Source: Nonomuraea jiangxiensis
GTDB lineage: Bacteria; Actinomycetota; Actinomycetes; Streptosporangiales; Streptosporangiaceae
Length of the DNA stretch: 64,000 nucleotides
Reading direction: 5' to 3'
Assembly: GCF_900099965.1 (NCBI RefSeq)
Contig: NZ_FNDJ01000019.1
Coordinates: 124,001-188,000, forward strand
Part shown: positions 1-64,000 of the stretch, piece after piece
Layout of the letters: each line of letters starts with the position of its first letter
Numbering within the stretch: the stretch's first letter is position 1
Translations under genes and position numbers: made by a program
The notes under the pieces: model-generated
What the model was told of the DNA's origin: nothing
Databases searched by the model: none
The model's input: only the letters and a program-made list of their open reading frames with translations

Positions 1-827
1 GTGTCGTCGCTGTGCAGCACCTGACGGTGCATCACGCGTACGAGCGTGTCGGTCAGGTCGCGTACCGGCAGCGCCCGGTGCCGCCCGGTCAGCTCGACCA
101 GCTCGTCGAGCCCCGCGTTGAGGTCGCGGCGCGCCTCCACCAGCCCGTCGGTGTAGAACAGCACCAGCGTGCCGGGCGCCAGCAACCGCTCGGCGACGCC
201 GTCGCTGCCCGGCGCGGGGTAGCCGACGCCGCGCCCCCAGACCTCCAGGTAGGCGGGCGGCTCGCCGGGCTCGACGATCAGCGGTGGCGGGTGCCCGCCG
301 GTGACCACACGGAGCGTCCCCGTCCGCCGGTCGAGGCGGGCCACCAGTACGGTTCCCATCAGGTCCCGGTAGACCGGCTGGAGGATCGCGGCGGCCCGCT
401 CGATCAGGTGCTCCAGCGGCAGCCCGGCCAGGGCGAGCACGCGGATGGCGTGGATGATGTTGAGCGCGGCGCGGGTGCTGGCCACCCCGTGGCCGACCGC
501 GTCCACGACCACCAGGTGCAGGTCACCGCTCGGCATGACGACCACGTCGTAGAGGTCGCCGCCCGTCGGCGCGTCGTCCTCGGCCGGGGAGTAGTAAACC
601 GCGAGCTCCACCTGCTCCACCTGGGGGACCGGCGGGCGCAGCGCGTCCTCCAGCTCCCGGAAGATCGCCCGGTGCGCCCGGCGGAGCTGCTCGTCCCGTT
701 CCTCCAGCTCCACGACCAGGGCCAGCACGCCCTGGTTGGTGTTGGCCAGTTCGTCCTTGAGCTTGGCGAGCTCGTCCTCCAGCCGCCGGATCCGGTGCTG
801 CGCGGCGGTGTCCGTAACCGGCTCCAT
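1..827 (-). CDS. RsbU-like SpoIIE-family PP2C phosphatase, partial at left edge
   Basis: The frame opens at ATG 827 and runs off the window without a stop, giving 275 visible codons. Residues ~8-60 look like a charged coiled coil, followed by a SpoIIE/PP2C phosphatase domain with the metal-site signatures GGDLYDVV and VVVDAVGHGVAS and a late FYTDGLVEARR motif. Such enzymes dephosphorylate anti-anti-sigma or STAS proteins; in Bacillus, RsbU is switched on by RsbT released from the stressosome. The ATG shares a base with the upstream stop (TGATG), so it is the last visible gene of the rsb operon and probably translationally coupled. The output role is inferred from neighbours; no sigma factor or anti-sigma pair is visible. 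The C-terminus is missing. Confidence 0.88.
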   Translation of the reverse strand, partial: MEPVTDTAAQHRIRRLEDELAKLKDELANTNQGVLALVVELEERDEQLRRAHRAIFRELEDALRPPVPQVEQVELAVYYSPAEDDAPTGGDLYDVVVMPSGDLHLVVVDAVGHGVASTRAALNIIHAIRVLALAGLPLEHLIERAAAILQPVYRDLMGTVLVARLDRRTGTLRVVTGGHPPPLIVEPGEPPAYLEVWGRGVGYPAPGSDGVAERLLAPGTLVLFYTDGLVEARRDLNAGLDELVELTGRHRALPVRDLTDTLVRVMHRQVLHSDD

Positions 828-1801
828 CACCACTCCCTGAGCGCGACGATCGTCGCGTCATCACGGTAGCGCCGATGATCGCGTGCCAGCAGGCCCACGA
901 GCAACGGAGGAGCTTGGGTGAACATCCAGCCGCCCGCCGCACGCGACCAGCCGGGCGCGATCCCGTCGCTGTGCACCACCACGGTGGCCCCGGCCGGCAG
1001 CGGAGCGGTCTGGCGGCGGAACGGGGGGATGCGCAGGCCCAGCGTTCCCGGCTGCGGGGTCATCAGGACGGGCGGGCCGTCCCCGTCGAGCACCACCGCG
1101 TTCACGTTGCCCACCCCGCAGAACTCGACCTCGGCGGCGTCGCGGGGCAGCCGGACCGCCGTCGCGGCGGCTCCCCTGGTGTTCCTGAGCGCGGCGTGGA
1201 TGGCCTCCATGGCCTGCGGCAGGGGACGGCCGGGGTCGAGCAGGAACGCCTCGGTGGCCGACCGGCTGACCCGGGCCGCCTCCGCGCCCCGGCCGAGGCC
1301 GTCCACGACCAGGACGAGAGTGGCGTCGGCGGTCTCGACCAGCGTGTACGCGTCACCGCTGTGGTCCTCCCCCGCCGCGGGCAGCCGCAGCGTACCCGTC
1401 CGCGCGGCGGAAGGGGCGGCGCCGAACCGGGCGAAGATCGCGGTGCCGCGCCGCGGATGGGAGAAGATCCCGAACGTGGTGGCCAGGCGGCGCACCGCGC
1501 CCAGCCCGCTGCCCAGCGTGCCGGCGCTGCTGTAGCCGTCGGCCAGGCAGCGGGCGACGTCGTCCATGCCCGGCCCGCGGTCGAGGGCGAGCAGTTCCAG
1601 GCCGCCCACGGGTTCGGGCTGCACCAGCAGCACCCCGCCATGCGTGTGCTTGACGATGTTGCTGCTCAGCTCTGAGGCCGTCACGGCCGCCCGCTCCGTC
1701 AGCAGCGGCGTCAGGTCCAGCTCGCGGGCCGCCTGGCGGGTCACCGAGACGGCGTGGGCGATGGCGCTCTCGTGGTCGAGGCGTATCTCTGTGGTGATCA
1801 T
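827..1801 (-). CDS. Fused RsbT-like kinase / RsbX-like phosphatase
   Basis: A protein of 324 residues. The N-terminal ~130 residues are a GHKL ATPase of the RsbT/RsbW type, with the N-box ASELSSNIVKHTHGG and G-box LDRGPGMDD. Residues ~150-324 are a small PP2C domain like RsbX (LVLVVDGLGRGAEA, then VVHSDGI). In Bacillus RsbX resets the stressosome by dephosphorylating RsbS and RsbR; here kinase and phosphatase lie on one chain, which would couple switching and reset. ATG 1801 is chosen, two bases past the previous stop; a TTG at 1807 would add two residues. Such fusions occur in actinobacterial rsb clusters; the reset role is inference. Confidence 0.85.
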   Translation of the reverse strand: MITTEIRLDHESAIAHAVSVTRQAARELDLTPLLTERAAVTASELSSNIVKHTHGGVLLVQPEPVGGLELLALDRGPGMDDVARCLADGYSSAGTLGSGLGAVRRLATTFGIFSHPRRGTAIFARFGAAPSAARTGTLRLPAAGEDHSGDAYTLVETADATLVLVVDGLGRGAEAARVSRSATEAFLLDPGRPLPQAMEAIHAALRNTRGAAATAVRLPRDAAEVEFCGVGNVNAVVLDGDGPPVLMTPQPGTLGLRIPPFRRQTAPLPAGATVVVHSDGIAPGWSRAAGGWMFTQAPPLLVGLLARDHRRYRDDATIVALREW

Positions 1802-1803
1802 CC

Positions 1804-2229
1804 TCAACCCGCCCAGCGGGTGATCACCACTGTCGTGCCCTTGCCCGGCTCCGTCTCCAGGTGGAACTCGTGCACCAGCCGCTTCGCGCCGCCCAGTCCG
1901 TGACCCAGCCCGGGACCGGTGGAGAATCCGTCGACCAGCGCCTTCGCCGGGTCGGTGATGCCCGGACCGTCATCGGAGATCGTCAGCCGGAGCCCGGCGC
2001 GCGGGGGTGGGGAGAGGTGCTCGATCACCAGGTCGCCGCCCCCGCCGTGGACGTAGCAGTTGCGTACCAGCTCGCTCGCCGCCGTGATGAGCTTGGTCTG
2101 ACCGACGAGCCCGAATCCGGCCTGCAGCGCCGCGGCGCGTACGGCGTGCCGCGCGGTGAGCAGGTCGTCCTCGGCGCGAATGGGCAGCGAGCACACCTGC
2201 CCGTTCTTCACGAGTTTCCTATCCGACAC
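1804..2229 (-). CDS. rsbT: RsbT-like serine/threonine kinase (stressosome switch)
   Basis: A 141-residue GHKL-fold kinase. The N-box ASELVRNCYVHGGGG, G1 box ISDDGPGI and the GLGHGLGGAKRL loop are all intact, so ATP binding is expected. RsbT kinases phosphorylate RsbS and RsbR, leave the stressosome and then activate an RsbU-type phosphatase. The GTG start at 2229 is chosen because a GGGAGG ribosome site lies just upstream and the length then matches the family; it overlaps the end of rsbS by 11 bases. The order R-S-T is the classical one. Substrate identity is inferred from gene order and family. Confidence 0.9.
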   Translation of the reverse strand: MSDRKLVKNGQVCSLPIRAEDDLLTARHAVRAAALQAGFGLVGQTKLITAASELVRNCYVHGGGGDLVIEHLSPPPRAGLRLTISDDGPGITDPAKALVDGFSTGPGLGHGLGGAKRLVHEFHLETEPGKGTTVVITRWAG

Positions 2230-2593
2230 GCGATCCTCCCGGCGGAGCCAGCTTGTCCATGGCGTGTTCGACCGAGAGCGCCGTCTCCACACCTGGAAGG
2301 TCCAGCCCGAGCTCGACCAGGGTGATGGCCACCGGGTAACGCATCCCGGCCAGCACCACACGCGCCCCCAGCAGCCGCGCCATGGTGGCGATCTCCACCA
2401 GGATCCGGGCCGCGAAGGAGTCGATGATCTCCAGCTTCGTGATGTCGAGGACGACCGCCTCCGCTCCGATGGCACTGACCTGATGGCTGAGCTCGTCGGC
2501 GAAGCGCAGGGCGGTCTTGTCGTCCAGTTCGTTGGACAGTCCCGCCAGCAGCACCTTGCCGAGCCGCAGGATCGGTATCTCTGATGAGTTCAT
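2219..2593 (-). CDS. rsbS: RsbS-like STAS-domain scaffold protein
   Basis: A 124-residue single STAS domain. The motif LEIIDSFAARILVEIA carries the serine after Asp that is the RsbT phosphorylation site in RsbS, so the switch residue is kept. RsbS and RsbR co-assemble into the stressosome core and hold RsbT until stress triggers phosphorylation. The ATG overlaps the rsbR stop (ATGA), implying coupled translation and balanced stoichiometry. The family call is firm; the activating signal is not visible. Confidence 0.92.
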   Translation of the reverse strand: MNSSEIPILRLGKVLLAGLSNELDDKTALRFADELSHQVSAIGAEAVVLDITKLEIIDSFAARILVEIATMARLLGARVVLAGMRYPVAITLVELGLDLPGVETALSVEHAMDKLAPPGGSRVG

Positions 2594-3480
2594 GAAACGT
2601 TCAGCAGCGTGCTCTCGTCTCGGGCGTCCTGTGCCGGGGTGTCGCCGACCATGCGGATGGCAGCGGTCAGCGCGTCCGCCAGGGACGAGCGGGTGATGAT
2701 CTCCGAAAGGTCGATGCCGAGCCGCGCGATCATCTGGGCGATCTGCGGGCGGATGCCACTGAGGATGCAGTCGGCGCCCATGAGCCTGGTCGCCGCCACG
2801 GTCTGCATGAGGTGCTGGGCGACCGCGGTGTCCACGGTCGGTACGCCGGTGATGTCGATGATCGCCACGGCGGCCTCGTTGTCCTGGATGGCCTGCAGGA
2901 GGCTCTCCATGACGATCTGAGCCCGCGCGCTGTCGAGCGTGCCGATGAGCGGCACGGCGAGCACCCTGTGCCAGAGCCGTACGACAGGGGTGGAGATCTC
3001 CAGCAGCTGCCGGTTCTGGCGCTGGATGATCTCCTCTCGGCTGTCGACGTACGTCTGGAAGGTGAGCAGCCCGGCCCCGTCGAGCAACCGGTGAACGAGC
3101 TCCGTGGCCTCCAGTCGCAGCTCGGGATCCGGGATCCCGTCGGCCAGCACCCGCACGCACGCGTCCTTGAGCGCGAAGATCGCACCCGCGATGGCCGTCG
3201 CCGAGACGCCCAGCCTGGCCCACCGATGGGAGAAATCGGTCACCGCGTTTCTGAGCGGCGCGAAGCCGGTCACCACGCGATCCAGGGGCATCGTGGCCGC
3301 CAGCCCCTCGTACAGGCCGGCGATGATGGTGTCCACCTCCTCGCGAAGTTCGTCAGCATTGACCGCGCCCGCGGATGCTAGCCTGCTCTCCTGCGCCTCG
3401 ATCCAGGCGGCCGCGATCTGGTCGCGATGCTCGCCAAGGATGCGCACGATCTCCTCTCTCGCACGCTCTCTGCCCGACAT
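2590..3480 (-). CDS. rsbR: RsbR-like stressosome sensor protein (RsbRD + STAS)
   Basis: A 296-residue protein. Residues ~1-155 form an all-helical RsbRD-type sensory domain; a linker helix leads to a C-terminal STAS domain (~160-285). The first phospho-acceptor region reads DITGVPTVDTAVA, matching the T171 region of Bacillus RsbR. The second, normally GIRPEIAQT around T205, reads GIRPQIAQM here, so that threonine is replaced by methionine. GGAGG lies four bases before ATG 3480. It heads a minus-strand operon and is divergent from another SpoIIE phosphatase. Loss of the second threonine may alter how strongly the stressosome is shut down. Confidence 0.9.
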   Translation of the reverse strand: MSGRERAREEIVRILGEHRDQIAAAWIEAQESRLASAGAVNADELREEVDTIIAGLYEGLAATMPLDRVVTGFAPLRNAVTDFSHRWARLGVSATAIAGAIFALKDACVRVLADGIPDPELRLEATELVHRLLDGAGLLTFQTYVDSREEIIQRQNRQLLEISTPVVRLWHRVLAVPLIGTLDSARAQIVMESLLQAIQDNEAAVAIIDITGVPTVDTAVAQHLMQTVAATRLMGADCILSGIRPQIAQMIARLGIDLSEIITRSSLADALTAAIRMVGDTPAQDARDESTLLNVS

Positions 3481-3504
3481 GGAACCTCCACACCACCGGG
3501 TTAG

Positions 3505-3518
3505 TTGTCGTCCGACAA
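3505..3518. promoter_or_regulatory. Candidate operator, TTGTCG-tc-CGACAA
   Basis: A perfect 6-bp inverted repeat with a 2-bp centre in the AT-richer gap between divergent rsbR and the 3610 phosphatase. TTG...CAA ends are common in MarR-family sites, and a MarR gene closes the rightward operon, so autoregulation is plausible. This is inference. Confidence 0.4.
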
Positions 3519-3609
3519 ATATATAAGATCATGACGCCCATTGACGTCGGAGTTATTTGCTATCGTGCAAATGTTTGGCGCATCCTGCGCTGAGAGAAGA
3601 GGTCATCCG

Positions 3610-4815
3610 TTGGGCAGCATCCCCGAAGGGCTCCACGCCGTGCAGCAGGCCATGCACGCGGCTCGGCCCTATGCCGTCGTGGAGGCGCTGCGCGACGCGG
3701 TGACTCTGCACTTCGCCGTGGAGCAGGTCGAAGTGCTGCTGGCCGACTATGCCCTGGTCACCCTGCGTCCCGTGCTGATAGAGCTGGCGCCGGGGGCGCG
3801 CGGGGTCGCCATCGACGGCACCCCCGCCGGCCGGGCCTTCGCCGCCCAGTCAGCGCAGGTGGAAGACCGCATGCTCTACCTACCCGTCAGCGCGTGCGGC
3901 GAACGGATCGGCGTGCTCAGCCTGCGCTTCGCCGAGCCGCCCGGCGCGGCGGCCGTGGAGGAGCTGCAGGAGATCGCCACCGCGCTCGGCCACGCGCTGC
4001 GCGGGGCCGACCTCATCACCGACCGTTACCAGCGGGTCCGCCGCATGTCCCGGCTCACGCTCGCCGCCGAGATGCAGTGGGGTCTCCTGCCCGGCTGCGG
4101 GCACCAGGGCGACGGCTACCGGCTGGCCGGTCAGCTGGAGCCCGCCTACGCGGTGTACGGGGACAACTTCGACTGGACGTGCGGACCACGCTGGCTCGCG
4201 CTGTCGGTCACCGACGGCATGGGCGCGGGCATGGATGCCGCCCTGCTCACCACGCTCGCCATCACCGCCCTGCGCAACGCCCGCCGCTCTGGCGCGGATC
4301 TGGAGGAGCAGGCCGGGCTGGCGGACGAGGCCATCTACGCCCAGTACGGCGGCCGCATGCACGTCTCGACGCTGCTGCTGAGATTCGACGCCACCACCGG
4401 CGAGGCCGCCATGGTGGACGCCGGATCGCCCAGAGTGCTGATCATGCGCGGCGGGCAGGTCCGCCAGATCGAGCTGGAACAGCAACTCCCGCTCGGCATG
4501 TTCGGCAACACCACCTACACTGAGCAGCACCTCCGCCTTGAGCCGGGCGATCGGCTCATCGTCGCCAGCGACGGCGTCCACTCCTCCCGGTCCTCCGACG
4601 GCACCACATTCGGTGGATCGCCGCTGGAGAGCCTGGTGAAGTTGACCCGCATGCAACCCGCCGACGAAGCGGTACGCACGATGATCCGCGGACTGCTGGA
4701 CTTTCGGCGCGGCATGGAAGTGCTGGATGATGCGGTGGTGGTATGTCTCGACTGGACGCCGGACCCCGCCGTGGGACCGGCGCCATCCGGGACAGCCGGG
4801 CGAGATCGCCCATGA
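3610..4815 (+). CDS. GAF-like / SpoIIE-family PP2C phosphatase
   Basis: A soluble 401-residue protein. The first ~165 residues form a GAF-like sensor region (LYLPVSACGERIGVLSLRF is typical of GAF strands), then a helix and a SpoIIE phosphatase domain with GDNFDW, SVTDGMGAGMDAA and IVASDGVHSS. TTG 3610 is preferred because AGAGAAGAGG sits eight bases upstream; a TTG at 3541 in frame lacks a ribosome site and overlaps the promoter region. It is divergent from rsbR, so it may supply a second phosphatase output for the same stress pathway. The first metal motif reads GDNFDW rather than GGDWYD, a mild deviation. Confidence 0.85.
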   Translation: MGSIPEGLHAVQQAMHAARPYAVVEALRDAVTLHFAVEQVEVLLADYALVTLRPVLIELAPGARGVAIDGTPAGRAFAAQSAQVEDRMLYLPVSACGERIGVLSLRFAEPPGAAAVEELQEIATALGHALRGADLITDRYQRVRRMSRLTLAAEMQWGLLPGCGHQGDGYRLAGQLEPAYAVYGDNFDWTCGPRWLALSVTDGMGAGMDAALLTTLAITALRNARRSGADLEEQAGLADEAIYAQYGGRMHVSTLLLRFDATTGEAAMVDAGSPRVLIMRGGQVRQIELEQQLPLGMFGNTTYTEQHLRLEPGDRLIVASDGVHSSRSSDGTTFGGSPLESLVKLTRMQPADEAVRTMIRGLLDFRRGMEVLDDAVVVCLDWTPDPAVGPAPSGTAGRDRP

Positions 4816-4844
4816 CCGGCAACGCCTTACTGAGTGGATAGCGT

Positions 4845-5387
4845 GTGATAGACGAGCCTGTTCCACCCGTGGAAAAGCCCGAGCCCGCCGTCGGCCAGCT
4901 GCCGACTGCGGAGTGGGCCGCCATCGAGAGGGAGGCGGCGGCCCTGGTGGCCGTATGGGGCCGGTCACGGCAGGCATTCGCGACGAAGGTGTCCTCCATC
5001 CAGCTCCAGGCCCTGCTCACCATCGAACAACACAAGACGATCAACCTGGGCCGGCTCGCCGCCGCCCTCGGCGCGGTGCCCTCCTCCGCCAGCCGGCTCT
5101 GCGACCGGCTGGAAGCCGCGGGGCTGGTCCGGCGCTCCCACTGCGAGGAGGACAAGCGGGAGCTGACGCTCTCGCTCACGCCGTCGGGCCGCTCCCTGGT
5201 CGAGGAGCTGCAGCAGCGCCGGCGCGACGACCTGGCCCGCGTGCTGCGCGAGATGCCGCCGGCCGGGCGCATCGCCCTGCTGCGCGGCCTTCAGGCCTTC
5301 GCCGACGCGGCGGACCGCATCATGGAACGCCAGACGCCGGAGGCCGAGGACGACTGGACGAGGATCGCCGCCCGGCTGCTCGCGTGA
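4845..5387 (+). CDS. MarR-family transcriptional regulator
   Basis: A 180-residue winged-helix protein. After a Pro-rich N-terminus, residues ~50-150 carry the MarR core: LAAALGAVPSSASRLCDRL is the recognition helix region and CEEDKRELTLSLTPSGR is the beta wing. It starts at GTG 4845, 29 bases after the phosphatase gene, so the two probably form one transcript. MarR proteins repress nearby genes and release DNA on ligand binding or oxidation; no ligand can be predicted. A possible site lies at 3505-3518. Confidence 0.85.
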   Translation: MIDEPVPPVEKPEPAVGQLPTAEWAAIEREAAALVAVWGRSRQAFATKVSSIQLQALLTIEQHKTINLGRLAAALGAVPSSASRLCDRLEAAGLVRRSHCEEDKRELTLSLTPSGRSLVEELQQRRRDDLARVLREMPPAGRIALLRGLQAFADAADRIMERQTPEAEDDWTRIAARLLA

Positions 5388-5436
5388 CCGGCCGGGGCCC
5401 GGCGCGGGCCGGTTGCCGCTCGGCTGCTCGCGTGAC
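5367..5436. repeat. 22-bp direct repeat spanning the MarR stop codon
   Basis: GCCGCyCGGCTGCTCGCGTGAC occurs at 5367-5388 (including the MarR TGA) and again at 5415-5436, with one mismatch and a 48-bp offset. It looks like a small local duplication in the gap between convergent genes. Confidence 0.6.
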
Positions 5437-5462
5437 GGTCCGCGAGTCCGCCCGGGGCCGGT

Positions 5463-6341
5463 TCAGGCGATCCTGAGCTCGCCACGACCTGTCACGATCC
5501 CCGACCCGGAGAGCCGCACCCGGGTGCCCTCGACCTCCACCTGGATGCGGCTGGGACGCCCGAGCGCGTGGCCCTGCTCGATGACGAGCGACCTGCCGTG
5601 CCCGCGGGAGAGCAGGGCGGCGAGCGGACCCGCGGCGGTGCCGGTGGCCGGATCCTCGACGATGCCGACCGTGGGATTGAAGAACCGGCTGTAGGCGTCC
5701 GCCTCGGGCTCCCCGGGCGCGGTGGTGTAGACGTAGCAGCCCTCGGCCCCCATCTCGGCCAGGATGGCGGCCAGGGCCCGGCCGTCGACGGTGACGGCGT
5801 CGACAGCCGGACGGCCGGCCAGCGGGACGAGCAGGTGGGCGACACCCGTCGAGACGACCTGTGCCGGAAGCTCGGCGTCCAGGTCCCCGGGCGTGAGCCC
5901 GAGCGCCCCAGCGAGGCGGGGAGCGTCCTCGGCCACGGGCCCGAACACCGGCGCCGACTGCTCCATCACGACCCGCACGCCCTGTCCAGGCCGGCGGACG
6001 ATCTCGACCGGCAGCACGTGGGGGCCGATCTCCTGCATCAGGGTCCGCGACGGCTCGTCACCGGTCAGTCCCTGGTCGGCGAGCCAGAGCCAGGCTCCGA
6101 GCGCGTTGTGGCCGGCGCCGCCGACCTCGGCGCCGATCGGCGTGAACGACCGCAACCGCCACTCGGCCTCCGCCCGGGTGGGCTGGAGCAGGAAGGTGGT
6201 CTCGGACTGGTTGAACTCGCGGGCGATGGCGCGCATCTGTTCCACCGTCAGCCCGTCCGCGTCCGGCACCAGCGTCAGCGGGTTGCCGGTCAGCGGGCGC
6301 TCGGCGAAGACATCGACGAAGAAGAAGGGTGTGGAAGTCAC
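5463..6341 (-). CDS. PhzF-family isomerase/epimerase
   Basis: A 292-residue protein, a typical PhzF length. The N-terminus FFFVDVFAERPLTGNPLTLV is the family signature, and the catalytic glutamate sits in REFNQSETTFLL near residue 50. The second lobe has GAEVGGAGHNALG and the late EDPATGTAAGPLAALL. The family includes PhzF, which isomerises a dihydro-hydroxyanthranilate, and many epimerases of unknown substrate. GTG 6341 is chosen to match the N-terminus; no clear ribosome site is present and a TAGCGT -10-like box ~9 bases upstream would make the transcript leaderless. It is divergent from an Lrp regulator that may control it. Confidence 0.85.
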   Translation of the reverse strand: MTSTPFFFVDVFAERPLTGNPLTLVPDADGLTVEQMRAIAREFNQSETTFLLQPTRAEAEWRLRSFTPIGAEVGGAGHNALGAWLWLADQGLTGDEPSRTLMQEIGPHVLPVEIVRRPGQGVRVVMEQSAPVFGPVAEDAPRLAGALGLTPGDLDAELPAQVVSTGVAHLLVPLAGRPAVDAVTVDGRALAAILAEMGAEGCYVYTTAPGEPEADAYSRFFNPTVGIVEDPATGTAAGPLAALLSRGHGRSLVIEQGHALGRPSRIQVEVEGTRVRLSGSGIVTGRGELRIA

Positions 6342-6408
6342 GAGGTCAACGCTAGGGAAGGCGGGGCGGGGCGCAGCACCCCGAATCGATCGACTGCCGG
6401 TGGTCTCA

Positions 6409-6423
6409 CCGCAGAATCTGCGG
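6409..6423. promoter_or_regulatory. Candidate Lrp/AsnC operator, CCGCAGA-A-TCTGCGG
   Basis: A perfect 7-bp inverted repeat around one central base, 15 bp long like known Lrp boxes, lying 12 bases before the Lrp-type gene and between it and phzF. Autoregulation and control of the phzF-like gene are inferred. Confidence 0.5.
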
Positions 6424-6435
6424 CATCCTGCACGA

Positions 6436-6960
6436 ATGACCGACACCCCGGCCGCCCGGCCGCAGGACGACGTGGACCGTGCCCTCATCGCCGCCGTACA
6501 GGCCGACGGCCGCGCGACCCTGGCCAAGCTCGCCGAGACGATCCGGCTCAGCGTCTCGGCCACGCGGAGCCGCCTGCGCTCGCTGGAGGAGCACGGAGTC
6601 ATCAGGGACTACCGGGCACGCGTCGAACCCGAGGCCCTGGGCTACACCCTGCGGGCGATCGTCCGGATGAAGGTCCACGGCTCGCTGTACGACAAGGTCG
6701 CCGCCATCCTGGACCGCGAGCCGCAGATCGTACGGTGCCTGCGCGTCACGGGCGAGTCCTGCTACGTGATGGAGATCGTCGCCACCGGCATGAGCGACCT
6801 CGAACGGATCACCTCCGAGCTGGCCCGGGTCGGCTCCATCACCACCGACCTGGTCTACGAGATCGTGGTGGACCGCCCCACCCCGCTCCCGGGCGCGCCC
6901 AGGCGGGTGGCCCGCGCCACTGGTGAGGGGGCTGACAAACCTGCTAAAGAAGCACTGTGA
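6436..6960 (+). CDS. Lrp/AsnC-family transcriptional regulator
   Basis: A 174-residue protein. The N-terminal HTH (residues ~12-60) has DRALIAAVQADGRATLAKLA and SVSATRSRLRSLEEHGVI; the C-terminal RAM/AsnC ligand-binding domain covers ~75-150 (VRCLRVTGESCYVMEIVA). These proteins form octameric rings that respond to amino acids or related small molecules. It is divergent from the PhzF gene and its stop overlaps the start of the downstream oxidoreductase, so it likely co-transcribes with that gene. ATG 6436 has no clear ribosome site. Confidence 0.9.
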   Translation: MTDTPAARPQDDVDRALIAAVQADGRATLAKLAETIRLSVSATRSRLRSLEEHGVIRDYRARVEPEALGYTLRAIVRMKVHGSLYDKVAAILDREPQIVRCLRVTGESCYVMEIVATGMSDLERITSELARVGSITTDLVYEIVVDRPTPLPGAPRRVARATGEGADKPAKEAL

Positions 6961-7856
6961 TCAAGGACATGGACGTTGTGACACGCGAGTCGTTAGGCCG
7001 GGTCGGGATCTGGAGTCTCGGGCTCGGCAGCACGGCCGCCGACGCCACCCGGCGCACGGAGATCGCCGAGGCGGTCGCCGAGCTGGACGAACTGGGCTAC
7101 GGGACGCTGTGGCTGGGCGGCAGCCCCTCGGTCGCCGACGCGGCGGCGGTGCTGGCCGCCACCCGGCGGATCACCGTCGCCACCGGCATCCTGAGCATCT
7201 GGGACCACACCCCGCATGACGTGGCCGCGCAGGTGGCCGCGCTCGAAGAGGAGGCGCCCGGCCGGTTCGTGCTGGGGCTCGGGGTCAGCCACTCGGTGGT
7301 GACCCCGCGCTACACCAGGCCGTACACGTCCATGGTGGAATACCTCGACGCCCTCGACGGCGCGCCCGTGCCGGTGCCCCGGGGCCGGCGGGTGCTCGCC
7401 GCGCTCGGGCCCAAGATGCTCGCGCTGGCCGGGGACAGGACGCTGGGGGCCCACCCCTACCTGGTGACGGCCGAGCACACGGCGCAGGCCCGTACGGTGC
7501 TGGGTCCGGATGCCCTGCTGGCCCCCGAGCTGAAGGTGGTCCTGGACACCGACCTCGACAGGGCCAGGGCCCTGGCGCACCAGGCGCTGGCGTTCTACCT
7601 GCGGGTGCCCAACTACGTCGGCAACCTGCGGCGGCTGGGGTTCAAGGAGGACGAGCTGACCGGCGGCGGCGCCGACCGGGTGGTGGACGCGCTGTTCGCG
7701 CTGGGTGACGCCGGCCAGGCCGCCGCCCGGGTCAGGGAGCACCTGGAGGCGGGCGCGGATCACGTGAGCGTCCAGGTGGTGACCGAGGGCGCCCCGGGCG
7801 GCTCACCGCCGCGCGCGCAATGGCGGGAGCTGGCCGCCGCGCTGCCTCTCCGCTGA
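6957..7856 (+). CDS. LLM-class F420-type oxidoreductase (TIGR03620-like)
   Basis: A 299-residue luciferase-like TIM barrel. Visible marks are the start RVGIWSLGLGS, ELGYGTLWLGGSP, TGILSIWDHTPHDVAAQVAALEE and GRFVLGLGVSHS, matching the actinobacterial F420-dependent subfamily that begins with a conserved GxW motif. It probably transfers hydride between F420H2 and an unknown substrate. GTG 6957 overlaps the regulator stop (GTGA); an internal ATG at 6969 has its AAGGA only two bases away and is less likely. It converges on the P450 gene, ending nine bases from it. Confidence 0.8.
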   Translation: MIKDMDVVTRESLGRVGIWSLGLGSTAADATRRTEIAEAVAELDELGYGTLWLGGSPSVADAAAVLAATRRITVATGILSIWDHTPHDVAAQVAALEEEAPGRFVLGLGVSHSVVTPRYTRPYTSMVEYLDALDGAPVPVPRGRRVLAALGPKMLALAGDRTLGAHPYLVTAEHTAQARTVLGPDALLAPELKVVLDTDLDRARALAHQALAFYLRVPNYVGNLRRLGFKEDELTGGGADRVVDALFALGDAGQAAARVREHLEAGADHVSVQVVTEGAPGGSPPRAQWRELAAALPLR

Positions 7857-7864
7857 CGGGGGTT

Positions 7865-9106
7865 CTATTTCAGGACGTAGCGGATGGGGAGGTGTTTGAG
7901 CCCGCCGACGAACGTGGTGGCGGTCCACTCGGGCTCTCCGTCGAGCTCGACGCTCGCCAGCCTGGGGACGAGCTCGGCGAAGAGCGCGCCGATCTCCATG
8001 CGGGCGAGCGCCGCGCCCATGCAGTAGTGCACCCCGGAGCCGAACGCCAGGTGCCTGTTGGGGGTGCGGCCGACGTCGAAGCGGAAGGGGTGCTCGAAGA
8101 CCTCCTCGTCCCGGTTGGCCGACGGATATGACAGCAGCACCGCCTCGCCCTTCCTGATCGGCGTGCCGCCGACCCGGGTGTCCGCGGAGGCGGTGCGCAT
8201 GAACTCCTTCACCGGGCTCACCCACCGGATCATCTCCTCGGCGGCCGTCGCCATCAGCCCCGGGTCCTCCCGCAGCCGCCGCAGCTCGGCCGGGTGCCGG
8301 ATGAGCGCCTCCAGCCCGCCCGCGATGGTGGAGCTGGTCGTGTCGTGCCCGGCCGTGGCGATGAGGACGTAGTACGAGGCCGCGGCGTTGACCTCCAGCA
8401 GCCGGCCGTCCACCCGGGCGTTGGCGATCTCCGAGGCGAGGTCGCCGGTCGGCCTGGCCCTGCGCTCGGCCGTCAGCTCGTGGAAGTAGGCGAAGAAGTC
8501 CTCCAGCACGGAGGTGTGGCCCTGCGGGGTGCCGCCGCGCCCGGTCTCCTTGTCGTCCTGGCCGAACAGCTCCTGCGTGAGCCGCAGCATCCGCGGGAAG
8601 TCCGACTCCGGCAGGCCCAGCAGGCTGAGGATGACGTAGAGCGGATAGTGCACGGCGACCTGGCGGACGAAGTCGCACGCGCCGCCGTGATCCGCCATCA
8701 GGTCCACGTGACGCCGGGCGAGTTCGCGTACCCGTACGTCGAGGGCGCGCATGGCCTTGGGGCGGAACCAGTCGGCCCCGATCGCGCGCAGGACCCGGTG
8801 CTCCGGGCCGTCCATGTGGACGATGCTCCTGAGCCCGGTCCCCCGCGCCCGGCGCGCTTCGAGCGCGGCGTCGAGGTCCGCGGTCCTCAGCACGGGGCGC
8901 GGGGCGCTGAGCCACAGGGCGTGGTCGCGCTCGATCTCCAGCACGTCGGCGTGGCGAGTGACCGCCCAGAACGGGGTGTAGCCGGGGACGTCCACGTGGT
9001 GCACGGGGGATTCGCGGCGCAGCAGCGTGAGTGCCTCGTGCAGCCGGGCCTCGTCGGTGTGGGCGGCGGGCGTGGCGAACATCCGCCCGGCTTCGCTCAC
9101 GGACAT
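7865..9106 (-). CDS. Cytochrome P450
   Basis: A soluble bacterial P450 of 413 residues. The I-helix oxygen motif is TAGHDTTSS, the K-helix ExxR is within EEMIRWVSP, and the heme loop FGSGVHYCMGAALA carries the thiolate Cys362. All catalytic landmarks are intact. It would hydroxylate or epoxidise a small molecule with ferredoxin partners encoded elsewhere. ATG 9106 (MSVSEAG) is chosen from family length, but no good ribosome site is present; a GTG at 9187 would add 27 residues and reach into the repeat-rich regulatory gap. It is divergent from the ribbon-helix-helix gene at 9241. Confidence 0.9.
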   Translation of the reverse strand: MSVSEAGRMFATPAAHTDEARLHEALTLLRRESPVHHVDVPGYTPFWAVTRHADVLEIERDHALWLSAPRPVLRTADLDAALEARRARGTGLRSIVHMDGPEHRVLRAIGADWFRPKAMRALDVRVRELARRHVDLMADHGGACDFVRQVAVHYPLYVILSLLGLPESDFPRMLRLTQELFGQDDKETGRGGTPQGHTSVLEDFFAYFHELTAERRARPTGDLASEIANARVDGRLLEVNAAASYYVLIATAGHDTTSSTIAGGLEALIRHPAELRRLREDPGLMATAAEEMIRWVSPVKEFMRTASADTRVGGTPIRKGEAVLLSYPSANRDEEVFEHPFRFDVGRTPNRHLAFGSGVHYCMGAALARMEIGALFAELVPRLASVELDGEPEWTATTFVGGLKHLPIRYVLK

Positions 9107-9177
9107 GGTGGGGTCCACGGTGGAGCCATTCCCGCCGCATCGCGTCCTCAAGCCGCTGCCGGCACTTTGACATCGCC

Positions 9178-9244
9178 ATGGCGTCACGTGCCGCCATCAT
9201 CTCGCTTGTGCTGACGCCATGATGGTGTCATGATGACGTCATGG
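9178..9244. promoter_or_regulatory. Operator cluster: 11-bp tandem repeats plus 10-bp inverted repeat
   Basis: Directly before the 9241 gene, ACGCCATGATG (9214-9224), GTGTCATGATG (9225-9235) and a partial ACGTCATGG (9236-9244) form head-to-tail 11-bp repeats that run over the start codon. CATGGCGTCA (9178-9187) and TGACGCCATG (9212-9221) are perfect inverted copies. Short tandem repeats are typical operators of ribbon-helix-helix repressors, which is what the adjacent gene encodes. Confidence 0.6.
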
Positions 9245-9774
9245 ACCTTGCGCCGTATGTCGATCACCTCCGACGCGAACTCGCCATCGCCGCCGGGGCG
9301 GGCGGTGAGGAGGCTCGCGCGCTGGCCGAGCGGCTCGCCGCGACGCTTGAGGCGGCCACCCGGCTCGCAATGCTGGAGGCCCTGTCGGCCGCCGCCGACG
9401 AGATCACCCAGGACCTCGCCCCGGGCTCGGTCGAGGTGCGCCTGCGCGGACGCGATCCCGACTTCGTCGTGACGCGACCGCCGAGCAGCCGATCGCTGGA
9501 AGAGGAGGAGATCGAGGTCGGGCGGGCCGAGCGGCCGCCCGTCCCGCCCCCTTCGCCGGACGCCGACGAGGGCGGGACGTCCCGGATCTCGCTCCGCGTC
9601 CCCGAGCACCTCAAGCCGCGCATCGAGGAGGCGGCCGCCCGGGACGGGCTGTCGACCAACGCCTGGCTCGTCCGCGTCGTCTCCGCCGCGCTCGATCCCG
9701 GCGACGCGGGCCGCCGCCCCGGCCGCGGCGAGCCCCGGCAGACCGGCAACCGCTACAGCGGCTGGGTGCGCTGA
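9241..9774 (+). CDS. Ribbon-helix-helix (Arc/HicB-like) regulator
   Basis: A 177-residue protein. The N-terminal ~85 residues are helical and unrecognised, then an acidic/proline linker, then a ribbon-helix-helix module at ~119-153: SRISLRVPEHLKPRIEEAAA followed by GLSTNAWLVRVVSAAL. The strand-helix-helix pattern matches CopG/Arc/HicB DNA-binding folds. The ATG lies inside a tandem-repeat operator, consistent with autorepression. Its stop overlaps the next start (TGATG), so it is the first gene of the DUF4097-DrrAB-DUF1707 operon and probably its regulator. Confidence 0.7.
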   Translation: MDLAPYVDHLRRELAIAAGAGGEEARALAERLAATLEAATRLAMLEALSAAADEITQDLAPGSVEVRLRGRDPDFVVTRPPSSRSLEEEEIEVGRAERPPVPPPSPDADEGGTSRISLRVPEHLKPRIEEAAARDGLSTNAWLVRVVSAALDPGDAGRRPGRGEPRQTGNRYSGWVR

Positions 9775-10712
9775 TGACCACGCCATCCCATGACGAACGG
9801 ACCACGATGTCGACCTTCGACACCCCCGTACCCATCGTCGCCACCATCGACATGGCGACCGCCACCATCCGGATCAACGCGAGCGACCGCGCCGACACCG
9901 TCGTCGAGGTCCGCCCCAACGACGAGTTCAACGACGCCGACGTGCGGGCCGCCCAGCACACGCACGTCTACTACGCCAACGGCAGGCTCACCGTACGGAC
10001 GGACAGGGAGCAGGCCGGCTCGGCCGGCGGCTGGGGTCTGTCGTTCGACAAGCTGATGGAGTCGCCCACGAACTGGGCGCGTTCGCTGGTGCTCGGCCCC
10101 GGCTCGGTCGACGTGACGATCGACCTGCCGGCGGGCTCCCGCGTGGACGCCAAGGCCGCGGCGAGCCTGCACTGCCAGGGCCCGCTCGGCGAGGTCTCGT
10201 TCACCACCTCCTACGGCGACATCCAGGTCGAGCAGGCCGGCCGGCTACGGCTGAAGAGCACGCACGGCAACATCTCGGTCAGCCGCGCGACCGGGCACAC
10301 CGACGTCACCGCGACCAACGGCGACATCCGCATCGGCGAGATCGACGGCACGGCGGTGGTCAGGACCTCGCACGGCGACGTCCGCCTCGGCGAGGTGACC
10401 GGCGAGCTGCGCCTCAACTCCGCCCACGGTGACACCACCGTCGACCGCGCCCTGGCCGGCGTCGTCGCCAAGACCGCCTACGGCAGCATCCGCATCGGCG
10501 AGGTGGCCTCCGGCTCGGTCGTCGTGGAGACCACCGGCGGCGGCCTGGAGCTCGGCATCCGGCAGGGCACCGCCGCGTGGCTGGACGTGAGCTCGAAATA
10601 CGGCAGCGTGGACGTCTCCCTGGACTCCAGCGACGGTCCCGGCCAGGCAGATCAGGTCGTCGAAGTGCGGGCGCACACCGCCTACGGCGACATCGTCATC
10701 CACCGTTCCTGA
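9774..10712 (+). CDS. DUF4097-family beta-helix-like repeat protein
   Basis: A 312-residue protein built from short beta-strand repeats with recurrent GDI and GDV turns (TSYGDIQVEQ, THGNISVSRA, TNGDIRIGEI, SHGDVRLGEV, TAYGSIRIGEV), the DUF4097 pattern expected to fold as a right-handed beta solenoid. No signal peptide or membrane segment is seen. Members often sit beside ABC exporters or stress-response genes; molecular role unknown. It overlaps the upstream regulator by one base and is followed 17 bases later by the ABC ATPase. Confidence 0.85.
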   Translation: MTTPSHDERTTMSTFDTPVPIVATIDMATATIRINASDRADTVVEVRPNDEFNDADVRAAQHTHVYYANGRLTVRTDREQAGSAGGWGLSFDKLMESPTNWARSLVLGPGSVDVTIDLPAGSRVDAKAAASLHCQGPLGEVSFTTSYGDIQVEQAGRLRLKSTHGNISVSRATGHTDVTATNGDIRIGEIDGTAVVRTSHGDVRLGEVTGELRLNSAHGDTTVDRALAGVVAKTAYGSIRIGEVASGSVVVETTGGGLELGIRQGTAAWLDVSSKYGSVDVSLDSSDGPGQADQVVEVRAHTAYGDIVIHRS

Positions 10713-10729
10713 CAACCAAGGAGATCCCC

Positions 10730-11695
10730 ATGCCAGCCGCGATCACGGCCGAGGGCCTGGTCAAGAAGTACGGCGACGTGGTCGCCCTCGACGGGATGGA
10801 GCTGACCGTCCCCGAGGGGACGGTGTTCGGGCTGCTCGGCCCCAACGGCGCCGGAAAGACCACCACGGTTCGCATCCTGACCACATTGCTGACGCCGGAC
10901 GCCGGGCACGCGACGGTGGCCGGGTTCGACGTCGTCCGGGACGCGCGCCGGCTGCGCGCCCACATCGGCGCCTCCGGCCAGTACGCCGCCGTCGACGACC
11001 ACCTCACCGGCGCCGAGAACCTGGAGATGGTCGGCCGCCTCTACCACCTGGGCGTCAAGCGCAGCCGGCAGCGCGCCCGCGACCTGCTGGACCGCTTCGA
11101 CCTGACCGAGGCGGCCGACCGCCCCGTGCAGGGCTACTCGGGCGGCATGCGCCGCCGGCTGGACCTGGCCGGCGCGCTGGTCGCCACCCCGCCGGTGCTG
11201 TTCCTCGACGAGCCTACGACCGGCCTGGACCCGCGCGCCCGGGCGAGCCTGTGGGAGGTCATCGCCGAGCTCGTCGCCGACGGCACCACGGTGCTGCTCA
11301 CCACCCAGTACATGGAGGAGGCCGACCGGCTCGCCGACCGCATCGCGGTGGTCGACCACGGCCGGGTGATCGCGCTCGGCACCGCCGACCAGCTCAAGGA
11401 CCAGGTCGGCGGCGACCGCATCGAGCTGTCGGTGACGAGCGCGGCCGACCTGGAGACCGCCCGGCGGATGCTGGCGCCGCTGGCCGTCGGCGACATGCAG
11501 CTCGACCCCACCGCCCTCCAGGTGACGATCCCGGTCATCGGTGGCGCCGCCGCCCTGACCAGCGCGCTCGGCCACCTGGCCGCCGAGCGGATCGCCGTAC
11601 GCGATGCCGGGCTGCGCCGGCCGACCCTCGACGACGTGTTCCTCACCCTCACGGGACACGAGACCGACGAAACCAGCAAGGAGACCGTGCGATGA
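10730..11695 (+). CDS. DrrA-type ABC exporter ATP-binding protein
   Basis: A 321-residue nucleotide-binding protein. Walker A GPNGAGKTTT (~34-43), Q-loop region HIGASGQYA, signature YSGGMRRRLDLA, Walker B VLFLDEPTTGLD and the H-loop LTTQYMEEADRLAD are all present. The C-terminal extension of ~100 residues is the DrrA-type tail. It energises the permease encoded next, whose ATG overlaps this stop (ATGA). The ribosome site AAGGAG precedes ATG 10730. DrrAB pairs export hydrophobic drugs such as anthracyclines; the substrate here is unknown. Confidence 0.92.
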   Translation: MPAAITAEGLVKKYGDVVALDGMELTVPEGTVFGLLGPNGAGKTTTVRILTTLLTPDAGHATVAGFDVVRDARRLRAHIGASGQYAAVDDHLTGAENLEMVGRLYHLGVKRSRQRARDLLDRFDLTEAADRPVQGYSGGMRRRLDLAGALVATPPVLFLDEPTTGLDPRARASLWEVIAELVADGTTVLLTTQYMEEADRLADRIAVVDHGRVIALGTADQLKDQVGGDRIELSVTSAADLETARRMLAPLAVGDMQLDPTALQVTIPVIGGAAALTSALGHLAAERIAVRDAGLRRPTLDDVFLTLTGHETDETSKETVR

Positions 11696-12495
11696 ACTCC
11701 CTCCAGGTCGCGTTCGCCGACGGCATGACGATCGCCAAGCGCAACGCGCTGAAGATCAGACGAGCACCCGACCTGCTGGGCGGCGTGATCATGCTGCCGG
11801 TCGTGTTCGTGCTGCTGTTCACCTACGTCTTCGGCAGCATGATCGAGCTGCCCGGCCTGTCATACGCCGAATACATGCTTCCCGGCATCTTCGTCATGAC
11901 GATCACCTCCAGCGCCCAGATCACCGGCTACACCCTCACCCAGGACCTGCAGAAGGGCATCTTCGACCGGTTCCGCACCCTGCCGATGTCACCCTCGGCG
12001 GTGCTGACCGGCCAGACCGTCAGCGACCTGATCATGAACGTGACCAGCATCGTCACGATGGCGCTGGTGGGGCTGCTGGTCGGATGGCGCATCCACAGCT
12101 CGCCGCTCGAAGCGCTGCTGGGCTTCGGGTTGCTGCTGCTGTTCGCGTACGCGTTCTCCTGGGTGACGGCGACGGTCGCGCTGGCCCTGCGCACGCCGGA
12201 GATCTTCAACAACATCGCCACCCTCGTGTCGCTCCCGCTGGTCTTCCTGTCCAACGCCTTCGTCGACAGCACGCGCCTGCCCGGGCCGCTGCAGGCGGTG
12301 GCCGAGTGGAACCCCGTCTCCACGTTCATCCAGGCCGCACGGGTGCTGTTCGGCAACGCCAGCTCCGCCCTGCCCGCGCCGTCCGCCTGGCCGCTGCGGC
12401 ACGCGGTGCCGGTGTCGTTGCTGTGGTCGGTCGTGCTCCTGGCCGTGTTCGTGCCGCTGGCCACGAGGCTGTACAAGAGGGCGGTAAGCCGGTGA
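11692..12495 (+). CDS. DrrB-type ABC-2 permease
   Basis: A 267-residue integral membrane protein with about six predicted segments: near 33-52 (MLPVVFVLLFTYVFG), 60-85, 110-130, 138-165, 170-190 and 240-260. The cytoplasmic loop GIFDRFRTLPMSPSAVLTG is the ABC-2 family signature that contacts the ATPase. It forms the exporter with the upstream DrrA-like protein. Start and stop both overlap neighbours (ATGA, GTGA), so translation is coupled through the operon. Confidence 0.9.
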   Translation: MNSLQVAFADGMTIAKRNALKIRRAPDLLGGVIMLPVVFVLLFTYVFGSMIELPGLSYAEYMLPGIFVMTITSSAQITGYTLTQDLQKGIFDRFRTLPMSPSAVLTGQTVSDLIMNVTSIVTMALVGLLVGWRIHSSPLEALLGFGLLLLFAYAFSWVTATVALALRTPEIFNNIATLVSLPLVFLSNAFVDSTRLPGPLQAVAEWNPVSTFIQAARVLFGNASSALPAPSAWPLRHAVPVSLLWSVVLLAVFVPLATRLYKRAVSR

Positions 12496-13010
12496 ACCGC
12501 CTGCCGGCGCACCTGTCCGAGCGGGATCGCGAGCAGGCGGTGGAGCTGGTCCAGCAGGCGTACGCCGAGGGCCGGCTCGACCCCGCCGAGCTGGAGCGGC
12601 GGCTCGATCTCGCGCTCACCGCCACCTCCGCCCAGGAGCTGGAGCCGATCCTCGGCGACCTGCCGGACGAGGTGGTCCGGCTCCGGTCCACCGGCGGGCG
12701 CGTCACCCGGGCCGGCGACTGGCAGGTGCCCCGCCGCCTGCACATCGAGTCCGAGTTCGGCAAGGTGCGCCTCGACCTGTCCGAGGCCCGCATCCCTTAC
12801 CCGCGGATCGACATCGAGCTCCGGCTCGCGCACGGCGGCGCCACGATCCTCCTGCCCGCCGGCGCGAGCGCGAACGTCGACGGAGTGCGCACCGAATGGG
12901 GCCGCGTGACATGCAAGGCGGCGGGACGCCCACGTCCGGGCGGGCTGCACGTCCAGATCTCCGGCGAGCTTCCCTTCGGCCGCCTGACGGTCCGCACCAC
13001 GCGCCGGTGA
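12492..13010 (+). CDS. DUF1707 domain protein
   Basis: A 172-residue protein. The N-terminal DUF1707 domain (~6-60) reads LSERDREQAVELVQQAYAEG and LDPAELERRLDLALTA; the C-terminal half is a short beta-rich domain (LHIESEFGKVRLDLSEA, later GELPFGRLTVRT) like the cell-wall-active antibiotics response C-terminal domain. It has no membrane segment. DUF1707 proteins are an actinobacterial family, often near envelope-stress or transport genes. GTG 12492 overlaps the permease stop. It closes the operon. Confidence 0.8.
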   Translation: MNRLPAHLSERDREQAVELVQQAYAEGRLDPAELERRLDLALTATSAQELEPILGDLPDEVVRLRSTGGRVTRAGDWQVPRRLHIESEFGKVRLDLSEARIPYPRIDIELRLAHGGATILLPAGASANVDGVRTEWGRVTCKAAGRPRPGGLHVQISGELPFGRLTVRTTRR

Positions 13011-13086
13011 CGAAGCGGACCTACCCGCACGGGAATGTGGCGCGGCGCACGATACCTGTTAACTTTCCTGACAGTCCGGCGTCCAT

Positions 13087-13109
13087 CTCGCCGACTTACC
13101 GTCGGCGAG
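13087..13109 (+). promoter_or_regulatory. Perfect 9-bp hairpin in the leader of the PhoX-like gene
   Basis: CTCGCCGAC-ttacc-GTCGGCGAG ends 12 bases before the AAAGGAGG ribosome site of the 13137 gene. No U-tract follows, so a leader or mRNA-stability element is as likely as a terminator of the upstream operon. Confidence 0.45.
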
Positions 13110-13136
13110 GCTGCACCCCCCAAAGGAGGTTCGTCG

Positions 13137-14294
13137 ATGGAACGTCGTAATTTCCTGCGCGCTTCGGTGCTCGGCGCGAGCACCGTCGCCTTCTCCGGAA
13201 GTCTGTGGCGTGGCACCGCCTTCGCCGCCCCCGCCCAGAACGCCACCGGCCCCTACGGCCCGCTGCAGGCCGCCGACGCCAACGGCATCCAGTTGCCGGC
13301 CGGCTTCACCAGCCAGGTGATCGCCCGCTCCGGCCAGGCCGTCCCCGGCACGTCCTACACCTGGCACAACGCTCCCGACGGAGGCGCCTGCTTCGCGGAC
13401 GGCAGCGGCTGGATCTACGTGTCCAACTCCGAGATCAACCCCAATGGCGGCGCCTCCGCCCTCCGGTTCAACTCCAGCGGCACGGTCACGTCGGCGTACC
13501 GGATCCTGTCCGGCACCCGGACGAACTGCGCGGGCGGGAAGACCCCGTGGAACACGTGGCTGTCGTGCGAGGAGGTCGACCGGGGCTTCGTCTACGAGAC
13601 CTACCCGTTCGGCGGCACCGCCGTCCAGCGGCCCGCGATGGGCCGGTTCAAGCACGAGGCCGCCGCCGCCGATCCGGTGCGGCAGGTGGTCTACCTCACC
13701 GAGGACGAGACGAACGGGCGTTTCTACCGGTTCATCCCGACGACCTGGGGTGACCTGTCGTCCGGCACCCTTCAGGTCCTCGTGGCGGGGTCGGCCACCT
13801 CGGGCTCGTTCACCTGGGCCAACGTCCCTGACCCTGACGGGTCGCCGACGGCGACGCGGAGCCAGGTGTCCGGGTCCAAGTCGTTCAACGGCGGCGAGGG
13901 CTGCCACTACGCCGACGACACGGTCTGGTTCACCACCAAGGGCGACAACCGGGTGTGGCAGGTCAACCTGGCGAACAGCACCTACGAACTCGCCTACGAC
14001 GACAGCCTCGTCAGCCCCGGCACCCCGCCGCTCACCGGCGTCGACAACGTCACCGGCTCCACCTACGGCGATCTCTACGTGGCCGAGGACGGCGGCAACA
14101 TGGAGATCTGCCTGATCACCCCGGACGACAAGATCTCCCCGTTCCTCCGGATCACCGGCCAGGGTTCGTCGGAGATCACCGGGCCGGCCTTCAACCCCGC
14201 CGGCAACCGGCTCTACTTCTCCTCCCAGCGCGGCACCTCGGGATCGTCGTCCGGCGGGATCACCTACTGCGTGACCGGTCCGTTCCGCACCTGA
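13137..14294 (+). CDS. Tat-exported PhoX-like (DUF839) protein
   Basis: A 385-residue protein with a twin-arginine signal (MERRNFLRASVLGAS, cleavage near AFAAP at ~30), so it should be exported folded. The mature part resembles the PhoX/DUF839 beta-propeller phosphatases: TPWNTWLSCEEVDRGFVYE, FKHEAAAADPV, YLTEDETNGRFYRFIP, EGCHYADDTVWFTTK, DNVTGSTYGDLYVAEDG. PhoX enzymes are calcium/iron-dependent alkaline phosphatases, but this copy is shorter than classic PhoX and the metal ligands were not checked one by one. A strong AAAGGAGG precedes the ATG. It stands alone, convergent with the FAD monooxygenase. Confidence 0.8.
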   Translation: MERRNFLRASVLGASTVAFSGSLWRGTAFAAPAQNATGPYGPLQAADANGIQLPAGFTSQVIARSGQAVPGTSYTWHNAPDGGACFADGSGWIYVSNSEINPNGGASALRFNSSGTVTSAYRILSGTRTNCAGGKTPWNTWLSCEEVDRGFVYETYPFGGTAVQRPAMGRFKHEAAAADPVRQVVYLTEDETNGRFYRFIPTTWGDLSSGTLQVLVAGSATSGSFTWANVPDPDGSPTATRSQVSGSKSFNGGEGCHYADDTVWFTTKGDNRVWQVNLANSTYELAYDDSLVSPGTPPLTGVDNVTGSTYGDLYVAEDGGNMEICLITPDDKISPFLRITGQGSSEITGPAFNPAGNRLYFSSQRGTSGSSSGGITYCVTGPFRT

Positions 14295-14307
14295 GCCACC
14301 GGCCGGG

Positions 14308-15627
14308 TCAGCGCTCGCCGAACACCGCCCGGCCGAGGGGCGGGACGGCCCCGCAGCTGCGGAAGAACCAGCGGGTCGCCGCCCGCCTCAACGGGCTGCG
14401 GTCGATCGCGGCGCCGGTGTTGCGCACGACCTCGCGTACGGTGTCGAAGCCGTGGTGCAGCATGTCCGCCTCGTAGGCGTGCAACGCCCGGTGCAGCGGC
14501 TCCTCGCCGCGGTCGGCCGCGGTGAGCGCGGCGCAGAGCCGGTGCGCGTCCCGCAGAGCGGTGTTGCCGCCGAGCCCGCCGACCGGGGGCATGTGGTGAA
14601 CGGCGTCGCCGAGCCCGGTGACGTTGCCCGTCTCCCATGGCCGGAGTGGCTCGGCGGCGCTGAACTCGGTCCGGTAGAGGGTGTCCGGGGTCGAGTCGGC
14701 GAGCAGCCGGCGCAGGTCGGGATGCCACCCGGCGGTCCGCCGGGCCAGCATCTCGCGCACCGCGGCCGGGTCGGCCCGGGTCTCCGCCGTGAAGCCCGGC
14801 AGCGCGTCGCGGTGCGCGATGAAGGCCCACAACACGTAGTCGTCGTCGTGCGAGTCCGCCAGCAGGTGCTCCGGCTCCAGCCCGAGCGCGCGTACGCGGT
14901 CGCCGAGCCTGGCGGTGATCGCCGCCGGTTGCTCGCGCCGGCGGAAGATCGCCGTGAACAGGAAGTCCTGGCGTGGCCAGAAGACGTTCATGCCGGTCAG
15001 CAGCCGCTCCGGCAGCCATCGCCGGTTCTCCTCGGTGAGGAAGAGCTTGCCGGCCACGGCCGTCGCCGGCAGCGTGGTGCGGCCGGCCTCGGGATGGAGT
15101 TGTCCCCACACCCGGGAGTTGGCGCCGTCGGCCGCGACGAGCACGTCGGCGCTCGCGGTGGTCCCGTCGGCGAACTTCGCCGTGACCGTCCCGTCCGCCT
15201 CCCGGGCGAAGCCGGTGCACTCCTTGCCGAAGCGGACGACGTCGTCCAGGCCGGCCAGCAGCAGCTTGCGCAGGGTGACGCGGCTGACCGCGTGCCGGCC
15301 GGCCGTCGGATCCAGTGGGTCCGGCTCCCGGCCGTCCTGGCCGATGCGGACGAGCGGTCGCATCCGCTCGTCGAGGAAGCTGATCCCGGGTCCCGGGTCG
15401 CCCGCGGTGGCCACCAGCACCTCCCACAGGGCGGGCGGCAGGCAGGCGTGCAGGGCGGTGCTCCCGGTGGGTTCGATGTTCAGCCGGAAACCCTGGAGCC
15501 GCGAGTCGGCGGTGCGGTCCCGTTCGTACACGGTGACGTTAATAGAGGCTCGCCGCAGGCCCTGCGCCAGGCAGAGGCCGCCGATCCCGCCGCCGATCAC
15601 GGCAACGTGCGAAAGCCGAGAGGACAT
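14308..15627 (-). CDS. FAD-dependent aromatic hydroxylase-type monooxygenase
   Basis: A 439-residue flavoprotein of the PHBH fold. The N-terminal dinucleotide site is VAVIGGGIGGLCLAQGL (~8-24), followed by ER for the FAD ribose; the middle motif VLVAADGANSRVW (DG motif) and the late GLGDAVHHMPPVGGLGGNTA (GD motif) complete FAD/NAD(P)H binding. It likely hydroxylates a small molecule using NAD(P)H. It lies 38 bases downstream of a PadR gene on the same strand, suggesting a detoxification or tailoring enzyme under PadR control. Substrate unknown. Confidence 0.88.
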   Translation of the reverse strand: MSSRLSHVAVIGGGIGGLCLAQGLRRASINVTVYERDRTADSRLQGFRLNIEPTGSTALHACLPPALWEVLVATAGDPGPGISFLDERMRPLVRIGQDGREPDPLDPTAGRHAVSRVTLRKLLLAGLDDVVRFGKECTGFAREADGTVTAKFADGTTASADVLVAADGANSRVWGQLHPEAGRTTLPATAVAGKLFLTEENRRWLPERLLTGMNVFWPRQDFLFTAIFRRREQPAAITARLGDRVRALGLEPEHLLADSHDDDYVLWAFIAHRDALPGFTAETRADPAAVREMLARRTAGWHPDLRRLLADSTPDTLYRTEFSAAEPLRPWETGNVTGLGDAVHHMPPVGGLGGNTALRDAHRLCAALTAADRGEEPLHRALHAYEADMLHHGFDTVREVVRNTGAAIDRSPLRRAATRWFFRSCGAVPPLGRAVFGER

Positions 15628-15665
15628 ACGTTCTCACCTTCTAGGTAGGGGGCGCGCCCGTGTTG

Positions 15666-16202
15666 TCACGCCGGGTGCGCGAGCTCGGCGAGCAAGCGGT
15701 CGTGCCAGGTCAGCTCCGTCTCCAGCCGCATCAGGGTGTAGTCGAAGGCGACGGCCTCCAGCCTGGTCAGGTGCGGCTCGGCCTCGACGCGCAGATTGCG
15801 CCAGAAGCCGACCTGCGTGGCGTAGGAGTCGCGCCGCCGCTGGACGGCCGTGCGCAGCTCGTCGGGGCCGATCTCGCCGCCGTGCAGGAGCACCAGCTGG
15901 ATCGGGTCCGGCCGGAGCTTCGTGTCGGCGAGAACCGACCTGATCAGCGAGACCAGCTCGGCGCGGCCCTTGTCGGTGATGCCGTACACCGTGCGGGCGG
16001 GGAGGTTGCCCTCCTGCTCCGTGCGAACCACCTCGACCACGCCTTCGTCCGCCATCCGGCGCAGCGCGCCGTACAACGATCCGGGCTTGACGTCCGCCCA
16101 CAGCTCGACCCGGTCCATCTGGGCGGCGGCCCGCATCTTGTGGCCGTGCATGGGGCCGCCATCCGCCAGAGCGCCGAGGATGAAAAGACGAGTTGCTCGC
16201 AT
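15666..16202 (-). CDS. PadR-family transcriptional regulator
   Basis: A 178-residue protein. The winged helix (~1-85) has LFILGALADGGPMHGHKM, VKPGSLYGALRRMADEGVV and RTVYGITDKGRAEL; the C-terminal ~90 residues are the helical dimerisation domain. ATG 16202 (MRATRLF) matches the family; an in-frame ATG 36 bases upstream would add 12 residues but would run through the tandem GAGTACTC sites. PadR proteins repress nearby efflux or detoxification genes until bound by a ligand. Likely target is the FAD monooxygenase and its own promoter. Confidence 0.88.
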   Translation of the reverse strand: MRATRLFILGALADGGPMHGHKMRAAAQMDRVELWADVKPGSLYGALRRMADEGVVEVVRTEQEGNLPARTVYGITDKGRAELVSLIRSVLADTKLRPDPIQLVLLHGGEIGPDELRTAVQRRRDSYATQVGFWRNLRVEAEPHLTRLEAVAFDYTLMRLETELTWHDRLLAELAHPA

Positions 16203-16204
16203 AT

Positions 16205-16226
16205 GAGTACTCAAACACGAGTACTC
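16205..16226. promoter_or_regulatory. Tandem GAGTACTC palindromes, candidate PadR operator
   Basis: Two identical 8-bp palindromes (16205-16212 and 16219-16226), 14 bp centre to centre, immediately upstream of the PadR start. The spacing suits two dimers on nearby DNA faces. Operator function is inferred. Confidence 0.6.
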
Positions 16227-16260
16227 CTGCTCGCGCAAGGCGAACCTTTTATCCGGCTAC

Positions 16261-16298
16261 TTGACATGGGAGCGCAAGTACTTGCTATTGTCCGTCAA
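16261..16298 (+). promoter_or_regulatory. Leaderless promoter with GCAAGTACTTGC operator
   Basis: TTGACA (16261-16266), a 19-bp spacer and TATTGT (16286-16291) end seven bases before the GTG at 16299, placing the transcript start at or next to the start codon. A perfect 12-bp palindrome GCAAGTACTTGC (16274-16285) fills the spacer, where a bound repressor would block RNA polymerase. Confidence 0.55.
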
Positions 16299-16772
16299 GT
16301 GACGACCACGAAAGACCACGTCGAGTTGGTGGCCGAGCTGGTCCGGTTGCTGGAGACACGGATCCTCGACCCGCTGGAGATCCTGCTGGCCTCAGACGAG
16401 CACGTGGACCCGATCAGGGCACGGCTGCGCGTGGAGGCCGAGGTGTGGGCCGCCCAGCTGCTCGGCCCCGACCGGGAGCGGGCCACCCACACCGCGGCCC
16501 GGCTCGTCGGGGCGTTGTTCCCCGGCGACGGGCCCTTCGACCCGCCCGAGCCGTGGTGGCGTACGGCGCTGGGACGGGCCGTGGCCCGCACCTCCGGCCA
16601 CCCCTCGGCGGCCGCCGTGTCGTACTCCACGGCGGGCGCGATGCTCGGCATCACCCGGCAGGGTGTCCACGACCTGGTCAAGCGCGGCAAGCTCGACAAG
16701 CATCCCGAGGGCGGCGTCACCACCTCCTCCATCCGCGACCGGCTCAACCGACCTCAGGAGAGCACCCCGTGA
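16299..16772 (+). CDS. Helix-turn-helix DNA-binding protein of unknown role
   Basis: A 157-residue protein not matched to a named family. The first ~105 residues are helical and charged. The C-terminal ~45 residues read like an excisionase/MerR-type helix-turn-helix (YSTAGAMLGITRQGVHDLVK, then HPEGGVTTSSIRDRL), a small domain used to read or bend DNA. GTG 16299 is chosen because a promoter ends seven bases upstream, giving a leaderless mRNA. Its stop overlaps the start of the hydrolase gene, so it probably controls that operon, perhaps through the GCAAGTACTTGC palindrome in its own promoter. Confidence 0.6.
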   Translation: MTTTKDHVELVAELVRLLETRILDPLEILLASDEHVDPIRARLRVEAEVWAAQLLGPDRERATHTAARLVGALFPGDGPFDPPEPWWRTALGRAVARTSGHPSAAAVSYSTAGAMLGITRQGVHDLVKRGKLDKHPEGGVTTSSIRDRLNRPQESTP

Positions 16773-17656
16773 CACCACATGACGCGATCATCGAGAACCG
16801 TCCGGTCCACCTGGCCGTGCGCGACCACGGCGGCGACGGCGCCCCCGTGCTGCTGCTCCACGGGCTGGGCGGCACCCTGCTGCACTGGGACGCGGTCGCG
16901 CCGCTGCTGACCGGCTCGCACCGGGTGCTCGCCATGGACCTGCGCGGCCACGGGCTGTCCGGCGACGGGCCGTGGGAGTGGGAGGCGGTCCTGGACGACG
17001 TGCAGGCGGTCGTCGACCACTTCGGCCTGGACGCTCCCCTGGTCGTCGGCCACTCCCTCGGCGGCATGATCGCGATCCTCTGGGCGCTCCGCCACCCGGA
17101 CGGCCCCGGGATCGTCAACCTCGACGGCCTGCGCTCGTCCGAGACCGCCCCGCGGCACTACGCCGGCGTCGAGGAAGAGGAGCTGACCGCGCTCCTCGCG
17201 GAGCTGAAGGCCGTCTTCGACGCCCAGGCCGCGGCGATGGCGCAGCCGCTGCCCGAGACCCACGCCGCGATGTTCCCCCAGCGGGCGCTGCGCACCACGG
17301 ACGCGGGCGCCTACGTGCGGCCGGACGCCGCCCTGGCCGCCCAGATCCGGTACGACCCGCACTTCCAGGACAGCGTGCCCGCTTTGGCCGGCATCCGCTG
17401 TCCCGCCCTGTTCGTCCTGGCCACCGAGAACCTGCCGGGCCTGCCGGGGCGCGTCGGCGAGCTCATGCCGGCGCTGCGCGCGGGAATCCGCCGTGACCTG
17501 CTGCCCCTGGTCGAAAACCGGCCGCATCTGCGCGTGCTCGAACTGGCCGCCAGCCACAACATGGTCGCCGAGCAGCCCGAGCAGATCGCCCAGGCGGTGC
17601 TGGGACTCCGGAGGGAGTCCACGGGGCCCGGCGTCACGGCGAGCCAGGGGGCCTGA
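16769..17656 (+). CDS. Alpha/beta-fold hydrolase
   Basis: A 295-residue cytoplasmic hydrolase. Oxyanion loop LLLHGLGGTLLHWD (~28-41), nucleophile elbow VVGHSLGGM with Ser96, and a late ASHNMV His near ~270 give a plausible Ser-His-acid triad. The family covers esterases, haloperoxidase-like and C-C hydrolases, so the substrate cannot be named. GTG 16769 overlaps the upstream stop (GTGA), forming a two-gene operon with the helix-turn-helix protein. Confidence 0.85.
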   Translation: MTPHDAIIENRPVHLAVRDHGGDGAPVLLLHGLGGTLLHWDAVAPLLTGSHRVLAMDLRGHGLSGDGPWEWEAVLDDVQAVVDHFGLDAPLVVGHSLGGMIAILWALRHPDGPGIVNLDGLRSSETAPRHYAGVEEEELTALLAELKAVFDAQAAAMAQPLPETHAAMFPQRALRTTDAGAYVRPDAALAAQIRYDPHFQDSVPALAGIRCPALFVLATENLPGLPGRVGELMPALRAGIRRDLLPLVENRPHLRVLELAASHNMVAEQPEQIAQAVLGLRRESTGPGVTASQGA

Positions 17657-17667
17657 GTCCTCCCCGG

Positions 17668-17752
17668 CCGCCGAACGGCGCGAACGGCGCCTGACACGCG
17701 GGGCTGCGGCCTTCCCCGGCCGCCGGATCGGGTGACACGCGCCGTTCGGCGG
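17668..17752. repeat. 15-bp perfect inverted repeat with 55-bp loop
   Basis: CCGCCGAACGGCGCG (17668-17682) and its exact reverse complement (17738-17752) flank 55 bases in the 141-bp gap before the GH15 gene. TGACACGCG occurs in direct orientation at 17692 and 17733 in or next to the loop. It could be the terminator of the hydrolase operon or a regulatory dyad for the GH15 promoter. Confidence 0.5.
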
Positions 17753-17797
17753 GTAGGGGCGGCCCGAGCGGATTCGCGGTGACGGGGGAAGGCGGGC

Positions 17798-19561
17798 ATG
17801 CGGATCGAGGACTACGCGCTGATCGGCGACATGCACACCGCAGCCCTGGTAGGCCGTGACGGGTCGATCGACTGGTTGTGCCTGCCCCGCTTCGACTCGG
17901 CGGCCTGCTTCGCCGCGCTGCTCGACGAGCCGCGGGCGGGCCGCTGGCTGCTGGCGCCCGCCGATCGCGGGGCCCGCGCGCGGCGCCGGTACCGCGAGGA
18001 CACCCTCATCCTGGAGACCACCTGGGAGACGTCCGGCGGCCGCGTGCGCGTGCTGGACTTCATGCCGCCGCGCGGCGAGGCGCCCGACGTCATCCGCGTC
18101 GTCGAGGGCCTGCGCGGGCGCGTCGAGCTGCGTACGGAGCTGACGCTGCGCTTCGGCTACGGCGACATCGTGCCCTGGACGCGCCACGACGGCGGGCAGC
18201 TGGCCGCCGTCGCGGGCCCCGACTCGGCCTGGCTGGACTCCCCCGTGCCGCTGGTGGCGGAGGACGGCACCACCACCGCCGGGTTCGCCGTGTCCGGGGG
18301 CGACCGGCTGGCGTTCGTGCTGACGTGGCAGCAGTCCTGGTTGCCCCGGCCGGCCAGGCTGGACGCGTTCGAGGCCCTGGACGACACCGAACGCGCCTGG
18401 ACCGAGTGGATGCGCGGCTGCGCCTACCGGGGCCAGTACGCCCACGCCGTACGGCGCAGCCTGCTCACGCTCAAGGCGCTCACCTACGCCCCCACCGGCG
18501 GGGTGCTCGCCGCGCCCACCACCTCGCTTCCCGAGCTCGTCGGCGGCACCCGCAACTGGGACTACCGCTACAGCTGGCTGCGCGACGCGACCTACACGCT
18601 GCGCGCCCTGCTGACGGCCGGCTACGAGGAGGAGGCCACCGCCTGGCGCGACTGGCTGCTGCGGGCGGTCGCCGGCCACCCCGCCGACCTGCAGATCATG
18701 TACACCGTGGACGGCACCCGCCGCGTCCCCGAATGGCGGGCCGACTGGCTGCGCGGCTACGAGGACTCCCGGCCCGTACGCATCGGCAACGCGGCCGGCG
18801 ACCAGGTCCAGCTCGACGTGTACGGCGAGGTGCTGGACTGTCTCTACCAGGGCAGGGAGGAGGGCCTGCACCACGACGACGACGCGTGGGAGCTGCAGCG
18901 CGGCCTCATGGACCACCTGGAGGGCCACTGGCGCGACCCCGACCACGGCCTGTGGGAGGTGCGCGGCCCGCGCCGCCACTTCGTGCACTCCAAGGTGCTC
19001 GCCTGGGTGGCCGCGGACCGCATGGCCGGCGCCGTCGAGCGGCAGGGCCGCTCAGGTCCCGCCGGCCGGTGGAAGGCCCTGCGCGAGGAGATCCACCGGG
19101 AGGTGTGCGAGCGCGGCTTCGACCCTGACCGCAACACCTTCACCCAGTTCTACGGGTCACGCGGGCTGGACGCGGCACTGCTGCTCATCCCCCGGCTCGG
19201 GTTCCTGCCCCCGTCCGACGAGCGGGTCACCGGCACGGTCGAGGCGGTCCGCCGGGAGCTGTCCAGCGACGGGCTCATCATGCGCTACAGCCCGGACCTC
19301 GACGACCTCGACGAGCTGGCCGGGGGCGAGGGCGCGTTCCTGGCCTGCTCGTTCTGGCTGGCCGACGCCCTCGCCCTGCAGGGCCGCCCCGACAAGGCGC
19401 GCGAGCTGTTCGAGCGGCTGCTGGACCTGCGCAACGACGTCGGGCTGCTGTCGGAGGAGTACGACACCGGCCACGGCCGCCAGGTGGGCAACTTCCCGCA
19501 GGCCTACAGCCACGTGGCCATCGTCAACACGGCCTCGGACCTGGGCTCCGCCGGGACCTAG
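17798..19561 (+). CDS. Glycoside hydrolase family 15 protein (trehalase or glucoamylase-like)
   Basis: A 587-residue cytoplasmic protein without a signal peptide. The N-terminal beta domain begins IEDYALIGDMHTAALVGRDG; the (alpha/alpha)6 barrel carries RNWDYRYSWLRDATYTLRAL near residue 250, VHSKVLAWVAADRMA, and the catalytic-base region EGAFLACSFWLADAL near 510. The pattern resembles mycobacterial and Streptomyces GH15 trehalases as much as glucan 1,4-alpha-glucosidases, so either is possible. GGAAGG lies before ATG 17798. It is monocistronic and ends one base from a convergent gene. Confidence 0.85.
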   Translation: MRIEDYALIGDMHTAALVGRDGSIDWLCLPRFDSAACFAALLDEPRAGRWLLAPADRGARARRRYREDTLILETTWETSGGRVRVLDFMPPRGEAPDVIRVVEGLRGRVELRTELTLRFGYGDIVPWTRHDGGQLAAVAGPDSAWLDSPVPLVAEDGTTTAGFAVSGGDRLAFVLTWQQSWLPRPARLDAFEALDDTERAWTEWMRGCAYRGQYAHAVRRSLLTLKALTYAPTGGVLAAPTTSLPELVGGTRNWDYRYSWLRDATYTLRALLTAGYEEEATAWRDWLLRAVAGHPADLQIMYTVDGTRRVPEWRADWLRGYEDSRPVRIGNAAGDQVQLDVYGEVLDCLYQGREEGLHHDDDAWELQRGLMDHLEGHWRDPDHGLWEVRGPRRHFVHSKVLAWVAADRMAGAVERQGRSGPAGRWKALREEIHREVCERGFDPDRNTFTQFYGSRGLDAALLLIPRLGFLPPSDERVTGTVEAVRRELSSDGLIMRYSPDLDDLDELAGGEGAFLACSFWLADALALQGRPDKARELFERLLDLRNDVGLLSEEYDTGHGRQVGNFPQAYSHVAIVNTASDLGSAGT

Positions 19562-19562
19562 C

Positions 19563-20504
19563 TCACGGGTGGGCGCCGAGACCGTCGTCGACCTCCGCGG
19601 CCTCGGGCTTCAGCTCCAGTCCCGCGGCGGCGGCCATCTGGTCGAGCAGGACGGAGAAGTCCTCCTCGCTCCGGCCGCCGCCGATGGTGGCCTGGACCAG
19701 CTGCTGGGTCAGGGCCGCCACCGGCATGGACACGCCCAGCTCGGCGGCTGCCCTGAGCCCGAGGTCGAAGTCCTTGCGCAGCAGCACGGGGGTGAAGGTC
19801 GGCCGGTAGTCGAGTTTCACCAGCGCCGGCGTCTTGTAGCGGGTGAACGTGGACCCCATGACGCTGTCGTTGAGGAACCCGAGGAAGGCCGCCCGCGAAA
19901 CCCCGCCCTTCTCGGCGAGCACCGTGATCTCGGCGAGCGACTGCGCCACGACGCCGAGCAGCAGGTTGTGGCAGATCTTCACCAGCCGGGCCGTCTCCCC
20001 CTCCCCCACGTAGGAGGCCCCCCGGCCGATCAGGCCGAGCAGCGGCGCGACCCGGTCGTAGACCTCCTCGGAGCCGGAGACGACGAAGCTCAGCTTCCCC
20101 GCCGCCACGACCTTGCCGTTGCCGCTCACCGGGGCGGCGAGGAACTCGGCCCCCCGTCGCTGAACGGCCGCCCGCATCGCCGCCGAGGTCTCCGTGGACA
20201 CCGTGGAACAGTCGACGACGACCGCGGGAACGGGACCGTCGGCGATGAGGAGGCCGCCCTCGCCGACCAGCACCTGCTCCAGGTCCTCCGACGAGGACAC
20301 CATCGTGAAGACCACGTCGCGGCCGGCCAGGTCGCCGATCGACCCGGCCACCTCCGCCCCGTCGGCCACGAGTGCCTCGGCCTTCGATGGCGTCCGGTTC
20401 CACACCGCCACGTCGACGCCGGCCCGCGCGAGCCGGCGGGCCATCGCGGCGCCCATCCGGCCCGCTCCGATCCACCCGACGCGCGGGAGTGGTTCACGGC
20501 TCAT
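19563..20504 (-). CDS. Beta-hydroxyacid dehydrogenase (3-HIBADH family)
   Basis: A 313-residue NAD(P)-dependent enzyme. The Rossmann motif VGWIGAGRMGAAMARRL (~9-25), substrate site DCSTVSTETS, PVSGNGKVVAAGKL and the catalytic lysine in LVKICHNLLLG are characteristic of 3-hydroxyisobutyrate/tartronate-semialdehyde reductases. It likely reduces or oxidises a short 3-hydroxyacid or semialdehyde from the LacI-controlled catabolic pathway. AAGGAG precedes ATG 20504, and the LacI-type operator GCAATCGATTGC directly abuts it, so a bound repressor would cover the start region. Confidence 0.88.
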   Translation of the reverse strand: MSREPLPRVGWIGAGRMGAAMARRLARAGVDVAVWNRTPSKAEALVADGAEVAGSIGDLAGRDVVFTMVSSSEDLEQVLVGEGGLLIADGPVPAVVVDCSTVSTETSAAMRAAVQRRGAEFLAAPVSGNGKVVAAGKLSFVVSGSEEVYDRVAPLLGLIGRGASYVGEGETARLVKICHNLLLGVVAQSLAEITVLAEKGGVSRAAFLGFLNDSVMGSTFTRYKTPALVKLDYRPTFTPVLLRKDFDLGLRAAAELGVSMPVAALTQQLVQATIGGGRSEEDFSVLLDQMAAAAGLELKPEAAEVDDGLGAHP

Positions 20505-20515
20505 GCGGACTCCTT

Positions 20516-20527
20516 GCAATCGATTGC
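20516..20527. promoter_or_regulatory. LacI-type operator GCAATCGATTGC
   Basis: A perfect 12-bp palindrome touching the ribosome site of the dehydrogenase gene. It matches the three other sites at 21647, 27011 and 27124, all within the reach of one local LacI gene. Confidence 0.75.
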
Positions 20528-20566
20528 GACTTTGACCGTACTGAGCCCCTGGTTCAGCGTCAAGGC

Positions 20567-21631
20567 TCACTCACCCGCTCCGAGCTGGGCCGCCACCCAG
20601 TCCGCCGTCTTCTGGCGGTGGTGGGCCGCGACATTCATGCAGCCGTGGTTGCCCTCGTCGAGGAGCAGCAGCCGGGCCGTTCCGCCCACCTCGTCCACGA
20701 GCCGGGCGGCGTGCTGCCACGGGATGAGCCGGTCGCGCCTGCCGGTGACCACGAGCAGCGGGCAGGTGATCGAGCCGGTCCGTCCCGCCAGGCTGAGCGA
20801 GTGGGCGATCTCGCGGGCGTGCTCGTCGTTCTCCGCCCTGGACCGGGCCCTGAACGCGTTCCGCGTGAGGTCGGGCAGCTGGTCCCAGCACTCGCCGAAG
20901 TCGTACGGGCCGGCGAGCGCGACGCAGGCGCGCACCCGGCCGTCGCCGCTGGCGACGCGCGGGGCGTAGTAGCCGCCGAGGCTGACGCCCCAGACCGCGA
21001 GCCGGTCGGCGGCGATGTCCGGCTCGGCCGAGACGGCGTCGAGGATCGCGGCGCCCGGGACCTCCCAGTCACCGCGGATGGCCAGGTCGTACTCGGCCTC
21101 GCCCTGGCCGGGGCCGTCCACGCTGAAGGTGCCCACGCCCCGCTCCAGGAAGAGCGCCTCGGTCGAGCGGAACTCCTCCTTCGCGGAGTCCAGCCCCGGG
21201 ATCATGACCACCACCGGGTGCGGTCCCGGGCCGTGGGGCAGGCGGAGCACCCCGACCAGGCGGGATCCCTCGAAGGGGATCTCGATCCGCCGCCCCGGCG
21301 GATCGAGGTGCGGGAGCGCAGCGTCGAGGCATCGCACGGCGGCCAGGTGCGCCTCGCGCATCTGGACCGGGTCCTGGACGAAGAGGTACTTGCCGAAGTG
21401 GTGGCAGACGGCGGCCTGGACGTAGTGCTGCCCCGCCGACCGCAGGCGGCCCTCCCGCACGGCCTCGGCGCCGAGCGCCTCGTACTCCGCCCCGACCGCG
21501 GACCACGCCGAGCACCAGCCGTCCCAGTCCTTCAGCCCGGAGATCACCCGCTCGAAATCCGCGACCGCCACCCCGTTCGTGGTGAACCTCGGGGCCCAGT
21601 GCGAGACCGCCGAGGCGACGAGCTCATCCAT
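20567..21631 (-). CDS. Alpha/beta hydrolase like 2,6-dihydroxypseudooxynicotine C-C hydrolase
   Basis: A 354-residue protein. Residues ~1-110 form a helical cap (GRLRSAGQHYVQAAVCHHFG) seen in the pseudooxynicotine hydrolase/FrsA-like group; the hydrolase core has VMIPGLDSAKEEFRS, nucleophile elbow WGVSLGGYYAPR with Ser217, TGRRDRLIPW and EGNHGCMN. The characterised relative cleaves a carbon-carbon bond in nicotine breakdown; here the substrate is unknown. GAAGGAG precedes ATG 21631. It shares a 50-bp divergent promoter gap with the M24 gene, where a LacI-type operator sits. Confidence 0.82.
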   Translation of the reverse strand: MDELVASAVSHWAPRFTTNGVAVADFERVISGLKDWDGWCSAWSAVGAEYEALGAEAVREGRLRSAGQHYVQAAVCHHFGKYLFVQDPVQMREAHLAAVRCLDAALPHLDPPGRRIEIPFEGSRLVGVLRLPHGPGPHPVVVMIPGLDSAKEEFRSTEALFLERGVGTFSVDGPGQGEAEYDLAIRGDWEVPGAAILDAVSAEPDIAADRLAVWGVSLGGYYAPRVASGDGRVRACVALAGPYDFGECWDQLPDLTRNAFRARSRAENDEHAREIAHSLSLAGRTGSITCPLLVVTGRRDRLIPWQHAARLVDEVGGTARLLLLDEGNHGCMNVAAHHRQKTADWVAAQLGAGE

Positions 21632-21646
21632 GATCTACTCCTTCAT

Positions 21647-21660
21647 TGCAATCGGTTGCA
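21647..21660. promoter_or_regulatory. LacI-type operator TGCAATCGGTTGCA in a divergent promoter
   Basis: A 14-bp near-palindrome of the GCAATCGnTTGC class, 15 bases before the C-C hydrolase start and 21 bases before the M24 start, placed to repress both. Confidence 0.75.
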
Positions 21661-21681
21661 GGCTGCTCGATCATTAGGGTC

Positions 21682-22869
21682 ATGTCAACGCTCCCCCGGG
21701 AGACGCCTCCCGCCGCCCCCGCCCCGTTCAGCACCGGCGAACTGCGCTCCAGGCGCGCGCTCATGCGAGCCGCCGCCACCGCCCACGGCGCGGAGGTCGT
21801 GCTCGCCTACGGCGCGAACCGGACCGGCAGCGCGATCCCCTGGCTCACCACCTGGCCGGTCACCCGGGAGGCGCTCTTCGTGCTCCCGCCCGACGGGGCG
21901 GGGCGGTTGCTGGTGGGATTCCACAACCACGTGCCCGACGCGCGGCGCACCGTGCTGGACGCCGGGCTCGGCGACGAGATCGACCCGATCGGCGACGACC
22001 CGGCCGACGCCGCGCTGCGGGCGCTGCGGCGGCTCGGTCCCGCGCGCCGGGTCGGCCTCCTCGGCCCGGTCCCGGCCCCGGTACGGGCGGCCGTCACCGC
22101 GTGGGCGAGCGCCGTCGTGGCGCTGGACGAGCACTACACCCGCCTGCGGATGGTCAAGTCCGACGAGGAGCTGCGCTGGCTGGAGCACGCGGCGGCGCTG
22201 ACCGACCTGGCCGCCACGGCCCTGCTCGACGCCGCCGGGCAGGGGGCCGACGAGCGGGAGATGGTCGCCGCCGCCGAGCACGCCTATCGCAGGGAAGGGG
22301 GCACCCATCACATCTGCTACGTCACGACGACGTCGATGAGCGCGCCCGACCGGTGCGTTCCGGCCCAGTGGCCGAGCGGGCGCAGGACACGGCCGGGCGC
22401 GGTCGTGATCTTCGAGCTCAGCGCCGGCTGGGGCCCGGACCACCCGGCCCAGCTGCTGCGGACCGCCGTGTTCGGCGCCGAGCCCACGGCGCCCTACCGC
22501 CGCCTGCACGAGATCGCCGAGAGGGTCCGCGACGAGGTCCTGGGCCGCCTGCGGGCCGGGGTGCCGCCCGCCGAGCTGCTGGAGAGCCTGCGGCACGTCC
22601 GTGACGAGGGGCTGACCACCGTCGACGACCTCCTGCACGGGCTCGGCGGCGGATACCTGCCCCCCGTCCTGAGCGGGCGGGACCTCACGCCGCGCGGCCC
22701 GCACGCCGAGCCGCTGCGCGCGGGGACGACGATCGTGGTGCAGCCCAACATCTGTACTCCTGACTTCCAGGCCGGTGTGCAGACCGGCGAGATGGTCGTG
22801 GTCACCGACACCGGTTACCGCTCCCTGCATCGGTTCCCGCCCGGCCTGCTCACCCTTCCCTTCGGGTGA
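21682..22869 (+). CDS. M24 (creatinase/prolidase-fold) protein lacking metal ligands
   Basis: A 395-residue pita-bread-fold protein. N-terminal creatinase-N domain ~1-150, catalytic domain ~165-390. The five metal ligands of M24 aminopeptidases (D, D, H, E, E) mostly appear replaced: VVIFELSAGW has Glu for the first Asp, HPAQLLRTAVFG has Gln for the second, LLHGLGGGYLP keeps the His, TIVVQPNIC has Gln for Glu, and GVQTGEMVVVTD keeps the last Glu. Creatinase itself is a metal-free member that uses the His, so a metal-independent amidino- or amidohydrolase is a reasonable guess. Under the local LacI operator. Confidence 0.8.
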   Translation: MSTLPRETPPAAPAPFSTGELRSRRALMRAAATAHGAEVVLAYGANRTGSAIPWLTTWPVTREALFVLPPDGAGRLLVGFHNHVPDARRTVLDAGLGDEIDPIGDDPADAALRALRRLGPARRVGLLGPVPAPVRAAVTAWASAVVALDEHYTRLRMVKSDEELRWLEHAAALTDLAATALLDAAGQGADEREMVAAAEHAYRREGGTHHICYVTTTSMSAPDRCVPAQWPSGRRTRPGAVVIFELSAGWGPDHPAQLLRTAVFGAEPTAPYRRLHEIAERVRDEVLGRLRAGVPPAELLESLRHVRDEGLTTVDDLLHGLGGGYLPPVLSGRDLTPRGPHAEPLRAGTTIVVQPNICTPDFQAGVQTGEMVVVTDTGYRSLHRFPPGLLTLPFG

Positions 22870-22875
22870 CCGGGG

Positions 22876-24045
22876 CTACATCAGCGCGGCCGGCTCGCCC
22901 TCGGGTTCGAGGACGAACAGCCCTCCCGTCAGGCGATCGGTCACCCAGACGAGGCCGTCCCGATCGACGAACAGATCGTTCGCCTGCGGAGCGGCCTGGC
23001 CGGGTGGCGGCTGCGGGACCCAGTGAGCGATCTCGCGCGGACGGGCGGGATCCTCCAGGTCGTAGACCCGGACCCCGGCGCTGAAGTACGTGGCGAAGAT
23101 CAGGCGTGTGCTCCTGAACGACCCCGGCCGGTTCTCGTGCAGGCAGTGCGGCCCGTAGCGCAGGGGCAGCCCGGCGAAGTCGCCCGCGGGCTCCGGGAGC
23201 GCGCTGAGGTGGCGGGGGTTCGCCGGGTCGTGGACGTCGATCAGGTGGATGCGCCGGGCCGGGGCCCCCGGCCCGTCGTACTGCTGCTCGTCGGTGACGA
23301 CGAGCAGGTCCCGGCCGGGCAGGGGCAGGCACGTGTGGGTGGCGCCGCCCTCCCAGCGGCAGAAGCCGATGGCCCGGGGGGCGGAGGGGTCCGCGACGTC
23401 GAGGACCACGAGGTTCGCGTCGTCGTAGCCGAGGTAGGCGAGGTCGCCGTCGAGGAGCGCGTGGTGCGCCGCGTGCCGCTGCCCGGCCGGCCAGTCCGGC
23501 TGCTCGCCGGCCGCCGACCACTGGCCGGGCCACCACCACCGGCCGGCCTCCACCGGGTGGTACGGGTCCGAGAGGTCGAGGATCATCCAGATCCGGTCGG
23601 TGAAGCCGTCCGGCGTGACGGAGACGTGGGCGAAACGCCCGCCTTCCCAGACGATCCGATGGACTCCCTTGCCGGAGGACCGCCAGAACGCGATCTGCCG
23701 CGGTGCCAGCGGGTCGGCGAGGTCGTACACCGCGAGGCCGGCCGAGTGCGGCCCCAGCGGCGTGGTGGGCCGGTAGGGGAAACGCTCGTGGTTGGTCAGC
23801 AGCAGGCCGTCCGCGACCTGCACCTTGTGCGTGTGCGTGTGGTCCGGCGCGGCCCACTGGTCCACCAGCTTGGGATGGCCGGGATCGGAGACGTCGAGGA
23901 TCGAGGTGCCCGCCCTCGACGTTCCCGTGTGACCGACGTACACGACGTTTCCGTGGCGCATCACCTGCATCCCGTCGCCCTTGCCGCCGAGATCGTGATG
24001 CGCGAGCAGTCGCAGGCCCTTCGCCTCGGCCGTTCTCACGTCCAT
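22876..24045 (-). CDS. LVIVD-repeat beta-propeller protein
   Basis: A 389-residue protein with no signal peptide. It is made of repeated blades ending in LVIVD-like strands: TSILDVSDPGHPKLVDQW, LAVYDLADPLAPRQIAFW, LVVLDVADPSAPRAIGF, IHLIDVHDPANPRHLSAL, VRVYDLEDPARPREIAHW. Several His-rich loops (DHTHTHKV, GQRHAAHHALL, HCLHENRPG) could bind metal. Related propellers occur in selenium-binding-like and lactonase-like proteins, but no enzyme role can be assigned. It is last in the LacI-controlled ABC operon, three bases after the substrate-binding gene. Confidence 0.78.
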   Translation of the reverse strand: MDVRTAEAKGLRLLAHHDLGGKGDGMQVMRHGNVVYVGHTGTSRAGTSILDVSDPGHPKLVDQWAAPDHTHTHKVQVADGLLLTNHERFPYRPTTPLGPHSAGLAVYDLADPLAPRQIAFWRSSGKGVHRIVWEGGRFAHVSVTPDGFTDRIWMILDLSDPYHPVEAGRWWWPGQWSAAGEQPDWPAGQRHAAHHALLDGDLAYLGYDDANLVVLDVADPSAPRAIGFCRWEGGATHTCLPLPGRDLLVVTDEQQYDGPGAPARRIHLIDVHDPANPRHLSALPEPAGDFAGLPLRYGPHCLHENRPGSFRSTRLIFATYFSAGVRVYDLEDPARPREIAHWVPQPPPGQAAPQANDLFVDRDGLVWVTDRLTGGLFVLEPEGEPAALM

Positions 24046-24048
24046 CGG

Positions 24049-25161
24049 TCACATGTCCGCGAGCGCGGGGTTGAGCGGCAGGCCCAGGGCCTTCTGCGCG
24101 CGCCAGAGCGGGACGAGGTAGGTGAACTGGCGCCAGTCCGTGCCCTCGGGCACCGTCTTGTAGGCGATCTGGTCGGCGATGAACTTCTGCATGTCCGCCG
24201 GCTTGAACCCGCCGTCGCTCACGTGGTACGTCGGCGCGTTCTCCGCCGCGTACGCGTCCGCGTACTCGGCGGGGATGTCGAACTTCTTGGCGCGCATGAT
24301 GGAGAGCACGTCCTCCTTGTTGGCCTGGTCGGTGATGAACTGGCGGGCCTTCAGCGTCGCGGCGAGGAACGCGGCCACGGTCTCCGGGCTCTCCCGCAGC
24401 AGCCTGCTCACCGACCAGCCGCTCTGCGGCACCTCGCGGGTCTCCTCGAACAGGACCTTGCCGCCCGCCTTCTCCAGCAGCGTGCGGTGGCGCAGCTGGA
24501 TGCTGGCGCCGTCGACGGTCCCGCTGATCACCGCCTGCAGCCGCTCGTTCGACTGGCCGCCGGTGCTGACGATCCTGACGTCCCTGTCGGGCTCGACGCC
24601 GTTGTCCCGGAGCAGTTCACGGATGATCGCGTCGTTCCGGCTGCCGAACTGGCCGCCGGTGATGGTCTTGCCCTTGAGATCGGCTCCGGAGTTGATCCCC
24701 TTGCCCACGCCCAGGACGTTCGCCTCGCCGCCGAGGTAGACCGAGAGGAAGCGCAGGTTCTTGTCGCCCTTCCTGGCGGCGGCGATCGCGGTGTCGGTGT
24801 CGTAGAGGGCGAGGTCGAGCGACCCCCCGATGAGCGCCGGCAGCGGGTCCTCGATCGTCTTGACCTCGACCGAGTCGATGCCGAACTCCTTGAAGTACCC
24901 CTTGGCCAGCGCGATCTCGATGTCGTGGTGGAAGAGGTAGTACGGGTTGTCCACCCCGACCACGAGATTCTTCTTGACCTTGCCCTTGTCGATCGTCCCG
25001 TTGATGTCGGCGTCACTCTTCGGCAGGTTGGCCTTGATCGCGTCCATGGGCCCGGCGGACGCGGCGCCCGCGCCGTCGCCGGAGCCCCCGCACCCGGCCA
25101 GCGAACCCGCGAAGAGAAGCAGTACGGCGACCGCTCCGATGCGCCTGGTTAACCTGTTCAT
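24049..25161 (-). CDS. NMT1/THI5-type ABC substrate-binding lipoprotein
   Basis: A 370-residue lipoprotein: signal peptide with lipobox LAGC (Cys24), then a periplasmic-binding fold of the SsuA/NMT1 class (VGVDNPYYLFHHDIEIALAK, LIGGSLDLALYDTDTAIAA, LKGKTITGGQFGSRNDAII). Such receptors feed importers of sulfonates, thiamine precursors, nitrate or aromatic acids. ATG 25161 is chosen since AGGAG lies eight bases before it; an ATG at 25167 is too close to that site. It lies between permease and LVIVD genes. The ligand is probably the substrate of this LacI-regulated pathway. Confidence 0.88.
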   Translation of the reverse strand: MNRLTRRIGAVAVLLLFAGSLAGCGGSGDGAGAASAGPMDAIKANLPKSDADINGTIDKGKVKKNLVVGVDNPYYLFHHDIEIALAKGYFKEFGIDSVEVKTIEDPLPALIGGSLDLALYDTDTAIAAARKGDKNLRFLSVYLGGEANVLGVGKGINSGADLKGKTITGGQFGSRNDAIIRELLRDNGVEPDRDVRIVSTGGQSNERLQAVISGTVDGASIQLRHRTLLEKAGGKVLFEETREVPQSGWSVSRLLRESPETVAAFLAATLKARQFITDQANKEDVLSIMRAKKFDIPAEYADAYAAENAPTYHVSDGGFKPADMQKFIADQIAYKTVPEGTDWRQFTYLVPLWRAQKALGLPLNPALADM

Positions 25162-25210
25162 TCGCATGACTCCTGCTCTGCCGGTGGCGAGATCTGGGTC
25201 GGGGAGCGCG

Positions 25211-26050
25211 TCATGTGCGCAGGGTGTCCCTCCACGGCGCGGCGCGCTGCTCAAGCCAGCGCATGGACTGGATGAGCCCCACGGACATGACGGCGAGGAG
25301 GATCAGGACCGCGTACAGCATCGGCGCGTCGAACTGGTCGCCGGCCCGGTCGAGGAGGAAGCCGAGCCCGCTGCCGCCGCCGCCGAGCAGCTCGCCGATC
25401 AGCATCCCGACGAGACCGCGGGCGATCCCCTGGTTCACGCCCGAGATCACGAACGGCAGCGTGAACGGAAATATGATCTTCGAGTACGTCTGCACGCGGC
25501 TGGTGCCGAACACCCGGCCGGCGCGCAGCAGCGAGGGATCGACCGTCTTCACACCGGCCATGCAGTTGACCATGATCGGGAACACCGCCGAGAGCACGAT
25601 GATGGTCAGCTGCATCGAGTTGTCGAACCCCATGATGAGGATCAGCAACGGGATCAGGGCGACCCGGGGCAACGACGCCATCGCCCACACATAGGGGCTC
25701 AGGATGAGGTCCGCGACCCTGCTCGCGCCCATCAGCAGCCCGACGGGGATGCCGATGACGATGGAGATGGCCAGCCCGATCAGGAAGTTCGACAGGCTGT
25801 GCCAGATCTCCGGCAGGATCGTGCCGTCGGCGAAGCCGTTGTACATCGCGGCGAACATCTCCGACGCCCTGGGGAAGAACAGCTCGTTGATCAGCCCGGC
25901 CCGCGCGATGAGCTCCCACAGCAGGAAGAAGACGGCCAGGTTGACGATGGTGACCGCGACGCCCTTCAACGACGCGTACCTGCTGACGGTGATCGTCTCG
26001 ACCTGCGCGGGGCTGCGCGTGCTCCGTTCGGCCGGCGCGACGTGCGTCAT
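25211..26050 (-). CDS. SsuC/TauC-type ABC permease
   Basis: A 279-residue inner-membrane protein with about six segments starting near residue 32 ([17 protein letters not shown]). The EAA-like cytoplasmic loop [20 protein letters not shown] contacts the ATPase, and the C-terminal stretch [20 protein letters not shown] is typical of the nitrate/sulfonate/taurine permeases. It pairs with the ATPase upstream (ATGA overlap) and the lipoprotein downstream. Confidence 0.9.
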
Positions 26051-26937
26051 GCGGTCTCACCTTCCTGACGTGCGACGGACCCCCACTTGGCGCCGAGCGC
26101 CTCGTCCGAGAGAAGCTTCCAGAGGTGGCTGCGGATCTCGCCGAACCTGGCCGACCGCTTGATGTCGTTGCGCTCGTCGAACCGGGGGCGCGGCAGGTCG
26201 ATGTCGATGATCTCCCTGATCGTCCCGGGGCGGCTGGACACCACGACGATGCGGTCGCCGAGCGTGATGGCCTCGTCGATCGAGTGGGTGATGAACACGA
26301 CGGTCTGCCGGGTCTCGGCGATGATCTTCTCCAGCTCGGCCTGCATGGCCTCCCGCGTCATCGCGTCCACGGCCCCGAACGGCTCGTCCATCAGCAGGAT
26401 CTCGGGCTCGCCGACGAGGGCCCTGGCGATACCGACCCGCTGACGCATGCCGCCGGAGAGCTCGTGCGGGTAGGACTTCTCGAAGCCGGCCAGCCCCACC
26501 AGCTGCAGGGCGTTCGCGATCCGGGCCCGCCGTTCCGGCTTGGGGACGTGTCCCCGCCGGTTCTCGATCGCGAACTCCACGTTGCGCTCGACCGTTCGCC
26601 ACGGCAGCAGGGCGTAGTCCTGGAACACCATCGCGCGGTCGGCCCCTGGGCCGTCGACCGGCACGCCGCGTACCTTGACCACGCCGGAGAGGGGTTTGAC
26701 GAATCCGGCGATCATGTTGATCAACGTGGTCTTGCCACATCCGGACGGGCCGACGATGGCCAGGAACTCGCCCTGCGTCACCTTGAGGGAGATGTCGCGG
26801 AGTGCGATCAGGCGGGTGCGCTCGCGCTGGTTGTCGTATCCCGCGTTGACCTCGGCCACCTCGATGAGCGTTGATCCGGCGGTATTCGCGTGCTCCTTGG
26901 CCGGACGATCGGTTTCATGCGACCCGACGTGCACCAT
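26047..26937 (-). CDS. SsuB/TauB-type ABC ATP-binding protein
   Basis: A 296-residue ATPase. Walker [11 protein letters not shown] (~63-72), Q-loop [13 protein letters not shown], signature [15 protein letters not shown], Walker [13 protein letters not shown] and H-loop FITHSIDEA are intact. AAGGAG sits five bases before ATG 26937. As first gene of the importer operon it follows a LacI-type operator 73 bases upstream. The class transports nitrate, taurine, sulfonates or aromatic acids; the exact substrate is not evident. Confidence 0.92.
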
Positions 26938-27010
26938 TTCAGCTCCTTGCCCAGCCGGTGCATGGCGCTTGCGTGCCGATGCGCGAGCGGACTGTGACGC
27001 GATTCACACT

Positions 27011-27022
27011 GCAATCGTTTGC
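27011..27022. promoter_or_regulatory. LacI-type operator GCAATCGTTTGC upstream of the ABC operon
   Basis: Same class as the sites at 20516, 21647 and 27124, with one asymmetric base. It lies in the 211-bp gap between the divergent ABC operon and the lacI-type gene, on the ABC side. Confidence 0.7.
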
Positions 27023-27123
27023 GGAAACGTACCTAAATATGACGGCGGCGTCAATGACTTCTCACGCGGCTTCGCCCGTCGCGGTGCGCCGGAGCTTCGC
27101 CTGGTCCGGCGTTCGATAGGGGA

Positions 27124-27134
27124 CAATCGATTGC
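27124..27134. promoter_or_regulatory. LacI-type operator CAATCGATTGC upstream of the lacI-type gene
   Basis: The fourth member of the operator set, 14 bases before the start of the LacI regulator. It has A in place of the first G of the consensus. It fits negative autoregulation. Confidence 0.7.
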
Positions 27135-27148
27135 TGTACTCTGGCGTG

Positions 27149-28222
27149 ATGCCTCCTCCGCCGCCCGGCACCGAGCCCGGCCCGCGCACCGCGTCCGTGG
27201 CGCGGCGGCCGACCCTCAAGGACGTGGCCGGCGAGGCCGGCGTGCACCCGGCGACCGCCTCCAGGGCGCTGAACCCCGGAACGCGGCACCTGGTCAACGA
27301 CGAGACGGCCCAGCGGGTGCTCCAGGTCGCGGACACGCTCGGCTACCAGCCCAACCCCATCGCCCGCAGCCTCAAGACGGCGCGTTCTGCGAGCATCGGC
27401 CTGGTCATCCCCGACCTCACCAACCCCCTGTTCCCGCCGATCGTCAGAGGCATCGAGGACGTGCTCGGCGGCGTCGGCTACAACGCCTGGATCGTCAACA
27501 CCGACAACGACCCCGCCCGCGAGACGGCCGCCGTCGAGTCACTCCGCAGCCGGAGCGTCGAAGGCTTCGTCTTCGCGACGGGGCGCCTGCACCACCCGTT
27601 CATCGAGCGACTGGCCGCCGGCGGCACCCCCACCGTCCTGGTGAACCGCAGGCTCGCGGTGTCCGACATCCCCTCGGTCACGGGCGACGACGCCGGCGGC
27701 GTGGCGATCGCGATGCGCCACCTCGTCGACCTCGGGCACCGCCGGATCGTCCATCTCGCCGGCCCCCAGGACCTGTCCACCGGGGTCAACCGGCTGCGTG
27801 CCTTCCGGCAGGCCCTGGAGGACCACGGGCTGGAGGACTCCCCGGCGCGGCTGAAGCTCTGCTCCGCGTGGGCCGAGAGCGCCGGCGCGAAGGCGGTCAC
27901 CGAGCTCCTCGACGACGGGGTGGAGTTCACCGCCGTCCTCGCGGGCAACGATCTGCTCGCGCTCGGCTGCTACGACGCCCTGGCCGGGCGCGGGCTGTCG
28001 TGCCCGGGTGACGTCTCGGTCGTCGGGTTCAACGACATGCCGTTCGTCGACAAGCTGAGCCCTCCGCTCACGACGGTGCGCATCCCGCACTACGAGCTCG
28101 GGGCCGAGGCCGCGCACCTGCTGCTGGAGCGGCTGCGGGCCCCGGACCGGACGACCCGGTCCATCCTGCTGCCGCTCACGCTGGTCGACCGCCAGTCCAC
28201 GGCCCCGCCCCGCCTGCTCTGA
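27149..28222 (+). CDS. LacI-family transcriptional regulator
   Basis: A 357-residue repressor. The N-terminal HTH (~23-45) reads TLKDVAGEAGVHPATASRAL, followed by the hinge helix NPIARSLKTARSASIGLVIP and a periplasmic-binding-like effector domain (~75-350) with FVFATGRLHHPF, HLVDLGHRRIVHLAG and SVVGFNDMPFVDKLSPPLTT. The start is ATG 27149 (a GTG directly before it is an alternative). It lies next to four GCAATCGnTTGC sites upstream of itself, the ABC operon, the hydrolase/M24 pair and the dehydrogenase, so it is the probable regulator of this whole catabolic locus. Inducer unknown. Confidence 0.9.
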   Translation: MPPPPPGTEPGPRTASVARRPTLKDVAGEAGVHPATASRALNPGTRHLVNDETAQRVLQVADTLGYQPNPIARSLKTARSASIGLVIPDLTNPLFPPIVRGIEDVLGGVGYNAWIVNTDNDPARETAAVESLRSRSVEGFVFATGRLHHPFIERLAAGGTPTVLVNRRLAVSDIPSVTGDDAGGVAIAMRHLVDLGHRRIVHLAGPQDLSTGVNRLRAFRQALEDHGLEDSPARLKLCSAWAESAGAKAVTELLDDGVEFTAVLAGNDLLALGCYDALAGRGLSCPGDVSVVGFNDMPFVDKLSPPLTTVRIPHYELGAEAAHLLLERLRAPDRTTRSILLPLTLVDRQSTAPPRLL

Positions 28223-28258
28223 TCCTGGCGGGTGGCTCGCCTCGCGCTGACGGCGCGG

Positions 28259-29206
28259 TCAGGGGTGGTCGGGGGTGGCGTGGTCCTCGTCGAAGATGTC
28301 GCCGGCCGAGATCACGATGCGGGGGTCCGGGACGCCGACGACGTCATGGTCCTTGTTGTCGTAGTCGAAGAGGCTGAGCACGTGGCGCATGGCCTCCAGC
28401 CGGGCGCGCTTCTTGTCGTTGCTCTTGATGACGGTCCACGGCGCGGACTCGGTGTCGGTGTGCAGGAACATGTCCTCCTTCGCCCGGGTGTACTCGTCCC
28501 ACTTGCTCAGCGAGGCCAGGTCCATCGGGGACAACTTCCACTGCCGTACGGGATCGACCTGGCGGATGATGAACCGGGTGCGCTGCTCGGCACGCGAGAC
28601 CGAGAACCAGAGCTTGACCAGGTGCAGACCCGATTCCACCAGCAGGTTCTCGAAGCGGGGCGCCTGCCCGATGAACTCCTGGTATTCCGCCTCGGTGCAG
28701 AAGCCCATGACCCGCTCCACCCCGGCCCGGTTGTACCAGGAGCGGTCGAACAGCACCATCTCCCCGTTGGCCGGCAGGTGGGCGATGTAACGCTGGAAAT
28801 ACCACTGGCCGCGCTCGCGCTCGCTCGGCTTCTCCAGCGCCACCACCGTCGCCCCGCGCGGGTTGAGGTGCTCCATGAAACGCTTGATCGTGCCGCCCTT
28901 GCCCGCCGCGTCCCGGCCCTCGAACAGCACCACCAGCCGGCGGCGGGTGTCCTTGATCCAATATTGCAGCTTCAGCAGTTCGATCTGCAGCAGTCGCTTG
29001 TCACGCTCGTACTCGTCGCGGGGCAGGCGTGAGTCGTACGGGTAGTGCTGGCGCCAGGTGTCGACCGGGTGGCCGTCGGCGCGCATGAGCACCGGATCGT
29101 CGTCGTCACGGTCGTCCACCCACAGTCCTGGGGTGATGTCGAGCAACTGGCTGTGCTGGGCGGCCTCTGGATCGAGCAAAACCGGCTTAACCTGAGAGCT
29201 GGTCAT
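28259..29206 (-). CDS. ppk2: Polyphosphate kinase 2
   Basis: A 315-residue PPK2. The P-loop is VLFEGRDAAGKGGTIKRF (~94-110) and the Walker B/lid region VLFDRSWYNRAGVERVMGF follows near 150; WKLSPMDLASLSKWDEYT is also a family mark. PPK2 enzymes use polyphosphate to phosphorylate nucleoside mono- or diphosphates or run the reverse. A long N-terminal extension (~60 residues) precedes the core. ATG 29206 overlaps the old reading-frame end of the PiT-associated small gene (ATGA), so it was probably translated as part of a PiT-PPK2 operon. Confidence 0.92.
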   Translation of the reverse strand: MTSSQVKPVLLDPEAAQHSQLLDITPGLWVDDRDDDDPVLMRADGHPVDTWRQHYPYDSRLPRDEYERDKRLLQIELLKLQYWIKDTRRRLVVLFEGRDAAGKGGTIKRFMEHLNPRGATVVALEKPSERERGQWYFQRYIAHLPANGEMVLFDRSWYNRAGVERVMGFCTEAEYQEFIGQAPRFENLLVESGLHLVKLWFSVSRAEQRTRFIIRQVDPVRQWKLSPMDLASLSKWDEYTRAKEDMFLHTDTESAPWTVIKSNDKKRARLEAMRHVLSLFDYDNKDHDVVGVPDPRIVISAGDIFDEDHATPDHP

Positions 29207-29390
29207 TTATCCAGCATGACGTACAGGCCCAGAGCGATCCCACCGGCCACCAACCGGAAGCACAGACCCGCGCCCGCGCGCTCCCGCTGGCCAGGCCCAC
29301 CAGGGCCAAGGCCGCCGCCAGGCCCACCCCCGCGACCAGTGCGGCGACCAGCGCCTTCCACAGGGCGTCGAGATCGAGGTATTCCCCCAT
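29203..29390 (-). pseudogene. Frameshifted small membrane protein once paired with PiT
   Basis: ATG 29390 opens MGEYLDLDALWKALVAALVA and a hydrophobic helix, but the frame then reads into unrelated sequence. A neighbouring frame finishes with LVAGGIALGLYVMLDK, the expected second helix, and stops at 29203 overlapping the PPK2 ATG. A single indel near 29270 would explain this. Small two-helix proteins of this kind accompany actinobacterial PiT genes; the copy looks broken unless the shift is a sequence error. Confidence 0.6.
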
Positions 29391-29995
29391 CGCCCGCCTC
29401 CTTCACGAGGACCGGGCGGAGGACAGCCCGCTCCACTCGTCGTTGACGTTGTCCGCGTGCACCGGCGGCGGGCAGCGTGATCAGCCAGGCGGCGGCCATC
29501 CTGCCCGCCACCGCCCAGCGGACCTCGGCCAGTCGCTTGCCCAGCCTGGATCCGATCACCTGCGTGGTCGCCAGCGGGTAGCCGAAATGGGACGACGCGA
29601 AGATCACGGCGGCCGAGGAGCTCTCCGCTGCGTAACCCTGCGGGGTCGTCGATGACGCCCATGGTCTTCCGCGCGTCGTTGTGCCGTGCGCCAGCGACAC
29701 CAGCGACGCCGACCCGATCTGCCCGTGCCGGAAGGCCCACCGGCGCAGCCGCTCCGGCACCGAGCGGCTCAGTACGTAGACCAGGTACGTGCACAGCGTG
29801 GCCACCCCGATGGCAGCCAAGGGCGCGAGCAGCGCCGGGACGAGCACCCTGCCCACGATCGCGCCCCCCTTGATCGCCGAGGCGCCGGTCGCGAGCGAGG
29901 TCGCCAGGGCGTTCGCGGTGTCGTGGAACCCGTTGGTGAAGTCGAAGGCCGGCGCGGTGGCCACGACGACGGCCACGGCTGATCGCGCGGCGACC
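29391..29995 (-). pseudogene. Decayed PiT-family inorganic phosphate transporter
   Basis: The hallmark FDFTNGFHDTANALATSLAT is present in one minus-strand frame, but the protein then jumps to GRVLVPALLAPLAAIGVAT, skipping ~130 residues including the SSSHALIGG signature. At SLAHGT the frame breaks: NDARKTMGVI continues in another frame, after which ~25 residues are missing before PQGYAAESSSAAVIFASSHF and WAVAGRMAAAWLITLPAAG return in the first frame. At least two deletions and two frameshifts mean no transporter is made. It lies between the CYTH-CHAD gene and the small membrane pseudogene plus PPK2. Confidence 0.82.
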
Positions 29996-30098
29996 TGGCG
30001 TTCCGTAAAGTTCGGGTCGTCGCTCTGTCGCTGTTTGGGCCGGCCGTGCGGGGTAGTGGAGTCGTTTCGCCTGTTATGCGTCGTACAGGAGAAGCGAT

Positions 30099-31625
30099 AT
30101 GGCACAGCACACCGAGATCGAGCGTAAATACGAGATCGACGACGGCGCGGCGATCGTGATCGAGAGCTTCGCCGGCCCCGACGGCCCGATCGTCGCGGAC
30201 GAGCCCCGCACCTGGCGGCTGGTGGCCGACTACGTCGACACCCCGGGGCTGGCCCTGGCCGCGCACGGCATCACGTTGCGCCGCCGTGACGGCGGCGAGG
30301 ACGCCGGATGGCATCTGAAGCTGCCCACCGCCAAGGACACCCGGCAGGAGGTGCACGAGCCGCTGGGCGTGGGCGTCCACCATGTGCCCGCCCGGCTGGC
30401 CGCGCTCGTCGCCGCGCACGTCCGCGGTCAGGAGCTGGTGCCCGTGGCCACCGTGGAGACCACCCGTACGACCCGCCGGCTGCGCGACCGCGACGGCCAG
30501 GTCGTCGCCGAGATAGCCGACGACGTGGTGGTCGGCCACCGGCTGGACGATCACGCGGAGCGGTCGGCCTCCTGGCACGAGGTGGAGATCGAGCTCGTCA
30601 ACGGCTCCCCGGAGCTGCTGGAGTCGCTGGATCCGGTGCTGCGCCAGGCCGGCGCCGTGCCCGCCGCCGCCTCCTCCAAGCTGCGGCGCGTCCTGGGGGA
30701 CGACCTCGCCGCACGGCCGCGCCGTACCCCCGGGCGTACGGCGGGTGAGGCCCTCATCGCCTACCTGCGGCGGCAACGTGACCGGCTGCTCACCTACGAC
30801 CCGCTGGTACGCCTCGCCGACCATGACGACGACTCGGTGCACAAGATGCGGGTGGCCGTACGCCGCATGCGCAGCCTCCTGCGCACCCACGCCCGCCTCC
30901 TGGACCGTGCCCAGGCCCGAGCGCTGGACGCCGAGCTGAAATGGCTGGCCGACACGCTCGGGGACGTACGCGATCTGGAGGTGCTCACCGCCCGCTTCGA
31001 CCGGCGGCTCGCCGACCGGCCGGCCGGGCTCACCCGTGGTGACGCCCCGCGATGGCCGGGGCAACTGGCGACCCGGGAACGCGAGGCCAGGCGGAGGCTG
31101 AAGGACGCGCTGTCCACGCCGCGCTATTTCGCCCTGCTGGCCCGGCTCGACGACTTCCTCGCCGACCCCCCGTTCACCGCCCGGGCTGGCAGGAAGGCCC
31201 GGCGCCTGTCGCCGCGCCTGGTGGTCAAGAGCTGGTGCAAGGTCCTGGACAAGTACGCCCGGGCCGAGCGGCTGCCCACGGGCACGGAACGCGAGCACGC
31301 CCTCCACTCCACCCGCAAGGCCGCCAAACGCGCCCGCTACACCGCCGAGGCCGCCACTCCCGCGCTCGGCAAGCCCGCCGCCAAGCTCGCCAGGCGCGCC
31401 GAGGACCTCCAGGAGGCGCTCGGCCGCTACCAGGACGCGATCGTCGCCCAGCGGCAGCTCACCGAGATCGCCGAGCGGCCGGGCCCCTCCCCCGACGACG
31501 CCTTCACCCTCGGCCTCCTCCTGGGCACCGAACGCGGCGAAGCCGCCGACGCCCTGCGCGACCTGCCGCCCGCCCGCAGGCACGCGGCCAGAACCGCCAA
31601 ACAACTACGCGCCCTGAAACGCTGA
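30099..31625 (+). CDS. CYTH and CHAD domain protein
   Basis: A 508-residue soluble protein. The N-terminal CYTH tunnel domain (~1-195) begins with the ExExK motif EIERKYE and holds ITLRRRDGGEDAGWHLKLP; CYTH domains hydrolyse or bind triphosphates. The C-terminal CHAD domain (~215-508) is helical and rich in conserved His/Arg/Lys (VHKMRVAVRRMRSLLRTH, LHSTRKAAKRARYTAEA), the known polyphosphate-binding module. With PPK2 and the PiT remnant it marks a phosphate/polyphosphate locus. The start ATG 30099 is preceded by AGGAGAAG. Confidence 0.92.
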   Translation: MAQHTEIERKYEIDDGAAIVIESFAGPDGPIVADEPRTWRLVADYVDTPGLALAAHGITLRRRDGGEDAGWHLKLPTAKDTRQEVHEPLGVGVHHVPARLAALVAAHVRGQELVPVATVETTRTTRRLRDRDGQVVAEIADDVVVGHRLDDHAERSASWHEVEIELVNGSPELLESLDPVLRQAGAVPAAASSKLRRVLGDDLAARPRRTPGRTAGEALIAYLRRQRDRLLTYDPLVRLADHDDDSVHKMRVAVRRMRSLLRTHARLLDRAQARALDAELKWLADTLGDVRDLEVLTARFDRRLADRPAGLTRGDAPRWPGQLATREREARRRLKDALSTPRYFALLARLDDFLADPPFTARAGRKARRLSPRLVVKSWCKVLDKYARAERLPTGTEREHALHSTRKAAKRARYTAEAATPALGKPAAKLARRAEDLQEALGRYQDAIVAQRQLTEIAERPGPSPDDAFTLGLLLGTERGEAADALRDLPPARRHAARTAKQLRALKR

Positions 31626-31746
31626 ACCCTCGGCAGGTGACGGGGCAGGACGCCCGGTTTGTCGTGCGTGAGCCGGGAGCATCATGGGGGAACCGCGAGC
31701 CTCGTGCGTGAGCCGCGAGCCGGAGGGTGCGAAATAGACTGCGGCG

Positions 31747-32430
31747 GTGAACGCGTACCGGGTGCTCGTCGTGGACGACGACGAGGCGATCCTGCGCTCG
31801 CTGCGGCGGGGGCTGCGGCTGGAGGGGTTCGACGTGGACGTCGCCGACTCGGGCCGGCAGGCGCTGCGGCGGGCGGGCGACCACACCGACGCGATCATCC
31901 TCGACGTGTCCATGCCGGAGATCTCGGGCATCGAGGTGTGCAGCCGATTACGCGGGGCGGGGTCCCAGGTGCCGTTGCTCATGTTGTCGGCCATGGACGA
32001 GGTCGACGACAGGAAGGCCGGTCTGGCGGCGGGCGCCGACGACTACGTGGTCAAGCCGTTCGACCTGGGCGAGCTGGTGTTGCGCCTGCGCGCCCTGTTA
32101 CGCCGCGCCGGCCGGGCTCCGGGCACGGCGGTGGTGGTGGGACCGCTCGCCGTCGAGCCGGACGCGCGGCGCGTCACGGTGAACGGCCGCCGGGTGGAGG
32201 TGACGCGGCGCGAGTTCGACCTGCTGGAGGTGCTGGCGCGTAACGCCGGGATCGTGCTGTCCCGGCAGGTGCTGCTGGAACGGGTCTGGGGCTACGACTT
32301 CGAGGTGACCGGCAACGCGGTGGACACGTTCGTCGGCTACCTGCGGCGCAAGCTGGAGGCGGCGGGCGAGCCCCGCCTGCTGCACACCGTGCGCGGGGTG
32401 GGCTTCGTCCTGCGCGAGCCAAGCCCGTGA
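31747..32430 (+). CDS. OmpR/PrrA-type response regulator
   Basis: A 227-residue regulator. The receiver domain (~4-118) has the acidic pocket VVDDDEA, phospho-acceptor Asp53 in IILDVSMPEISG, and the switch Lys in YVVKPFDLGEL. The winged-helix output domain (~130-225) shows VEVTRREFDLLEVLARN and VDTFVGYLRRKLE, typical of OmpR/PhoB. GTG 31747 follows a weak ribosome site. It overlaps the sensor kinase start (GTGA), so the two form a two-component system similar to MprAB/PrrAB; stimulus unknown. Confidence 0.92.
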   Translation: MNAYRVLVVDDDEAILRSLRRGLRLEGFDVDVADSGRQALRRAGDHTDAIILDVSMPEISGIEVCSRLRGAGSQVPLLMLSAMDEVDDRKAGLAAGADDYVVKPFDLGELVLRLRALLRRAGRAPGTAVVVGPLAVEPDARRVTVNGRRVEVTRREFDLLEVLARNAGIVLSRQVLLERVWGYDFEVTGNAVDTFVGYLRRKLEAAGEPRLLHTVRGVGFVLREPSP

Positions 32431-33842
32431 GGCTCTCCACCCGGTTCGCGCTCTGCCTGGCCGTCGCCCTCCCGCTCCTGGTAGCCCTGGCCGGGCTGGT
32501 CGTGGTCGGCCTGGTCTCGCACGACCTGCGGGAGGAACGCGACGACCAGCTGGCGACGCGGCTACGGGCGCTGGCCCCGATGGCCACCTCCTACGCGTGG
32601 CGGACCCGGGTGCTGCCCGCCGTCCCTCCCGACTTCCTCCAGCAGCGCCTGGCCACGGCCGCCGGCTCGGGCGGTGTCTGCGTGGCGGCGAACGGCGGCA
32701 GGCTGCTGGTCGTCGGGGAGGTGCCGGACACGCTGCCCGCGGGGGACGGGCCCGGGGACCATGCCGAGGGAACGCGGCGCTGGCGGTTCGTGGCCGCGGA
32801 CCTGGGGCGTCAGGAAGGCACGCGGCTGATCCTCTTCGAGCCGGAGGAGCGCCTCACCGAACAGATCGCGCTGCTGAGCGAGCGGCTGGTGCTGGTCACA
32901 CTGGTCGCGGCCGCCGTGGGCGCGGTCGCCGGGCTGGCACTCGGCGGGTTCGCGGTGCGCCCGCTGGCCAGGCTCGGCAGGCAGGCCCGTACGATCGGCA
33001 CGCCCGCGGGGACCCGGCTGGCCACCACGTCCGGCGTCGCCGAGATCGACGAGCTGGCCGGCCTCCTCAACGACCTCCTGGACAGGCGTGACGCGGCGGT
33101 GACCCGCACCGGCGAGGCCCTGGAGACCGCGCGGGCCTTCGCCTCCACCGCCGCCCACGAGCTGCGCACCCCGCTCACCAGCATGGGCACGAACCTCGCC
33201 CTCCTCGACCACTCCGAGCTCGACCCCGCGGACCGCGCCGACGTCATCGCCGACCTGACCGCCGAGCACGGCCGCATCCTGCGCCTGATCACGATGCTGC
33301 GCCAGCTCGCCCGCGGCGAACTGCTCGATCCCGCCGCCTTCGCCGGGACGGACCTGACCGAGATCGTCAACGACGCGGCCGAGGACGCGCGGCGGCGCCA
33401 CCCGCACGCCACGATCACCGTCCGGCCGGCGCGGGACGTGCGGGTGCACGGCTGGGCCGAGGGGCTGCGCATGATCGTCGACAACCTCCTCGACAACGCC
33501 GCCATCCACGGCACCGACGAGTCCGGCCACGCCACGATCACCGTCACCATCGGCACGGACGGGACAGGGCGCGCAGGGGCCGCGGAGGTCGTGCTCGCCG
33601 TCGAGGACGCGGGGCCCGGTATACCGGCCGAGGACCAGGACGTGGTGTTCGACCGGTTCCGGCGCCGCCGGGGCAGCCCCGGCTCGGGGCTCGGCCTGAC
33701 GCTGGTCCGGCAGCAGGCGGTGCTCCACGGCGGCACCGCCACCTTGACCGCCTCCCCCGACGGCCCGGGCACGCGCGCCGAAGTACGCCTCCCTGCCACC
33801 GACCGGCGACCGGCGGAACCCGTACGGTCCTGGCTGGAATAG
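32427..33842 (+). CDS. Membrane sensor histidine kinase
   Basis: A 471-residue kinase. Membrane helices at ~7-29 and ~151-175 flank an extracytoplasmic sensor of ~120 residues with a YAWRTRVLPAVPPDF segment. HAMP follows (~175-230), then the H-box FASTAAHELRTPLTS with His244, N-box DNLLDNAAIHG, and G-boxes EDAGPGIP and GSGLGLTLVRQQA. All catalytic parts are intact. Its cognate regulator is the gene before it. A downstream secreted protein (33888) could be a target but shows no shared motif. Confidence 0.9.
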   Translation: MRLSTRFALCLAVALPLLVALAGLVVVGLVSHDLREERDDQLATRLRALAPMATSYAWRTRVLPAVPPDFLQQRLATAAGSGGVCVAANGGRLLVVGEVPDTLPAGDGPGDHAEGTRRWRFVAADLGRQEGTRLILFEPEERLTEQIALLSERLVLVTLVAAAVGAVAGLALGGFAVRPLARLGRQARTIGTPAGTRLATTSGVAEIDELAGLLNDLLDRRDAAVTRTGEALETARAFASTAAHELRTPLTSMGTNLALLDHSELDPADRADVIADLTAEHGRILRLITMLRQLARGELLDPAAFAGTDLTEIVNDAAEDARRRHPHATITVRPARDVRVHGWAEGLRMIVDNLLDNAAIHGTDESGHATITVTIGTDGTGRAGAAEVVLAVEDAGPGIPAEDQDVVFDRFRRRRGSPGSGLGLTLVRQQAVLHGGTATLTASPDGPGTRAEVRLPATDRRPAEPVRSWLE

Positions 33843-33887
33843 CGTTCTGCCAGAGATCTGCCAAGAAGCGTCGTCACCATGCCGGGC

Positions 33888-35141
33888 ATGAACAGATCAC
33901 GACTGGGCGTCGTCGCCCTGATCGCCGCCGCCTTCGCCACGGTTCCGCAGGGAGCCGCCAGCGCCGCGGACATCCCGGACTGTGCCTGGGACCTCAAGGT
34001 GTCCCCGGACACGGTCAACGTCTTCTATCCCGACTCCGCCGCCGCGTACTGGGTGCTGCCGTTCACCGTGGAGGAGGGACTGCGGATCAAGCTGTCCGGC
34101 CGCTATCCGGACAGCCGGTACGCCTCCATCCAGGTGTACAAGGAGGGCGGCGGGCTGTTCGAGTCGAACGGCGTGCCGTCCGGGCTCACCGATCATCGCA
34201 TCCAGCCGGACGCGGGCAGCGCCAACCCCTGGCAGCAGCAGGCGTCGCCTGGTGGCCGCTTCACCGTCACGGTCAGCCCGGACACGGCCCCCGGACAGGT
34301 CAACACGCTGCCGCTGGCTCCTCCCGGCACGCCCGCGGGCAGCCCGGGGAACATCGTCTACCGCGTCTACCTTCCCGCCGGCGGGGACTTCGACCAGGTG
34401 CCGCTGCCCGACGTCACGTTCGAGCGGGACGGCGTCGCGCAGCCCGTACCGACCTGCGAGAGCGGCCAGACCGCCGTGGCCGGCGCGGGGCAGGCGCGCG
34501 GCGACGCCGCGACGTCGGCCGTCGCCGCGCGACCGGCGGCGGAACGGGCCGCGCCCGCGTTCGCCCGTCCCGACCTCGACGATCGCCCCGTCGGCGGCTT
34601 CCCGAACGCCGACTCCGCCTACCTGTACGCCGACGTCACGCCCCCCGTCGCCGACCGGGTCCTCGTCGTCCGAGGCAAGGCCCCGCGCAGCGTCCAGGGC
34701 CCCCACCCGGCGCCCTGGCCGTCGGCGGGCAAGGACGTGCGCTACTGGTCGATGTGCACGAACCTGACGCTGCCCCCGTTCCAGGTGGTGCGGAACCTGC
34801 TCCCGGACGGCACCTCGGACTACGGATGCCGGGCCGACGACCAGACCGGCCTCGACTCCGGCGGCCACTACAGCTACGTCGTCGGCAGGGAGGCGCAGCG
34901 GCAGGCGATCGAGCAGGTGCCGGGGGTGACGTTCCTGCCGTTCTCGGCCGACAGGCCCGCCGCGACGCACCGGATCATCCTCCGCAACATGGTCGCGGAC
35001 CCCGGCTTCGCCCAGGCCGTCCAGAACGTGCCGCCGGGCGGTGACCCCGCCTCGGCCGCCGCCGTCATGGGCGACTACTACCCGGTCGCGAAGGTCTGCT
35101 CACTGGCCGCGCTCTCCGCGCGGGGACCCGCGGCCTGCTGA
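33888..35141 (+). CDS. Secreted protein of unknown function
   Basis: A 417-residue exported protein: signal peptide MNRSRLGVVALIAAAFATVP with a cleavage site near ASAAD, then two beta-rich parts separated by an Ala/Pro-rich linker (~195-220). Visible conserved-looking stretches are YWVLPFTVEEGLRIKLSGRY, SRYASIQVYKEGGGLFESNG, RYWSMCTNLTLPPFQVVRNL and HRIILRNMVADPGFAQAVQ. It has several cysteines, suggesting disulfides. I do not recognise the family; similar secreted proteins occur in mycobacteria. ATG 33879 nine bases upstream is an alternative start. It lies 45 bases after the sensor kinase gene. Confidence 0.7.
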   Translation: MNRSRLGVVALIAAAFATVPQGAASAADIPDCAWDLKVSPDTVNVFYPDSAAAYWVLPFTVEEGLRIKLSGRYPDSRYASIQVYKEGGGLFESNGVPSGLTDHRIQPDAGSANPWQQQASPGGRFTVTVSPDTAPGQVNTLPLAPPGTPAGSPGNIVYRVYLPAGGDFDQVPLPDVTFERDGVAQPVPTCESGQTAVAGAGQARGDAATSAVAARPAAERAAPAFARPDLDDRPVGGFPNADSAYLYADVTPPVADRVLVVRGKAPRSVQGPHPAPWPSAGKDVRYWSMCTNLTLPPFQVVRNLLPDGTSDYGCRADDQTGLDSGGHYSYVVGREAQRQAIEQVPGVTFLPFSADRPAATHRIILRNMVADPGFAQAVQNVPPGGDPASAAAVMGDYYPVAKVCSLAALSARGPAAC

Positions 35142-35208
35142 ACCGGGCGGCCACCGGTCACCCTTGCCCGGTCCGCCGCCCAGCGACCGGGGGCGGCGGC
35201 GGGCCGGT

Positions 35209-35259
35209 GGCGCCGGCGTCGCGGTGCGGGTTCCGGCCCGCACCGCGAGCGCCGGCGCC
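35209..35259. terminator. Long bidirectional hairpin between convergent genes
   Basis: GGCGCCGGCG-TC-GCGGTGCGGG, loop TTCCGG, then CCCGCACCGC-GAG-CGCCGGCGCC: two perfect 10-bp helices separated by a 2/3-nt internal loop. It lies between convergent genes ending at 35141 and 35277. There is no U-tract, as is usual for GC-rich actinobacterial terminators. Confidence 0.75.
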
Positions 35260-35276
35260 GGATCATCGCCTCACCG

Positions 35277-37535
35277 TCAGTCTCGCAGGCCTGGCACGTC
35301 GATGACGATCACCTCGGTGTCGTCGGCCCGCCCCGCGATCCGCCCGTCGTTGCCGGGGAAGTTGTTGTCGTTGGCCACGACGACCTGGTCACCCCGGATC
35401 GGCAGCACCGACTCGACCGACTGCAGCGGGAACGAGAACAGCGGCCCGACCCCGTACTCACCCTGACGGGCCGGCGTGGAGACGCCCTTGGGGTCGGCGA
35501 CGCGCATCAGGTCCACCGCGGTACGGCGCGGCAGGACGCCGTCCTTCGAGGCGGCGTCCAGGTCGGTCACGACCAGCCGCTTGATCCGCGTCTTCGGGCC
35601 CATCTCGTTGTCCCGCTCGATCAACAGCAGCCGCCGGCCGTCCAGCACCGCCGCGTCCCCGACGAACAGACCGGGATCGTCCACCCGGAACGTCCACGTA
35701 CGCCCGGTGTACCTACCGGCCCGCACGTCGAACTCGTAGACCACGCGCCGGCGCTGGTCGGCGTCGTCGGTCCTGGCGCCCTCCAGGATCGGGTACAGGG
35801 TCCAGCCGTTCTCGCTCACCGCCATGGCCTCGAAGCCGCGGCTGGCGGGCAGGTTCGGGCTCTCCCCCGGCGCCAGGTCGGGCGACTGCGGCGACTTCGT
35901 GCCGTCCGGCAGCGGGATCGGCGCCTGCAGCACCTTGCCGGTGCGGTCGGTCCGCAGCAGGTACGGCCCGAACTCCTCGCCGATCCACAGGTCGCCGCGG
36001 GCGTCCCTGGCCAGCGACTCGATGTCGAAGTCGGCCCCGGTCAGCAGCCGGTCGGAGGTGTCCTGGTTGACGATCGGGAAGGGCACCTTGTGGTCAGGGT
36101 CGCGGAAACTGATGTGGCCGCGTACGCGGATCTTGTGGTCACGGTAGTCCGGCTCGATGAAGTAGGCCCGCAGCAGGAAGTCGGCCGAGTTGTTCTTCGC
36201 GCCGAACCCGTTGTCCGGCATGGCGAGCAGCCGGTCGGCGGAGCGGGAGCGCGCGTCGGCCGGGATGACCGCCGAGAAGCCGGGGATCGGCTGGCCGGGG
36301 AACGGCGGGGTGATGCCGTTGACGGTGTCCGGCGGGAGCTGCTTGCCCGACTCCGGGCCGGGCTGGTAGGCGGTCGCCGGCAGCAGGGCGCGGCCGGTCA
36401 GGCGGGCCTCGTCGGGCAGCCGGACGCTCAGCGCGTACATGCGGGTGATCTGCGTCGCGCCGTTGTTGTCGTCGGAGAGGAGGTACAGCGTGTGGCGGTC
36501 GCCGGGCAGCCGGTCGCCGAGCGCCATGGCCTCGATGTTGTCCAGCAGGGGGTTCGGCTGGGGCTGCTTGCTGGACGCCCCGGACGGCGGGCAGTCGGCG
36601 ATGTCGGCCAGCAGCTGCTTGCCGAGCCAGCCACGCGGGTCGGTGACGGTGGTCAGCGAGTCGACGCCGGAGACGTCGGGCACGCCGGTCGCGGACACCC
36701 GGAACACGCGTACGGTGTTGCCCACCCCGGCGGTGAAGCCGCGCTCCAGGGACAGGAACTGGTCACCGCCGAGCGCCACCAGCTCGACCAGGCCGAGCCC
36801 GGGGTCGGTGCGGTAGGCGTACTGGGCCGCCGGCCGGTAGGCGCCGCCCGGCCTGCCCTCGTACCGCAGGATGCGCTGCAGGCCCCGGTTCTCGGCGTCG
36901 CGGCCGTCGGCGGACAGCGGGCCCTCCATGCCGGCGTACAGGGTACGGCCGTCGGGGGTGGCGGCCAGCGACTCGAACGTCTGGTTGGTCGTGGCCTGGC
37001 CGGCGGGGGCGACCCGGAACCGCTCCGGCACCTCGAACTCGGCGGTCTGCCGGCCGTCGGAGAGCCGGAACCGCCGGATCGACGGCTCGGTCTCGGAGCT
37101 GGCCAGCACCGTACGGCCGCCCTGCTCGGCGACGAGCCCCTCGCCGTCGAAGTCCGCGCCCGTGTACGGGACGCCGTCGGGCCGCCGCAACGTGGTCATG
37201 CCGCGTACTTCCGCGGAGAAGGGCTTGCGCCGGCCTTCGGTGAGGGCGAGGTCGTAGAGGCGGGCCGGGGTGGTGCCGAGATTGTCCACGAGCGCGAGCG
37301 CCCGCGACGGCCGGGTCACGGCCAGCGCGGACAACCCGCCGACGGCCGTGCCCTCGAACGTGGTCTTGTCCAGGCTGTCGGTGAAGCCGAGCAGGGACGC
37401 GTCGGCCGAGCAGCGGCCGCCGGACTCGGGTGCGGGACGGGTGGACGCCTCCGCGGCGGGAACGACGCTGATCAGGACGCTGAGCATGACGGTGGCGGCC
37501 GTGATGGCCTGGCCGGGCCGCCGGGTGCTGCGCAC
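35277..37535 (-). CDS. Secreted double-domain phytase/esterase-like protein
   Basis: A 752-residue exported protein. After a signal peptide (cleavage near AEASTRP), two copies of the esterase-like-of-phytase (PF13449-type) propeller appear: domain one ~45-370 (FEGTAVGGLSALAV, FDGEGLVAEQGGRTVLASSE, LLDNIEAMALGDRLPGDRHT) and domain two ~385-750 (IPGFSAVIPADARS, ADFDIESLARDARGDLWIGE, SRGFEAMAVSENGWTLYPIL). Both carry the EG/E-rich loops of the family. Calcium-dependent phosphoesterase action is plausible but unproven. GTG 37535 follows AGGAGG by five bases. Divergent from FxsB across an 86-bp dyad. Confidence 0.82.
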   Translation of the reverse strand: MRSTRRPGQAITAATVMLSVLISVVPAAEASTRPAPESGGRCSADASLLGFTDSLDKTTFEGTAVGGLSALAVTRPSRALALVDNLGTTPARLYDLALTEGRRKPFSAEVRGMTTLRRPDGVPYTGADFDGEGLVAEQGGRTVLASSETEPSIRRFRLSDGRQTAEFEVPERFRVAPAGQATTNQTFESLAATPDGRTLYAGMEGPLSADGRDAENRGLQRILRYEGRPGGAYRPAAQYAYRTDPGLGLVELVALGGDQFLSLERGFTAGVGNTVRVFRVSATGVPDVSGVDSLTTVTDPRGWLGKQLLADIADCPPSGASSKQPQPNPLLDNIEAMALGDRLPGDRHTLYLLSDDNNGATQITRMYALSVRLPDEARLTGRALLPATAYQPGPESGKQLPPDTVNGITPPFPGQPIPGFSAVIPADARSRSADRLLAMPDNGFGAKNNSADFLLRAYFIEPDYRDHKIRVRGHISFRDPDHKVPFPIVNQDTSDRLLTGADFDIESLARDARGDLWIGEEFGPYLLRTDRTGKVLQAPIPLPDGTKSPQSPDLAPGESPNLPASRGFEAMAVSENGWTLYPILEGARTDDADQRRRVVYEFDVRAGRYTGRTWTFRVDDPGLFVGDAAVLDGRRLLLIERDNEMGPKTRIKRLVVTDLDAASKDGVLPRRTAVDLMRVADPKGVSTPARQGEYGVGPLFSFPLQSVESVLPIRGDQVVVANDNNFPGNDGRIAGRADDTEVIVIDVPGLRD

Positions 37536-37595
37536 GGGTACCTCCTGGAAGGGTCGATGCGGGGTGCGTACCCCGCTCCGGGGATGATCGAAGTC

Positions 37596-37681
37596 CCCGC
37601 GGCCCGCCTGCGGCGGACCAGACAGGGAACAACTCATGAAGAGCTGTTGTCCGCCTGGTGAGCGGGCAGGCGGGCCGCGGG
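37596..37681. repeat. 86-bp dyad element between divergent genes
   Basis: CCCGCGGCCCGCCTG (37596-37610) and its exact complement (37667-37681) enclose an inner imperfect palindrome (37618-37635 against 37641-37658, 13 of 18 pairs) with nearly the same centre. The element fills the 211-bp gap before fxsB. It may be a regulatory dyad or hairpin serving either divergent gene. Confidence 0.6.
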
Positions 37682-37746
37682 CTCTCCTCAACGATGAACC
37701 GCTGGGTTAACATCGGAGTCGCTGAGCGAGGCGGGGTGGGGCCGGC

Positions 37747-38961
37747 TTGGTTCATTTCACGGGAGATCCGGCACGGGAGTGGCCGGAGACCCTCGACGTG
37801 GCGGCGATGCTGGCAGGCGGCTGGCGCCCTCAACCCTTCCGCCAGTTCCTGCTCAAGGTGCACAGCCGGTGCAACCTGGCCTGCGACTACTGCTACGTCT
37901 ACACCCTGGCCGACCAGAGCTGGCGCTCGCGGCCCATGGCCATGACGCCCGAGCTCGTCGCCACGGCCGCCCGGCGCATCGCCGAGCACGCGCACCACCA
38001 CGGCCTCGACTACGTCCGGATCATCCTGCACGGCGGCGAGCCGCTGCTGGCCGGGCACGACTACCTGGGCAAGATCGTGGAGATCGTCCGGTCGGAGACG
38101 GGCGACCACCCTCGGGTGGAGGCGTCGGTGCAGACCAACGCGGTCCTGCTGACCGAGCCGGCCCTGCGCTCCTTCGCGGAGCTGGACGTGAAGGTGGGGG
38201 TCAGCCTCGACGGCAACCGGCGGGCCAACGACCGCAACCGGCGCTACGCCGACGGGCGCGGCAGCTACGACGCGGTGGCCGCGGCGCTGGAGTTGCTGAT
38301 GAGCCCGGCCTACCGCGCGTTGTACGGCGGGCTGCTCTGCACGATCGACCTGTCCAACGACCCGCTGGAGACCTACGAGGCGCTGGTCGCGTTCGAGCCG
38401 CCGGTGATCGACTTCCTGCTGCCCCACGCGACCTGGGACTCCCCGCCGCCGGGCCGGCCCGGCGACCAGAGCGAGCCGCTGTACGGCCGGTGGCTCACGA
38501 AGATCTTCGACCTCTGGTACGACACGGCGGACGCGCCCGTCGTACGGATCTTCCAGGAGATCGTCCAGCTCCTGCTGGGCGGCGCCTCCAGGAGCGAGGC
38601 CGTGGGGCTGACGCCGACCAGCCTGATCGTGATCGAGACGGACGGCACGATCGAGCAGACCGACTCGCTCAAGGCGGTGGGCCACGGCGCCCCGGCCACC
38701 GGCCTCAACCTCGCCGAGCACTCCCTCGACGCCGCCCTCCGCCACCCGGGGATCGTGGCCAGGCAGCTCGGCTGGGACGCGCTCAGTGACACGTGCAAGG
38801 GCTGCCGGTTCAGCCGCGTCTGCGGCGCGGGGCTCTATCCGCACCGCTATCGCGCCGGCACCGGATTCCTGAACCCGTCGGTCTATTGTGCGGACCTCTA
38901 CTGGTTGATCGAGCACATCAGGGCACGCCTGGTCTCGGACCTGCGCCGGTCCTCCGTCTGA
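37747..38961 (+). CDS. fxsB: FxsB-type radical SAM/SPASM cyclophane-forming maturase
   Basis: A 404-residue radical SAM enzyme. The 4Fe-4S motif is CNLACDYCY (Cys42, 46, 49), preceded by the FxsB mark FRQFLLKVHSR; the SAM-binding ILHGGEPLLAG follows. The C-terminal SPASM-type cysteines are C350, C353, C359 and C381 (CKGCRFSRVCGAG ... YCADLY). FxsB enzymes cross-link an aromatic side chain to a nearby residue in FxSxx-COOH peptides, giving cyclophane RiPPs. TTG 37747 is the best start although its ribosome site is weak. Its peptide substrate is most likely the 51-residue gene at 42942. Confidence 0.88.
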   Translation: MVHFTGDPAREWPETLDVAAMLAGGWRPQPFRQFLLKVHSRCNLACDYCYVYTLADQSWRSRPMAMTPELVATAARRIAEHAHHHGLDYVRIILHGGEPLLAGHDYLGKIVEIVRSETGDHPRVEASVQTNAVLLTEPALRSFAELDVKVGVSLDGNRRANDRNRRYADGRGSYDAVAAALELLMSPAYRALYGGLLCTIDLSNDPLETYEALVAFEPPVIDFLLPHATWDSPPPGRPGDQSEPLYGRWLTKIFDLWYDTADAPVVRIFQEIVQLLLGGASRSEAVGLTPTSLIVIETDGTIEQTDSLKAVGHGAPATGLNLAEHSLDAALRHPGIVARQLGWDALSDTCKGCRFSRVCGAGLYPHRYRAGTGFLNPSVYCADLYWLIEHIRARLVSDLRRSSV

Positions 38962-38971
38962 AGGGAGCCTC

Positions 38972-40279
38972 ATGGATCTGCGACCGCACCGATTACCGGA
39001 CGACGTGCTGTCGCGGCTGGGAGCCGGCGGCGGCGGGGGCCGGGCGATGCGGGCCCTGACGGCGGCCGAGGAGAGCAAACACCGGCTGCTGGTGTTCGCC
39101 GTGGCCGACCTGGCCCCGTCCGAGCCGGTGCGGCGCGCCTTCGACGTGCTCACGCGCGTCGAGAAGAGCCATCGCGAGGTGGTGCGGGATGTGTTGCGGC
39201 ATCCGGCCGTCGGCGCCTGGGCGAAGCGCACCGTCCACGAGTTGCAGCGCGGACGCGACGGAGGGCCGCGCGGGTCCGCCCAGCTCGGGGCGGTGGCCGC
39301 GGTCGCGGCGGCCAGGGCGGGGGTCGAGTGCCGGATCGAGGTCCCGGCCTGGCGGGGGACGGTCATGCTGCCCTCCCTCGGGCAAATCTCGCTGCGCGAG
39401 CCGGTGTCCGGACCGGTGGAGCTGCGCGTACGCGCCGGTGGAACGGCGGAGGCGGCCGGGCTGAGCTTCACCGCGGCGCCCGCGGTGGTGAACGGGCGCG
39501 GAGACGCGGAGGGCGGGCCGCCGCCTGCGGGGTGGGAGCCGCTGCACCGGATCTCCGTGGCCGGGCCGAGCCTCCTCGTGGACGACCTCGACCCGTTCCG
39601 GTGGGATCCGGCGACCGCCACGGACGACCGCCTGGCTCCGGCCGAGCTGCGCCACTGGCGCGACTGCCACGCCGCCGCCTGGGACCTCCTGACCGCCCAT
39701 CACTGGACGATCGCCGAGGAGGTCGCCGCGGCCGTCTCGGTGCTCACCCCCATCAAGGGGCCCGAGCACGGGCAGAACAGCGCCTCGGCCCGCGACAGGT
39801 TCGGCACGGTCGCCATGTCCACCCCGCCCGACGGGCGCTGGCTCGCCTCCACGTACGCGCACGAGGTCCAGCACGCCAAGCTCGGCGCCGTCCTGGACGT
39901 CGTCGAGCTCGTACGCCCCGACGCCAGGCGCTACTACGCTCCTTGGCGCGACGACCCCCGCCCCCTGCCGGGCCTGTTGCAGGGCGCCTACGCCTACCTG
40001 GGCGTGGCCGGCTTCTGGCGGCGGCAACGCGAGTACGACCCGGACCGCAGGCCGCACATCGAGTTCGCCCGCTGGCGGCGCTCGGCCTTCGAGGTGACCG
40101 GGACGCTGCTGGCCAGCGGTGCGCTCACCGGGCCCGGGGAGGAGTTCGTGACGCGGATGCGGGGCACGCTGTCGGCCTGGCAGGACGAGCCGGTGCCGGC
40201 CTCCCTGCGGGCCGCCGCCCGGGAGGAGGCCGACGCGCATCATCGGGCCTGGGTGGCCAGGAACGGCCTCACAGGGTGA
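38972..40279 (+). CDS. HExxH-type (alpha-ketoglutarate) peptide beta-hydroxylase
   Basis: A 435-residue protein whose only strong motif is the metal site YAHEVQHAKLGAVLDVVEL (His297, Glu298, His301) in the C-terminal half, matching the HExxH proteins found beside FxsB genes and annotated as alpha-ketoglutarate-dependent peptide beta-hydroxylases. The N-terminal ~150 residues include helical LTAAEESKHRLLVFAVADL. AAGGGAG precedes ATG 38972, ten bases after fxsB, so the two are co-transcribed. It likely hydroxylates the same precursor. The gene ends overlapping fxsT by 11 bases in convergent orientation. Confidence 0.78.
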   Translation: MDLRPHRLPDDVLSRLGAGGGGGRAMRALTAAEESKHRLLVFAVADLAPSEPVRRAFDVLTRVEKSHREVVRDVLRHPAVGAWAKRTVHELQRGRDGGPRGSAQLGAVAAVAAARAGVECRIEVPAWRGTVMLPSLGQISLREPVSGPVELRVRAGGTAEAAGLSFTAAPAVVNGRGDAEGGPPPAGWEPLHRISVAGPSLLVDDLDPFRWDPATATDDRLAPAELRHWRDCHAAAWDLLTAHHWTIAEEVAAAVSVLTPIKGPEHGQNSASARDRFGTVAMSTPPDGRWLASTYAHEVQHAKLGAVLDVVELVRPDARRYYAPWRDDPRPLPGLLQGAYAYLGVAGFWRRQREYDPDRRPHIEFARWRRSAFEVTGTLLASGALTGPGEEFVTRMRGTLSAWQDEPVPASLRAAAREEADAHHRAWVARNGLTG

Positions 40280-42803
40280 GCGGGTCGAAGTCCCAGTCGA
40301 TCCGCCGGTCCGCCTCGACCCGAACCCGGTCGGGGTGGTCGTGCCGGAATGTGGCGAACAGCGCCCTGGTGCGCGCGTGCAGCTCCTTGGCCTGCTCCAG
40401 GGCGCCGGTGGCCCGCAGGTCGTGCGCCAGGTTGTTGCCCGCCGAGAGCGCGAGCACGTGTCGCTCGGTGAAGTGGACCCGCACCTGCTCGTAGGTGCGC
40501 TCGCCCAGCCGGCGGGCCTCGGTGAACTCGCCCAGGGCCGCGAGGTCGCCTGCCAGGTTGACGGCGGCGGCGAAGGTGAGCTCGTGGCGCTCGCCCAGCT
40601 TGTCGCACAGCCACTCGTAGGTGTCGATGTCCCGGCGGCGCGCTTCGGCGGCGTCTCCGCGCAGCCGGTAGAGCAGGGCCAGGTTGATCTCGCACCCGTA
40701 CAGGAAGGGGTGCTGCTTGCCGAAGGCCGCGCGGTATCGCGGCAGCACCTCGCTGGTGAGCGCGAACGCCCGGTCCAGGTCGCCCATCTCACGCACGGTG
40801 TTGGCCAGGGCGATGGTGGCGGCCATGGTCTCGGGGTTGTGCGGGCCGTAGAACTTCTCCAGCCGTGCCAGCGTCTCCTCCGCCAGCTCCAGCGACTCGG
40901 CCAGATCGCCGTGCCGCCGCTTGGCGATGGACAGGTCTCTCGCCGTCATGAGCGTGAGGATGTGCTCGACCTCCAGCTCCTTGCGGCCGTAGGAGTAGGC
41001 CTCCTCCCCGAGGTCGACGGCCTCGGCGTAGTCGCCGCAGAGGCGCACGATCCGGGCCAGGCCGTTCCATGAGATCTGGACGTCCCACTTCCCGACGCCT
41101 TCGCTGGCGTTGCTCTGCTCCAGGAAGGCCAGCCGCTGCTTGACGCGGGCCTTGTCGTATTCGCTCAGCAGGGCATGGTCGAGCGCCAGGTTGTTGATCA
41201 CGCGGATGGTGGCCGGGTGGTCGTCGCCGAACAGCTCGGTGTGCGCCTCCAGCAGCGCGGTGTCGCGCTCGAAGGCGCCCCTGAAGTCGCCGAGGCCGCG
41301 CAGGTTGGCGGCGTAGTTGAGGCCGACGCGCAGGGTCTCCTCGTGGCGCTCCCCGAAGTCGGGATGGGCCTGCATCAGCTCCAGCGTGCGCCTGTTGAGC
41401 CTGCGGGACTCGGCGTATTCGCCGAGCTGCCACAGCACGGTGCCCAGGTGCCGCTGCAGGCGCACGACGTGCCGGTCCTCCTGCCCGGAGTCCTCGATCC
41501 AGGTCGTGAGGAACTCCTCGGCGAACGTCCGCGCCGAGGCGAGCGTGCCCTGCCGGTAGAGGTATCTGACGATGTTGATGGCGAACTCGCGTACCTGCGG
41601 GTCGTGGCTCCTGGCCAGTCCGGAGGGGCGTACGTGCGGGACGAGATCGCTGTAGGCGCGCCACTTGGTGTTGTCCTCGGGGTCGGGCGGCGCGGCGCTG
41701 GCCATCAGCCGGTGGACCTCGTTCTTGACGGCCTGGCGGCCGGCAGGGTCGAGCGAGTCGCGCAGCAGCGCCTGCACCAGCCGGTGGACCTGGACGGTGC
41801 GCACCTCCTGCTCGACCTTGATGAGGGCGAACCGGCCCAGGGCCGCGAACGCCTGGTTGAGCATGACGGGGTCGGCCAGGATCGACTGCATCATGTCGGC
41901 GCTGCCCTTGCTGCCACGGCGGAAGACGTCGCGGGGGATCGGGTTGGGCCCGAAGAAGGCCAGGCACCGCAGCACGTCGCCGGCCTCGGGCAGCTTGCCC
42001 TCGACCGCCTCCACGGACAGCTGCCAGGCCGCCGTCATCGACACCGGGTATTCGGTCGACTTCCCCATCGACAGCAGGTCCCTGGTGCGTACGTCGAGTT
42101 GTTCGATGTACTCCTCGACGGAGATGCCCGTCTGGTCCTGCAGGGCGGCCGCCTGCTCCAGCGCCAGCGGCAGGTCACCGAGCGCCTCGGCCAGGCGGTC
42201 GGCCTCCTTCTTGTCGACCTCGCGGCCCAGGCGCCTGTTGAGGAAGGCGATGCTCTCCTGACGGGCGAAGACGTCGACCTGCACGGTCTGAGCCACCGCG
42301 CTCCACCGGTTGTTGCGCGAGGTGATGAGGACGTGCCCGGGACCCCCGTCGGGGATCATGTCCCTGATCTGCTCGGGCTCGTCGGCGTTGTCGAAGATCA
42401 GTAACCACCGGTCGTAGGGCTCGCCCCGTTGCAACGCCTCGCGTACGGAGGCGGCGGCCTCCTCGATGCCGACCACGGTCGCCGGCCGCAGACCGAGCCC
42501 CTCGGCGAGCCCGGCCAGGGAGCTCGGCACAAGTTCGGCCTGATCGGCAGTGATCCACCACACGATGTCGTATTTGTCACGATATTGCCAGGCATATTGG
42601 ATGGCGAGCTGGGTCTTGCCCACGCCACCGAGGCCGTGCAGGGCCTGGGGCACCAGTGCGGCGCTCGTGCCCGTCGTGAGGCTCTCGCGCAGCCGGGCGA
42701 GAATCTCGCTGCGGCCGGTGAAGTTCTTGTTCTGGCCTGGGATGCGCTTGCCCCAGATGGCGGGCAGACGCGCCGCCGGCCGTGAGGTGATCCGCTCGTC
42801 CAC
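40269..42803 (-). CDS. fxsT: FxsT: NB-ARC/TPR STAND protein of the FxSxx-COOH system
   Basis: An 844-residue STAND NTPase. After the mark NKNFTGRSEILARLRE the Walker A is HGLGGVGKTQLAIQYA (57-64 core), Walker B RWLLIFDNADEPEQI near 135, and GLPLAL-like LGDLPLALEQAAALQ follows. From ~400 onward come many TPRs (ALLEAHTELFGDDHPATIRV; ETMAATIALANTVREMGDL). The arrangement matches proteins named FxSxx-COOH system tetratricopeptide proteins. NB-ARC proteins switch on by oligomerising after ligand binding; which ligand is unknown, but a modified peptide is attractive. GTG 42803 follows GAGGAGG. Divergent from the precursor gene. Confidence 0.88.
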   Translation of the reverse strand: MDERITSRPAARLPAIWGKRIPGQNKNFTGRSEILARLRESLTTGTSAALVPQALHGLGGVGKTQLAIQYAWQYRDKYDIVWWITADQAELVPSSLAGLAEGLGLRPATVVGIEEAAASVREALQRGEPYDRWLLIFDNADEPEQIRDMIPDGGPGHVLITSRNNRWSAVAQTVQVDVFARQESIAFLNRRLGREVDKKEADRLAEALGDLPLALEQAAALQDQTGISVEEYIEQLDVRTRDLLSMGKSTEYPVSMTAAWQLSVEAVEGKLPEAGDVLRCLAFFGPNPIPRDVFRRGSKGSADMMQSILADPVMLNQAFAALGRFALIKVEQEVRTVQVHRLVQALLRDSLDPAGRQAVKNEVHRLMASAAPPDPEDNTKWRAYSDLVPHVRPSGLARSHDPQVREFAINIVRYLYRQGTLASARTFAEEFLTTWIEDSGQEDRHVVRLQRHLGTVLWQLGEYAESRRLNRRTLELMQAHPDFGERHEETLRVGLNYAANLRGLGDFRGAFERDTALLEAHTELFGDDHPATIRVINNLALDHALLSEYDKARVKQRLAFLEQSNASEGVGKWDVQISWNGLARIVRLCGDYAEAVDLGEEAYSYGRKELEVEHILTLMTARDLSIAKRRHGDLAESLELAEETLARLEKFYGPHNPETMAATIALANTVREMGDLDRAFALTSEVLPRYRAAFGKQHPFLYGCEINLALLYRLRGDAAEARRRDIDTYEWLCDKLGERHELTFAAAVNLAGDLAALGEFTEARRLGERTYEQVRVHFTERHVLALSAGNNLAHDLRATGALEQAKELHARTRALFATFRHDHPDRVRVEADRRIDWDFDPLTL

Positions 42804-42910
42804 GCCGCCCTCCTCGGTGTTATTTCCGATCCTACGATTGCTTCCGTGCCCGCGTCGTCACAGAATCACATGGAAGAAAGCCGTCACGGGAATGCCTGCG
42901 ATCAATGATG

Positions 42911-42929
42911 ATTACGGCACGGCCGTAAT
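42911..42929. promoter_or_regulatory. 8-bp inverted repeat ATTACGGC-ACG-GCCGTAAT upstream of the precursor peptide
   Basis: A perfect inverted repeat ending 12 bases before the ATG of the precursor gene and directly before its GGGAGTGAG ribosome site, in the gap divergent from fxsT. It may be an operator or a leader hairpin controlling the peptide. Confidence 0.55.
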
Positions 42930-42941
42930 AGGGAGTGAGCG

Positions 42942-43097
42942 ATGGACGACGACAACGCGACCGGCCTCATCGATCTCAGCACGATCGACCTGGACGACCT
43001 CCGTTTCCAGGAGAGACACGCGCTCAGGAGGGCATGGACCCGGCTCGCCGAGGACGCCGACGGCGCGGTGGCGGGATTTCAGTCGGCGGCGGTTTAG
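42942..43097 (+). CDS. fxsA: FxSxx-COOH-type RiPP precursor peptide (51 residues)
   Basis: A small acidic protein with leader-like LIDLSTIDLDDLRFQERHAL and a C-terminal core ending AGFQSAAV. The FxS tripeptide at the extreme end, preceded by a DLDDL-rich leader, is the hallmark of FxSxx-COOH peptides that FxsB cross-links. Here three residues follow the serine instead of the usual two, a small deviation. ATG 42942 has GGGAGTGAG upstream and an inverted repeat before that. It sits between fxsT (divergent) and the nSTAND1 gene (same strand). The Phe-Gln-Ser core is the likely cyclophane site; this is inference. Confidence 0.78.
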   Translation: MDDDNATGLIDLSTIDLDDLRFQERHALRRAWTRLAEDADGAVAGFQSAAV

Positions 43098-43228
43098 CCG
43101 TTCGCTTTCGCCGGCCGAAATTCTTGTCGTGCGCGGAAAGCGAAACTGCAATCAAAATGCAATGAACGTCCTCTAGCCTGAAAGTCTGAGGTTCGTCCTC
43201 GCTTTTTTCGTCGGAGACAGGACGGGTG

Positions 43229-45148
43229 ATGACCGCCAACGGCAGCGACCTGAAGCCCTACGCCGGCCCGCACCCGTTCACGCGCGAGGACGGTGTGCGG
43301 TTCTTCGGCCGAGATCAGGAGGCGTCCGACCTGGCCCGGCGCTGGCGCCGCGACCGGCTGACGATCCTGCACGGGCCTTCAGGGGTCGGCAAGACCTCGC
43401 TGCTGTCCGCCGGCGTGCTGCCGCGGCTCCATCCGACCGCCGCCGACGTGCTCCCGGTCGGCGGTGTCCTGCGCTCCTCGCTGGTGCCGGCCGCGATCGT
43501 CCCGGCCGGCGGCGACGCGCAGGTCTTCGCCCTGCTGGCGTCCTGGGCGCCGTTCGAGTCGCCGGTGGAGTTCACCGGCCAGGCGATCTCCGCCTTTCTC
43601 CGGCGCCGCAAACCCCGCCGCGCCCCCTCGGGCGAGGTGCTGCCCGTCCTCGCCGCCGTCGATCACCTCGACGACCTGTTCACGGGGAGCCTGACCGATC
43701 CCGTGTCGTTCCTCGACCAGCTCGCCGAGGCCCTCGACGCGGAGCCGAGACTGCGGCTGCTGCTGGTGATCAGCGACGAGCACCTCGGCTCGCTCACCCG
43801 CCACCCGGGGCTGCGCCGCCACCTCGGGGACGGGACCTACCGGCTGGAGCCGCTCGGCGCCGAGCCGGCGCTCGACGCGTGCCGCCGCCCGGTGGAGGAC
43901 CTGGGCTGGGCCTTCGCCCCGGGGGTGGCCGAGGCGCTGGTCGACGACCTGCGGCAGGTGCCAGGCGGCCTCCTTCCCGCCGTGGAGCCCGTTCACCTGC
44001 AGGTCGTGTGCACCGCGTTGTGGCAGGGCGTCCGGGCGGAGCCGCGCCGGATCACCCTCGACGACCTGCCCGCCGTGGACAAGGTGCTGGCCGAGTTCGG
44101 CCACTTCATGATCGACGAGGTCGCCCACGACCACTTCCACGGCGACGCCGACGAGCTCACCGACCTGGTGCGCCGGCTGGCCGGTGGCGACACGGACGCC
44201 GGCGCGGCCCTGCCTGACCGCGTGGTCATGGCGCTCGTCGACCGCCACGTGCTGTGCGGGGCCGGCGCCGCGCGCCGCATCGAGATCCGTCCCCGGCTCG
44301 TCCGGCCCCTGACACTCGGCCGCCGCTCCGCCAAGCGCGAGGACCAGCACACCGACTCCGCCTACCACCTGGAGGCCGCCGAGCGCGCCCTGCACGAGGG
44401 GCACCTCGACCTCGCGCTCAAGCACGCCGACGGGGCCGTCCAGCGCTCCGCCACCGACCCCGGCCAGGGACACGCCGACCTCCTGCGCCCGCGCATCGAG
44501 TCCTTGCGCGCCGACATCGCCCACGTCTCCGGCGACCAGGACACGGCGATCGACCACTACCGCCGGGCCATCCAGCTCTACACCACGCTTCGCGGCACCG
44601 ACCACCTCGTCGCCACGCTCTACACCGCGATCGGCCGCATCCTGATCCGCCAGGGCAGATACCGGGAGGCCGTCAGGGAGTTGCGCGCGGCCCTGCGGCG
44701 TGGCCCCGGCGAACCGGCCATCCACACGGAGCTGGCCTGGGCCCTGTGGTACGGCGGCCAGGAAGGCGTCGCGATCGACGTCCTCAACGACGCGCTCGCG
44801 CTGGAGGGCAGCGCGCCCGAGGCGCTCCGCGCGCGCGGCGAGATCATGTCCGATCTCGAACGCCCCGTGCCCGCCCTGCGTGACCTCGACCGGCTGAGGC
44901 CCTTCGCGCAATCGTCCACCAAGGCCGCCTACGCGCTGGCGCTGGCCCTGTCCGGCGACGTCCCGCACGCCCTGCGGACGATCCCGCCGCTCGACAGCGA
45001 GCGCGACGGCTCCACCCTCCTGCGCGCGGCCCGGGTGATGTGGGCCGCGGGCAACCGCTCCGAGGCCGCCCGCCTGGCCAGACGCGCCCAGCAGGGCTCG
45101 CTGCCGCCGCGGCTCGCCGCCGAGGCCGAGCACCTCATCGGCCGCTGA
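43229..45148 (+). CDS. nSTAND1-type NTPase with C-terminal TPRs
   Basis: A 639-residue protein. The N-terminus YAGPHPFTREDGVRFFGRDQ is the nSTAND1 entry motif; Walker A is LHGPSGVGKTSLLSAGVLPR (~46-65) and Walker B VLAAVDHLDDLF near 145. Residues ~380-639 hold TPR-like helices (DHYRRAIQLYTTLRGTDHLV, IGRILIRQGRYREAVRELRA). It has no transmembrane segment or obvious effector domain such as TIR or protease, so it may sense or regulate rather than kill. ATG 43229 is best supported (AGGA six bases before); a GTG at 43226 is the other option. It lies 131 bases after the peptide gene. Confidence 0.8.
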   Translation: MTANGSDLKPYAGPHPFTREDGVRFFGRDQEASDLARRWRRDRLTILHGPSGVGKTSLLSAGVLPRLHPTAADVLPVGGVLRSSLVPAAIVPAGGDAQVFALLASWAPFESPVEFTGQAISAFLRRRKPRRAPSGEVLPVLAAVDHLDDLFTGSLTDPVSFLDQLAEALDAEPRLRLLLVISDEHLGSLTRHPGLRRHLGDGTYRLEPLGAEPALDACRRPVEDLGWAFAPGVAEALVDDLRQVPGGLLPAVEPVHLQVVCTALWQGVRAEPRRITLDDLPAVDKVLAEFGHFMIDEVAHDHFHGDADELTDLVRRLAGGDTDAGAALPDRVVMALVDRHVLCGAGAARRIEIRPRLVRPLTLGRRSAKREDQHTDSAYHLEAAERALHEGHLDLALKHADGAVQRSATDPGQGHADLLRPRIESLRADIAHVSGDQDTAIDHYRRAIQLYTTLRGTDHLVATLYTAIGRILIRQGRYREAVRELRAALRRGPGEPAIHTELAWALWYGGQEGVAIDVLNDALALEGSAPEALRARGEIMSDLERPVPALRDLDRLRPFAQSSTKAAYALALALSGDVPHALRTIPPLDSERDGSTLLRAARVMWAAGNRSEAARLARRAQQGSLPPRLAAEAEHLIGR

Positions 45149-45307
45149 ACAACCGTGACCTTCCCATGGCCGTCGGCTCTCTCGTCCGCCACCTCACGGA
45201 CCCGGCCCATGCCCTAGTCTCTGACAGTGCTCCGTGCCCCAAGTGCCCGCCACACCAGTCGCGGGACGTCGAGCCGTACGGTCAAGGACCGGGCAGCGGA
45301 AGCCGCC

Positions 45308-46690
45308 ATGGCAGGCACGCGGCAGGTTAGACACGCGTTCACGCTCAGCGCGGCCCACCCGTCCTTCGGGTTCTCGTGGCTGGGCTCGACCCTGTCGATG
45401 CTCGGGACGAGAACCCTCGGCGTGACCTATCCGCTGCTGGCGTTCTGGCTCACGTCCTCCCCCACGTGGACGGCCTGGGTGATGTTCGCCGCCACGGTTC
45501 CCGCGCTGCTGTGCTACATCCCGGCGGGCGCCATCATCGACCGGCTCGGGCGGCGGCGGGTGATGGTGTGGAGCGAGCTCGGGCGGGCCGTGCTCATCGC
45601 GCTGCTGTGCGCCGGGCTGCTGACCGACCGGCTGGACGTGGGCCTGCTGCTGGCCATCGCGTTCCTGGAGGGCGGGCTCGGCGTGTTGTCGTCCGTGGCC
45701 GAGACGGCGCTGATCCCGGCCACCGTGCCCAAGCGCGACGTCGAGACCGCGCTGGCGCTGCACGAGACGACCGTGCACGCGGTGGTGCTCACCGGACGCC
45801 CGCTGGGCGGCCTGCTGTACGGACTGGGCACCCTCGTTCCCTTCGTGGCCAACGCCTTGATGTTCGCCTTCGCGGCCCTCGCGGTGTCCCGGAGCAGCCG
45901 GGGAGAGCGGCCCGCGGAGGACGCCGCGGGTGACGAGGGATACGCGCCGCTCACGGCCGACGAACCGGCGCCGGCGCCGACGTTCCTCCGTGAGATCGGG
46001 GCGGGGCTGCGCGAGGTCAGGGATCACCCCTTCCTGCGCACGGCCACCCTGCTGACCGCGCTGATCAACCTGGCCGTGCAGTCGCTCATCGTGGTGTTCC
46101 TGTCCATGGCGGCCTCGACCGGGCTGCACCCCGCCCTGGTCGGCCTGACGCTGGCCGCCTCGGGGGTGGGCGGCGCGTTCGGCGCGTTCATCTCGCCGGC
46201 CAGGAAACGGATCTCCAAGGGGATCGGCCGCCGCGCGGCCCGGGTGCGGCTGACGTTCCTGGCGGAGTGGTCCGGCCTGTCGCGCAAAGGCCGCTCCATG
46301 CCGCTGGTCCACGTCTGGGCCTGCGCCGTGGGGCTGGGGCTCGTCACCCTCTTCAGCGAGGCCACACTCGCCTTCGCCGTGGCGTTGCTGATCATCGGGC
46401 TGACCGGCGGGCTGAGCAACGTCACCATCAGGACCGTGCTCAGCCGGGTTCCCGAGCACCTCATGGCCAAGGTGGTGAGCGTCACCCGGCTCGGCAGCTA
46501 CAGCTCGGTCGCGCTGGGCCCGCTGGTGGCCAGCGTGCTGGTCGCGTCCGTGCAGGTCAACGGCGCACTCGTGATCATCTTCCTGGTCACCTGCGGGATG
46601 GCGGCGACGGCGACCCTGGTGCCGAAACTCAGGCGGGCGCTCTCCCCCAGGCTGCTGATGTATTCCCGGGTGGACACAGAGCGTGCGTAA
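45308..46690 (+). CDS. Major facilitator superfamily transporter (exporter-like)
   Basis: A 460-residue membrane protein with about 11-12 helices. Motif A is present as GAIIDRLGRRRVMVWSELGR after helix two, typical of drug-type MFS proteins; a longer central loop (~200-240) separates the halves and a second loop (~310-340) is basic. ATG 45308 (MAGTRQV) is chosen by the Kyte-like start of the first helix and GGAAG upstream. Its place between two NTPase genes of the FxSxx locus makes export of the peptide product a possibility. Substrate unknown. Confidence 0.82.
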   Translation: MAGTRQVRHAFTLSAAHPSFGFSWLGSTLSMLGTRTLGVTYPLLAFWLTSSPTWTAWVMFAATVPALLCYIPAGAIIDRLGRRRVMVWSELGRAVLIALLCAGLLTDRLDVGLLLAIAFLEGGLGVLSSVAETALIPATVPKRDVETALALHETTVHAVVLTGRPLGGLLYGLGTLVPFVANALMFAFAALAVSRSSRGERPAEDAAGDEGYAPLTADEPAPAPTFLREIGAGLREVRDHPFLRTATLLTALINLAVQSLIVVFLSMAASTGLHPALVGLTLAASGVGGAFGAFISPARKRISKGIGRRAARVRLTFLAEWSGLSRKGRSMPLVHVWACAVGLGLVTLFSEATLAFAVALLIIGLTGGLSNVTIRTVLSRVPEHLMAKVVSVTRLGSYSSVALGPLVASVLVASVQVNGALVIIFLVTCGMAATATLVPKLRRALSPRLLMYSRVDTERA

Positions 46691-46717
46691 CCGGCGCCGA
46701 TGCGCTGAGAATGAGGC

Positions 46718-49501
46718 ATGCCGCTCCGCCGATTACCGCATCTCCTCGCCGTCCTGGCCGTCGTCGCGGGAGTGTTCGTCCCGTTCGCCCGGCCGGCGAG
46801 CGCCCGGGCCGTCCTGGCCGCGCCCCAGTTCATGGAGCAGACTCCGCTGTCCATCCCGCTCGACCGGGTCGGCGGGACCAGCGTGTGGCGGATCGGCATC
46901 GTCAATCCCGGCCCGGCGACCTCGGCAGAGGTGCGTGTCGCCGGCGCCGTCGGGCAGACCCTGACCGTCCGGGGCGCCGCCAGGCTGCGACTGGCCGCGG
47001 GCGGGACGGCGTGGGTGGACCTGGTGCCCGGCCCCCGGCCGCGCGCGGGCACCGGCCAGCTCCTGCTGATCTCGCCGGCGGGCATCGACCGGCGCCAGGT
47101 GAGCGTGACCCTGCCCTTCCTGCGGCGCCACCTCGGCTGGGTCGTCGCCGGCGGCGTCGCCGCCGTGGCCGCGCTGGTCTGCGGGGCGCTGTACTGGGGG
47201 CGGAGGCGGGCCCGGCGCAGGGCCCGCGAGGAGATCCTGGACGACCGGCCGGCACCCAGCACGGACGAGTTCACCCATACCGACGAGCCCACGGAGAACG
47301 ACCGGCTCAACCGCAGCGAATACGCCAGCGGTCTGGCCCACCTGGCCGCCTCCGCCACCCCGCCGCTCGTCATCGGCGTGTTCGGCGAGTGGGGCACGGG
47401 CAAGACGTCGATGCTCAGGCAGATCAGGAAACTCATCGACGGCTACGAGCACTGCGCCCACGTCTGGTTCGACCCATGGAGGCACCAGTACGACGCCAAC
47501 CCCGTGCTGCCCCTGCTCCACACCATCGTGACCGGCCTGGGGCTGGAGCGGACGGAGGGCCTGCGGCAGAAACTCGGCGTCATCTCGGAGGTGCTCGGCT
47601 CCCTCGTCCTCACGTCCGCGCTCAAGATCTCGGTGGCGGACGTGCGCAAGTCGTTCGAGGTCTACGACGAGCAGAACTTCCGCGTACGCTCCGAGCACGC
47701 GCGCCTCGACGGCCACCTCCGCACGCTGATCGCCAGGGCGCTGGAGGCACGGCAGAAGAGCCGGCTCATCGTGTTCATCGACGATCTCGACCGCTGCCAC
47801 GCCGACCAGATCGTGGCCCTGCTGGAGACGCTCAAGCTGCACTTCAACCGCGACAACTGCGTCTTCTTCCTGGGCGTGGCGAAGGCGCCGCTGGACGCGG
47901 CGGTGAAGCAGCGTTACCAGGACCAGCCGGTCGGCGACTATCTCGACAAGATCGTCCAGTTCCCCTTCGAGATGCCGCGGCTGTCCGACGAGGCCTTCCG
48001 GTCATATGTGGACGAGTTGCTGAAGGAGAACCTCCGGCAGGCCGGCGACCTGCTGAAGCTCGGGCTGAGGCCCAACCCGCGCACGGTCAAGCGCTTCATC
48101 AACGTGCTCATCCTGCAGGACAAGGTGGCCCAGGACCGCGGCCTCGAACACTACGACGTCGCGATCCTGGCGGCCGTCCTGCTGATCCGTGACGGCGACC
48201 CCGAGTTCTACGGCCGGCTCGCGCACGACCCGACGCTGCTGGGGAGGATCGTGGAGGATCTCGACACCGCCGCCGAGGACCAGCCGCTCGCGTGGAGCCC
48301 GCTGGCGCTCAAGCTCGTCCAGGGCTTCCCCGGCGGCCGGGAGCGGATCCCCGGCAACGTCAGCCCGTACATCGACCTGGTGCGGTCGTCCCCGGTCGTC
48401 CAGCAGAGCGACACGGTCGCGGAGGAGAGCCAGGCCGCGGACGCCTCCGGTGTGGCGGCCCTCGGCCTGTCCGCGCCACGGGTGGATTTCGCCCCGCTCA
48501 AGGAGCGCGTCCAGCGGTACGTGAGCACGGCGGCGGGCGCCGAGGAGGACCTGCTCGACCCCCTGGTCCGCTTCTCCCGCGACGGCGAGCGGGTGACGGT
48601 CACCCCCGAGGAGCTCCTGGCCAGGGAGGGCACCGGCCTGTACGTCTTCGGCGAGCCGGGCAGCGGCAAGAGCGTACTGGCCGTCCGGCTCACCCGCCGC
48701 CTCCTCGCCAGGACCGACGTGGTCCCGGTCTTCCTGCGGATGGCCGCCTTCCAGACCGAGCAGCCCGACCTCGAACTGCGGCTGACCCATGCGATCCGCC
48801 GCGAGTACCAGATGTCACTGGTGGAGATCTATCCCCTGGTCCAGAGCAGGTCGCTCGTCTACGTGCTCGACGAGCTGCACGAGCTGGACAGCGCCGCGCA
48901 GGCGGCGCGGCTGCTGGAGGACGTCGCCCGCTACGGCGCCCTGACGGGCGTCCGCTTCGTCGTCACGGACCGGGGCGGGACGTCGCGCGAGTCCGTGTCG
49001 GCGCGGCTCGGCCTGGAGACGATGGAGGTCCTCGGCGTGGCGGAGGAGGACGGCCGGCGCCGCCTGGAGAGGCTGCTCGCCGACCGGCACGTCCCGGTCG
49101 AGCGGCTGGGCGCCCTGCCGTCCGCGCTGCTGACCTCCCCCGGCTTCTTGTCGGTGCTCGCGGCCCGGCCCGGGTGGATCGACGACCTGCCCGGCACGCG
49201 CGTGGACTTCCTGCCCTGGTACGCCGACCGCGCGACGGCCGGTCTCGAGGTCGCGGCCGTCGAGCGGGAGCGGGTCGTGCGGGCGTTGCGGGAACTGGCC
49301 GTCCATGGCGAGGAGGAGGACTCGACGGGCTTCTCCAGCGAGGACGCCGGCGTCCGGGAGATCTTCCGCGACTGCGGCATCGTCGGCATGCAGGTGCCCG
49401 AGGCGCTCAGGGCCATGGTGGACGCGGGGGTGCTGTACGCGGCCGGTCCGCACGCCTTCCAGTTCGCGCATCCGCTGCTCCGGGACCACCTCGCCAGGTG
49501 A
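46718..49501 (+). CDS. Membrane-anchored KAP-NACHT double NTPase with extracytoplasmic domain
   Basis: A 927-residue single-pass protein. Signal peptide ~1-30 (cleavage near ASARA), an extracytoplasmic beta-sandwich ~31-136, a transmembrane helix ~137-157 followed by RRRARRRAR, then cytoplasm. The KAP NTPase has Walker A VFGEWGTGKTSMLRQI (~222-237), IVFIDDLDRCHADQI near 350 and PRTVKRFINVLILQD near 457. A second, NACHT-like NTPase follows with Walker A VFGEPGSGKSVLAVRL (~643-658) and SLVYVLDELHEL near 715. No effector domain beyond these is visible. AGG lies before ATG 46718, 27 bases after the transporter gene. Confidence 0.85.
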   Translation: MPLRRLPHLLAVLAVVAGVFVPFARPASARAVLAAPQFMEQTPLSIPLDRVGGTSVWRIGIVNPGPATSAEVRVAGAVGQTLTVRGAARLRLAAGGTAWVDLVPGPRPRAGTGQLLLISPAGIDRRQVSVTLPFLRRHLGWVVAGGVAAVAALVCGALYWGRRRARRRAREEILDDRPAPSTDEFTHTDEPTENDRLNRSEYASGLAHLAASATPPLVIGVFGEWGTGKTSMLRQIRKLIDGYEHCAHVWFDPWRHQYDANPVLPLLHTIVTGLGLERTEGLRQKLGVISEVLGSLVLTSALKISVADVRKSFEVYDEQNFRVRSEHARLDGHLRTLIARALEARQKSRLIVFIDDLDRCHADQIVALLETLKLHFNRDNCVFFLGVAKAPLDAAVKQRYQDQPVGDYLDKIVQFPFEMPRLSDEAFRSYVDELLKENLRQAGDLLKLGLRPNPRTVKRFINVLILQDKVAQDRGLEHYDVAILAAVLLIRDGDPEFYGRLAHDPTLLGRIVEDLDTAAEDQPLAWSPLALKLVQGFPGGRERIPGNVSPYIDLVRSSPVVQQSDTVAEESQAADASGVAALGLSAPRVDFAPLKERVQRYVSTAAGAEEDLLDPLVRFSRDGERVTVTPEELLAREGTGLYVFGEPGSGKSVLAVRLTRRLLARTDVVPVFLRMAAFQTEQPDLELRLTHAIRREYQMSLVEIYPLVQSRSLVYVLDELHELDSAAQAARLLEDVARYGALTGVRFVVTDRGGTSRESVSARLGLETMEVLGVAEEDGRRRLERLLADRHVPVERLGALPSALLTSPGFLSVLAARPGWIDDLPGTRVDFLPWYADRATAGLEVAAVERERVVRALRELAVHGEEEDSTGFSSEDAGVREIFRDCGIVGMQVPEALRAMVDAGVLYAAGPHAFQFAHPLLRDHLAR

Positions 49502-49525
49502 CCCCGGACGCGGGCGTTCCGGGCG

Positions 49526-51862
49526 CTACTGGAACGAGAGGGAGTCGATGGTGATGGTGCCGCGACCGCCGTACCAGAAGCCCATCGCGAGCTGTCCCGG
49601 GGACGCGCGGTTGATGCCGTTGGCGGCCATCGGGATTCGGATGTCCTGGTACGCGGTGGTGAGGGCCGGATGGCCGCCGCCGTCGAGCGTGAAATCGCCG
49701 AAGACCTTGGTCACCCCGCCGAGCCCGAGGCTGAAGTGGGCCTGCTCACCCCCGGCCGTGCCCTTGATCCGGACCACGAGATGGGTGTACGCGGACAGGT
49801 CGGTGTTGACGTCACTGCCGAACCAGCCGCAGTTGTCGTAGCGCAGGCTGAGCGCCCCGCCGGAGACGGCGCCCGAACCGCCGCCGTCGAGGAAGCAGTT
49901 GCCGCCGGTCCACTTGCCGAGGTCGTTGCGGGCGGCGGACGGATACGCCGGGTCCCCGTCGAAGTCGTCGAGCACCAGGCCCGCGGCCGAGGCCGGAAGG
50001 GTCACGACGGTGACCGCCGCCGACGCGGCGGAGGTGTTCCCCGCGGCGTCGTAGGCCCGCACGGTGTAGGTGTAGGAGGTCGCGGGGCTGAGCCCGGTGT
50101 CGGTGAAGGACGTGGTCGCCGAGGTCCCGACCTGGGTGCCGGCACGGTAGACCCGGTATCCGGCCACGCCCACGTTGTCCGTGGCCGCCGTCCAGGACAG
50201 GCTGACGGAGTTCGCGGTGCGGGCCGGCGCGGCCAGCCCGGTGGGCGTGGTGGGCGCCGTGGTGTCCGGGCCGCCGCCCGTGCCGACGGTGACCGGGCCG
50301 AGGCCGAGCCAGCCGTCGGCGCCCTGGGTGGCGTTGGCGAAGCGGAGCTTCTTGGCGTTCGCGGAGACCGCCTCCAGCGGGTTCTTCACCCGCAGGACCC
50401 ACTGGTAGTTCCCGCTGGGTACGCCGGCGAGGTCGACGCCGGTCTGGAAGTACTGCGGGTAGCCGTAGTCCAGATAGGTGGGGTCCGAGCCGACGCCCCA
50501 GTCGGGGAACGCGCGGATCTTGAGCGGCATGACCGTACGGAGGTCCCAGGAGGTGTCGAAGGTCCTGACCACGGTGCCGGCGCCGTTCTTCAGGCCGAGG
50601 GTGACCGTCCACGGGTAGTAGAACGGCGCCACGCCGTTGTTGCTGATCCGGACGCCTACGTTCGTGGTGCCGCTCGCGGTGTTCCTGAAGTACGCGTTGT
50701 TGACGGTGAGGTCGTATCCCATCAGCCGGACGGCCGCCGCGACGTTCGGGTCGTTCGCCGCGTAGCTCTGGCTCTGCTCGTTGATCTTCCAGGTGGTGTG
50801 CTCCAGCTCGATGCAGGCCCGCATGTTGTCGACCTGCCCGGAGCCGCCGGGCCAGGAGGCGAACGCCGAGGACTGGATCTCGGGCCGGACCTCGCCGCCC
50901 ATCGAGGCGGTGATCCACTTGTTCTCGGCGCCCGCGTTGAGCGCCCGCTGGAGCTGGGCGTACCCGGCCCCGCCGAGCGACTGCGGCAGCGTGACCCCGG
51001 CCAGCGGCGAGCCCTCCCGGTAGCAGAAGGAGTCGTCGTGGTAGCCGATGTCCCGGTTCGTCACCGCGCCCGCGGCCGAGTCGGGGTAGCGGATCTCCAG
51101 CTTGGTCCTGTTGAAGGCGTTGTCGTAGGCCCCGATGACCTGCGCGGCGTGCGCGTCGGTCGGCATGAAGTTCGGGTAGGAGTCGCCGCCGGTGTCGGTG
51201 TCGAAGGGCCAGGTGTGCCACTCACCCCAGAGCCCGATCAGCCCGAGGTGGATGAACCCGATGCGGGGGTCGCCGTCGTACCGGGCGCCGAACGCCGCGA
51301 TGAAGTCGTTCAGCGCGCCGAGCAGGTACGGGCTGTCGTAGTCCGGGCTGGTGGTGCCCCAGAAGGTGTTGGTCCGGTACGTGACGTGCCCGTCGAAGCA
51401 GTGCGGGATGGCGTTGCCCGGGTGGGTCCCGCTGCCGCCGGGATACTCCAGGTAGAACCGGACGGCCGCCTGGTTGCCGTACGAGGCGATCTCGTTCAGC
51501 GCGTTGTCGAGGATGGACCAGTTGTACTTCGAGCAGTCCGCCGGGTCGGTCATCACCTCTGACAGGCCGAAATAGCTCCACATGAGGGAGTGCGGATAGC
51601 CGGTGTTCTGGTCGCTCCCCGGCCAGTAGAACCGGGCGAACCCCTTGAGCGGGTTGTCCAGCGGCCCGGGTGCGGACGCGAGCGGGTGCGCCTGGAGCGA
51701 CGGATCGGGCGAGGCGGGGCCCGGGGGCCGGGCCGGCGCCCCGGCGGGCACCGGGGCGGCCGCCCCCGCCTGGGCGGCGGGGAACAGGGCCAGCGCGACG
51801 GCGGCGAGGGCCGCGAGCGCGACCCGGCGCAGCCGCCGCGACGGCGGAATCAGGGCAGGCAT
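49526..51862 (-). CDS. Secreted DUF4874/DUF4832 glycosidase-like protein with FN3 and C-terminal CBM-like domain
   Basis: A 778-residue exported protein. Signal peptide ~1-35; DUF4874 TIM-barrel-like domain ~65-240 (NPLKGFARFYWPGSDQN, IGFIHLGLIGLWGEWHTWPF); DUF4832 ~245-515 (FCYREGSPLAG, GYDLTVNNAYFRNTASG); an FN3 module ~530-625 (PTGLAAPARTANSVSLSWTA); and a C-terminal beta-sandwich ~640-778 (LVLDDFDGDPAYPSAARNDL) like carbohydrate-binding modules. It likely cuts or binds an extracellular polysaccharide and is divergent from a sugar ABC importer plus GH36 enzyme. GGAGG lies ten bases before ATG 51862. Confidence 0.83.
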   Translation of the reverse strand: MPALIPPSRRLRRVALAALAAVALALFPAAQAGAAAPVPAGAPARPPGPASPDPSLQAHPLASAPGPLDNPLKGFARFYWPGSDQNTGYPHSLMWSYFGLSEVMTDPADCSKYNWSILDNALNEIASYGNQAAVRFYLEYPGGSGTHPGNAIPHCFDGHVTYRTNTFWGTTSPDYDSPYLLGALNDFIAAFGARYDGDPRIGFIHLGLIGLWGEWHTWPFDTDTGGDSYPNFMPTDAHAAQVIGAYDNAFNRTKLEIRYPDSAAGAVTNRDIGYHDDSFCYREGSPLAGVTLPQSLGGAGYAQLQRALNAGAENKWITASMGGEVRPEIQSSAFASWPGGSGQVDNMRACIELEHTTWKINEQSQSYAANDPNVAAAVRLMGYDLTVNNAYFRNTASGTTNVGVRISNNGVAPFYYPWTVTLGLKNGAGTVVRTFDTSWDLRTVMPLKIRAFPDWGVGSDPTYLDYGYPQYFQTGVDLAGVPSGNYQWVLRVKNPLEAVSANAKKLRFANATQGADGWLGLGPVTVGTGGGPDTTAPTTPTGLAAPARTANSVSLSWTAATDNVGVAGYRVYRAGTQVGTSATTSFTDTGLSPATSYTYTVRAYDAAGNTSAASAAVTVVTLPASAAGLVLDDFDGDPAYPSAARNDLGKWTGGNCFLDGGGSGAVSGGALSLRYDNCGWFGSDVNTDLSAYTHLVVRIKGTAGGEQAHFSLGLGGVTKVFGDFTLDGGGHPALTTAYQDIRIPMAANGINRASPGQLAMGFWYGGRGTITIDSLSFQ

Positions 51863-51993
51863 GACTGAGGAACCTCCGAGATACGTGGCCGGCAGGAGCC
51901 TGCGACGGGCCCGTCAGAGGCCCGCCGCATGGGGGTTGACGTGGGACGGAAGGGTTCGGTGACGCTGCCGTACACTCGCCGAGATATGAGGAG

Positions 51994-52027
51994 CTATTGA
52001 CAAACTTACGATGGGTCACATCATTAT
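51994..52027 (+). promoter_or_regulatory. Candidate promoter of the first sugar ABC operon
   Basis: CTATTGACA carries a perfect -35 TTGACA (51997-52002); CATTAT at 52022-52027 is a possible -10 with a 19-bp spacer. The same nine bases CTATTGACA occur at 58204-58212 before the second ABC operon. Confidence 0.45.
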
Positions 52028-52081
52028 TCGGGAAGTGATCCCGTGACAAGAGGGCAATTTCACCGAGCACCGAGGACGATG

Positions 52082-53035
52082 ATGAGAACGATGCGGTCCG
52101 CGGAACGGTCGCAGGTCGCCGAGCCGAGCGTTGCCGGCGCACCCCGGCGAAGACGGACCCGGCCGCGTGACGACCGAAGGGCGGCGTGGATCTTCCTGGT
52201 CCCCGCGCTCGCCGGCTTCGTGATCTTTTACGGCTACCCGACCGTCCGCGGATTCTGGTACTCGCTGACCGACTACAACCTGCTCACGGCCCCGGCCTAC
52301 GTCGGCGGGGACAACTACGCCCAGCTCGTGCGCGACCCGCAGTTCTGGCACTCGATCGCGGTCACCGCCTACTACGTCCTGATCAACATCGGCTCGCAAC
52401 TGCTGCTCGCGCTGCTCCTGGCCGCGCTCATGCACCGCCTCACCCGGTCGGTGGTGCTCCGCGCGATGCTGCTGCTGCCGTGGCTGGTGCCGAACGTCAC
52501 CGTCGCCCTGGTCTGGATCTGGCTGCTCGACGCCGAGCTCGGCTTCGTCAACCACGTGCTGCGGGCGCTCGGGCTCGGCACGATCGGCTTCTTCATGTCG
52601 CCCGACTGGGCCATGCCGACGATCGCGATGGTCAACACGTGGGCCTACACCGGCTACACCGCGCTCCTGCTCTACGCCGGCATGCTGCAGATCCCGCCGC
52701 ACCTGTACGAGAGCGCCGCCATCGACGGCGCCGGCGAGCTGCGCATGTTCCGCTCGATCACGCTGCCGATGTTGCGGCCCGTGCTCGCCCTGGTGCTGGT
52801 CGTGTCGCTGATCGGCTCGTTCCAGATCTTCGACACGGTCGCCGTGGCCGACCGTGGGGGCGGCGGGGCCGGAAGCGCGGTCAGGGTCATCTACTACTTC
52901 ATCTACCAGCAGGCCTTCCAGTACTTCCACATGGGCTACGCCTCGGCCGCGGCACTCATGCTCGCGTTCGTCCTCGGCGTGCTCACGGTCGTGCAGATGC
53001 GGCTGCTGCGGGCGTCCCGCTCGGACCTGGCCTGA
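52082..53035 (+). CDS. Carbohydrate ABC permease (MalF/LacF-type), first importer
   Basis: A 317-residue inner-membrane protein. After a basic N-terminus, about six helices begin near residue 35 (AAWIFLVPALAGFVIFYGYP). The EAA loop YESAAIDGAGELRMFRSITL is characteristic of sugar permeases. GAGG lies before ATG 52082; ATGs at 52079 and 52091 are alternatives. It pairs with the permease encoded 11 bases downstream. No ATPase is encoded here, which is usual for CUT1 importers that share an MsiK-type ATPase elsewhere. Confidence 0.9.
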   Translation: MRTMRSAERSQVAEPSVAGAPRRRRTRPRDDRRAAWIFLVPALAGFVIFYGYPTVRGFWYSLTDYNLLTAPAYVGGDNYAQLVRDPQFWHSIAVTAYYVLINIGSQLLLALLLAALMHRLTRSVVLRAMLLLPWLVPNVTVALVWIWLLDAELGFVNHVLRALGLGTIGFFMSPDWAMPTIAMVNTWAYTGYTALLLYAGMLQIPPHLYESAAIDGAGELRMFRSITLPMLRPVLALVLVVSLIGSFQIFDTVAVADRGGGGAGSAVRVIYYFIYQQAFQYFHMGYASAAALMLAFVLGVLTVVQMRLLRASRSDLA

Positions 53036-53046
53036 GGAGAGACACG

Positions 53047-53928
53047 TTGCGGCGCATCGCGAACATCGGCCGGTTGCCGGCCTGGGCCGTCCTGGCCGTG
53101 GCCCTCCTGCTCACCCTGTTCCCCTTCTACTGGATGGTCCGTACGGCGCTCACCCCGGCCGCCGACCTCTACACCGACAGCGGCGCCCTGTTCCCGCGGC
53201 ATCCGACGACGGTGAACTTCCTGCGCGTCCTCGGGCTCACCACCCAGGAGGAGGCCCGCGCCGCGGGCGGGTCGGGGGCACAGATCAACTTCGCCCGCTA
53301 CCTGCTCAACTCGGTCGTCTACAGCGGCCTGATCGCGACGTTCCAGACCTTCTTCTGCGCGATGGCCGGGTACGCGTTCGCCCGGCTGCGCTTCCCCGGC
53401 CGTGAATTCGTCTTCGGCGTCGTGCTCGCCGCGCTCATGGTGCCGCCGATCTTCACGCTGCTGCCCAACTTCGTGCTGGTGAAGAACCTGGACCTGGTCA
53501 ACACGTTCGCCGGGATGGTGGCCCCGACGATCTTGATGACGCCGTTCGCGGTCTTCTTCCTGCGGCAGTTCTTCCTGTCCATCCCGCGCGACGTGGAGGA
53601 GGCGGCCCGGCTGGACGGCAACGGCCCGTGGGGCGTGTTCTGGCGCGTCGTGCTGCCGATGAGCCGCGGGCCGCTGATCACCATCGGGCTCACCACGACC
53701 GTGTGGGCGTGGAAGGACTTCCTGTGGCCGCTGCTGGTCGGCCGTGAGGAGCAGACCCGGGTCCTCAGCGTCGCGCTCGGCGTCTTCCTGCAGCAGTCGC
53801 CCAACACCCGCCCGGACTGGACCGGGCTCATGGCCGGGTCGACCCTCTCGGTCCTGCCGGTGCTGCTCCTGCTGGTCCTGCTCGGCCGCCGGCTGGTCCA
53901 GTCGCTCAACTTCTCCGGAATCAAATGA
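53047..53928 (+). CDS. Carbohydrate ABC permease (MalG/LacG-type), first importer
   Basis: A 293-residue inner-membrane protein. Helix one is LAVALLLTLFPFYWMVRTAL, and the EAA loop VEEAARLDGNGPWGVFWRVV is clear near 210. It starts at TTG 53047 behind GAGGAG, 11 bases after the first permease. Together with that protein and the downstream lipoprotein it forms the membrane part of a CUT1 sugar importer. Confidence 0.9.
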   Translation: MRRIANIGRLPAWAVLAVALLLTLFPFYWMVRTALTPAADLYTDSGALFPRHPTTVNFLRVLGLTTQEEARAAGGSGAQINFARYLLNSVVYSGLIATFQTFFCAMAGYAFARLRFPGREFVFGVVLAALMVPPIFTLLPNFVLVKNLDLVNTFAGMVAPTILMTPFAVFFLRQFFLSIPRDVEEAARLDGNGPWGVFWRVVLPMSRGPLITIGLTTTVWAWKDFLWPLLVGREEQTRVLSVALGVFLQQSPNTRPDWTGLMAGSTLSVLPVLLLLVLLGRRLVQSLNFSGIK

Positions 53929-53953
53929 CCCCCCGTCAGAGAGGCATCGACCT

Positions 53954-55315
53954 ATGAACACCACCAAGCGGGCAGGCCATGCGCTGCTGTCGCTGGCGCT
54001 CGCCGGCGCGCTCGCCGCCTGCGGGTCCGGCGGCCAGACGCAGGACGGCGCGTCCGGCGGCGACGTCACGATCGACTACTGGCTCTGGGACGACAACCAG
54101 CAGGCGTCGTACCAGGCCTGCGCCGATGCCTTTCACACGGCCAACCCGAACGTCACCGTCAAGATCACCCAGACGGCGTGGGACCAGTACTGGCAGAACC
54201 TCACCACGCAGTTCACCACCGGCCAGGCCCCGGACGTGTGGACCAACCACGTCTCCTACTACCCGCAGTTCATCGGCAGCGGGCAGGTGCTGGACGTCCA
54301 GCCGTTCGTCACCCGCGACAAGGTCGACCTGACCCAGTACCAGGAGGGCCTGCCCGACCTGTGGGTGAAGGACGGCAAGCGGTTCGGCCTGCCCAAGGAC
54401 TGGGACACCGTGGCGCTCGTCTACAACACCTCGATGCTCGGCGAGCAGGGCGTCAAGGCCGACGAGATGGCCGGCCTCACCTGGAACCCGTCCGACGGTG
54501 GCACGCTCCAGCAGGTCATCGCCAAGCTCACGGTCGACGAGAGCGGGCGCAACGGCCTCGACCCGGCCTTCGACAAGAACCGCGTCAAGGTGTACGGCTT
54601 CCTGCCGGAGTGGGCCGACGGGTCCCAGGGCCAGAACGGCTGGGGCGACCTGGCCGTGGCCAACGGGTGGACGTACCTGGACAAGAACCCCTGGGGCACG
54701 CAGTACAAGTACGACGACCCCAGGCTCGCCCAGACCATCGACTGGTACCGGCAGCTCATCGACAAGGGGTACGCGCCGAAGTTCGACAAGCAGTCCACCC
54801 TGGGCAGGGACGCGGTGCTCAACGCCGGCAAGGGCGCGATGACCTTCGCCGGGTCGTGGACCATCAACTCCTTCCTGGGCCCGGACGCCAAGGAGAAGTT
54901 CGCCCTCGCCCCGATGCCCCTCGGCCCGGCCGGCGTGCGCAAGACCGCGATCAACGGCCTGTCCGACGCGATCTTCGCCGGTACGCCGCACAAGGAAGAG
55001 GCCTGGAAGTGGGTGAAGTTCCTGGCCTCGGCCGACTGCCAGAACATCGTCGCCGACCACGCCGTCGTCTTCCCCGCCATCAAGTCGGCCAGCGACAAGG
55101 CCGCCGCCGCCCACCAGGCCAAGGGGCGTGACGTGCACGTCTACCTCGACGCGGCGAAGGCTCCGGGCGGCACCTTCCTGCTGCCCATCACCGAGCACGG
55201 CAACGAGGTCAGCCAGATCGTGCAGGACGCGATCCAGTCGATCATCCTCGGCCAGGTCGGCGCCGCCGAAGGTCTGAAGCAGGCCAACGACCAGGTCAAC
55301 GCGCTGTTCTCGTAG
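53954..55315 (+). CDS. Carbohydrate ABC substrate-binding lipoprotein, first importer
   Basis: A 453-residue lipoprotein with lipobox LAAC (Cys23) and a MalE-like extracellular fold (TIDYWLWDDNQQASYQACAD, TQFTTGQAPDVWTNHVSYYP, VYNTSMLGEQGVKADEMAG, MTFAGSWTINSFLG). Several tryptophans in the cleft fit sugar stacking. It delivers substrate to the two permeases upstream. The next gene, a GH36-type glycosidase without a signal peptide, suggests that an alpha-galactoside is taken up and cut inside the cell. Confidence 0.9.
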   Translation: MNTTKRAGHALLSLALAGALAACGSGGQTQDGASGGDVTIDYWLWDDNQQASYQACADAFHTANPNVTVKITQTAWDQYWQNLTTQFTTGQAPDVWTNHVSYYPQFIGSGQVLDVQPFVTRDKVDLTQYQEGLPDLWVKDGKRFGLPKDWDTVALVYNTSMLGEQGVKADEMAGLTWNPSDGGTLQQVIAKLTVDESGRNGLDPAFDKNRVKVYGFLPEWADGSQGQNGWGDLAVANGWTYLDKNPWGTQYKYDDPRLAQTIDWYRQLIDKGYAPKFDKQSTLGRDAVLNAGKGAMTFAGSWTINSFLGPDAKEKFALAPMPLGPAGVRKTAINGLSDAIFAGTPHKEEAWKWVKFLASADCQNIVADHAVVFPAIKSASDKAAAAHQAKGRDVHVYLDAAKAPGGTFLLPITEHGNEVSQIVQDAIQSIILGQVGAAEGLKQANDQVNALFS

Positions 55316-55343
55316 CATCCGCATTCACCGACAAAGGAGCATC

Positions 55344-56840
55344 ATGCCGCTGCTCGTCGAGCTGGCAGGCCGTACCGTAGCCCTTGAGCCGACCGGCTCC
55401 GAGCCACCACAGAAGATCGAGGGCGGGGTCGTGCTGCCGCCTGGCCGGGTGGCCGTGCTGCACGGCCTCGGCGACGCGCTGTTCTACCGGCACGGACAGA
55501 ACTCGTGGAGCCCGTGCGGCTGGCGGCGGCTGTCCGAGCCGCCGCTGCGCATCGCCGACCCGCGGCGCCGGGTCACCGCGGACGACCCCGTCTGGGACGA
55601 CCCGTCCCGCCACCACTCCTCGGCCGTCGCCGCCCTGCAGGGCGACGACGGGCGGGTCCTGCTGCTCGGCGCGCTCGGCATCGGCACCCCGCGCCTGACG
55701 GCCGACCGCGACACGCTCGCCGGCTGGTACGAGGACGACGGGGCGCCGTGGTTCCTGGCCTACGGCGAAGAGGAGGAGGTCTTCGGCTCCTACACCCGCG
55801 CGCTCGCCGCCCGCCTGGGCAGCAGCGAACGACGCGCCGGGAACGTCTGGTGCAGCTGGTACGCCTACTACGAGGGCATCACCGAGACGGGGCTGGCCGA
55901 GGACATCGGCGCGCTGCGCGGGCTGCCCTTCGACGTGCTGCAGGTCGACGACGGCTGGGAGGAGACGGTCGGCGACTGGGAGCCGAACGCCAAGTTCCCG
56001 TCCGGGATGCGCGCGCTCGCCGACCGGATCTCCGGCGCCGGGCTGCGGCCGGGGTTGTGGCTGGCGCCGTTCATCGTGCTGCCGGGCTCGCGCACCGCCC
56101 GCGAGCGGCCCGAGCTGCTGCTGCGGGACGAGCGGGGCGAGCCCGTGGTCGCCGGCCACAACTGGGGCACCGGCTACTGGGCGCTGGACCTGTCCCGGGC
56201 CGAGGCGCTCGACCATGTGGAGCGGCTCATCCGGCGGGTGGTGCACGAGTGGGGCTTCGGCTACCTCAAGCTCGACTTCATCAACGCGGGCGCCGCCCCC
56301 GGCGTACGGCGGGGCGGGCTCGGGCGCGAGCAGTCCTACCGGCGGGCGCTGGAGCTGATCCGGCGGACCGCGGGAGAGGAGGTCTACCTGCTGGGCAGCG
56401 GCGCGATCCTGCTGCCCTCGCTGGGCCTGCTCGACGGGCTGCGCAGCGGGCCGGACGTGGCGCCGATGTGGCAGAACTACGCCAGCGACGACCCGTCCGA
56501 CGCGATGGCGCGCAACGCCGTGGTCAACACGCTGCACCGGCTGTGGCACGCGCCGCTGGCCGAAGTCGACCCGGACGTGGTGTACTTCCGCAGCCGCCTC
56601 AACCTGCTCAACGACCGGCAGCTCGGCTGGCTGCGCGACCTGGCCACGGTGTGCGGGTTCCGGGCGGTGTCCGACCCGCCGGGGTGGCTGCGGGAAGAGG
56701 AGCTGGCGGACATGACGGCGTACCTGTCGGCCCGGCCCGCCGTCGTGCGCAAGGACCGCTACGTGTTCGCCATCGACGGCCGCGAGGTGGACTTCGGCCC
56801 GGCCGTCGCGCCCGACGGGCAGTGGTATCCGATCTCCTGA
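55344..56840 (+). CDS. GH36/GH27-type alpha-galactosidase-like glycosidase
   Basis: A 498-residue cytoplasmic TIM-barrel enzyme. The N-terminal beta domain (~1-160) leads to the barrel: NVWCSWYAYYEGITE, LQVDDGWEETVGDW, LRPGLWLAPFIVLPGS, nucleophile Asp in FGYLKLDFINAG (~315), and the acid/base Asp in DGLRSGPDVAPMW. The usual Cys of the GCGAPL motif is Ser here (LLGSGAILL). Clan GH-D enzymes cut alpha-galactosides, though some act on N-acetylgalactosamine or altered sugars. It is 28 bases after the lipoprotein gene and belongs to the importer operon. Confidence 0.85.
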   Translation: MPLLVELAGRTVALEPTGSEPPQKIEGGVVLPPGRVAVLHGLGDALFYRHGQNSWSPCGWRRLSEPPLRIADPRRRVTADDPVWDDPSRHHSSAVAALQGDDGRVLLLGALGIGTPRLTADRDTLAGWYEDDGAPWFLAYGEEEEVFGSYTRALAARLGSSERRAGNVWCSWYAYYEGITETGLAEDIGALRGLPFDVLQVDDGWEETVGDWEPNAKFPSGMRALADRISGAGLRPGLWLAPFIVLPGSRTARERPELLLRDERGEPVVAGHNWGTGYWALDLSRAEALDHVERLIRRVVHEWGFGYLKLDFINAGAAPGVRRGGLGREQSYRRALELIRRTAGEEVYLLGSGAILLPSLGLLDGLRSGPDVAPMWQNYASDDPSDAMARNAVVNTLHRLWHAPLAEVDPDVVYFRSRLNLLNDRQLGWLRDLATVCGFRAVSDPPGWLREEELADMTAYLSARPAVVRKDRYVFAIDGREVDFGPAVAPDGQWYPIS

Positions 56841-56849
56841 CTTCGACTA

Positions 56850-56864
56850 CCCTTTTGTAAAGGG
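56850..56864. promoter_or_regulatory. Palindrome CCCTTT-TGT-AAAGGG upstream of the ROK gene
   Basis: A perfect 6-bp inverted repeat between the GH36 stop and the ROK start. It could be the ROK autoregulatory operator or a small terminator of the GH36 operon; its AT-rich inner arms favour an operator. Confidence 0.5.
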
Positions 56865-56897
56865 CGCAGCGTTATTAAGGGGATCGAGGGGGCGAGG

Positions 56898-58064
56898 GTG
56901 ACCGAGCAGGTCACGACCGGGACGGACGTCAACCGGATGCGGGAGCTCAACGCGCTCAGCATCGTCCGGGCGCTGCGCGGCAACCCGCCCTCCACCGTCA
57001 CGGAGCTGGCCGGCCGCACCGGGCTGTCCCGGCCGGGGACGGACGTCATCGTGCAGGGCCTGGTCGCCGACGGCTGGCTCACCGTCGTGGAGCCCGACGG
57101 CAGCAGCGTCGTCGGGCGACCCGCCCGCCGCTACCGGTTCAACGCCGGCACCGGGCACGTGATCGGCGTCGACGTGGGCGCGCACAAGGTGCTGGCCATA
57201 CTGGCCGACCTGGACGGCGCCGTCGCCTGGACGAGCCGGCTGCCGGTCGACCCCGGCGCCGACCCGGCGGCGCGGCTCACCGTCGTCGACGCGGCCATCG
57301 AGGAGTGCCTGGCCGGGACCGGCCTGCGCCCGGACGAGATCTGGGCGATCACCGTCGGGGTGACCGGGCCGGTCGACGCCAGCGGCCGTACGACGCTGTT
57401 CACGCCGCTGCCCGGGTGGGCCAGCGTCAACCCCCCCGAACATCTGGCCGCGCGCTTCTCCTGCCCGATCCAGGTGGAGAACGACTGCAAGCTCGCCGCT
57501 CTCGCCGAGCGCTGGCAGGGGGCGGCCCGCGACGCCGACGACATCGTCTACGTGCAGGCGGGCATGCGCACCGGGGCCGGGCTGATCATCGACGGCACGC
57601 TGCGCCGCGGCTACGGGGGCGCCGCCGGGGAGCTCGGCGCGCTGCGCGCCGTCCGCTGGCTCACCGCGCCCTCCCACCTGGAAAACTGCGCCAGCCTGCC
57701 GGCGGGCATCGACACCGATGACGCGGCGGCCTGGGTGTTCAACGCCGCCCGCGCCGGGGACAAGGCGGCCAGGACCGCCGTCCGCCGCTACACCCGCGAC
57801 CTCGCCGTCGGCACCGCCGCCCTGGTCCTCACCCTCGATCCGCAGGTCGTCGTCCTCGGCGGGGGTTTCTCCCGCTCCGCCGACCTCATCCTCGACCAGC
57901 TGGCACGCGAGCTCGGCCGCACGTGCCTGCGCGTCCCCGAGCTCCGCGCCTCCACGCTGGGCGCCCAGGGCGTCGCTCTGGGCGCGCTGCGGCTGGCCCT
58001 CAACGAGGTGGACGCCCGCGTGTTCGGCGTGGGCCTCCTCGCCCCCGCCGCCCCGCGCGCCTGA
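56898..58064 (+). CDS. ROK-family (NagC/XylR-like) transcriptional regulator
   Basis: A 388-residue protein. Winged-helix HTH ~12-70 (RNLA-like RELNALSIVRALRGNPPSTV, ELAGRTGLSRPGTDVIV), then the ROK kinase-like fold with GVDVGAHKVLAIL, the TGPVDASGR motif and EIGALR-like GELGALRAVRW. The zinc-binding CXCGXXGC motif of ROK proteins is absent: the region reads LENCASLPAGI, so sugar sensing may differ. GTG 56898 lies behind GAGG. It likely controls the importer/GH36 operon before it or the second ABC operon after it. Confidence 0.88.
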   Translation: MTEQVTTGTDVNRMRELNALSIVRALRGNPPSTVTELAGRTGLSRPGTDVIVQGLVADGWLTVVEPDGSSVVGRPARRYRFNAGTGHVIGVDVGAHKVLAILADLDGAVAWTSRLPVDPGADPAARLTVVDAAIEECLAGTGLRPDEIWAITVGVTGPVDASGRTTLFTPLPGWASVNPPEHLAARFSCPIQVENDCKLAALAERWQGAARDADDIVYVQAGMRTGAGLIIDGTLRRGYGGAAGELGALRAVRWLTAPSHLENCASLPAGIDTDDAAAWVFNAARAGDKAARTAVRRYTRDLAVGTAALVLTLDPQVVVLGGGFSRSADLILDQLARELGRTCLRVPELRASTLGAQGVALGALRLALNEVDARVFGVGLLAPAAPRA

Positions 58065-58203
58065 CCGCCGCCCGGTCGCCGGCACCCGCCCGTTCCCGCG
58101 CGCCCGCCGAACCGCGGCCTTGAGGTGAGAGCCGTCGTGCGGGAGCCAACAGACCATCCGCAAAGTCCGGCTAAAATGTGGTCGGGAAGTATCAAAGGAT
58201 GTT

Positions 58204-58231
58204 CTATTGACACCAACATTACCGTGATGTT
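58204..58231. promoter_or_regulatory. Promoter/operator of the second sugar ABC operon
   Basis: CTATTGACA (TTGACA at 58207-58212) is followed by a 17-bp imperfect palindrome AACATTAC-C-GTGATGTT (58215-58231, 7 of 8 pairs). AAATGTCACCA and AAATGTGACCA follow as near-repeats ~33 bp apart. A repressor bound here would sit in the core promoter; ROK or DeoR are the local candidates. Confidence 0.5.
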
Positions 58232-58306
58232 CAAATGTCACCACCTTGACGGCCGGGCAAGCGGACAAATGTGACCAAGCTTGCCACTCTCACTTGGAGC
58301 GGCGCG

Positions 58307-59614
58307 ATGAAGATCCAACCCCTCGCAGCCGGAGCGTCCGCGATGCTCCTCGCCGCCGCCCTGACCGCCTGTGGTGGCGGTTCGGGGGACTCCGGCTCGG
58401 GCGGCGCCGGGACGACGATCACCTACTGGGCCAGCAACCAGGGCGCCAGTCTGCAGAACGACAAGGACATCCTGACCCCCGAGATCGCCAAGTTCACCAA
58501 GCAGACGGGGATCAAGGTGAACCTGGAGGTCGTTCCGTGGACCGACCTGACGAACAACACCCTGTCGGCGGCCGTCAGTGGTCAGGGCCCGGACGTGCTC
58601 AACATCGGCAACACCAACGCGGTGACCTTCCAGTCGACCGGCGCGTTCTACCCCTTCGACGACGCGGCGATGCAGAAGATCGGGGGCAAGGACCGCTTCG
58701 TCGCGAGCTCCCTGGCCACGGCGGGCAAGGCCGGTGAGCCGCCCACCTCGATCCCCCTCTACAGCCAGGTCTACGCCCTCTACTACAACAAGAAGCTGTT
58801 CGACGACGCGGGCCTCAAGCCGCCCACCACGTGGGAGGAATTGGTGGCGGCCGCACAGAAGTTGACCGATCCCGCCAAGAAGAAGTACGGCATCGTCATC
58901 CCGGGCGCCACCGTGAACGCCAGCATGCACTTCGCGTACATCTTCAGCGAGCAGAACGGCGGCTCGGCCTTCGACGCCGCGGGCAAGCCCACGTTCACCA
59001 CGCCCGGCATGATCGCCGGCGTCAAGCAGTACGTGGACCTGCTGGCGAAATACCACGTGGTCAACCCGAGCGCCGCGCAGTACAGCGACTCCGCGCAGGC
59101 GGCCGGTGACTTCGCCCGAGGGAACGCCGCGATGTACATGGCGCAGACCTCCGGCATCAACGTGCTGGCCGAGAACGGCATGAAGCCCGAGGACTACGGC
59201 ATCGTGCCGATCCCCGCCCCCGCCGCCGGGCAGAAGGTCTCCAGCTTCGTCGCCGGGACGAACATCTCGGTGTTCAAGAACAGCAAGAACATCGACGCGG
59301 CCCTGCAGTTCGTCAAGTTCATGACCAGCGACGACGAGCAGAAGATCCTCAACAAGGCCTACACCACGCAGCCTGTCATCCAGGGCGTGCCCGCGTCCTT
59401 CACCGATGACCAGGAAAAGATCGACACCTTCACCGAGGTCCTCTCCAGCCGCGCCAAGCCGCTGCCGCTCGTGCCCGGCATCCAGGCGTTCCAGGCCAAC
59501 GTCGGCGGCGCGGCGGTCGCGCTGGTCGCCAAGGCCGCGACCGGGGCTCAGGTCGGCGATGCCGAGGTGAAGGCCGCGCTGGAAGAGGCGCAACAGAAGA
59601 TGGGCGCGAGCTGA
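58307..59614 (+). CDS. Carbohydrate ABC substrate-binding lipoprotein, second importer
   Basis: A 435-residue lipoprotein: lipobox LTAC (Cys22) and a MalE-like fold (TTITYWASNQGASLQ, SGQGPDVLNIGNTNAVTF, YALYYNKKLFDDAGLKPP, MYMAQTSGINVLAENG). GGAG precedes ATG 58307; a GTG 36 bases upstream would spoil the signal peptide. It heads a seven-gene block: binding protein, two permeases, PfkB kinase, aldolase and DeoR. The imported sugar is thus probably phosphorylated and cleaved by the kinase and aldolase encoded downstream. Confidence 0.92.
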   Translation: MKIQPLAAGASAMLLAAALTACGGGSGDSGSGGAGTTITYWASNQGASLQNDKDILTPEIAKFTKQTGIKVNLEVVPWTDLTNNTLSAAVSGQGPDVLNIGNTNAVTFQSTGAFYPFDDAAMQKIGGKDRFVASSLATAGKAGEPPTSIPLYSQVYALYYNKKLFDDAGLKPPTTWEELVAAAQKLTDPAKKKYGIVIPGATVNASMHFAYIFSEQNGGSAFDAAGKPTFTTPGMIAGVKQYVDLLAKYHVVNPSAAQYSDSAQAAGDFARGNAAMYMAQTSGINVLAENGMKPEDYGIVPIPAPAAGQKVSSFVAGTNISVFKNSKNIDAALQFVKFMTSDDEQKILNKAYTTQPVIQGVPASFTDDQEKIDTFTEVLSSRAKPLPLVPGIQAFQANVGGAAVALVAKAATGAQVGDAEVKAALEEAQQKMGAS

Positions 59615-59691
59615 TCATCTCGTCCATGGCAACCGGCAACCGACCGAACCACGGGGCGCCGCCCGGCGCGGGGCGGCCTGAGGAGAACGAG

Positions 59692-60684
59692 ATGGCAGCG
59701 ACGACGTTCCCCGAGCGTCCTGTGCGGACGCCGAATGACGGGCCGGGTCCGGATGGTTCCCGGCGGCGCGGGCTCAGGCACATCAACTGGGCCCGCGTGA
59801 CCCCCTACCTGCTGATCCTCCCGGCCGTGGCGTTCGAGCTGCTCGTACACGTCGTCCCGATGATCGTCGGGATCTTCATGAGCCTCATCGAGCTCACCCA
59901 GCTGTTCATCACGAACTGGTCGGCGGCCCCGTTCGCCGGGCTGGGCAACTTCGGGGTGGCGCTCGACTTCTCCGGGCCGCTCGGGCAGCAGTTGCTGCGC
60001 TCCTTCGGGATCACGCTCGGCTTCACGGTGCTGGTCGTCGGCATCTCGTACGCGTTCGGCATGGCCGCCGCGATCGTGCTGCAACGCTCGATGCGGAGCC
60101 GGGGCTTCCTGCGCACGCTCTTCCTCATCCCGTACGCGCTGCCCGCCTACGCCGGGATCATCGTCTGGAAGTTCATGCTCCAGCGCGACAACGGCCTGCT
60201 CAACCAGTTCCTGGTGGACGTGCTGCACCTGACGAACGACCGGCCGTTCTGGCTGATCGGCAGCAACGCGTTCATCTCGGTGGTGATCGTGTCGATCTGG
60301 CAGCAGTGGCCCTTCGCCTTCCTCATGTCGATGGCGGGCATGCAGAGCATCCCCGACGAGCTGTACGAGGCGTCGGCGATCGACGGGGCGAGCACCTGGC
60401 AGCAGGTACGGCACATCACGATGCGGATGATGCGGCCGATCAGCATGGTCCTGCTCCTCCTGCTCTTCCTGTGGACGTTCCGCGAGTTCAACACCCCCTA
60501 CGTGCTCTTCGGGCCGACCCCGCCCGCCTCGGCCGACCTGCTGACCGTGCACATCTACTCCAGCTCGTTCATCACCTGGAACTTCGGGCTCGGCTCGGCG
60601 ATGTCCGTGCTGCTGATGGCCTTCCTCGTGGTGGTCGCGGGCCTGTGGGCACTGTGGAACAGGAGAGTGAGACGCGATGCGTGA
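59692..60684 (+). CDS. Carbohydrate ABC permease (MalF/UgpA-type), second importer
   Basis: A 330-residue inner-membrane protein with about six helices from ~38 (VTPYLLILPAVAFELLVHVV). The EAA loop YEASAIDGASTWQQVRHITM is clear. ATG 59692 (MAATTF) is chosen because AGGAG lies six bases upstream; an ATG at 59626 would add a 22-residue low-complexity extension. It overlaps the second permease by 8 bases. Confidence 0.9.
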   Translation: MAATTFPERPVRTPNDGPGPDGSRRRGLRHINWARVTPYLLILPAVAFELLVHVVPMIVGIFMSLIELTQLFITNWSAAPFAGLGNFGVALDFSGPLGQQLLRSFGITLGFTVLVVGISYAFGMAAAIVLQRSMRSRGFLRTLFLIPYALPAYAGIIVWKFMLQRDNGLLNQFLVDVLHLTNDRPFWLIGSNAFISVVIVSIWQQWPFAFLMSMAGMQSIPDELYEASAIDGASTWQQVRHITMRMMRPISMVLLLLLFLWTFREFNTPYVLFGPTPPASADLLTVHIYSSSFITWNFGLGSAMSVLLMAFLVVVAGLWALWNRRVRRDA

Positions 60685-61519
60685 GCAGTTGTCGTTCCGG
60701 ATCTTCCGCTGGGTGGTGCTCGTCCCGCTCGCGGTGTTCACCATCGTGCCGCTCTATGTGGTACTGACTTCGGCGCTCAAGCCGCTGCGGGACGTGCAGG
60801 GCGAGTTCCAGTGGTGGCCGACGAACCTGACGCTGGCGCCGTTCGTGGACATGTGGTCGACCGTGCCGCTGGCCGACTATTTCGTCAACAGCCTCATCGT
60901 GACGTTCTCGGCGATGGTGTTCAGCGTGGTGATCGCGATCTTCGCGGCGTACGCGATCTCGCGTTACAACTTCCGCGGCCGGGGCGCGTTCTCCGGGGTG
61001 ATCCTCTCGACGCAGATGTTCCCCGGGGTGCTGTTCCTGCTGCCGTTGTTCATCATCTTCGTCAACATCGACCGGAGCCTCGGCTTCACGTTCCTCTACC
61101 AGACCCGGATCGGGCTGATCGTCACCTACCTGACGTTCACCCTGCCGTTCTCGATCTGGATGCTGGCCAGCTACATGGACGGCATCCCGCGGGCGCTGGA
61201 CGAGTCGGCGAAGGTGGACGGCACGACGGCACTGGGCGCGCTGTTCCGGGTGATCCTGCCCGCCGCCCGCCCGGGCATCATCGCGGTCGCCGTGTACGCG
61301 TTCATGACCGGCTGGGGCGAGATCCTGTTCGCCTCGCAGCTGACCAACAGCGCGACCCGCACCCTGTCGGTCGGCATGCAGAGCTACGCCACGGAGACGA
61401 ACGTCTACTGGAACCAGGTCATGGCGGCGGCGCTGGTGGTCAGCGTGCCGATCGTGGTCGGGTTCCTCATCCTGCAGCGCTATCTGGTGTCCGGCCTGAC
61501 GGCCGGCGCGGTGAAGTAG
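60677..61519 (+). CDS. Carbohydrate ABC permease (MalG/UgpE-type), second importer
   Basis: A 280-residue inner-membrane protein. Helix one VVLVPLAVFTIVPLYVVLTS; the EAA loop LDESAKVDGTTALGALFRVI sits near 175-195. It begins inside the end of the first permease gene (8-bp overlap), so translation is coupled. With the other permease and lipoprotein it makes a CUT1 importer that again lacks its own ATPase gene. Confidence 0.9.
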   Translation: MREQLSFRIFRWVVLVPLAVFTIVPLYVVLTSALKPLRDVQGEFQWWPTNLTLAPFVDMWSTVPLADYFVNSLIVTFSAMVFSVVIAIFAAYAISRYNFRGRGAFSGVILSTQMFPGVLFLLPLFIIFVNIDRSLGFTFLYQTRIGLIVTYLTFTLPFSIWMLASYMDGIPRALDESAKVDGTTALGALFRVILPAARPGIIAVAVYAFMTGWGEILFASQLTNSATRTLSVGMQSYATETNVYWNQVMAAALVVSVPIVVGFLILQRYLVSGLTAGAVK

Positions 61520-61525
61520 CCCGCC

Positions 61526-62521
61526 ATGCCACTGGATGTGATCTGTGTCGGGGCCGTCACCGTCGATACCATCACCACGATCGACCGGCTGCCCGCCGAG
61601 GACGGCCGGGTGGTGGGAGAGCCGTTCACCGTCGCCGGGGGCGGCCCGGCCGCCACGGCGGCGGTCGCGCTGGCCCGGCTGGGCGCCCGCGTGGGGTTCT
61701 GCGGGGTCGTCGGCGACGATGACGCCGGCCGGCTGAGCCGCGCGCTGCTGGAGGAGGAGGGCGTGGACACCACGTGGCTGCGCGTGCGGCCCGGCATCCG
61801 CACGCCGCAGAGCATGATCATGGTGTCCCGGGGGTCGGGCGCGCGGACGATCGTCACCTCCCCCGCGACCCCGCCCGACGACGTTCCACGCGGCGCGGCC
61901 CGCTGGCTGCACGCCGACCACAACGGCTACGCCGCCGCCCGCGCGGCCCTGGACGGGCGGACGTCGCTCAGCATCGACGGCGGCAACCCGATCCCGGGCC
62001 TCGACCTGGCGGGGGTCGAGCTGTACGCCCCGACCGCCACCTCCCTGAGAGCCGCCTTCCCCGCCCCCGCCCCCGGCCCGGCGACCGACCGCGCCCCTGG
62101 CTCGGCCACCGACCATGCAGCCGACCACGCCGCCGACCCGGGTGCCGACCCGGGTGCCGACCGCGCCACCGACCCTCCCGCCGGGCTGGAGGCGAGCCTG
62201 CGGGCCGCCGCCGCGGCCGGCGCCCGGCAGGTGGTGGCGACCTCGGGCGGCGACGGCTGCTACGTGCTGGTGGCCGACGAGTTGACGCACGTGCCCGCGG
62301 TGCCGGTCGAGCCGGTGTCCACGATGGGCGCCGGCGACGTCTTCCACGGCGCGCTGCTGGCCGGGCTGGTAGAGGGCCGGCCGCTGGTCGAGGCGGCACG
62401 GCGGGCGAACCTGGTGGCCGCGCTGTCCTGCCGCTCGCTCGACGGCAGGAGCGGCATCCCCCGCACCACCGAGGTCGAGCACTGGTTGTCCACGGCGCGA
62501 CCCGCGCCGCGGTCCGATTGA
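61526..62521 (+). CDS. PfkB-family sugar kinase, YihV-like
   Basis: A 331-residue ribokinase-fold kinase. The start VICVGAVTVDTITTIDRLP, the glycine-rich VAGGGPAATAAVALARLGA and the anion-hole/catalytic VSTMGAGDVFHGALLAG (base Asp ~267) follow sulfofructose kinase YihV closely; QSMIMVSRGSGARTIV also aligns. Residues recalled as sulfonate contacts in YihV (Lys27, Asn109, Arg138) appear as Arg, Thr and a non-Arg residue here, so the substrate may differ. Residues ~177-222 are a Pro/Ala/Asp repeat insertion with no counterpart in YihV. It precedes the YihT-like aldolase by 12 bases. Confidence 0.8.
   Translation: MPLDVICVGAVTVDTITTIDRLPAEDGRVVGEPFTVAGGGPAATAAVALARLGARVGFCGVVGDDDAGRLSRALLEEEGVDTTWLRVRPGIRTPQSMIMVSRGSGARTIVTSPATPPDDVPRGAARWLHADHNGYAAARAALDGRTSLSIDGGNPIPGLDLAGVELYAPTATSLRAAFPAPAPGPATDRAPGSATDHAADHAADPGADPGADRATDPPAGLEASLRAAAAAGARQVVATSGGDGCYVLVADELTHVPAVPVEPVSTMGAGDVFHGALLAGLVEGRPLVEAARRANLVAALSCRSLDGRSGIPRTTEVEHWLSTARPAPRSD
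62132..62155 (+). repeat. 12-bp tandem repeat inside the kinase gene
   Basis: GCCGACCCGGGT occurs twice head to tail (62132-62143, 62144-62155), within a longer GCCGACC-rich stretch (~62056-62190) coding a degenerate Ala-Asp-Pro-Gly segment. It suggests slippage-driven length variation in a surface loop. Confidence 0.75.
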
Positions 62522-62533
62522 GAACGGAGAATG

Positions 62534-63445
62534 ATGGCTGGGAATTCTGTGGCCCCAGATGAACACGCGATGCGCAGGTTGACCGCCCCCCTGGAATCAG
62601 CCGAGGGCGGTTTCGCCATGCTCGCGCTGGACCAACGGGAGTCACTGCGCCAGATGTTCCCTTCTGTCAACGGCCAGGCGGCGACCGACGAGGCGCTGCG
62701 CGAGTTCAAGTCAACGGCGACACGGGTGCTGTCACCGCTGACCACCGCCGTTCTGCTGGACCGGCTCTACGGATTGACCGACACGGCACCCGAGGGGCTC
62801 CGGTCCAGCCTGATCGTCGCCGCCGACGTGCTCGTACAGCCGCCGGGCCAGCCCGTGCAGACCACCCACCTGGACCCGGCCGTCACCCCCGAGTACATCC
62901 GCGGGACCGGTGCCGCCGCGGTGAAGTTCCTGGTGATCTGGGAGGCCGACGGCGACCCCGACGAGCGCGTGCGCCTGGTCCGCTCGTTCCTCGACCTGGC
63001 CGCCGAGGCCGGGGTCGCCAGCCTGGTGGAGGCGATCGTGCGTCCCGCCGCCGGCCGGACGTGGGAGCAGGAGGAACGGCACGCCGCCATCCTCCAGGCG
63101 GCCAGGGAGTTGTCCACGCTGGGCGGCTCCATCTACAAGGCGGAGGTGCCCGGATACCAGCCGGGCGACCTGTCGAAGGTCAGGGAGCAGTCGGAACGCC
63201 TCTCCGAGATCGTCCCGGTGCCCTGGGTGGTGCTGTCGAACGGGGTCGAGAGGGAGGACTTCGCGGGCGCCCTGCGGGAGGCGTGTCTGGGCGGTGCGAG
63301 CGGTTTTCTCGCGGGACGCGCGATTTGGAGCGACACTGTCGCTGACCCCGACCCGCTGGGCGCGCTGACCCACCGCTCGGCGGAGCGACTGCGCGCCCTG
63401 AATGCCATCGTGGCCGAGACGTCACGAGGGCGACGGAGGCTATGA
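62534..63445 (+). CDS. Class I aldolase, YihT-like (sulfofructose-1-phosphate / LacD family)
   Basis: A 303-residue TIM-barrel aldolase. The start region GGFAMLALDQRESLRQMF, ALSP-like RVLSPLTTAVLLDRLYGL, VKFLVIWEADGDPDERV and EAIVRPAAGR track E. coli YihT along its length. The Schiff-base lysine is Lys202 in SIYKAEVPGY, and Arg262 in GASGFLAGRAIWSD matches the YihT phosphate/sulfonate end. It would split a ketose 1-phosphate into DHAP and an aldehyde (sulfolactaldehyde in sulfoglycolysis, glyceraldehyde phosphate in tagatose use). ATG 62534 is chosen by spacing; 62531 and 62569 are alternatives. Confidence 0.83.
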   Translation: MAGNSVAPDEHAMRRLTAPLESAEGGFAMLALDQRESLRQMFPSVNGQAATDEALREFKSTATRVLSPLTTAVLLDRLYGLTDTAPEGLRSSLIVAADVLVQPPGQPVQTTHLDPAVTPEYIRGTGAAAVKFLVIWEADGDPDERVRLVRSFLDLAAEAGVASLVEAIVRPAAGRTWEQEERHAAILQAARELSTLGGSIYKAEVPGYQPGDLSKVREQSERLSEIVPVPWVVLSNGVEREDFAGALREACLGGASGFLAGRAIWSDTVADPDPLGALTHRSAERLRALNAIVAETSRGRRRL

Positions 63446-64000
63446 ACCCGACCATGACAAAAGAGAACTTCCGCTACACCTCGGCGCCGGAGCGCAGGGA
63501 CCGGCTCGTACAGTTCATCACCGAACAGGGCTACTGCACGATCACCGAGCTGTCCAAGGCGTTCGCCGTGTCGGAGATGACCATCCGCCGCGACGTGCTG
63601 CGGCTGACCGAGCAGGGCAAGGTGCGGGGGTTCCGCGGCGGCGTGGGCTCGCTGTCCAAGCAGGACATGGAGGGCAGCGACTACCACCTGCGGGACGTGA
63701 AGATGGCCGACGCCAAGCGGGCCATCGCGCTCAGGGCGGTCGAGATGATCGGCACGGGCTCGGTGGTGGCCATCGACGCGGGCACCACCACCCGGCAGGT
63801 CGCCGACCTGCTGCCGGGCGAGCGCGGCGTCACGGTCGTCACGCACTCCTTCCCGGTGGTGTCGAGCCTGATCGGGCGCGGCGGCACCGAGGTGATGTGC
63901 CTGGGCGGACTGCTGCACCCGGAGTCGTTGTCGTTCGACGGACCCGCCACCCTGTCCGCGATCTCCAACCTGCAGGTGGAGACGCTGTTCCTGGCCGCCA
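63442..64000 (+). CDS. DeoR-family regulator, partial at right edge
   Basis: 186 codons are visible before the window ends. HTH ~12-65 (RRDRLVQFITEQGYCTITEL, EMTIRRDVLRLTEQGKV) is the DeoR signature; the effector domain starts AIALRAVEMIGTGSVVAIDA and continues with GTTTRQVADLLPG and VVTHSFPVVSSL, the ISOCOT-type sugar-phosphate sensor. Its ATG overlaps the aldolase stop (ATGA). E. coli sulfoquinovose genes are controlled by a DeoR protein (CsqR/YihW), so the order kinase-aldolase-DeoR supports a sugar-phosphate pathway. C-terminus missing. Confidence 0.88.
   Translation, partial: MNPTMTKENFRYTSAPERRDRLVQFITEQGYCTITELSKAFAVSEMTIRRDVLRLTEQGKVRGFRGGVGSLSKQDMEGSDYHLRDVKMADAKRAIALRAVEMIGTGSVVAIDAGTTTRQVADLLPGERGVTVVTHSFPVVSSLIGRGGTEVMCLGGLLHPESLSFDGPATLSAISNLQVETLFLAA

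Follow-up and report, generated by a model that had tools for sequence, protein, structure and literature searches.

A five-gene operon at the start of the window (the 64,000-nucleotide stretch of Nonomuraea jiangxiensis DNA analysed here) belongs to a widespread, little-described class of stressosome whose hallmark is TX, an RsbT-like ATPase domain joined in one protein to an RsbX-type phosphatase. The gene that follows TX bears a helix with a TN-x-GV-x-AL core. Sequence comparisons give an even chance that this helix is the dock for released RsbT in the mechanism proposed below.

The RsbT-RsbX fusion and its operon

The operon is very probably a stressosome. Its adjoining genes abut or overlap, with the start of rsbT lying within the end of rsbS (Table 1), and its rsbU-type phosphatase gene ends 30 bases beyond the window, at L009:15970. 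The RsbT of the window retains the ATP-site E and N, and Ser59 of RsbS occupies the phospho-serine position in an alignment to the Listeria and B. subtilis RsbS proteins. Gene content and domain matches bear out an earlier note on this DNA, which described the stressosome module as complete, with RsbT fused to RsbX and with two phosphatases, the second of them divergent. This divergent phosphatase is probably a member of the module; a similar gene lies directly ahead of rsbR in 9 of 64 other loci.

Table 1. Features of the stressosome locus (positions in the window)
Feature	Position	Strand	Remarks
rsbR	2590..3480	-	RsbRD_N sensor domain and STAS; PF14361 and PF01740 both above cut-off
rsbS	2219..2593	-	One STAS domain; phospho-serine equivalent Ser59 at 2417-2419
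rsbT	1804..2229	-	GHKL-type switch kinase, GTG start; PF02518 and PF13581
TX (RsbT-like ATPase domain and RsbX-type phosphatase)	827..1801	-	PF07228 above cut-off
rsbU-type phosphatase	1..833 (start ~833)	-	Truncated by window start
TN-x-G helix	633..803	-	N-terminus of rsbU-type phosphatase; candidate RsbT dock; TNQG at 729-740
Divergent SpoIIE-type phosphatase	3541..4815	+	Pfam match

Both by sequence and by modelled fold, the phosphatase half of TX resembles MtX of Moorella (3zt9) and RsbX of B. subtilis (3w40), MtX being the closest sequence match. This half is thus a PPM phosphatase nearest to RsbX and MtX, with the metal-site residues in place, and the fused RsbT-like domain is absent from the RsbX and MtX chains. 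The ATPase half scores 23.4 bits against PF13581, under the cut-off of 27.4; conservation across 55 sequences indicates that TX retains the ATP-site E and N as well as the metal site.

Of 150 genomes sampled in the order, 75 have TX, which occurs also in Pseudomonadota and in Deinococcus radiodurans, where plasmid pMP1 of strain R1 (L244) carries R-S-T-TX and a kinase with the helix. TX matches are present in 101 plasmid records; R-S-T-TX was found in 6 of the 7 that were examined, and the helix in 4 of those 6. Around one TX-like match, in Paraburkholderia (L249), no RST genes were found. A single-protein scan of genome contigs gave only 7 loci.

The five-gene operon contains no rsbV, rsbW or sigB. 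A SigB/F/G model gives 24 matches across the genome (E <= 0.001) and none in the window, in agreement with the earlier note, which saw no sigma-B-type factor there. That note also proposed looking in the genome for the cognate factor. Three SigB/F/G-type genes exceed the cut-off, all on other contigs, and one of them (L002) has as neighbours a STAS gene and a gene for an ATPase that resembles an anti-sigma factor; candidates therefore exist elsewhere in the genome, with none in the operon itself.

Phosphorylation sites of RsbR

The earlier note placed a methionine at the usual second phospho-threonine of RsbR and suggested that the fused RsbX-like domain takes over the lost control. Met250 (2731-2733), the Met of GIRPQIAQM, is real and is common to three relatives, but alignment to PDB chains sets it opposite T241 of Listeria RsbR, which is not a phosphosite. 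The Listeria sites are T175 and T209, according to the available parts of PMC6614362 and PMC12154155, and correspond to T171 and T205 of B. subtilis. T175 is the Thr of GTIDTER by chain numbering, and T209 is the Thr of VDT. Chains 9o3o and 9o5l have A and E at precisely the GTIDTER Thr, matching the T175A and T175E structures expected from the available part of the preprint PMC12154155. The equivalents in the window are Ser184 (2929-2931) for T175 and Thr218 (2827-2829) for T209, so the STAS domain holds two phosphorylatable residues, and the alignment finds at the true second site the very threonine against which the earlier note had staked its reading.

A count of residues across loci led us to reject a link between the fusion and the methionine. 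The T205 position in TX loci is T in 61 and S in 9, and with Ser or Thr in all 70 the fusion replaces nothing. This count leaves out L042, a near-copy of L041 that was also excluded from the core tree, and treats as TX the locus L124, whose fusion is split over two reading frames. Non-phosphorylatable residues (K, K, H and Q) occupy this position in 4 of the 10 operons where RsbX stands alone or was not found, and in no others, which in this sample of 70 TX and 10 other loci is the opposite of what the earlier note predicted. Loss of the second phospho-threonine with takeover by the fusion is therefore extremely improbable. Met250 is incidental, a single change, and the case exemplifies a phospho-site misassignment that is easily made by eye.

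A conserved helix as a candidate dock for RsbT

The helix is present in 74 genomes of the order sample (150 in all), invariably on the same strand as TX and 27-909 bp downstream of it. A search of 349 Pseudomonadota that was blind to TX gave 15 helix matches, 14 of which follow TX. Among the TX loci read it is found in 70 of 71, the one miss being a contig end, although 13 of these loci were found via the helix and 11 sequences trained its profile (A1, whose 11 stretches come from loci detected in this analysis and include that of the window). It is absent from all 10 loci in which RsbX stands alone or was not found. Its carriers include phosphatases, histidine kinases and one GGDEF-EAL protein, and nine of its columns are invariant across these unrelated enzyme types. 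In each of four genomes checked it has one significant place; this, and its occurrence also ahead of GAF and PPM domains, led us to reject it as a general histidine-kinase linker.

Outputs of TX loci also differ in their N-terminal domains. RsbU_N (PF08673) was not found in the phosphatase of the window, where the full 287-residue protein matches only SpoIIE at E <= 0.01, and the whole genome has no match to it. Pfam was applied to outputs from 10 of the 71 TX loci and from 8 of the 10 in which RsbX is standalone or was not found; RsbU_N appears in 6 of these 8 outputs and in none of the 10 from TX loci. The predicted structure of the window's rsbU-type phosphatase is of low confidence. A TxRG motif was considered as a feature common to RsbU_N outputs and rejected: RG lies just past the domain in several actinobacterial outputs and is absent in most readable Pseudomonadota ones, in a check that had the right reading frame for only part of 23 loci.

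These observations suggest the following mechanism. RsbR and RsbS would form the core that holds RsbT, and upon stress RsbT would phosphorylate Ser184 and Thr218 of RsbR and Ser59 of RsbS and quit the core, as is established for these protein families. Free RsbT might then bind the N-terminal helix of the downstream phosphatase, order it as a coiled-coil dimer and so turn the enzyme on; the helix would thereby take the role that RsbU_N, the known RsbT dock, has in B. subtilis. An RsbV-type STAS protein would be the substrate of the phosphatase, and its dephosphorylation would release a SigB/F-type sigma factor whose gene lies elsewhere. TX could serve as the reset arm, its RsbT-like half docking on the core while its RsbX half strips the phosphates. 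Taken as a whole, with RsbT on the helix, this scheme is the likeliest of those considered and seems to us about evenly balanced between right and wrong.

Support for RsbT as the partner comes from the kept phospho-sites, gene content and order, the co-occurrence of helix and TX, conservation of the helix across enzyme types, the distribution of RsbU_N, the fusion of an RsbT-like domain ahead of the helix in cis (L209, L212-L215), and the contact arginines. Two Arg residues of B. subtilis RsbT contact RsbU, according to the accessible part of PMC12143880, and all 71 RsbT proteins encoded at TX loci have both; none of the 71 ATPase domains of TX has the pair. This difference also speaks against docking of the RsbT-like half of TX on the helix, by which TX would link the reset state of the core directly to the output enzyme. 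Such docking would explain why the helix tracks the fusion rather than RsbT, which standalone-RsbX loci also have, and the TX domain does keep the ATP-site E in 69 of 71 and N in 68 of 71 sequences; we consider it unlikely.

Other observations count against an RsbT dock. Two Rhodobacterales loci (L247, L248) have R-S-T-TX and a next gene without the helix, G369 has a weak helix with no TX nearby, and the window has Q, and other loci various residues, at the equivalent of R91 in the RsbU linker. Co-occurrence of the helix with TX may also partly reflect plain operon inheritance, because on the core tree the identified phosphatase outputs all fall within one group of 16 loci. The helix might then have just a structural role, as a coiled-coil linker or for dimerisation of the output proteins, and be co-inherited with TX, and RsbT could signal otherwise, for example by phosphorylating the output; Heinz et al. 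(PMC9237108, in the part available) indeed suggest that downstream kinases are phosphorylated in an RsbT-dependent way. The few output swaps on the tree and the Rhodobacterales outputs fit this possibility, which we hold to be doubtful, since nine invariant columns and a single significant place in each of the four genomes checked are more than a generic linker requires.

If RsbT does dock on the helix, the proposal would address a gap published by Heinz et al., as far as the available part of their paper shows, and the helix may be where output enzymes receive the stress signal. It could be a second recognition element, independent of RsbU_N, by which released RsbT (or TX) activates phosphatases and histidine kinases as well as cyclic-di-GMP enzymes, across a class of stressosomes that spans three or more phyla and in which certain species have an RsbT-like domain fused to the helix in cis; the chances of this generalisation stand at about one half. 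The helix is conserved, belongs to the gene that follows TX, occurs in enzymes of several types and is almost absent from the rest of the checked genomes; its role is therefore directly testable, D. radiodurans R1 being among the suitable organisms.

Comparison with known systems

Public annotation calls TX on Streptomyces and Salipiger plasmids an 'ATP-binding SpoIIE family protein phosphatase', a name for the same fusion that ties it to neither the stressosome nor RsbX, and the D. radiodurans gene is annotated as an anti-sigma regulatory factor. The RsbRST systems of B. subtilis and Listeria, with RsbX and RsbU, share with the window the R, S and T proteins, Ser or Thr at the phospho-site positions, an RsbX-type phosphatase and a PPM output phosphatase. 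The window differs in that its RsbX carries a second RsbT-like domain in the same chain, its output is without RsbU_N, its operon is without rsbV, rsbW and sigB, and its RsbR has Ser at the T171 position.

The Gram-negative rsbRSTX modules of the Vibrio vulnificus type (PMC9237108, in part) likewise place X right after R-S-T and have varied outputs next, most without RsbU_N. In the available part of that description, however, RsbX is a single-domain phosphatase and the TN-x-G helix is not mentioned. The output of the MtR-MtS-MtT-MtX system of Moorella thermoacetica is RsbU_N-GGDEF, according to the accessible part of PMC12143880. Although that output has RsbU_N and the MtX chain (3zt9), at 193 residues, is without an ATPase domain, this system is likewise a stressosome wired to a different enzyme, and its MtX is the closest sequence match to the TX phosphatase half.

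The stressosome operon and its RsbR phospho-sites

Gene calls and Pfam bear out the order proposed in an earlier note, in which rsbR-rsbS-rsbT is followed by a kinase-phosphatase fusion (TX, an RsbT-like ATPase domain joined to an RsbX-type phosphatase) and an RsbU-like phosphatase, with another phosphatase divergent from them. The five minus-strand genes abut or overlap their neighbors in this 11.8-Mb genome. The HATPase_c_2 match in TX scores 23.4 bits (cut-off 27.4), and for the phosphatase half the nearest counterparts in both sequence and model fold (mean pLDDT 75.6) are Moorella MtX (3zt9) and B. subtilis RsbX (3w40). Among named relatives in a protein search, the one nearest to TX comes from Nonomuraea (79% identity).

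Features of the window and of two comparison loci
Feature	Positions	Strand	Assignment
rsbR	2590-3480	minus	Pfam RsbRD_N + STAS
rsbS	2219-2593	minus	Pfam STAS
rsbT	1804-2229	minus	Pfam HATPase
TX	827-1801	minus	Pfam SpoIIE + HATPase_c_2 (latter below cut-off)
rsbU-type phosphatase	start near 833, end 30 bases beyond window	minus	Pfam SpoIIE alone
Second phosphatase	3541-4815	divergent from operon	Pfam SpoIIE alone
Polyphosphate kinase 2 family protein	28259-29206		TIGR03707
Peptide-maturation cluster	37747-42803		FxSxx-COOH type
FxsB-family radical SAM enzyme	within 37747-42803		TIGR04269
HExxH beta-hydroxylase-domain protein	within 37747-42803		TIGR04267
FxSxx-COOH TPR protein	within 37747-42803		NF040586
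L217 (genome G369), helix-type phosphatase	4992-7241		degraded motif SDQG for TN-x-G
L244 (Deinococcus radiodurans R1 pMP1)	4185-9990		R-S-T-TX + kinase with RsbT-like domain and helix

The Met of the window RsbR (GIRPQIAQM) had been assigned to the second phospho-threonine, and the alignment places it elsewhere. Passages of PMC6614362 and PMC12154155 give the Listeria RsbR phospho-sites as T175 and T209 (the threonines in GTIDTER and VDT by Listeria chain numbering), which correspond to B. subtilis T171 and T205; PDB chains 9o3o and 9o5l have A and E at the Thr of GTIDTER. Ser184 and Thr218 of the window RsbR occupy these two positions, and Met250 lies opposite Listeria T241. This residue falls within loop 237-251, which is said in a passage of PMC6614362 to gate T209, and the Met might, speculatively, act indirectly through that loop.

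Among 70 operons carrying TX (TX loci), the first phospho-site is S in 69 and T in one, the second is T in 61 and S in nine, and the IAQ-x residue is T in 65, M in three and A in two. The Met has a single origin on the tree, in the window, L040 and L106, and their sister L126 has Thr. In the ten loci whose RsbX is a separate protein or was not found, eight have S, one Q and one A at the first site; at the second, six have S, two K, one H and one Q. The Lys (L135, L138), His (L143) and Gln (L144) at the T205 equivalent represent real losses of the second phospho-site.

Co-occurrence of TX with the TN-x-G helix

The output protein encoded after TX carries a conserved stretch, the helix, whose T-N-x-G-type pattern was found in 50 of 65 loci scanned. 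Nine columns (E, L, T, N, G, V, A, L and L) are invariant among 11 aligned phosphatase and kinase outputs. In four genomes searched with a helix profile, the gene after TX was the single significant place in each, and all remaining matches had E > 0.05. The motif is doubled, 18 residues apart, in many output kinases (L107-L116 and other loci of the order).

The 150-genome sample of the order gave 75 with a TX match, mostly near full length (E <= 1e-20), and 74 with the helix, which always lies on the same contig and strand as TX and 27-909 bp downstream of it (median 519). The contig of the remaining TX genome, G521, stops inside TX. In the phylum sample, 28 of 396 genomes match TX (E <= 1e-12), in many cases only through one domain or an RsbX that stands alone, and 12 have the helix, 11 of these with a TX match. 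G369, the twelfth, lacks a nearby TX and its helix match is weak (E 1.7e-7); its phosphatase may be a relic left after loss of the core genes. A TX-blind search of 349 Pseudomonadota genomes found the helix in 15, directly after TX in 14 (one of which, G545, had contributed a sequence to the profile); the fifteenth match is the weakest (E 4.2e-4). The helix occurs in 70 of the 71 TX loci read, 13 of which had been found through it, and in none of the ten whose RsbX is separate or was not found.

Beyond the phylum, TX is present in Pseudomonadota and Deinococcus, and it also occurs in an Acidimicrobiia MAG. The order R-S-T-X is kept in most loci read, with exceptions that include L143 (no RsbX found) and L249 (no RST genes found). 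Public annotations name TX an "ATP-binding SpoIIE family protein phosphatase", "anti-sigma regulatory factor" or "ATP-binding protein". Our literature search returned no paper by the helix letters, and neither the helix nor the fusion is described in the title or opening of the abstract of any paper listed; subscription stressosome reviews, outside its scope, may describe the fusion.

Output proteins and the sigma factor

The ten TX outputs scanned contain PPM with or without GAF, HisKA with or without a receiver, or GAF-GGDEF-EAL-receiver. RsbU_N, the known RsbT dock, was found in none of ten TX outputs tested and exceeded the cut-off in six of eight outputs from standalone-RsbX loci (all except those of L139 and L142). 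Genomes with RsbU_N number 12 of 246 and 6 of 249 in two samples, and none is among the phylum or Pseudomonadota helix genomes, in samples that overlap only in part. A full-length RsbT-like domain precedes the helix in L209 and L212-L215, and a weak, partial one does so in many actinobacterial kinases. The plasmid locus L244 has the architecture of L209, in an organism tractable for testing. Its genes are annotated merely as STAS, anti-sigma and ATP-binding proteins.

The divergent phosphatase probably belongs to the module, because nine of 64 other loci (L040, L106, L128, L129, L130, L133, L136, L156 and L162) have a similar gene (E <= 1e-67) just before rsbR and, in all nine, a helix gene that matches the window's output phosphatase. 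The earlier note saw no sigma-B-type factor, which holds for the operon; the genome search found three SigB/F/G-type genes above cut-off, all on other contigs and each at most a candidate target. At L002 the sigma gene has a STAS gene on one side and, on the other, a gene for an ATPase that by eye resembles an anti-sigma factor.

RsbT as a candidate ligand of the helix

Alongside the gene content, residues and co-occurrence observed here, we infer a mechanism in which RsbT would dock as a ligand on the output helix and activate the output enzyme, TX would reset the stressosome, and a sigma output would lie downstream of the phosphatase. Two R-S-T-TX loci on Rhodobacterales plasmids, from Phaeobacter (L247) and Salipiger (L248), encode output kinases that have an RsbT-like domain and no helix, and they count against this mechanism. 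The independence of the TX-helix co-occurrence is also limited by operon co-inheritance, because the phosphatase outputs identified all lie within a single group of 16 loci in the core tree.

RsbT R19 and R23 are implicated in RsbU binding in B. subtilis (in passages of PMC12143880). Both positions are Arg in all 71 RsbT proteins of TX loci, and the two Arg occur together in none of the 71 TX ATPase domains (Val and Arg in the window). Because this pair is kept in RsbT and not in TX, we favor, from sequence, RsbT as the likely ligand and TX as the putative reset enzyme.

According to the same passages, B. subtilis RsbT binds both RsbU_N and the adjoining linker, in which T89A, G92E/R and Q94L suppress a binding mutant and R91E abolishes stimulation, with partial rescue by RsbT D92K. 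The D92 position is D in 65 and E in six of the 71 TX loci. Compared with the B. subtilis linker, which reads T-L-R-G from the residues named there, the helix reads T-N-x-G, where x is often R and is Q in the window; because so few letters are involved, we regard this likeness as a lead and not as homology.

Follow-up and report, generated by a model that had tools for sequence, protein, structure and literature searches.

A probable FxSxx-type cyclophane RiPP cluster with a diverged precursor and a conserved gene order in Nonomuraea jiangxiensis

We analyzed a window of 64,000 nucleotides from the 11.8 Mb genome of Nonomuraea jiangxiensis, and conclude, with a probability of about 0.88, that it carries a complete cyclophane RiPP cluster of the FxSxx (triceptide) type, in which a radical SAM/SPASM protein would cross-link a short precursor and a separate αKG-HExxH enzyme would hydroxylate it. 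The filing of the locus among the FxSxx cyclophane RiPPs by the original prediction is borne out by the family models of FxsB, the hydroxylase and FxsT, all of which are passed, and by a conserved neighbourhood. The cluster adds to the FxSxx/triceptide systems a well-delimited sub-clade that is widespread in the genus, and for which our literature search found no reported product. Two supposed rules, the '-xx-COOH' ending of the precursor and its position next to FxsB, both fail as general rules; in consequence, members escape searches built on either of them or on the cut-off of TIGR04268. Published precedents exist both for Phe-x-Ser cyclophanes (MscB) and for cyclophane peptides hydroxylated by an αKG-HExxH enzyme (ChlBH).

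Composition of the locus and gene order

FxsB, the HExxH hydroxylase, FxsT and a 51-residue precursor had been predicted to lie together, and the four genes are found in a single locus (Table 1). The precursor, expected some 4 kb from FxsB, is separated from it by about 3,980 bp, and fxsT is indeed transcribed in the opposite direction, sharing 11 bp with the hydroxylase gene.

Table 1. Features of the locus in window positions; the rows marked L053 belong to a second FxsB locus of the same genome (G000:C18:44000-63500)
Feature	Position	Strand	Description
phytase-like esterase gene	35277-37691	opposite to fxsB	just before fxsB; PF13449 399 bits
fxsB	37747-38961	+	404 aa radical SAM/SPASM cyclophane synthase; TTG start
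aKG-HExxH-type peptide beta-hydroxylase	38972-40279	+	435 aa, stand-alone
fxsT	40269-42803	-	844 aa NB-ARC/STAND ATPase with tetratricopeptide repeats
divergent intergenic region, fxsT/precursor	42804-42941	.	138 bp
fxsA-type precursor	42942-43097	+	51 aa; leader ...LIDLSTIDLDDL...; core GFQSAAV-COOH
nSTAND1-TPR protein	43226-45148	+	640 aa; PF20703 114 bits and TPRs
MFS transporter	45227-46690	+	TIGR00900 125 bits, under that model's cut-off
KAP-NTPase/NACHT protein	46718-49501	+	927 aa; PF07693 125 bits
L053 FxsB	8909-10033		
L053 HExxH	10057-11361		
L053 FxsT	14237-16714	-	
L053 precursor	17017-17202	+	

FxsB passes as a radical SAM/SPASM maturase, with 484 bits against TIGR04269 (cut-off 370); it carries the motif CNLACDYC, whose cysteines C42, C46 and C49 are invariant, and it matches the solved homologue ChlB (9gm3) with an E value of 3e-84. 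Its start codon is uncertain, and the alignment of the relatives begins at about residue 7. An FxsB-like gene is present in 50 of 55 genomes of the genus, and a close orthologue, 70-75% identical to the FxsB of the window, in 15 other genomes. The likeness of FxsB to viperin in the PADLOC analysis, a generic radical-SAM match, was dismissed as evidence for a defence system. FxsT reaches 942 bits against NF040586 (cut-off 300) and also matches PF00931 and PF13424; it could be a STAND/TPR partner, regulatory or effector, encoded head-to-head with the precursor, a role that is speculative.

The split layout had been regarded as distinctive, a view that the comparison of loci does not sustain: the same order occurs in all 15 close relatives of the genus and also in related families. 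In 14 of these 15 orthologous loci (L054-L068) the same four genes follow in the same order, and only L063 lacks the hydroxylase gene; in all 15, fxsT converges on fxsB or on the hydroxylase gene, with the precursor transcribed divergently from fxsT. The spacing between fxsT and the precursor is 59-241 bp in the 13 orthologous loci measured, and L058 and L066 show the same orientation. The distance between precursor and fxsB is about 3.9-4.4 kb where the hydroxylase gene is present, and 2.7 kb in L063; the convergent 3' ends are close together in the relatives as well. At lower identity, the same order was observed in Actinomadura hibisca (L078), Microtetraspora (L081), Thermomonospora (L083) and Actinoallomurus (L144), where the precursor is again divergent from fxsT and some 4 kb distant from FxsB. 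In further Nonomuraea loci (e.g. L033, L069, L071), fxsT, precursor, a STAND gene, fxsB and hydroxylase come in succession; several loci of Streptomyces and Kitasatospora have the precursor just before fxsB. From the orders seen across these loci, the layout of the window is unlike the Streptomyces type yet standard in the genus.

The hydroxylase and the predicted chemistry

The hydroxylase scores 158 bits against TIGR04267 (cut-off 40) and carries an intact HEVQH motif at residues 297-301, with H297, E298 and H301 invariant among 11 homologues. It matches the solved homologue 22nu_A (E 3e-39), from a deposit titled radical SAM core domain-containing protein, and, with a weak sequence match, ChlH (8s5f; E 9e-5). 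Assignment to NF040587, FxsBH with an inactivated hydroxylase extension, was rejected, given a score of 127 bits against 225 and the retention of HEVQH. It is unlikely that this protein is a leader peptidase and no hydroxylase; the HExxH family was formerly annotated as zincin-like metallopeptidase (PMC7159879), and the related enzyme PflC cleaves peptides hydrolytically when the leader is absent (PMC12636437), but the protein falls within TIGR04267, the αKG-HExxH beta-hydroxylase domain, and its homologue ChlH is a hydroxylating enzyme. The absence of the hydroxylase gene from the orthologous locus L063 counts against our main reading, and implies that the hydroxylase is not essential to the system.

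In the complete-cluster reading that we favour, FxsB would bind the 51-aa precursor through its leader, and the 5'-deoxyadenosyl radical would join the ring of Phe46 to the beta-carbon of Ser48 (F46-Q47-S48) with the loss of 2 H; the separate αKG-HExxH enzyme would then place a beta-hydroxyl on a residue in or near the cyclophane. The C-terminal AAV, which stands where two residues are usual, would be a tail with probably no part in the cross-link. The proposed cross-link, its position and the hydroxylation are drawn from published homologues. The InterPro entry of MscB, IPR026335, we take to be FxsB. MscB links C4 of Phe with the beta-carbon of Ser to form a three-residue cyclophane (Nguyen et al. 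2020, as reported in PMC11002830); the MscA/MscB triceptide has the same enzyme family and the same F-x-S target as the window, and differs from the predicted product of the window, whose peptide has the tail AAV. According to PMC12636437, an rSAM-fused αKG-HExxH enzyme acts as a hydroxylase on a precursor that already bears its cyclophane, and in ChlBH, a fused rSAM and aKG-HExxH protein, the hydroxylated residues are Asp and His (Morishita et al. 2024, as summarized there). For the window, as in ChlBH, homologous domains are predicted to form a cyclophane and then to carry out beta-hydroxylation; the domains are fused in ChlBH, whereas in the window they are separate proteins.

Considering the chemistry of MscB, the homologies of the hydroxylase, the invariant HExxH and the lack of fit to NF040587, the best prediction is a -2 Da cyclophane on F46-Q47-S48 with a +16 Da hydroxylation nearby. 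For the cross-linked and beta-hydroxylated Phe-Gln-Ser product proposed at the outset, the chemistry is backed by the family models, the solved homologues and the conserved neighbourhood; the structure, in contrast, had been expected to be new, and would represent a known type of cross-link in one further sequence variant. With respect to the FxSxx-COOH system (TIGR04268, TIGR04269, NF040586, TIGR04267), the window has the same four components, leader motif and FxS core, and differs in a precursor that falls under the model cut-off and has one residue more after Ser; its hydroxylase is encoded separately, as it is in many related loci.

Among the loci of the genus, those with F-D-N core precursors (FDNST, FDNSM, FDND; L040, L041, L052, L070) are without an αKG-HExxH gene; L038 was counted with them, but no precursor was found there. 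These loci may form one clade, and hence reflect one event. In loci with F-Q-S, F-x-Q-S and F-S-N core types the αKG-HExxH gene is mostly present, the exception being L063 (FNSAV).

The precursor and its C-terminal tail

Judged by its sequence, the 51-aa peptide is a diverged relative of FxsA and not a model-confirmed member. Searched against the FxsA models, as had been proposed, it reaches 18 bits (E 0.0025) with TIGR04268, below the cut-off of 28, a result that weighs against the main reading, yet a profile of its relatives recovers it with an E value of 1.5e-16. TIGR04268 is marginal for the sub-clade, since close orthologous precursors score around its cut-off (21, 26.4, 27.4, 27.5 and 28.9, and 39 for one FNSAM type). 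With the profile, built from 20 related precursors and excluding the window peptide, the latter was first of the 282 small ORFs of the window (54 bits), the next having an E value of 0.21, and the best of 5000 shuffled peptides reached 9.3 bits. By tblastn, correspondingly placed precursors of other genomes match with E values down to 9e-15. Identity to the orthologous precursors is 30-58% (the closest being L058, FQSAV, with 58%). A failure to align with any FxSxx precursor would have counted against the original prediction, and both the profile and tblastn align the peptide with related ones. The leader motif LIDL/V..L.DL and the FxS core are both present, and a GGGAG ribosome-binding-like sequence precedes the ATG.

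The peptide ends F-Q-S-A-A-V, as had been noticed (GGATTTCAGTCGGCGGCGGTTTAG at the site); three residues follow Ser, and F-x-S-x-x is not found at the very C-terminus. The longer core had also been considered distinctive, which does not hold. Near FxsB genes we collected 47 distinct precursors of the F/W-x-S type. The set was obtained with an iterated profile on the fetched loci and is thus biased to seed-like precursors (many distant loci yielded none), and its weakest hits (E up to 1e-3, e.g. L091, L094) may include one due to chance. Of the 47, 31 have two residues after Ser and 16 have more: three in the window, L104 (FTSYLP) and L130 (FDSGVD), and 4-33 in the other 13. The L130 precursor lies directly before fxsB, and that of L104 adjoins fxsT, 8 kb from fxsB. 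F-x-S plus two residues is the rule in the orthologous precursors (14 of 15), with core ends that include FQSAI, FQSVI, FQSAV, FQSAP, FQSAT, FSSAL, FTSVI, FNSAA and FDSAT; the L062 precursor ends FQSFIDRD, with five residues after Ser. There are also F-x-x-S types with tails, and two tailed precursors pass TIGR04268, ...FNQSIDGLAPHG (from the second locus of the source genome) with 34.3 bits and ...FDNSTPPARAEN with 33.4 bits. From the tailed F/W-x-S precursors and these tailed members it follows that '-xx-COOH' is a majority habit and no law; the additional residue at the C-terminus is a minor variation, seen in relatives too.

The window precursor has one codon more between Ser and the stop than its close relatives, in the run TCGGCGGCGGTT, and this clean 3-base gain in a GCG/GGC stretch looks more like slippage than like a sequencing error. 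It is quite unlikely that the extra Ala matters, that is, that FxsB tolerates or needs a three-residue tail, or that the register of the cross-link shifts, giving a product different in kind. The window is alone among the 16 loci of the close clade in having exactly three residues after Ser; however, the tail is of variable length in the family (15 further F/W-x-S precursors from FxsB loci have tails of 3-33 residues), F-x-S and the residues ahead of it (VAGFQSA) are unchanged, and the insertion falls within a GCG/GGC-rich stretch where slippage of one codon is easy. We regard as very unlikely that the three-residue tail alters the outcome, with a cyclophane position or a further oxidation unlike those of other FxSxx peptides; by analogy, the αKG-HExxH enzyme might then act on the extra Ala, or the tail might be trimmed oxidatively, as PflC/PosC act at the Ala that opens an ARMD motif.

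Extremely unlikely, finally, is a substrate of FxsB elsewhere in the genome with the 51-aa ORF uninvolved, for although the ORF matches the curated model only weakly and a second FxsB locus of the same genome has its own precursor ending FNQSIDGLAPHG, an orthologous precursor is present at the same place in 15 of 15 close relatives, the second locus is self-sufficient (own FxsB, hydroxylase, FxsT and precursor), and nothing else among the small ORFs of the window is FxsA-like. Other precursors of the source genome were sought at that second locus.

The second locus, L053, is a complete FxsB system whose core is GFNQSIDGLAPHG, F-x-x-S with a tail. Elsewhere, two FxsA-like precursors several kb apart were observed within one locus (L101, at 3575-3922 and 9556-9969; L115; L129).

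Neighbouring genes

In none of the fetched relatives was the phytase-like esterase gene found next to fxsB, and for this reason it probably marks the cluster's left boundary. On the other side, the nSTAND1-TPR gene occurs in 12 of the 15 orthologous loci, the MFS gene in 13, and the KAP/NACHT gene in at least 8, some of the loci ending before the KAP position. PADLOC called no defence system for the cluster itself; the QatA/PDC-S20/PifA likeness that it reported for the KAP-NTPase/NACHT protein (below cut-off for QatA) was dismissed as evidence for one.

FxSxx peptide-processing systems with AP-ATPase-TPR proteins have been described, and a peptide toxin or signal was suggested for them (Burroughs et al. 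2020, PMC7159879). The window has the same small FxSxx protein, zincin-like HExxH protein, radical SAM/SPASM protein and AP-ATPase with TPRs; it differs in that the annotated neighbours include no vWA or MoxR gene, and nSTAND1-TPR, MFS and KAP NTPase genes are found instead. Any role of the STAND and KAP proteins, like the biological function of the cluster, is a matter of speculation. Our best candidate for an exporter, by inference, is the MFS protein. In the genus, an nSTAND1-TPR gene is located near fxsA in both main gene orders, which suggests a second STAND partner beside FxsT. The conserved MFS, STAND-TPR and KAP neighbours represent testable candidates for the export and function of FxSxx peptides.
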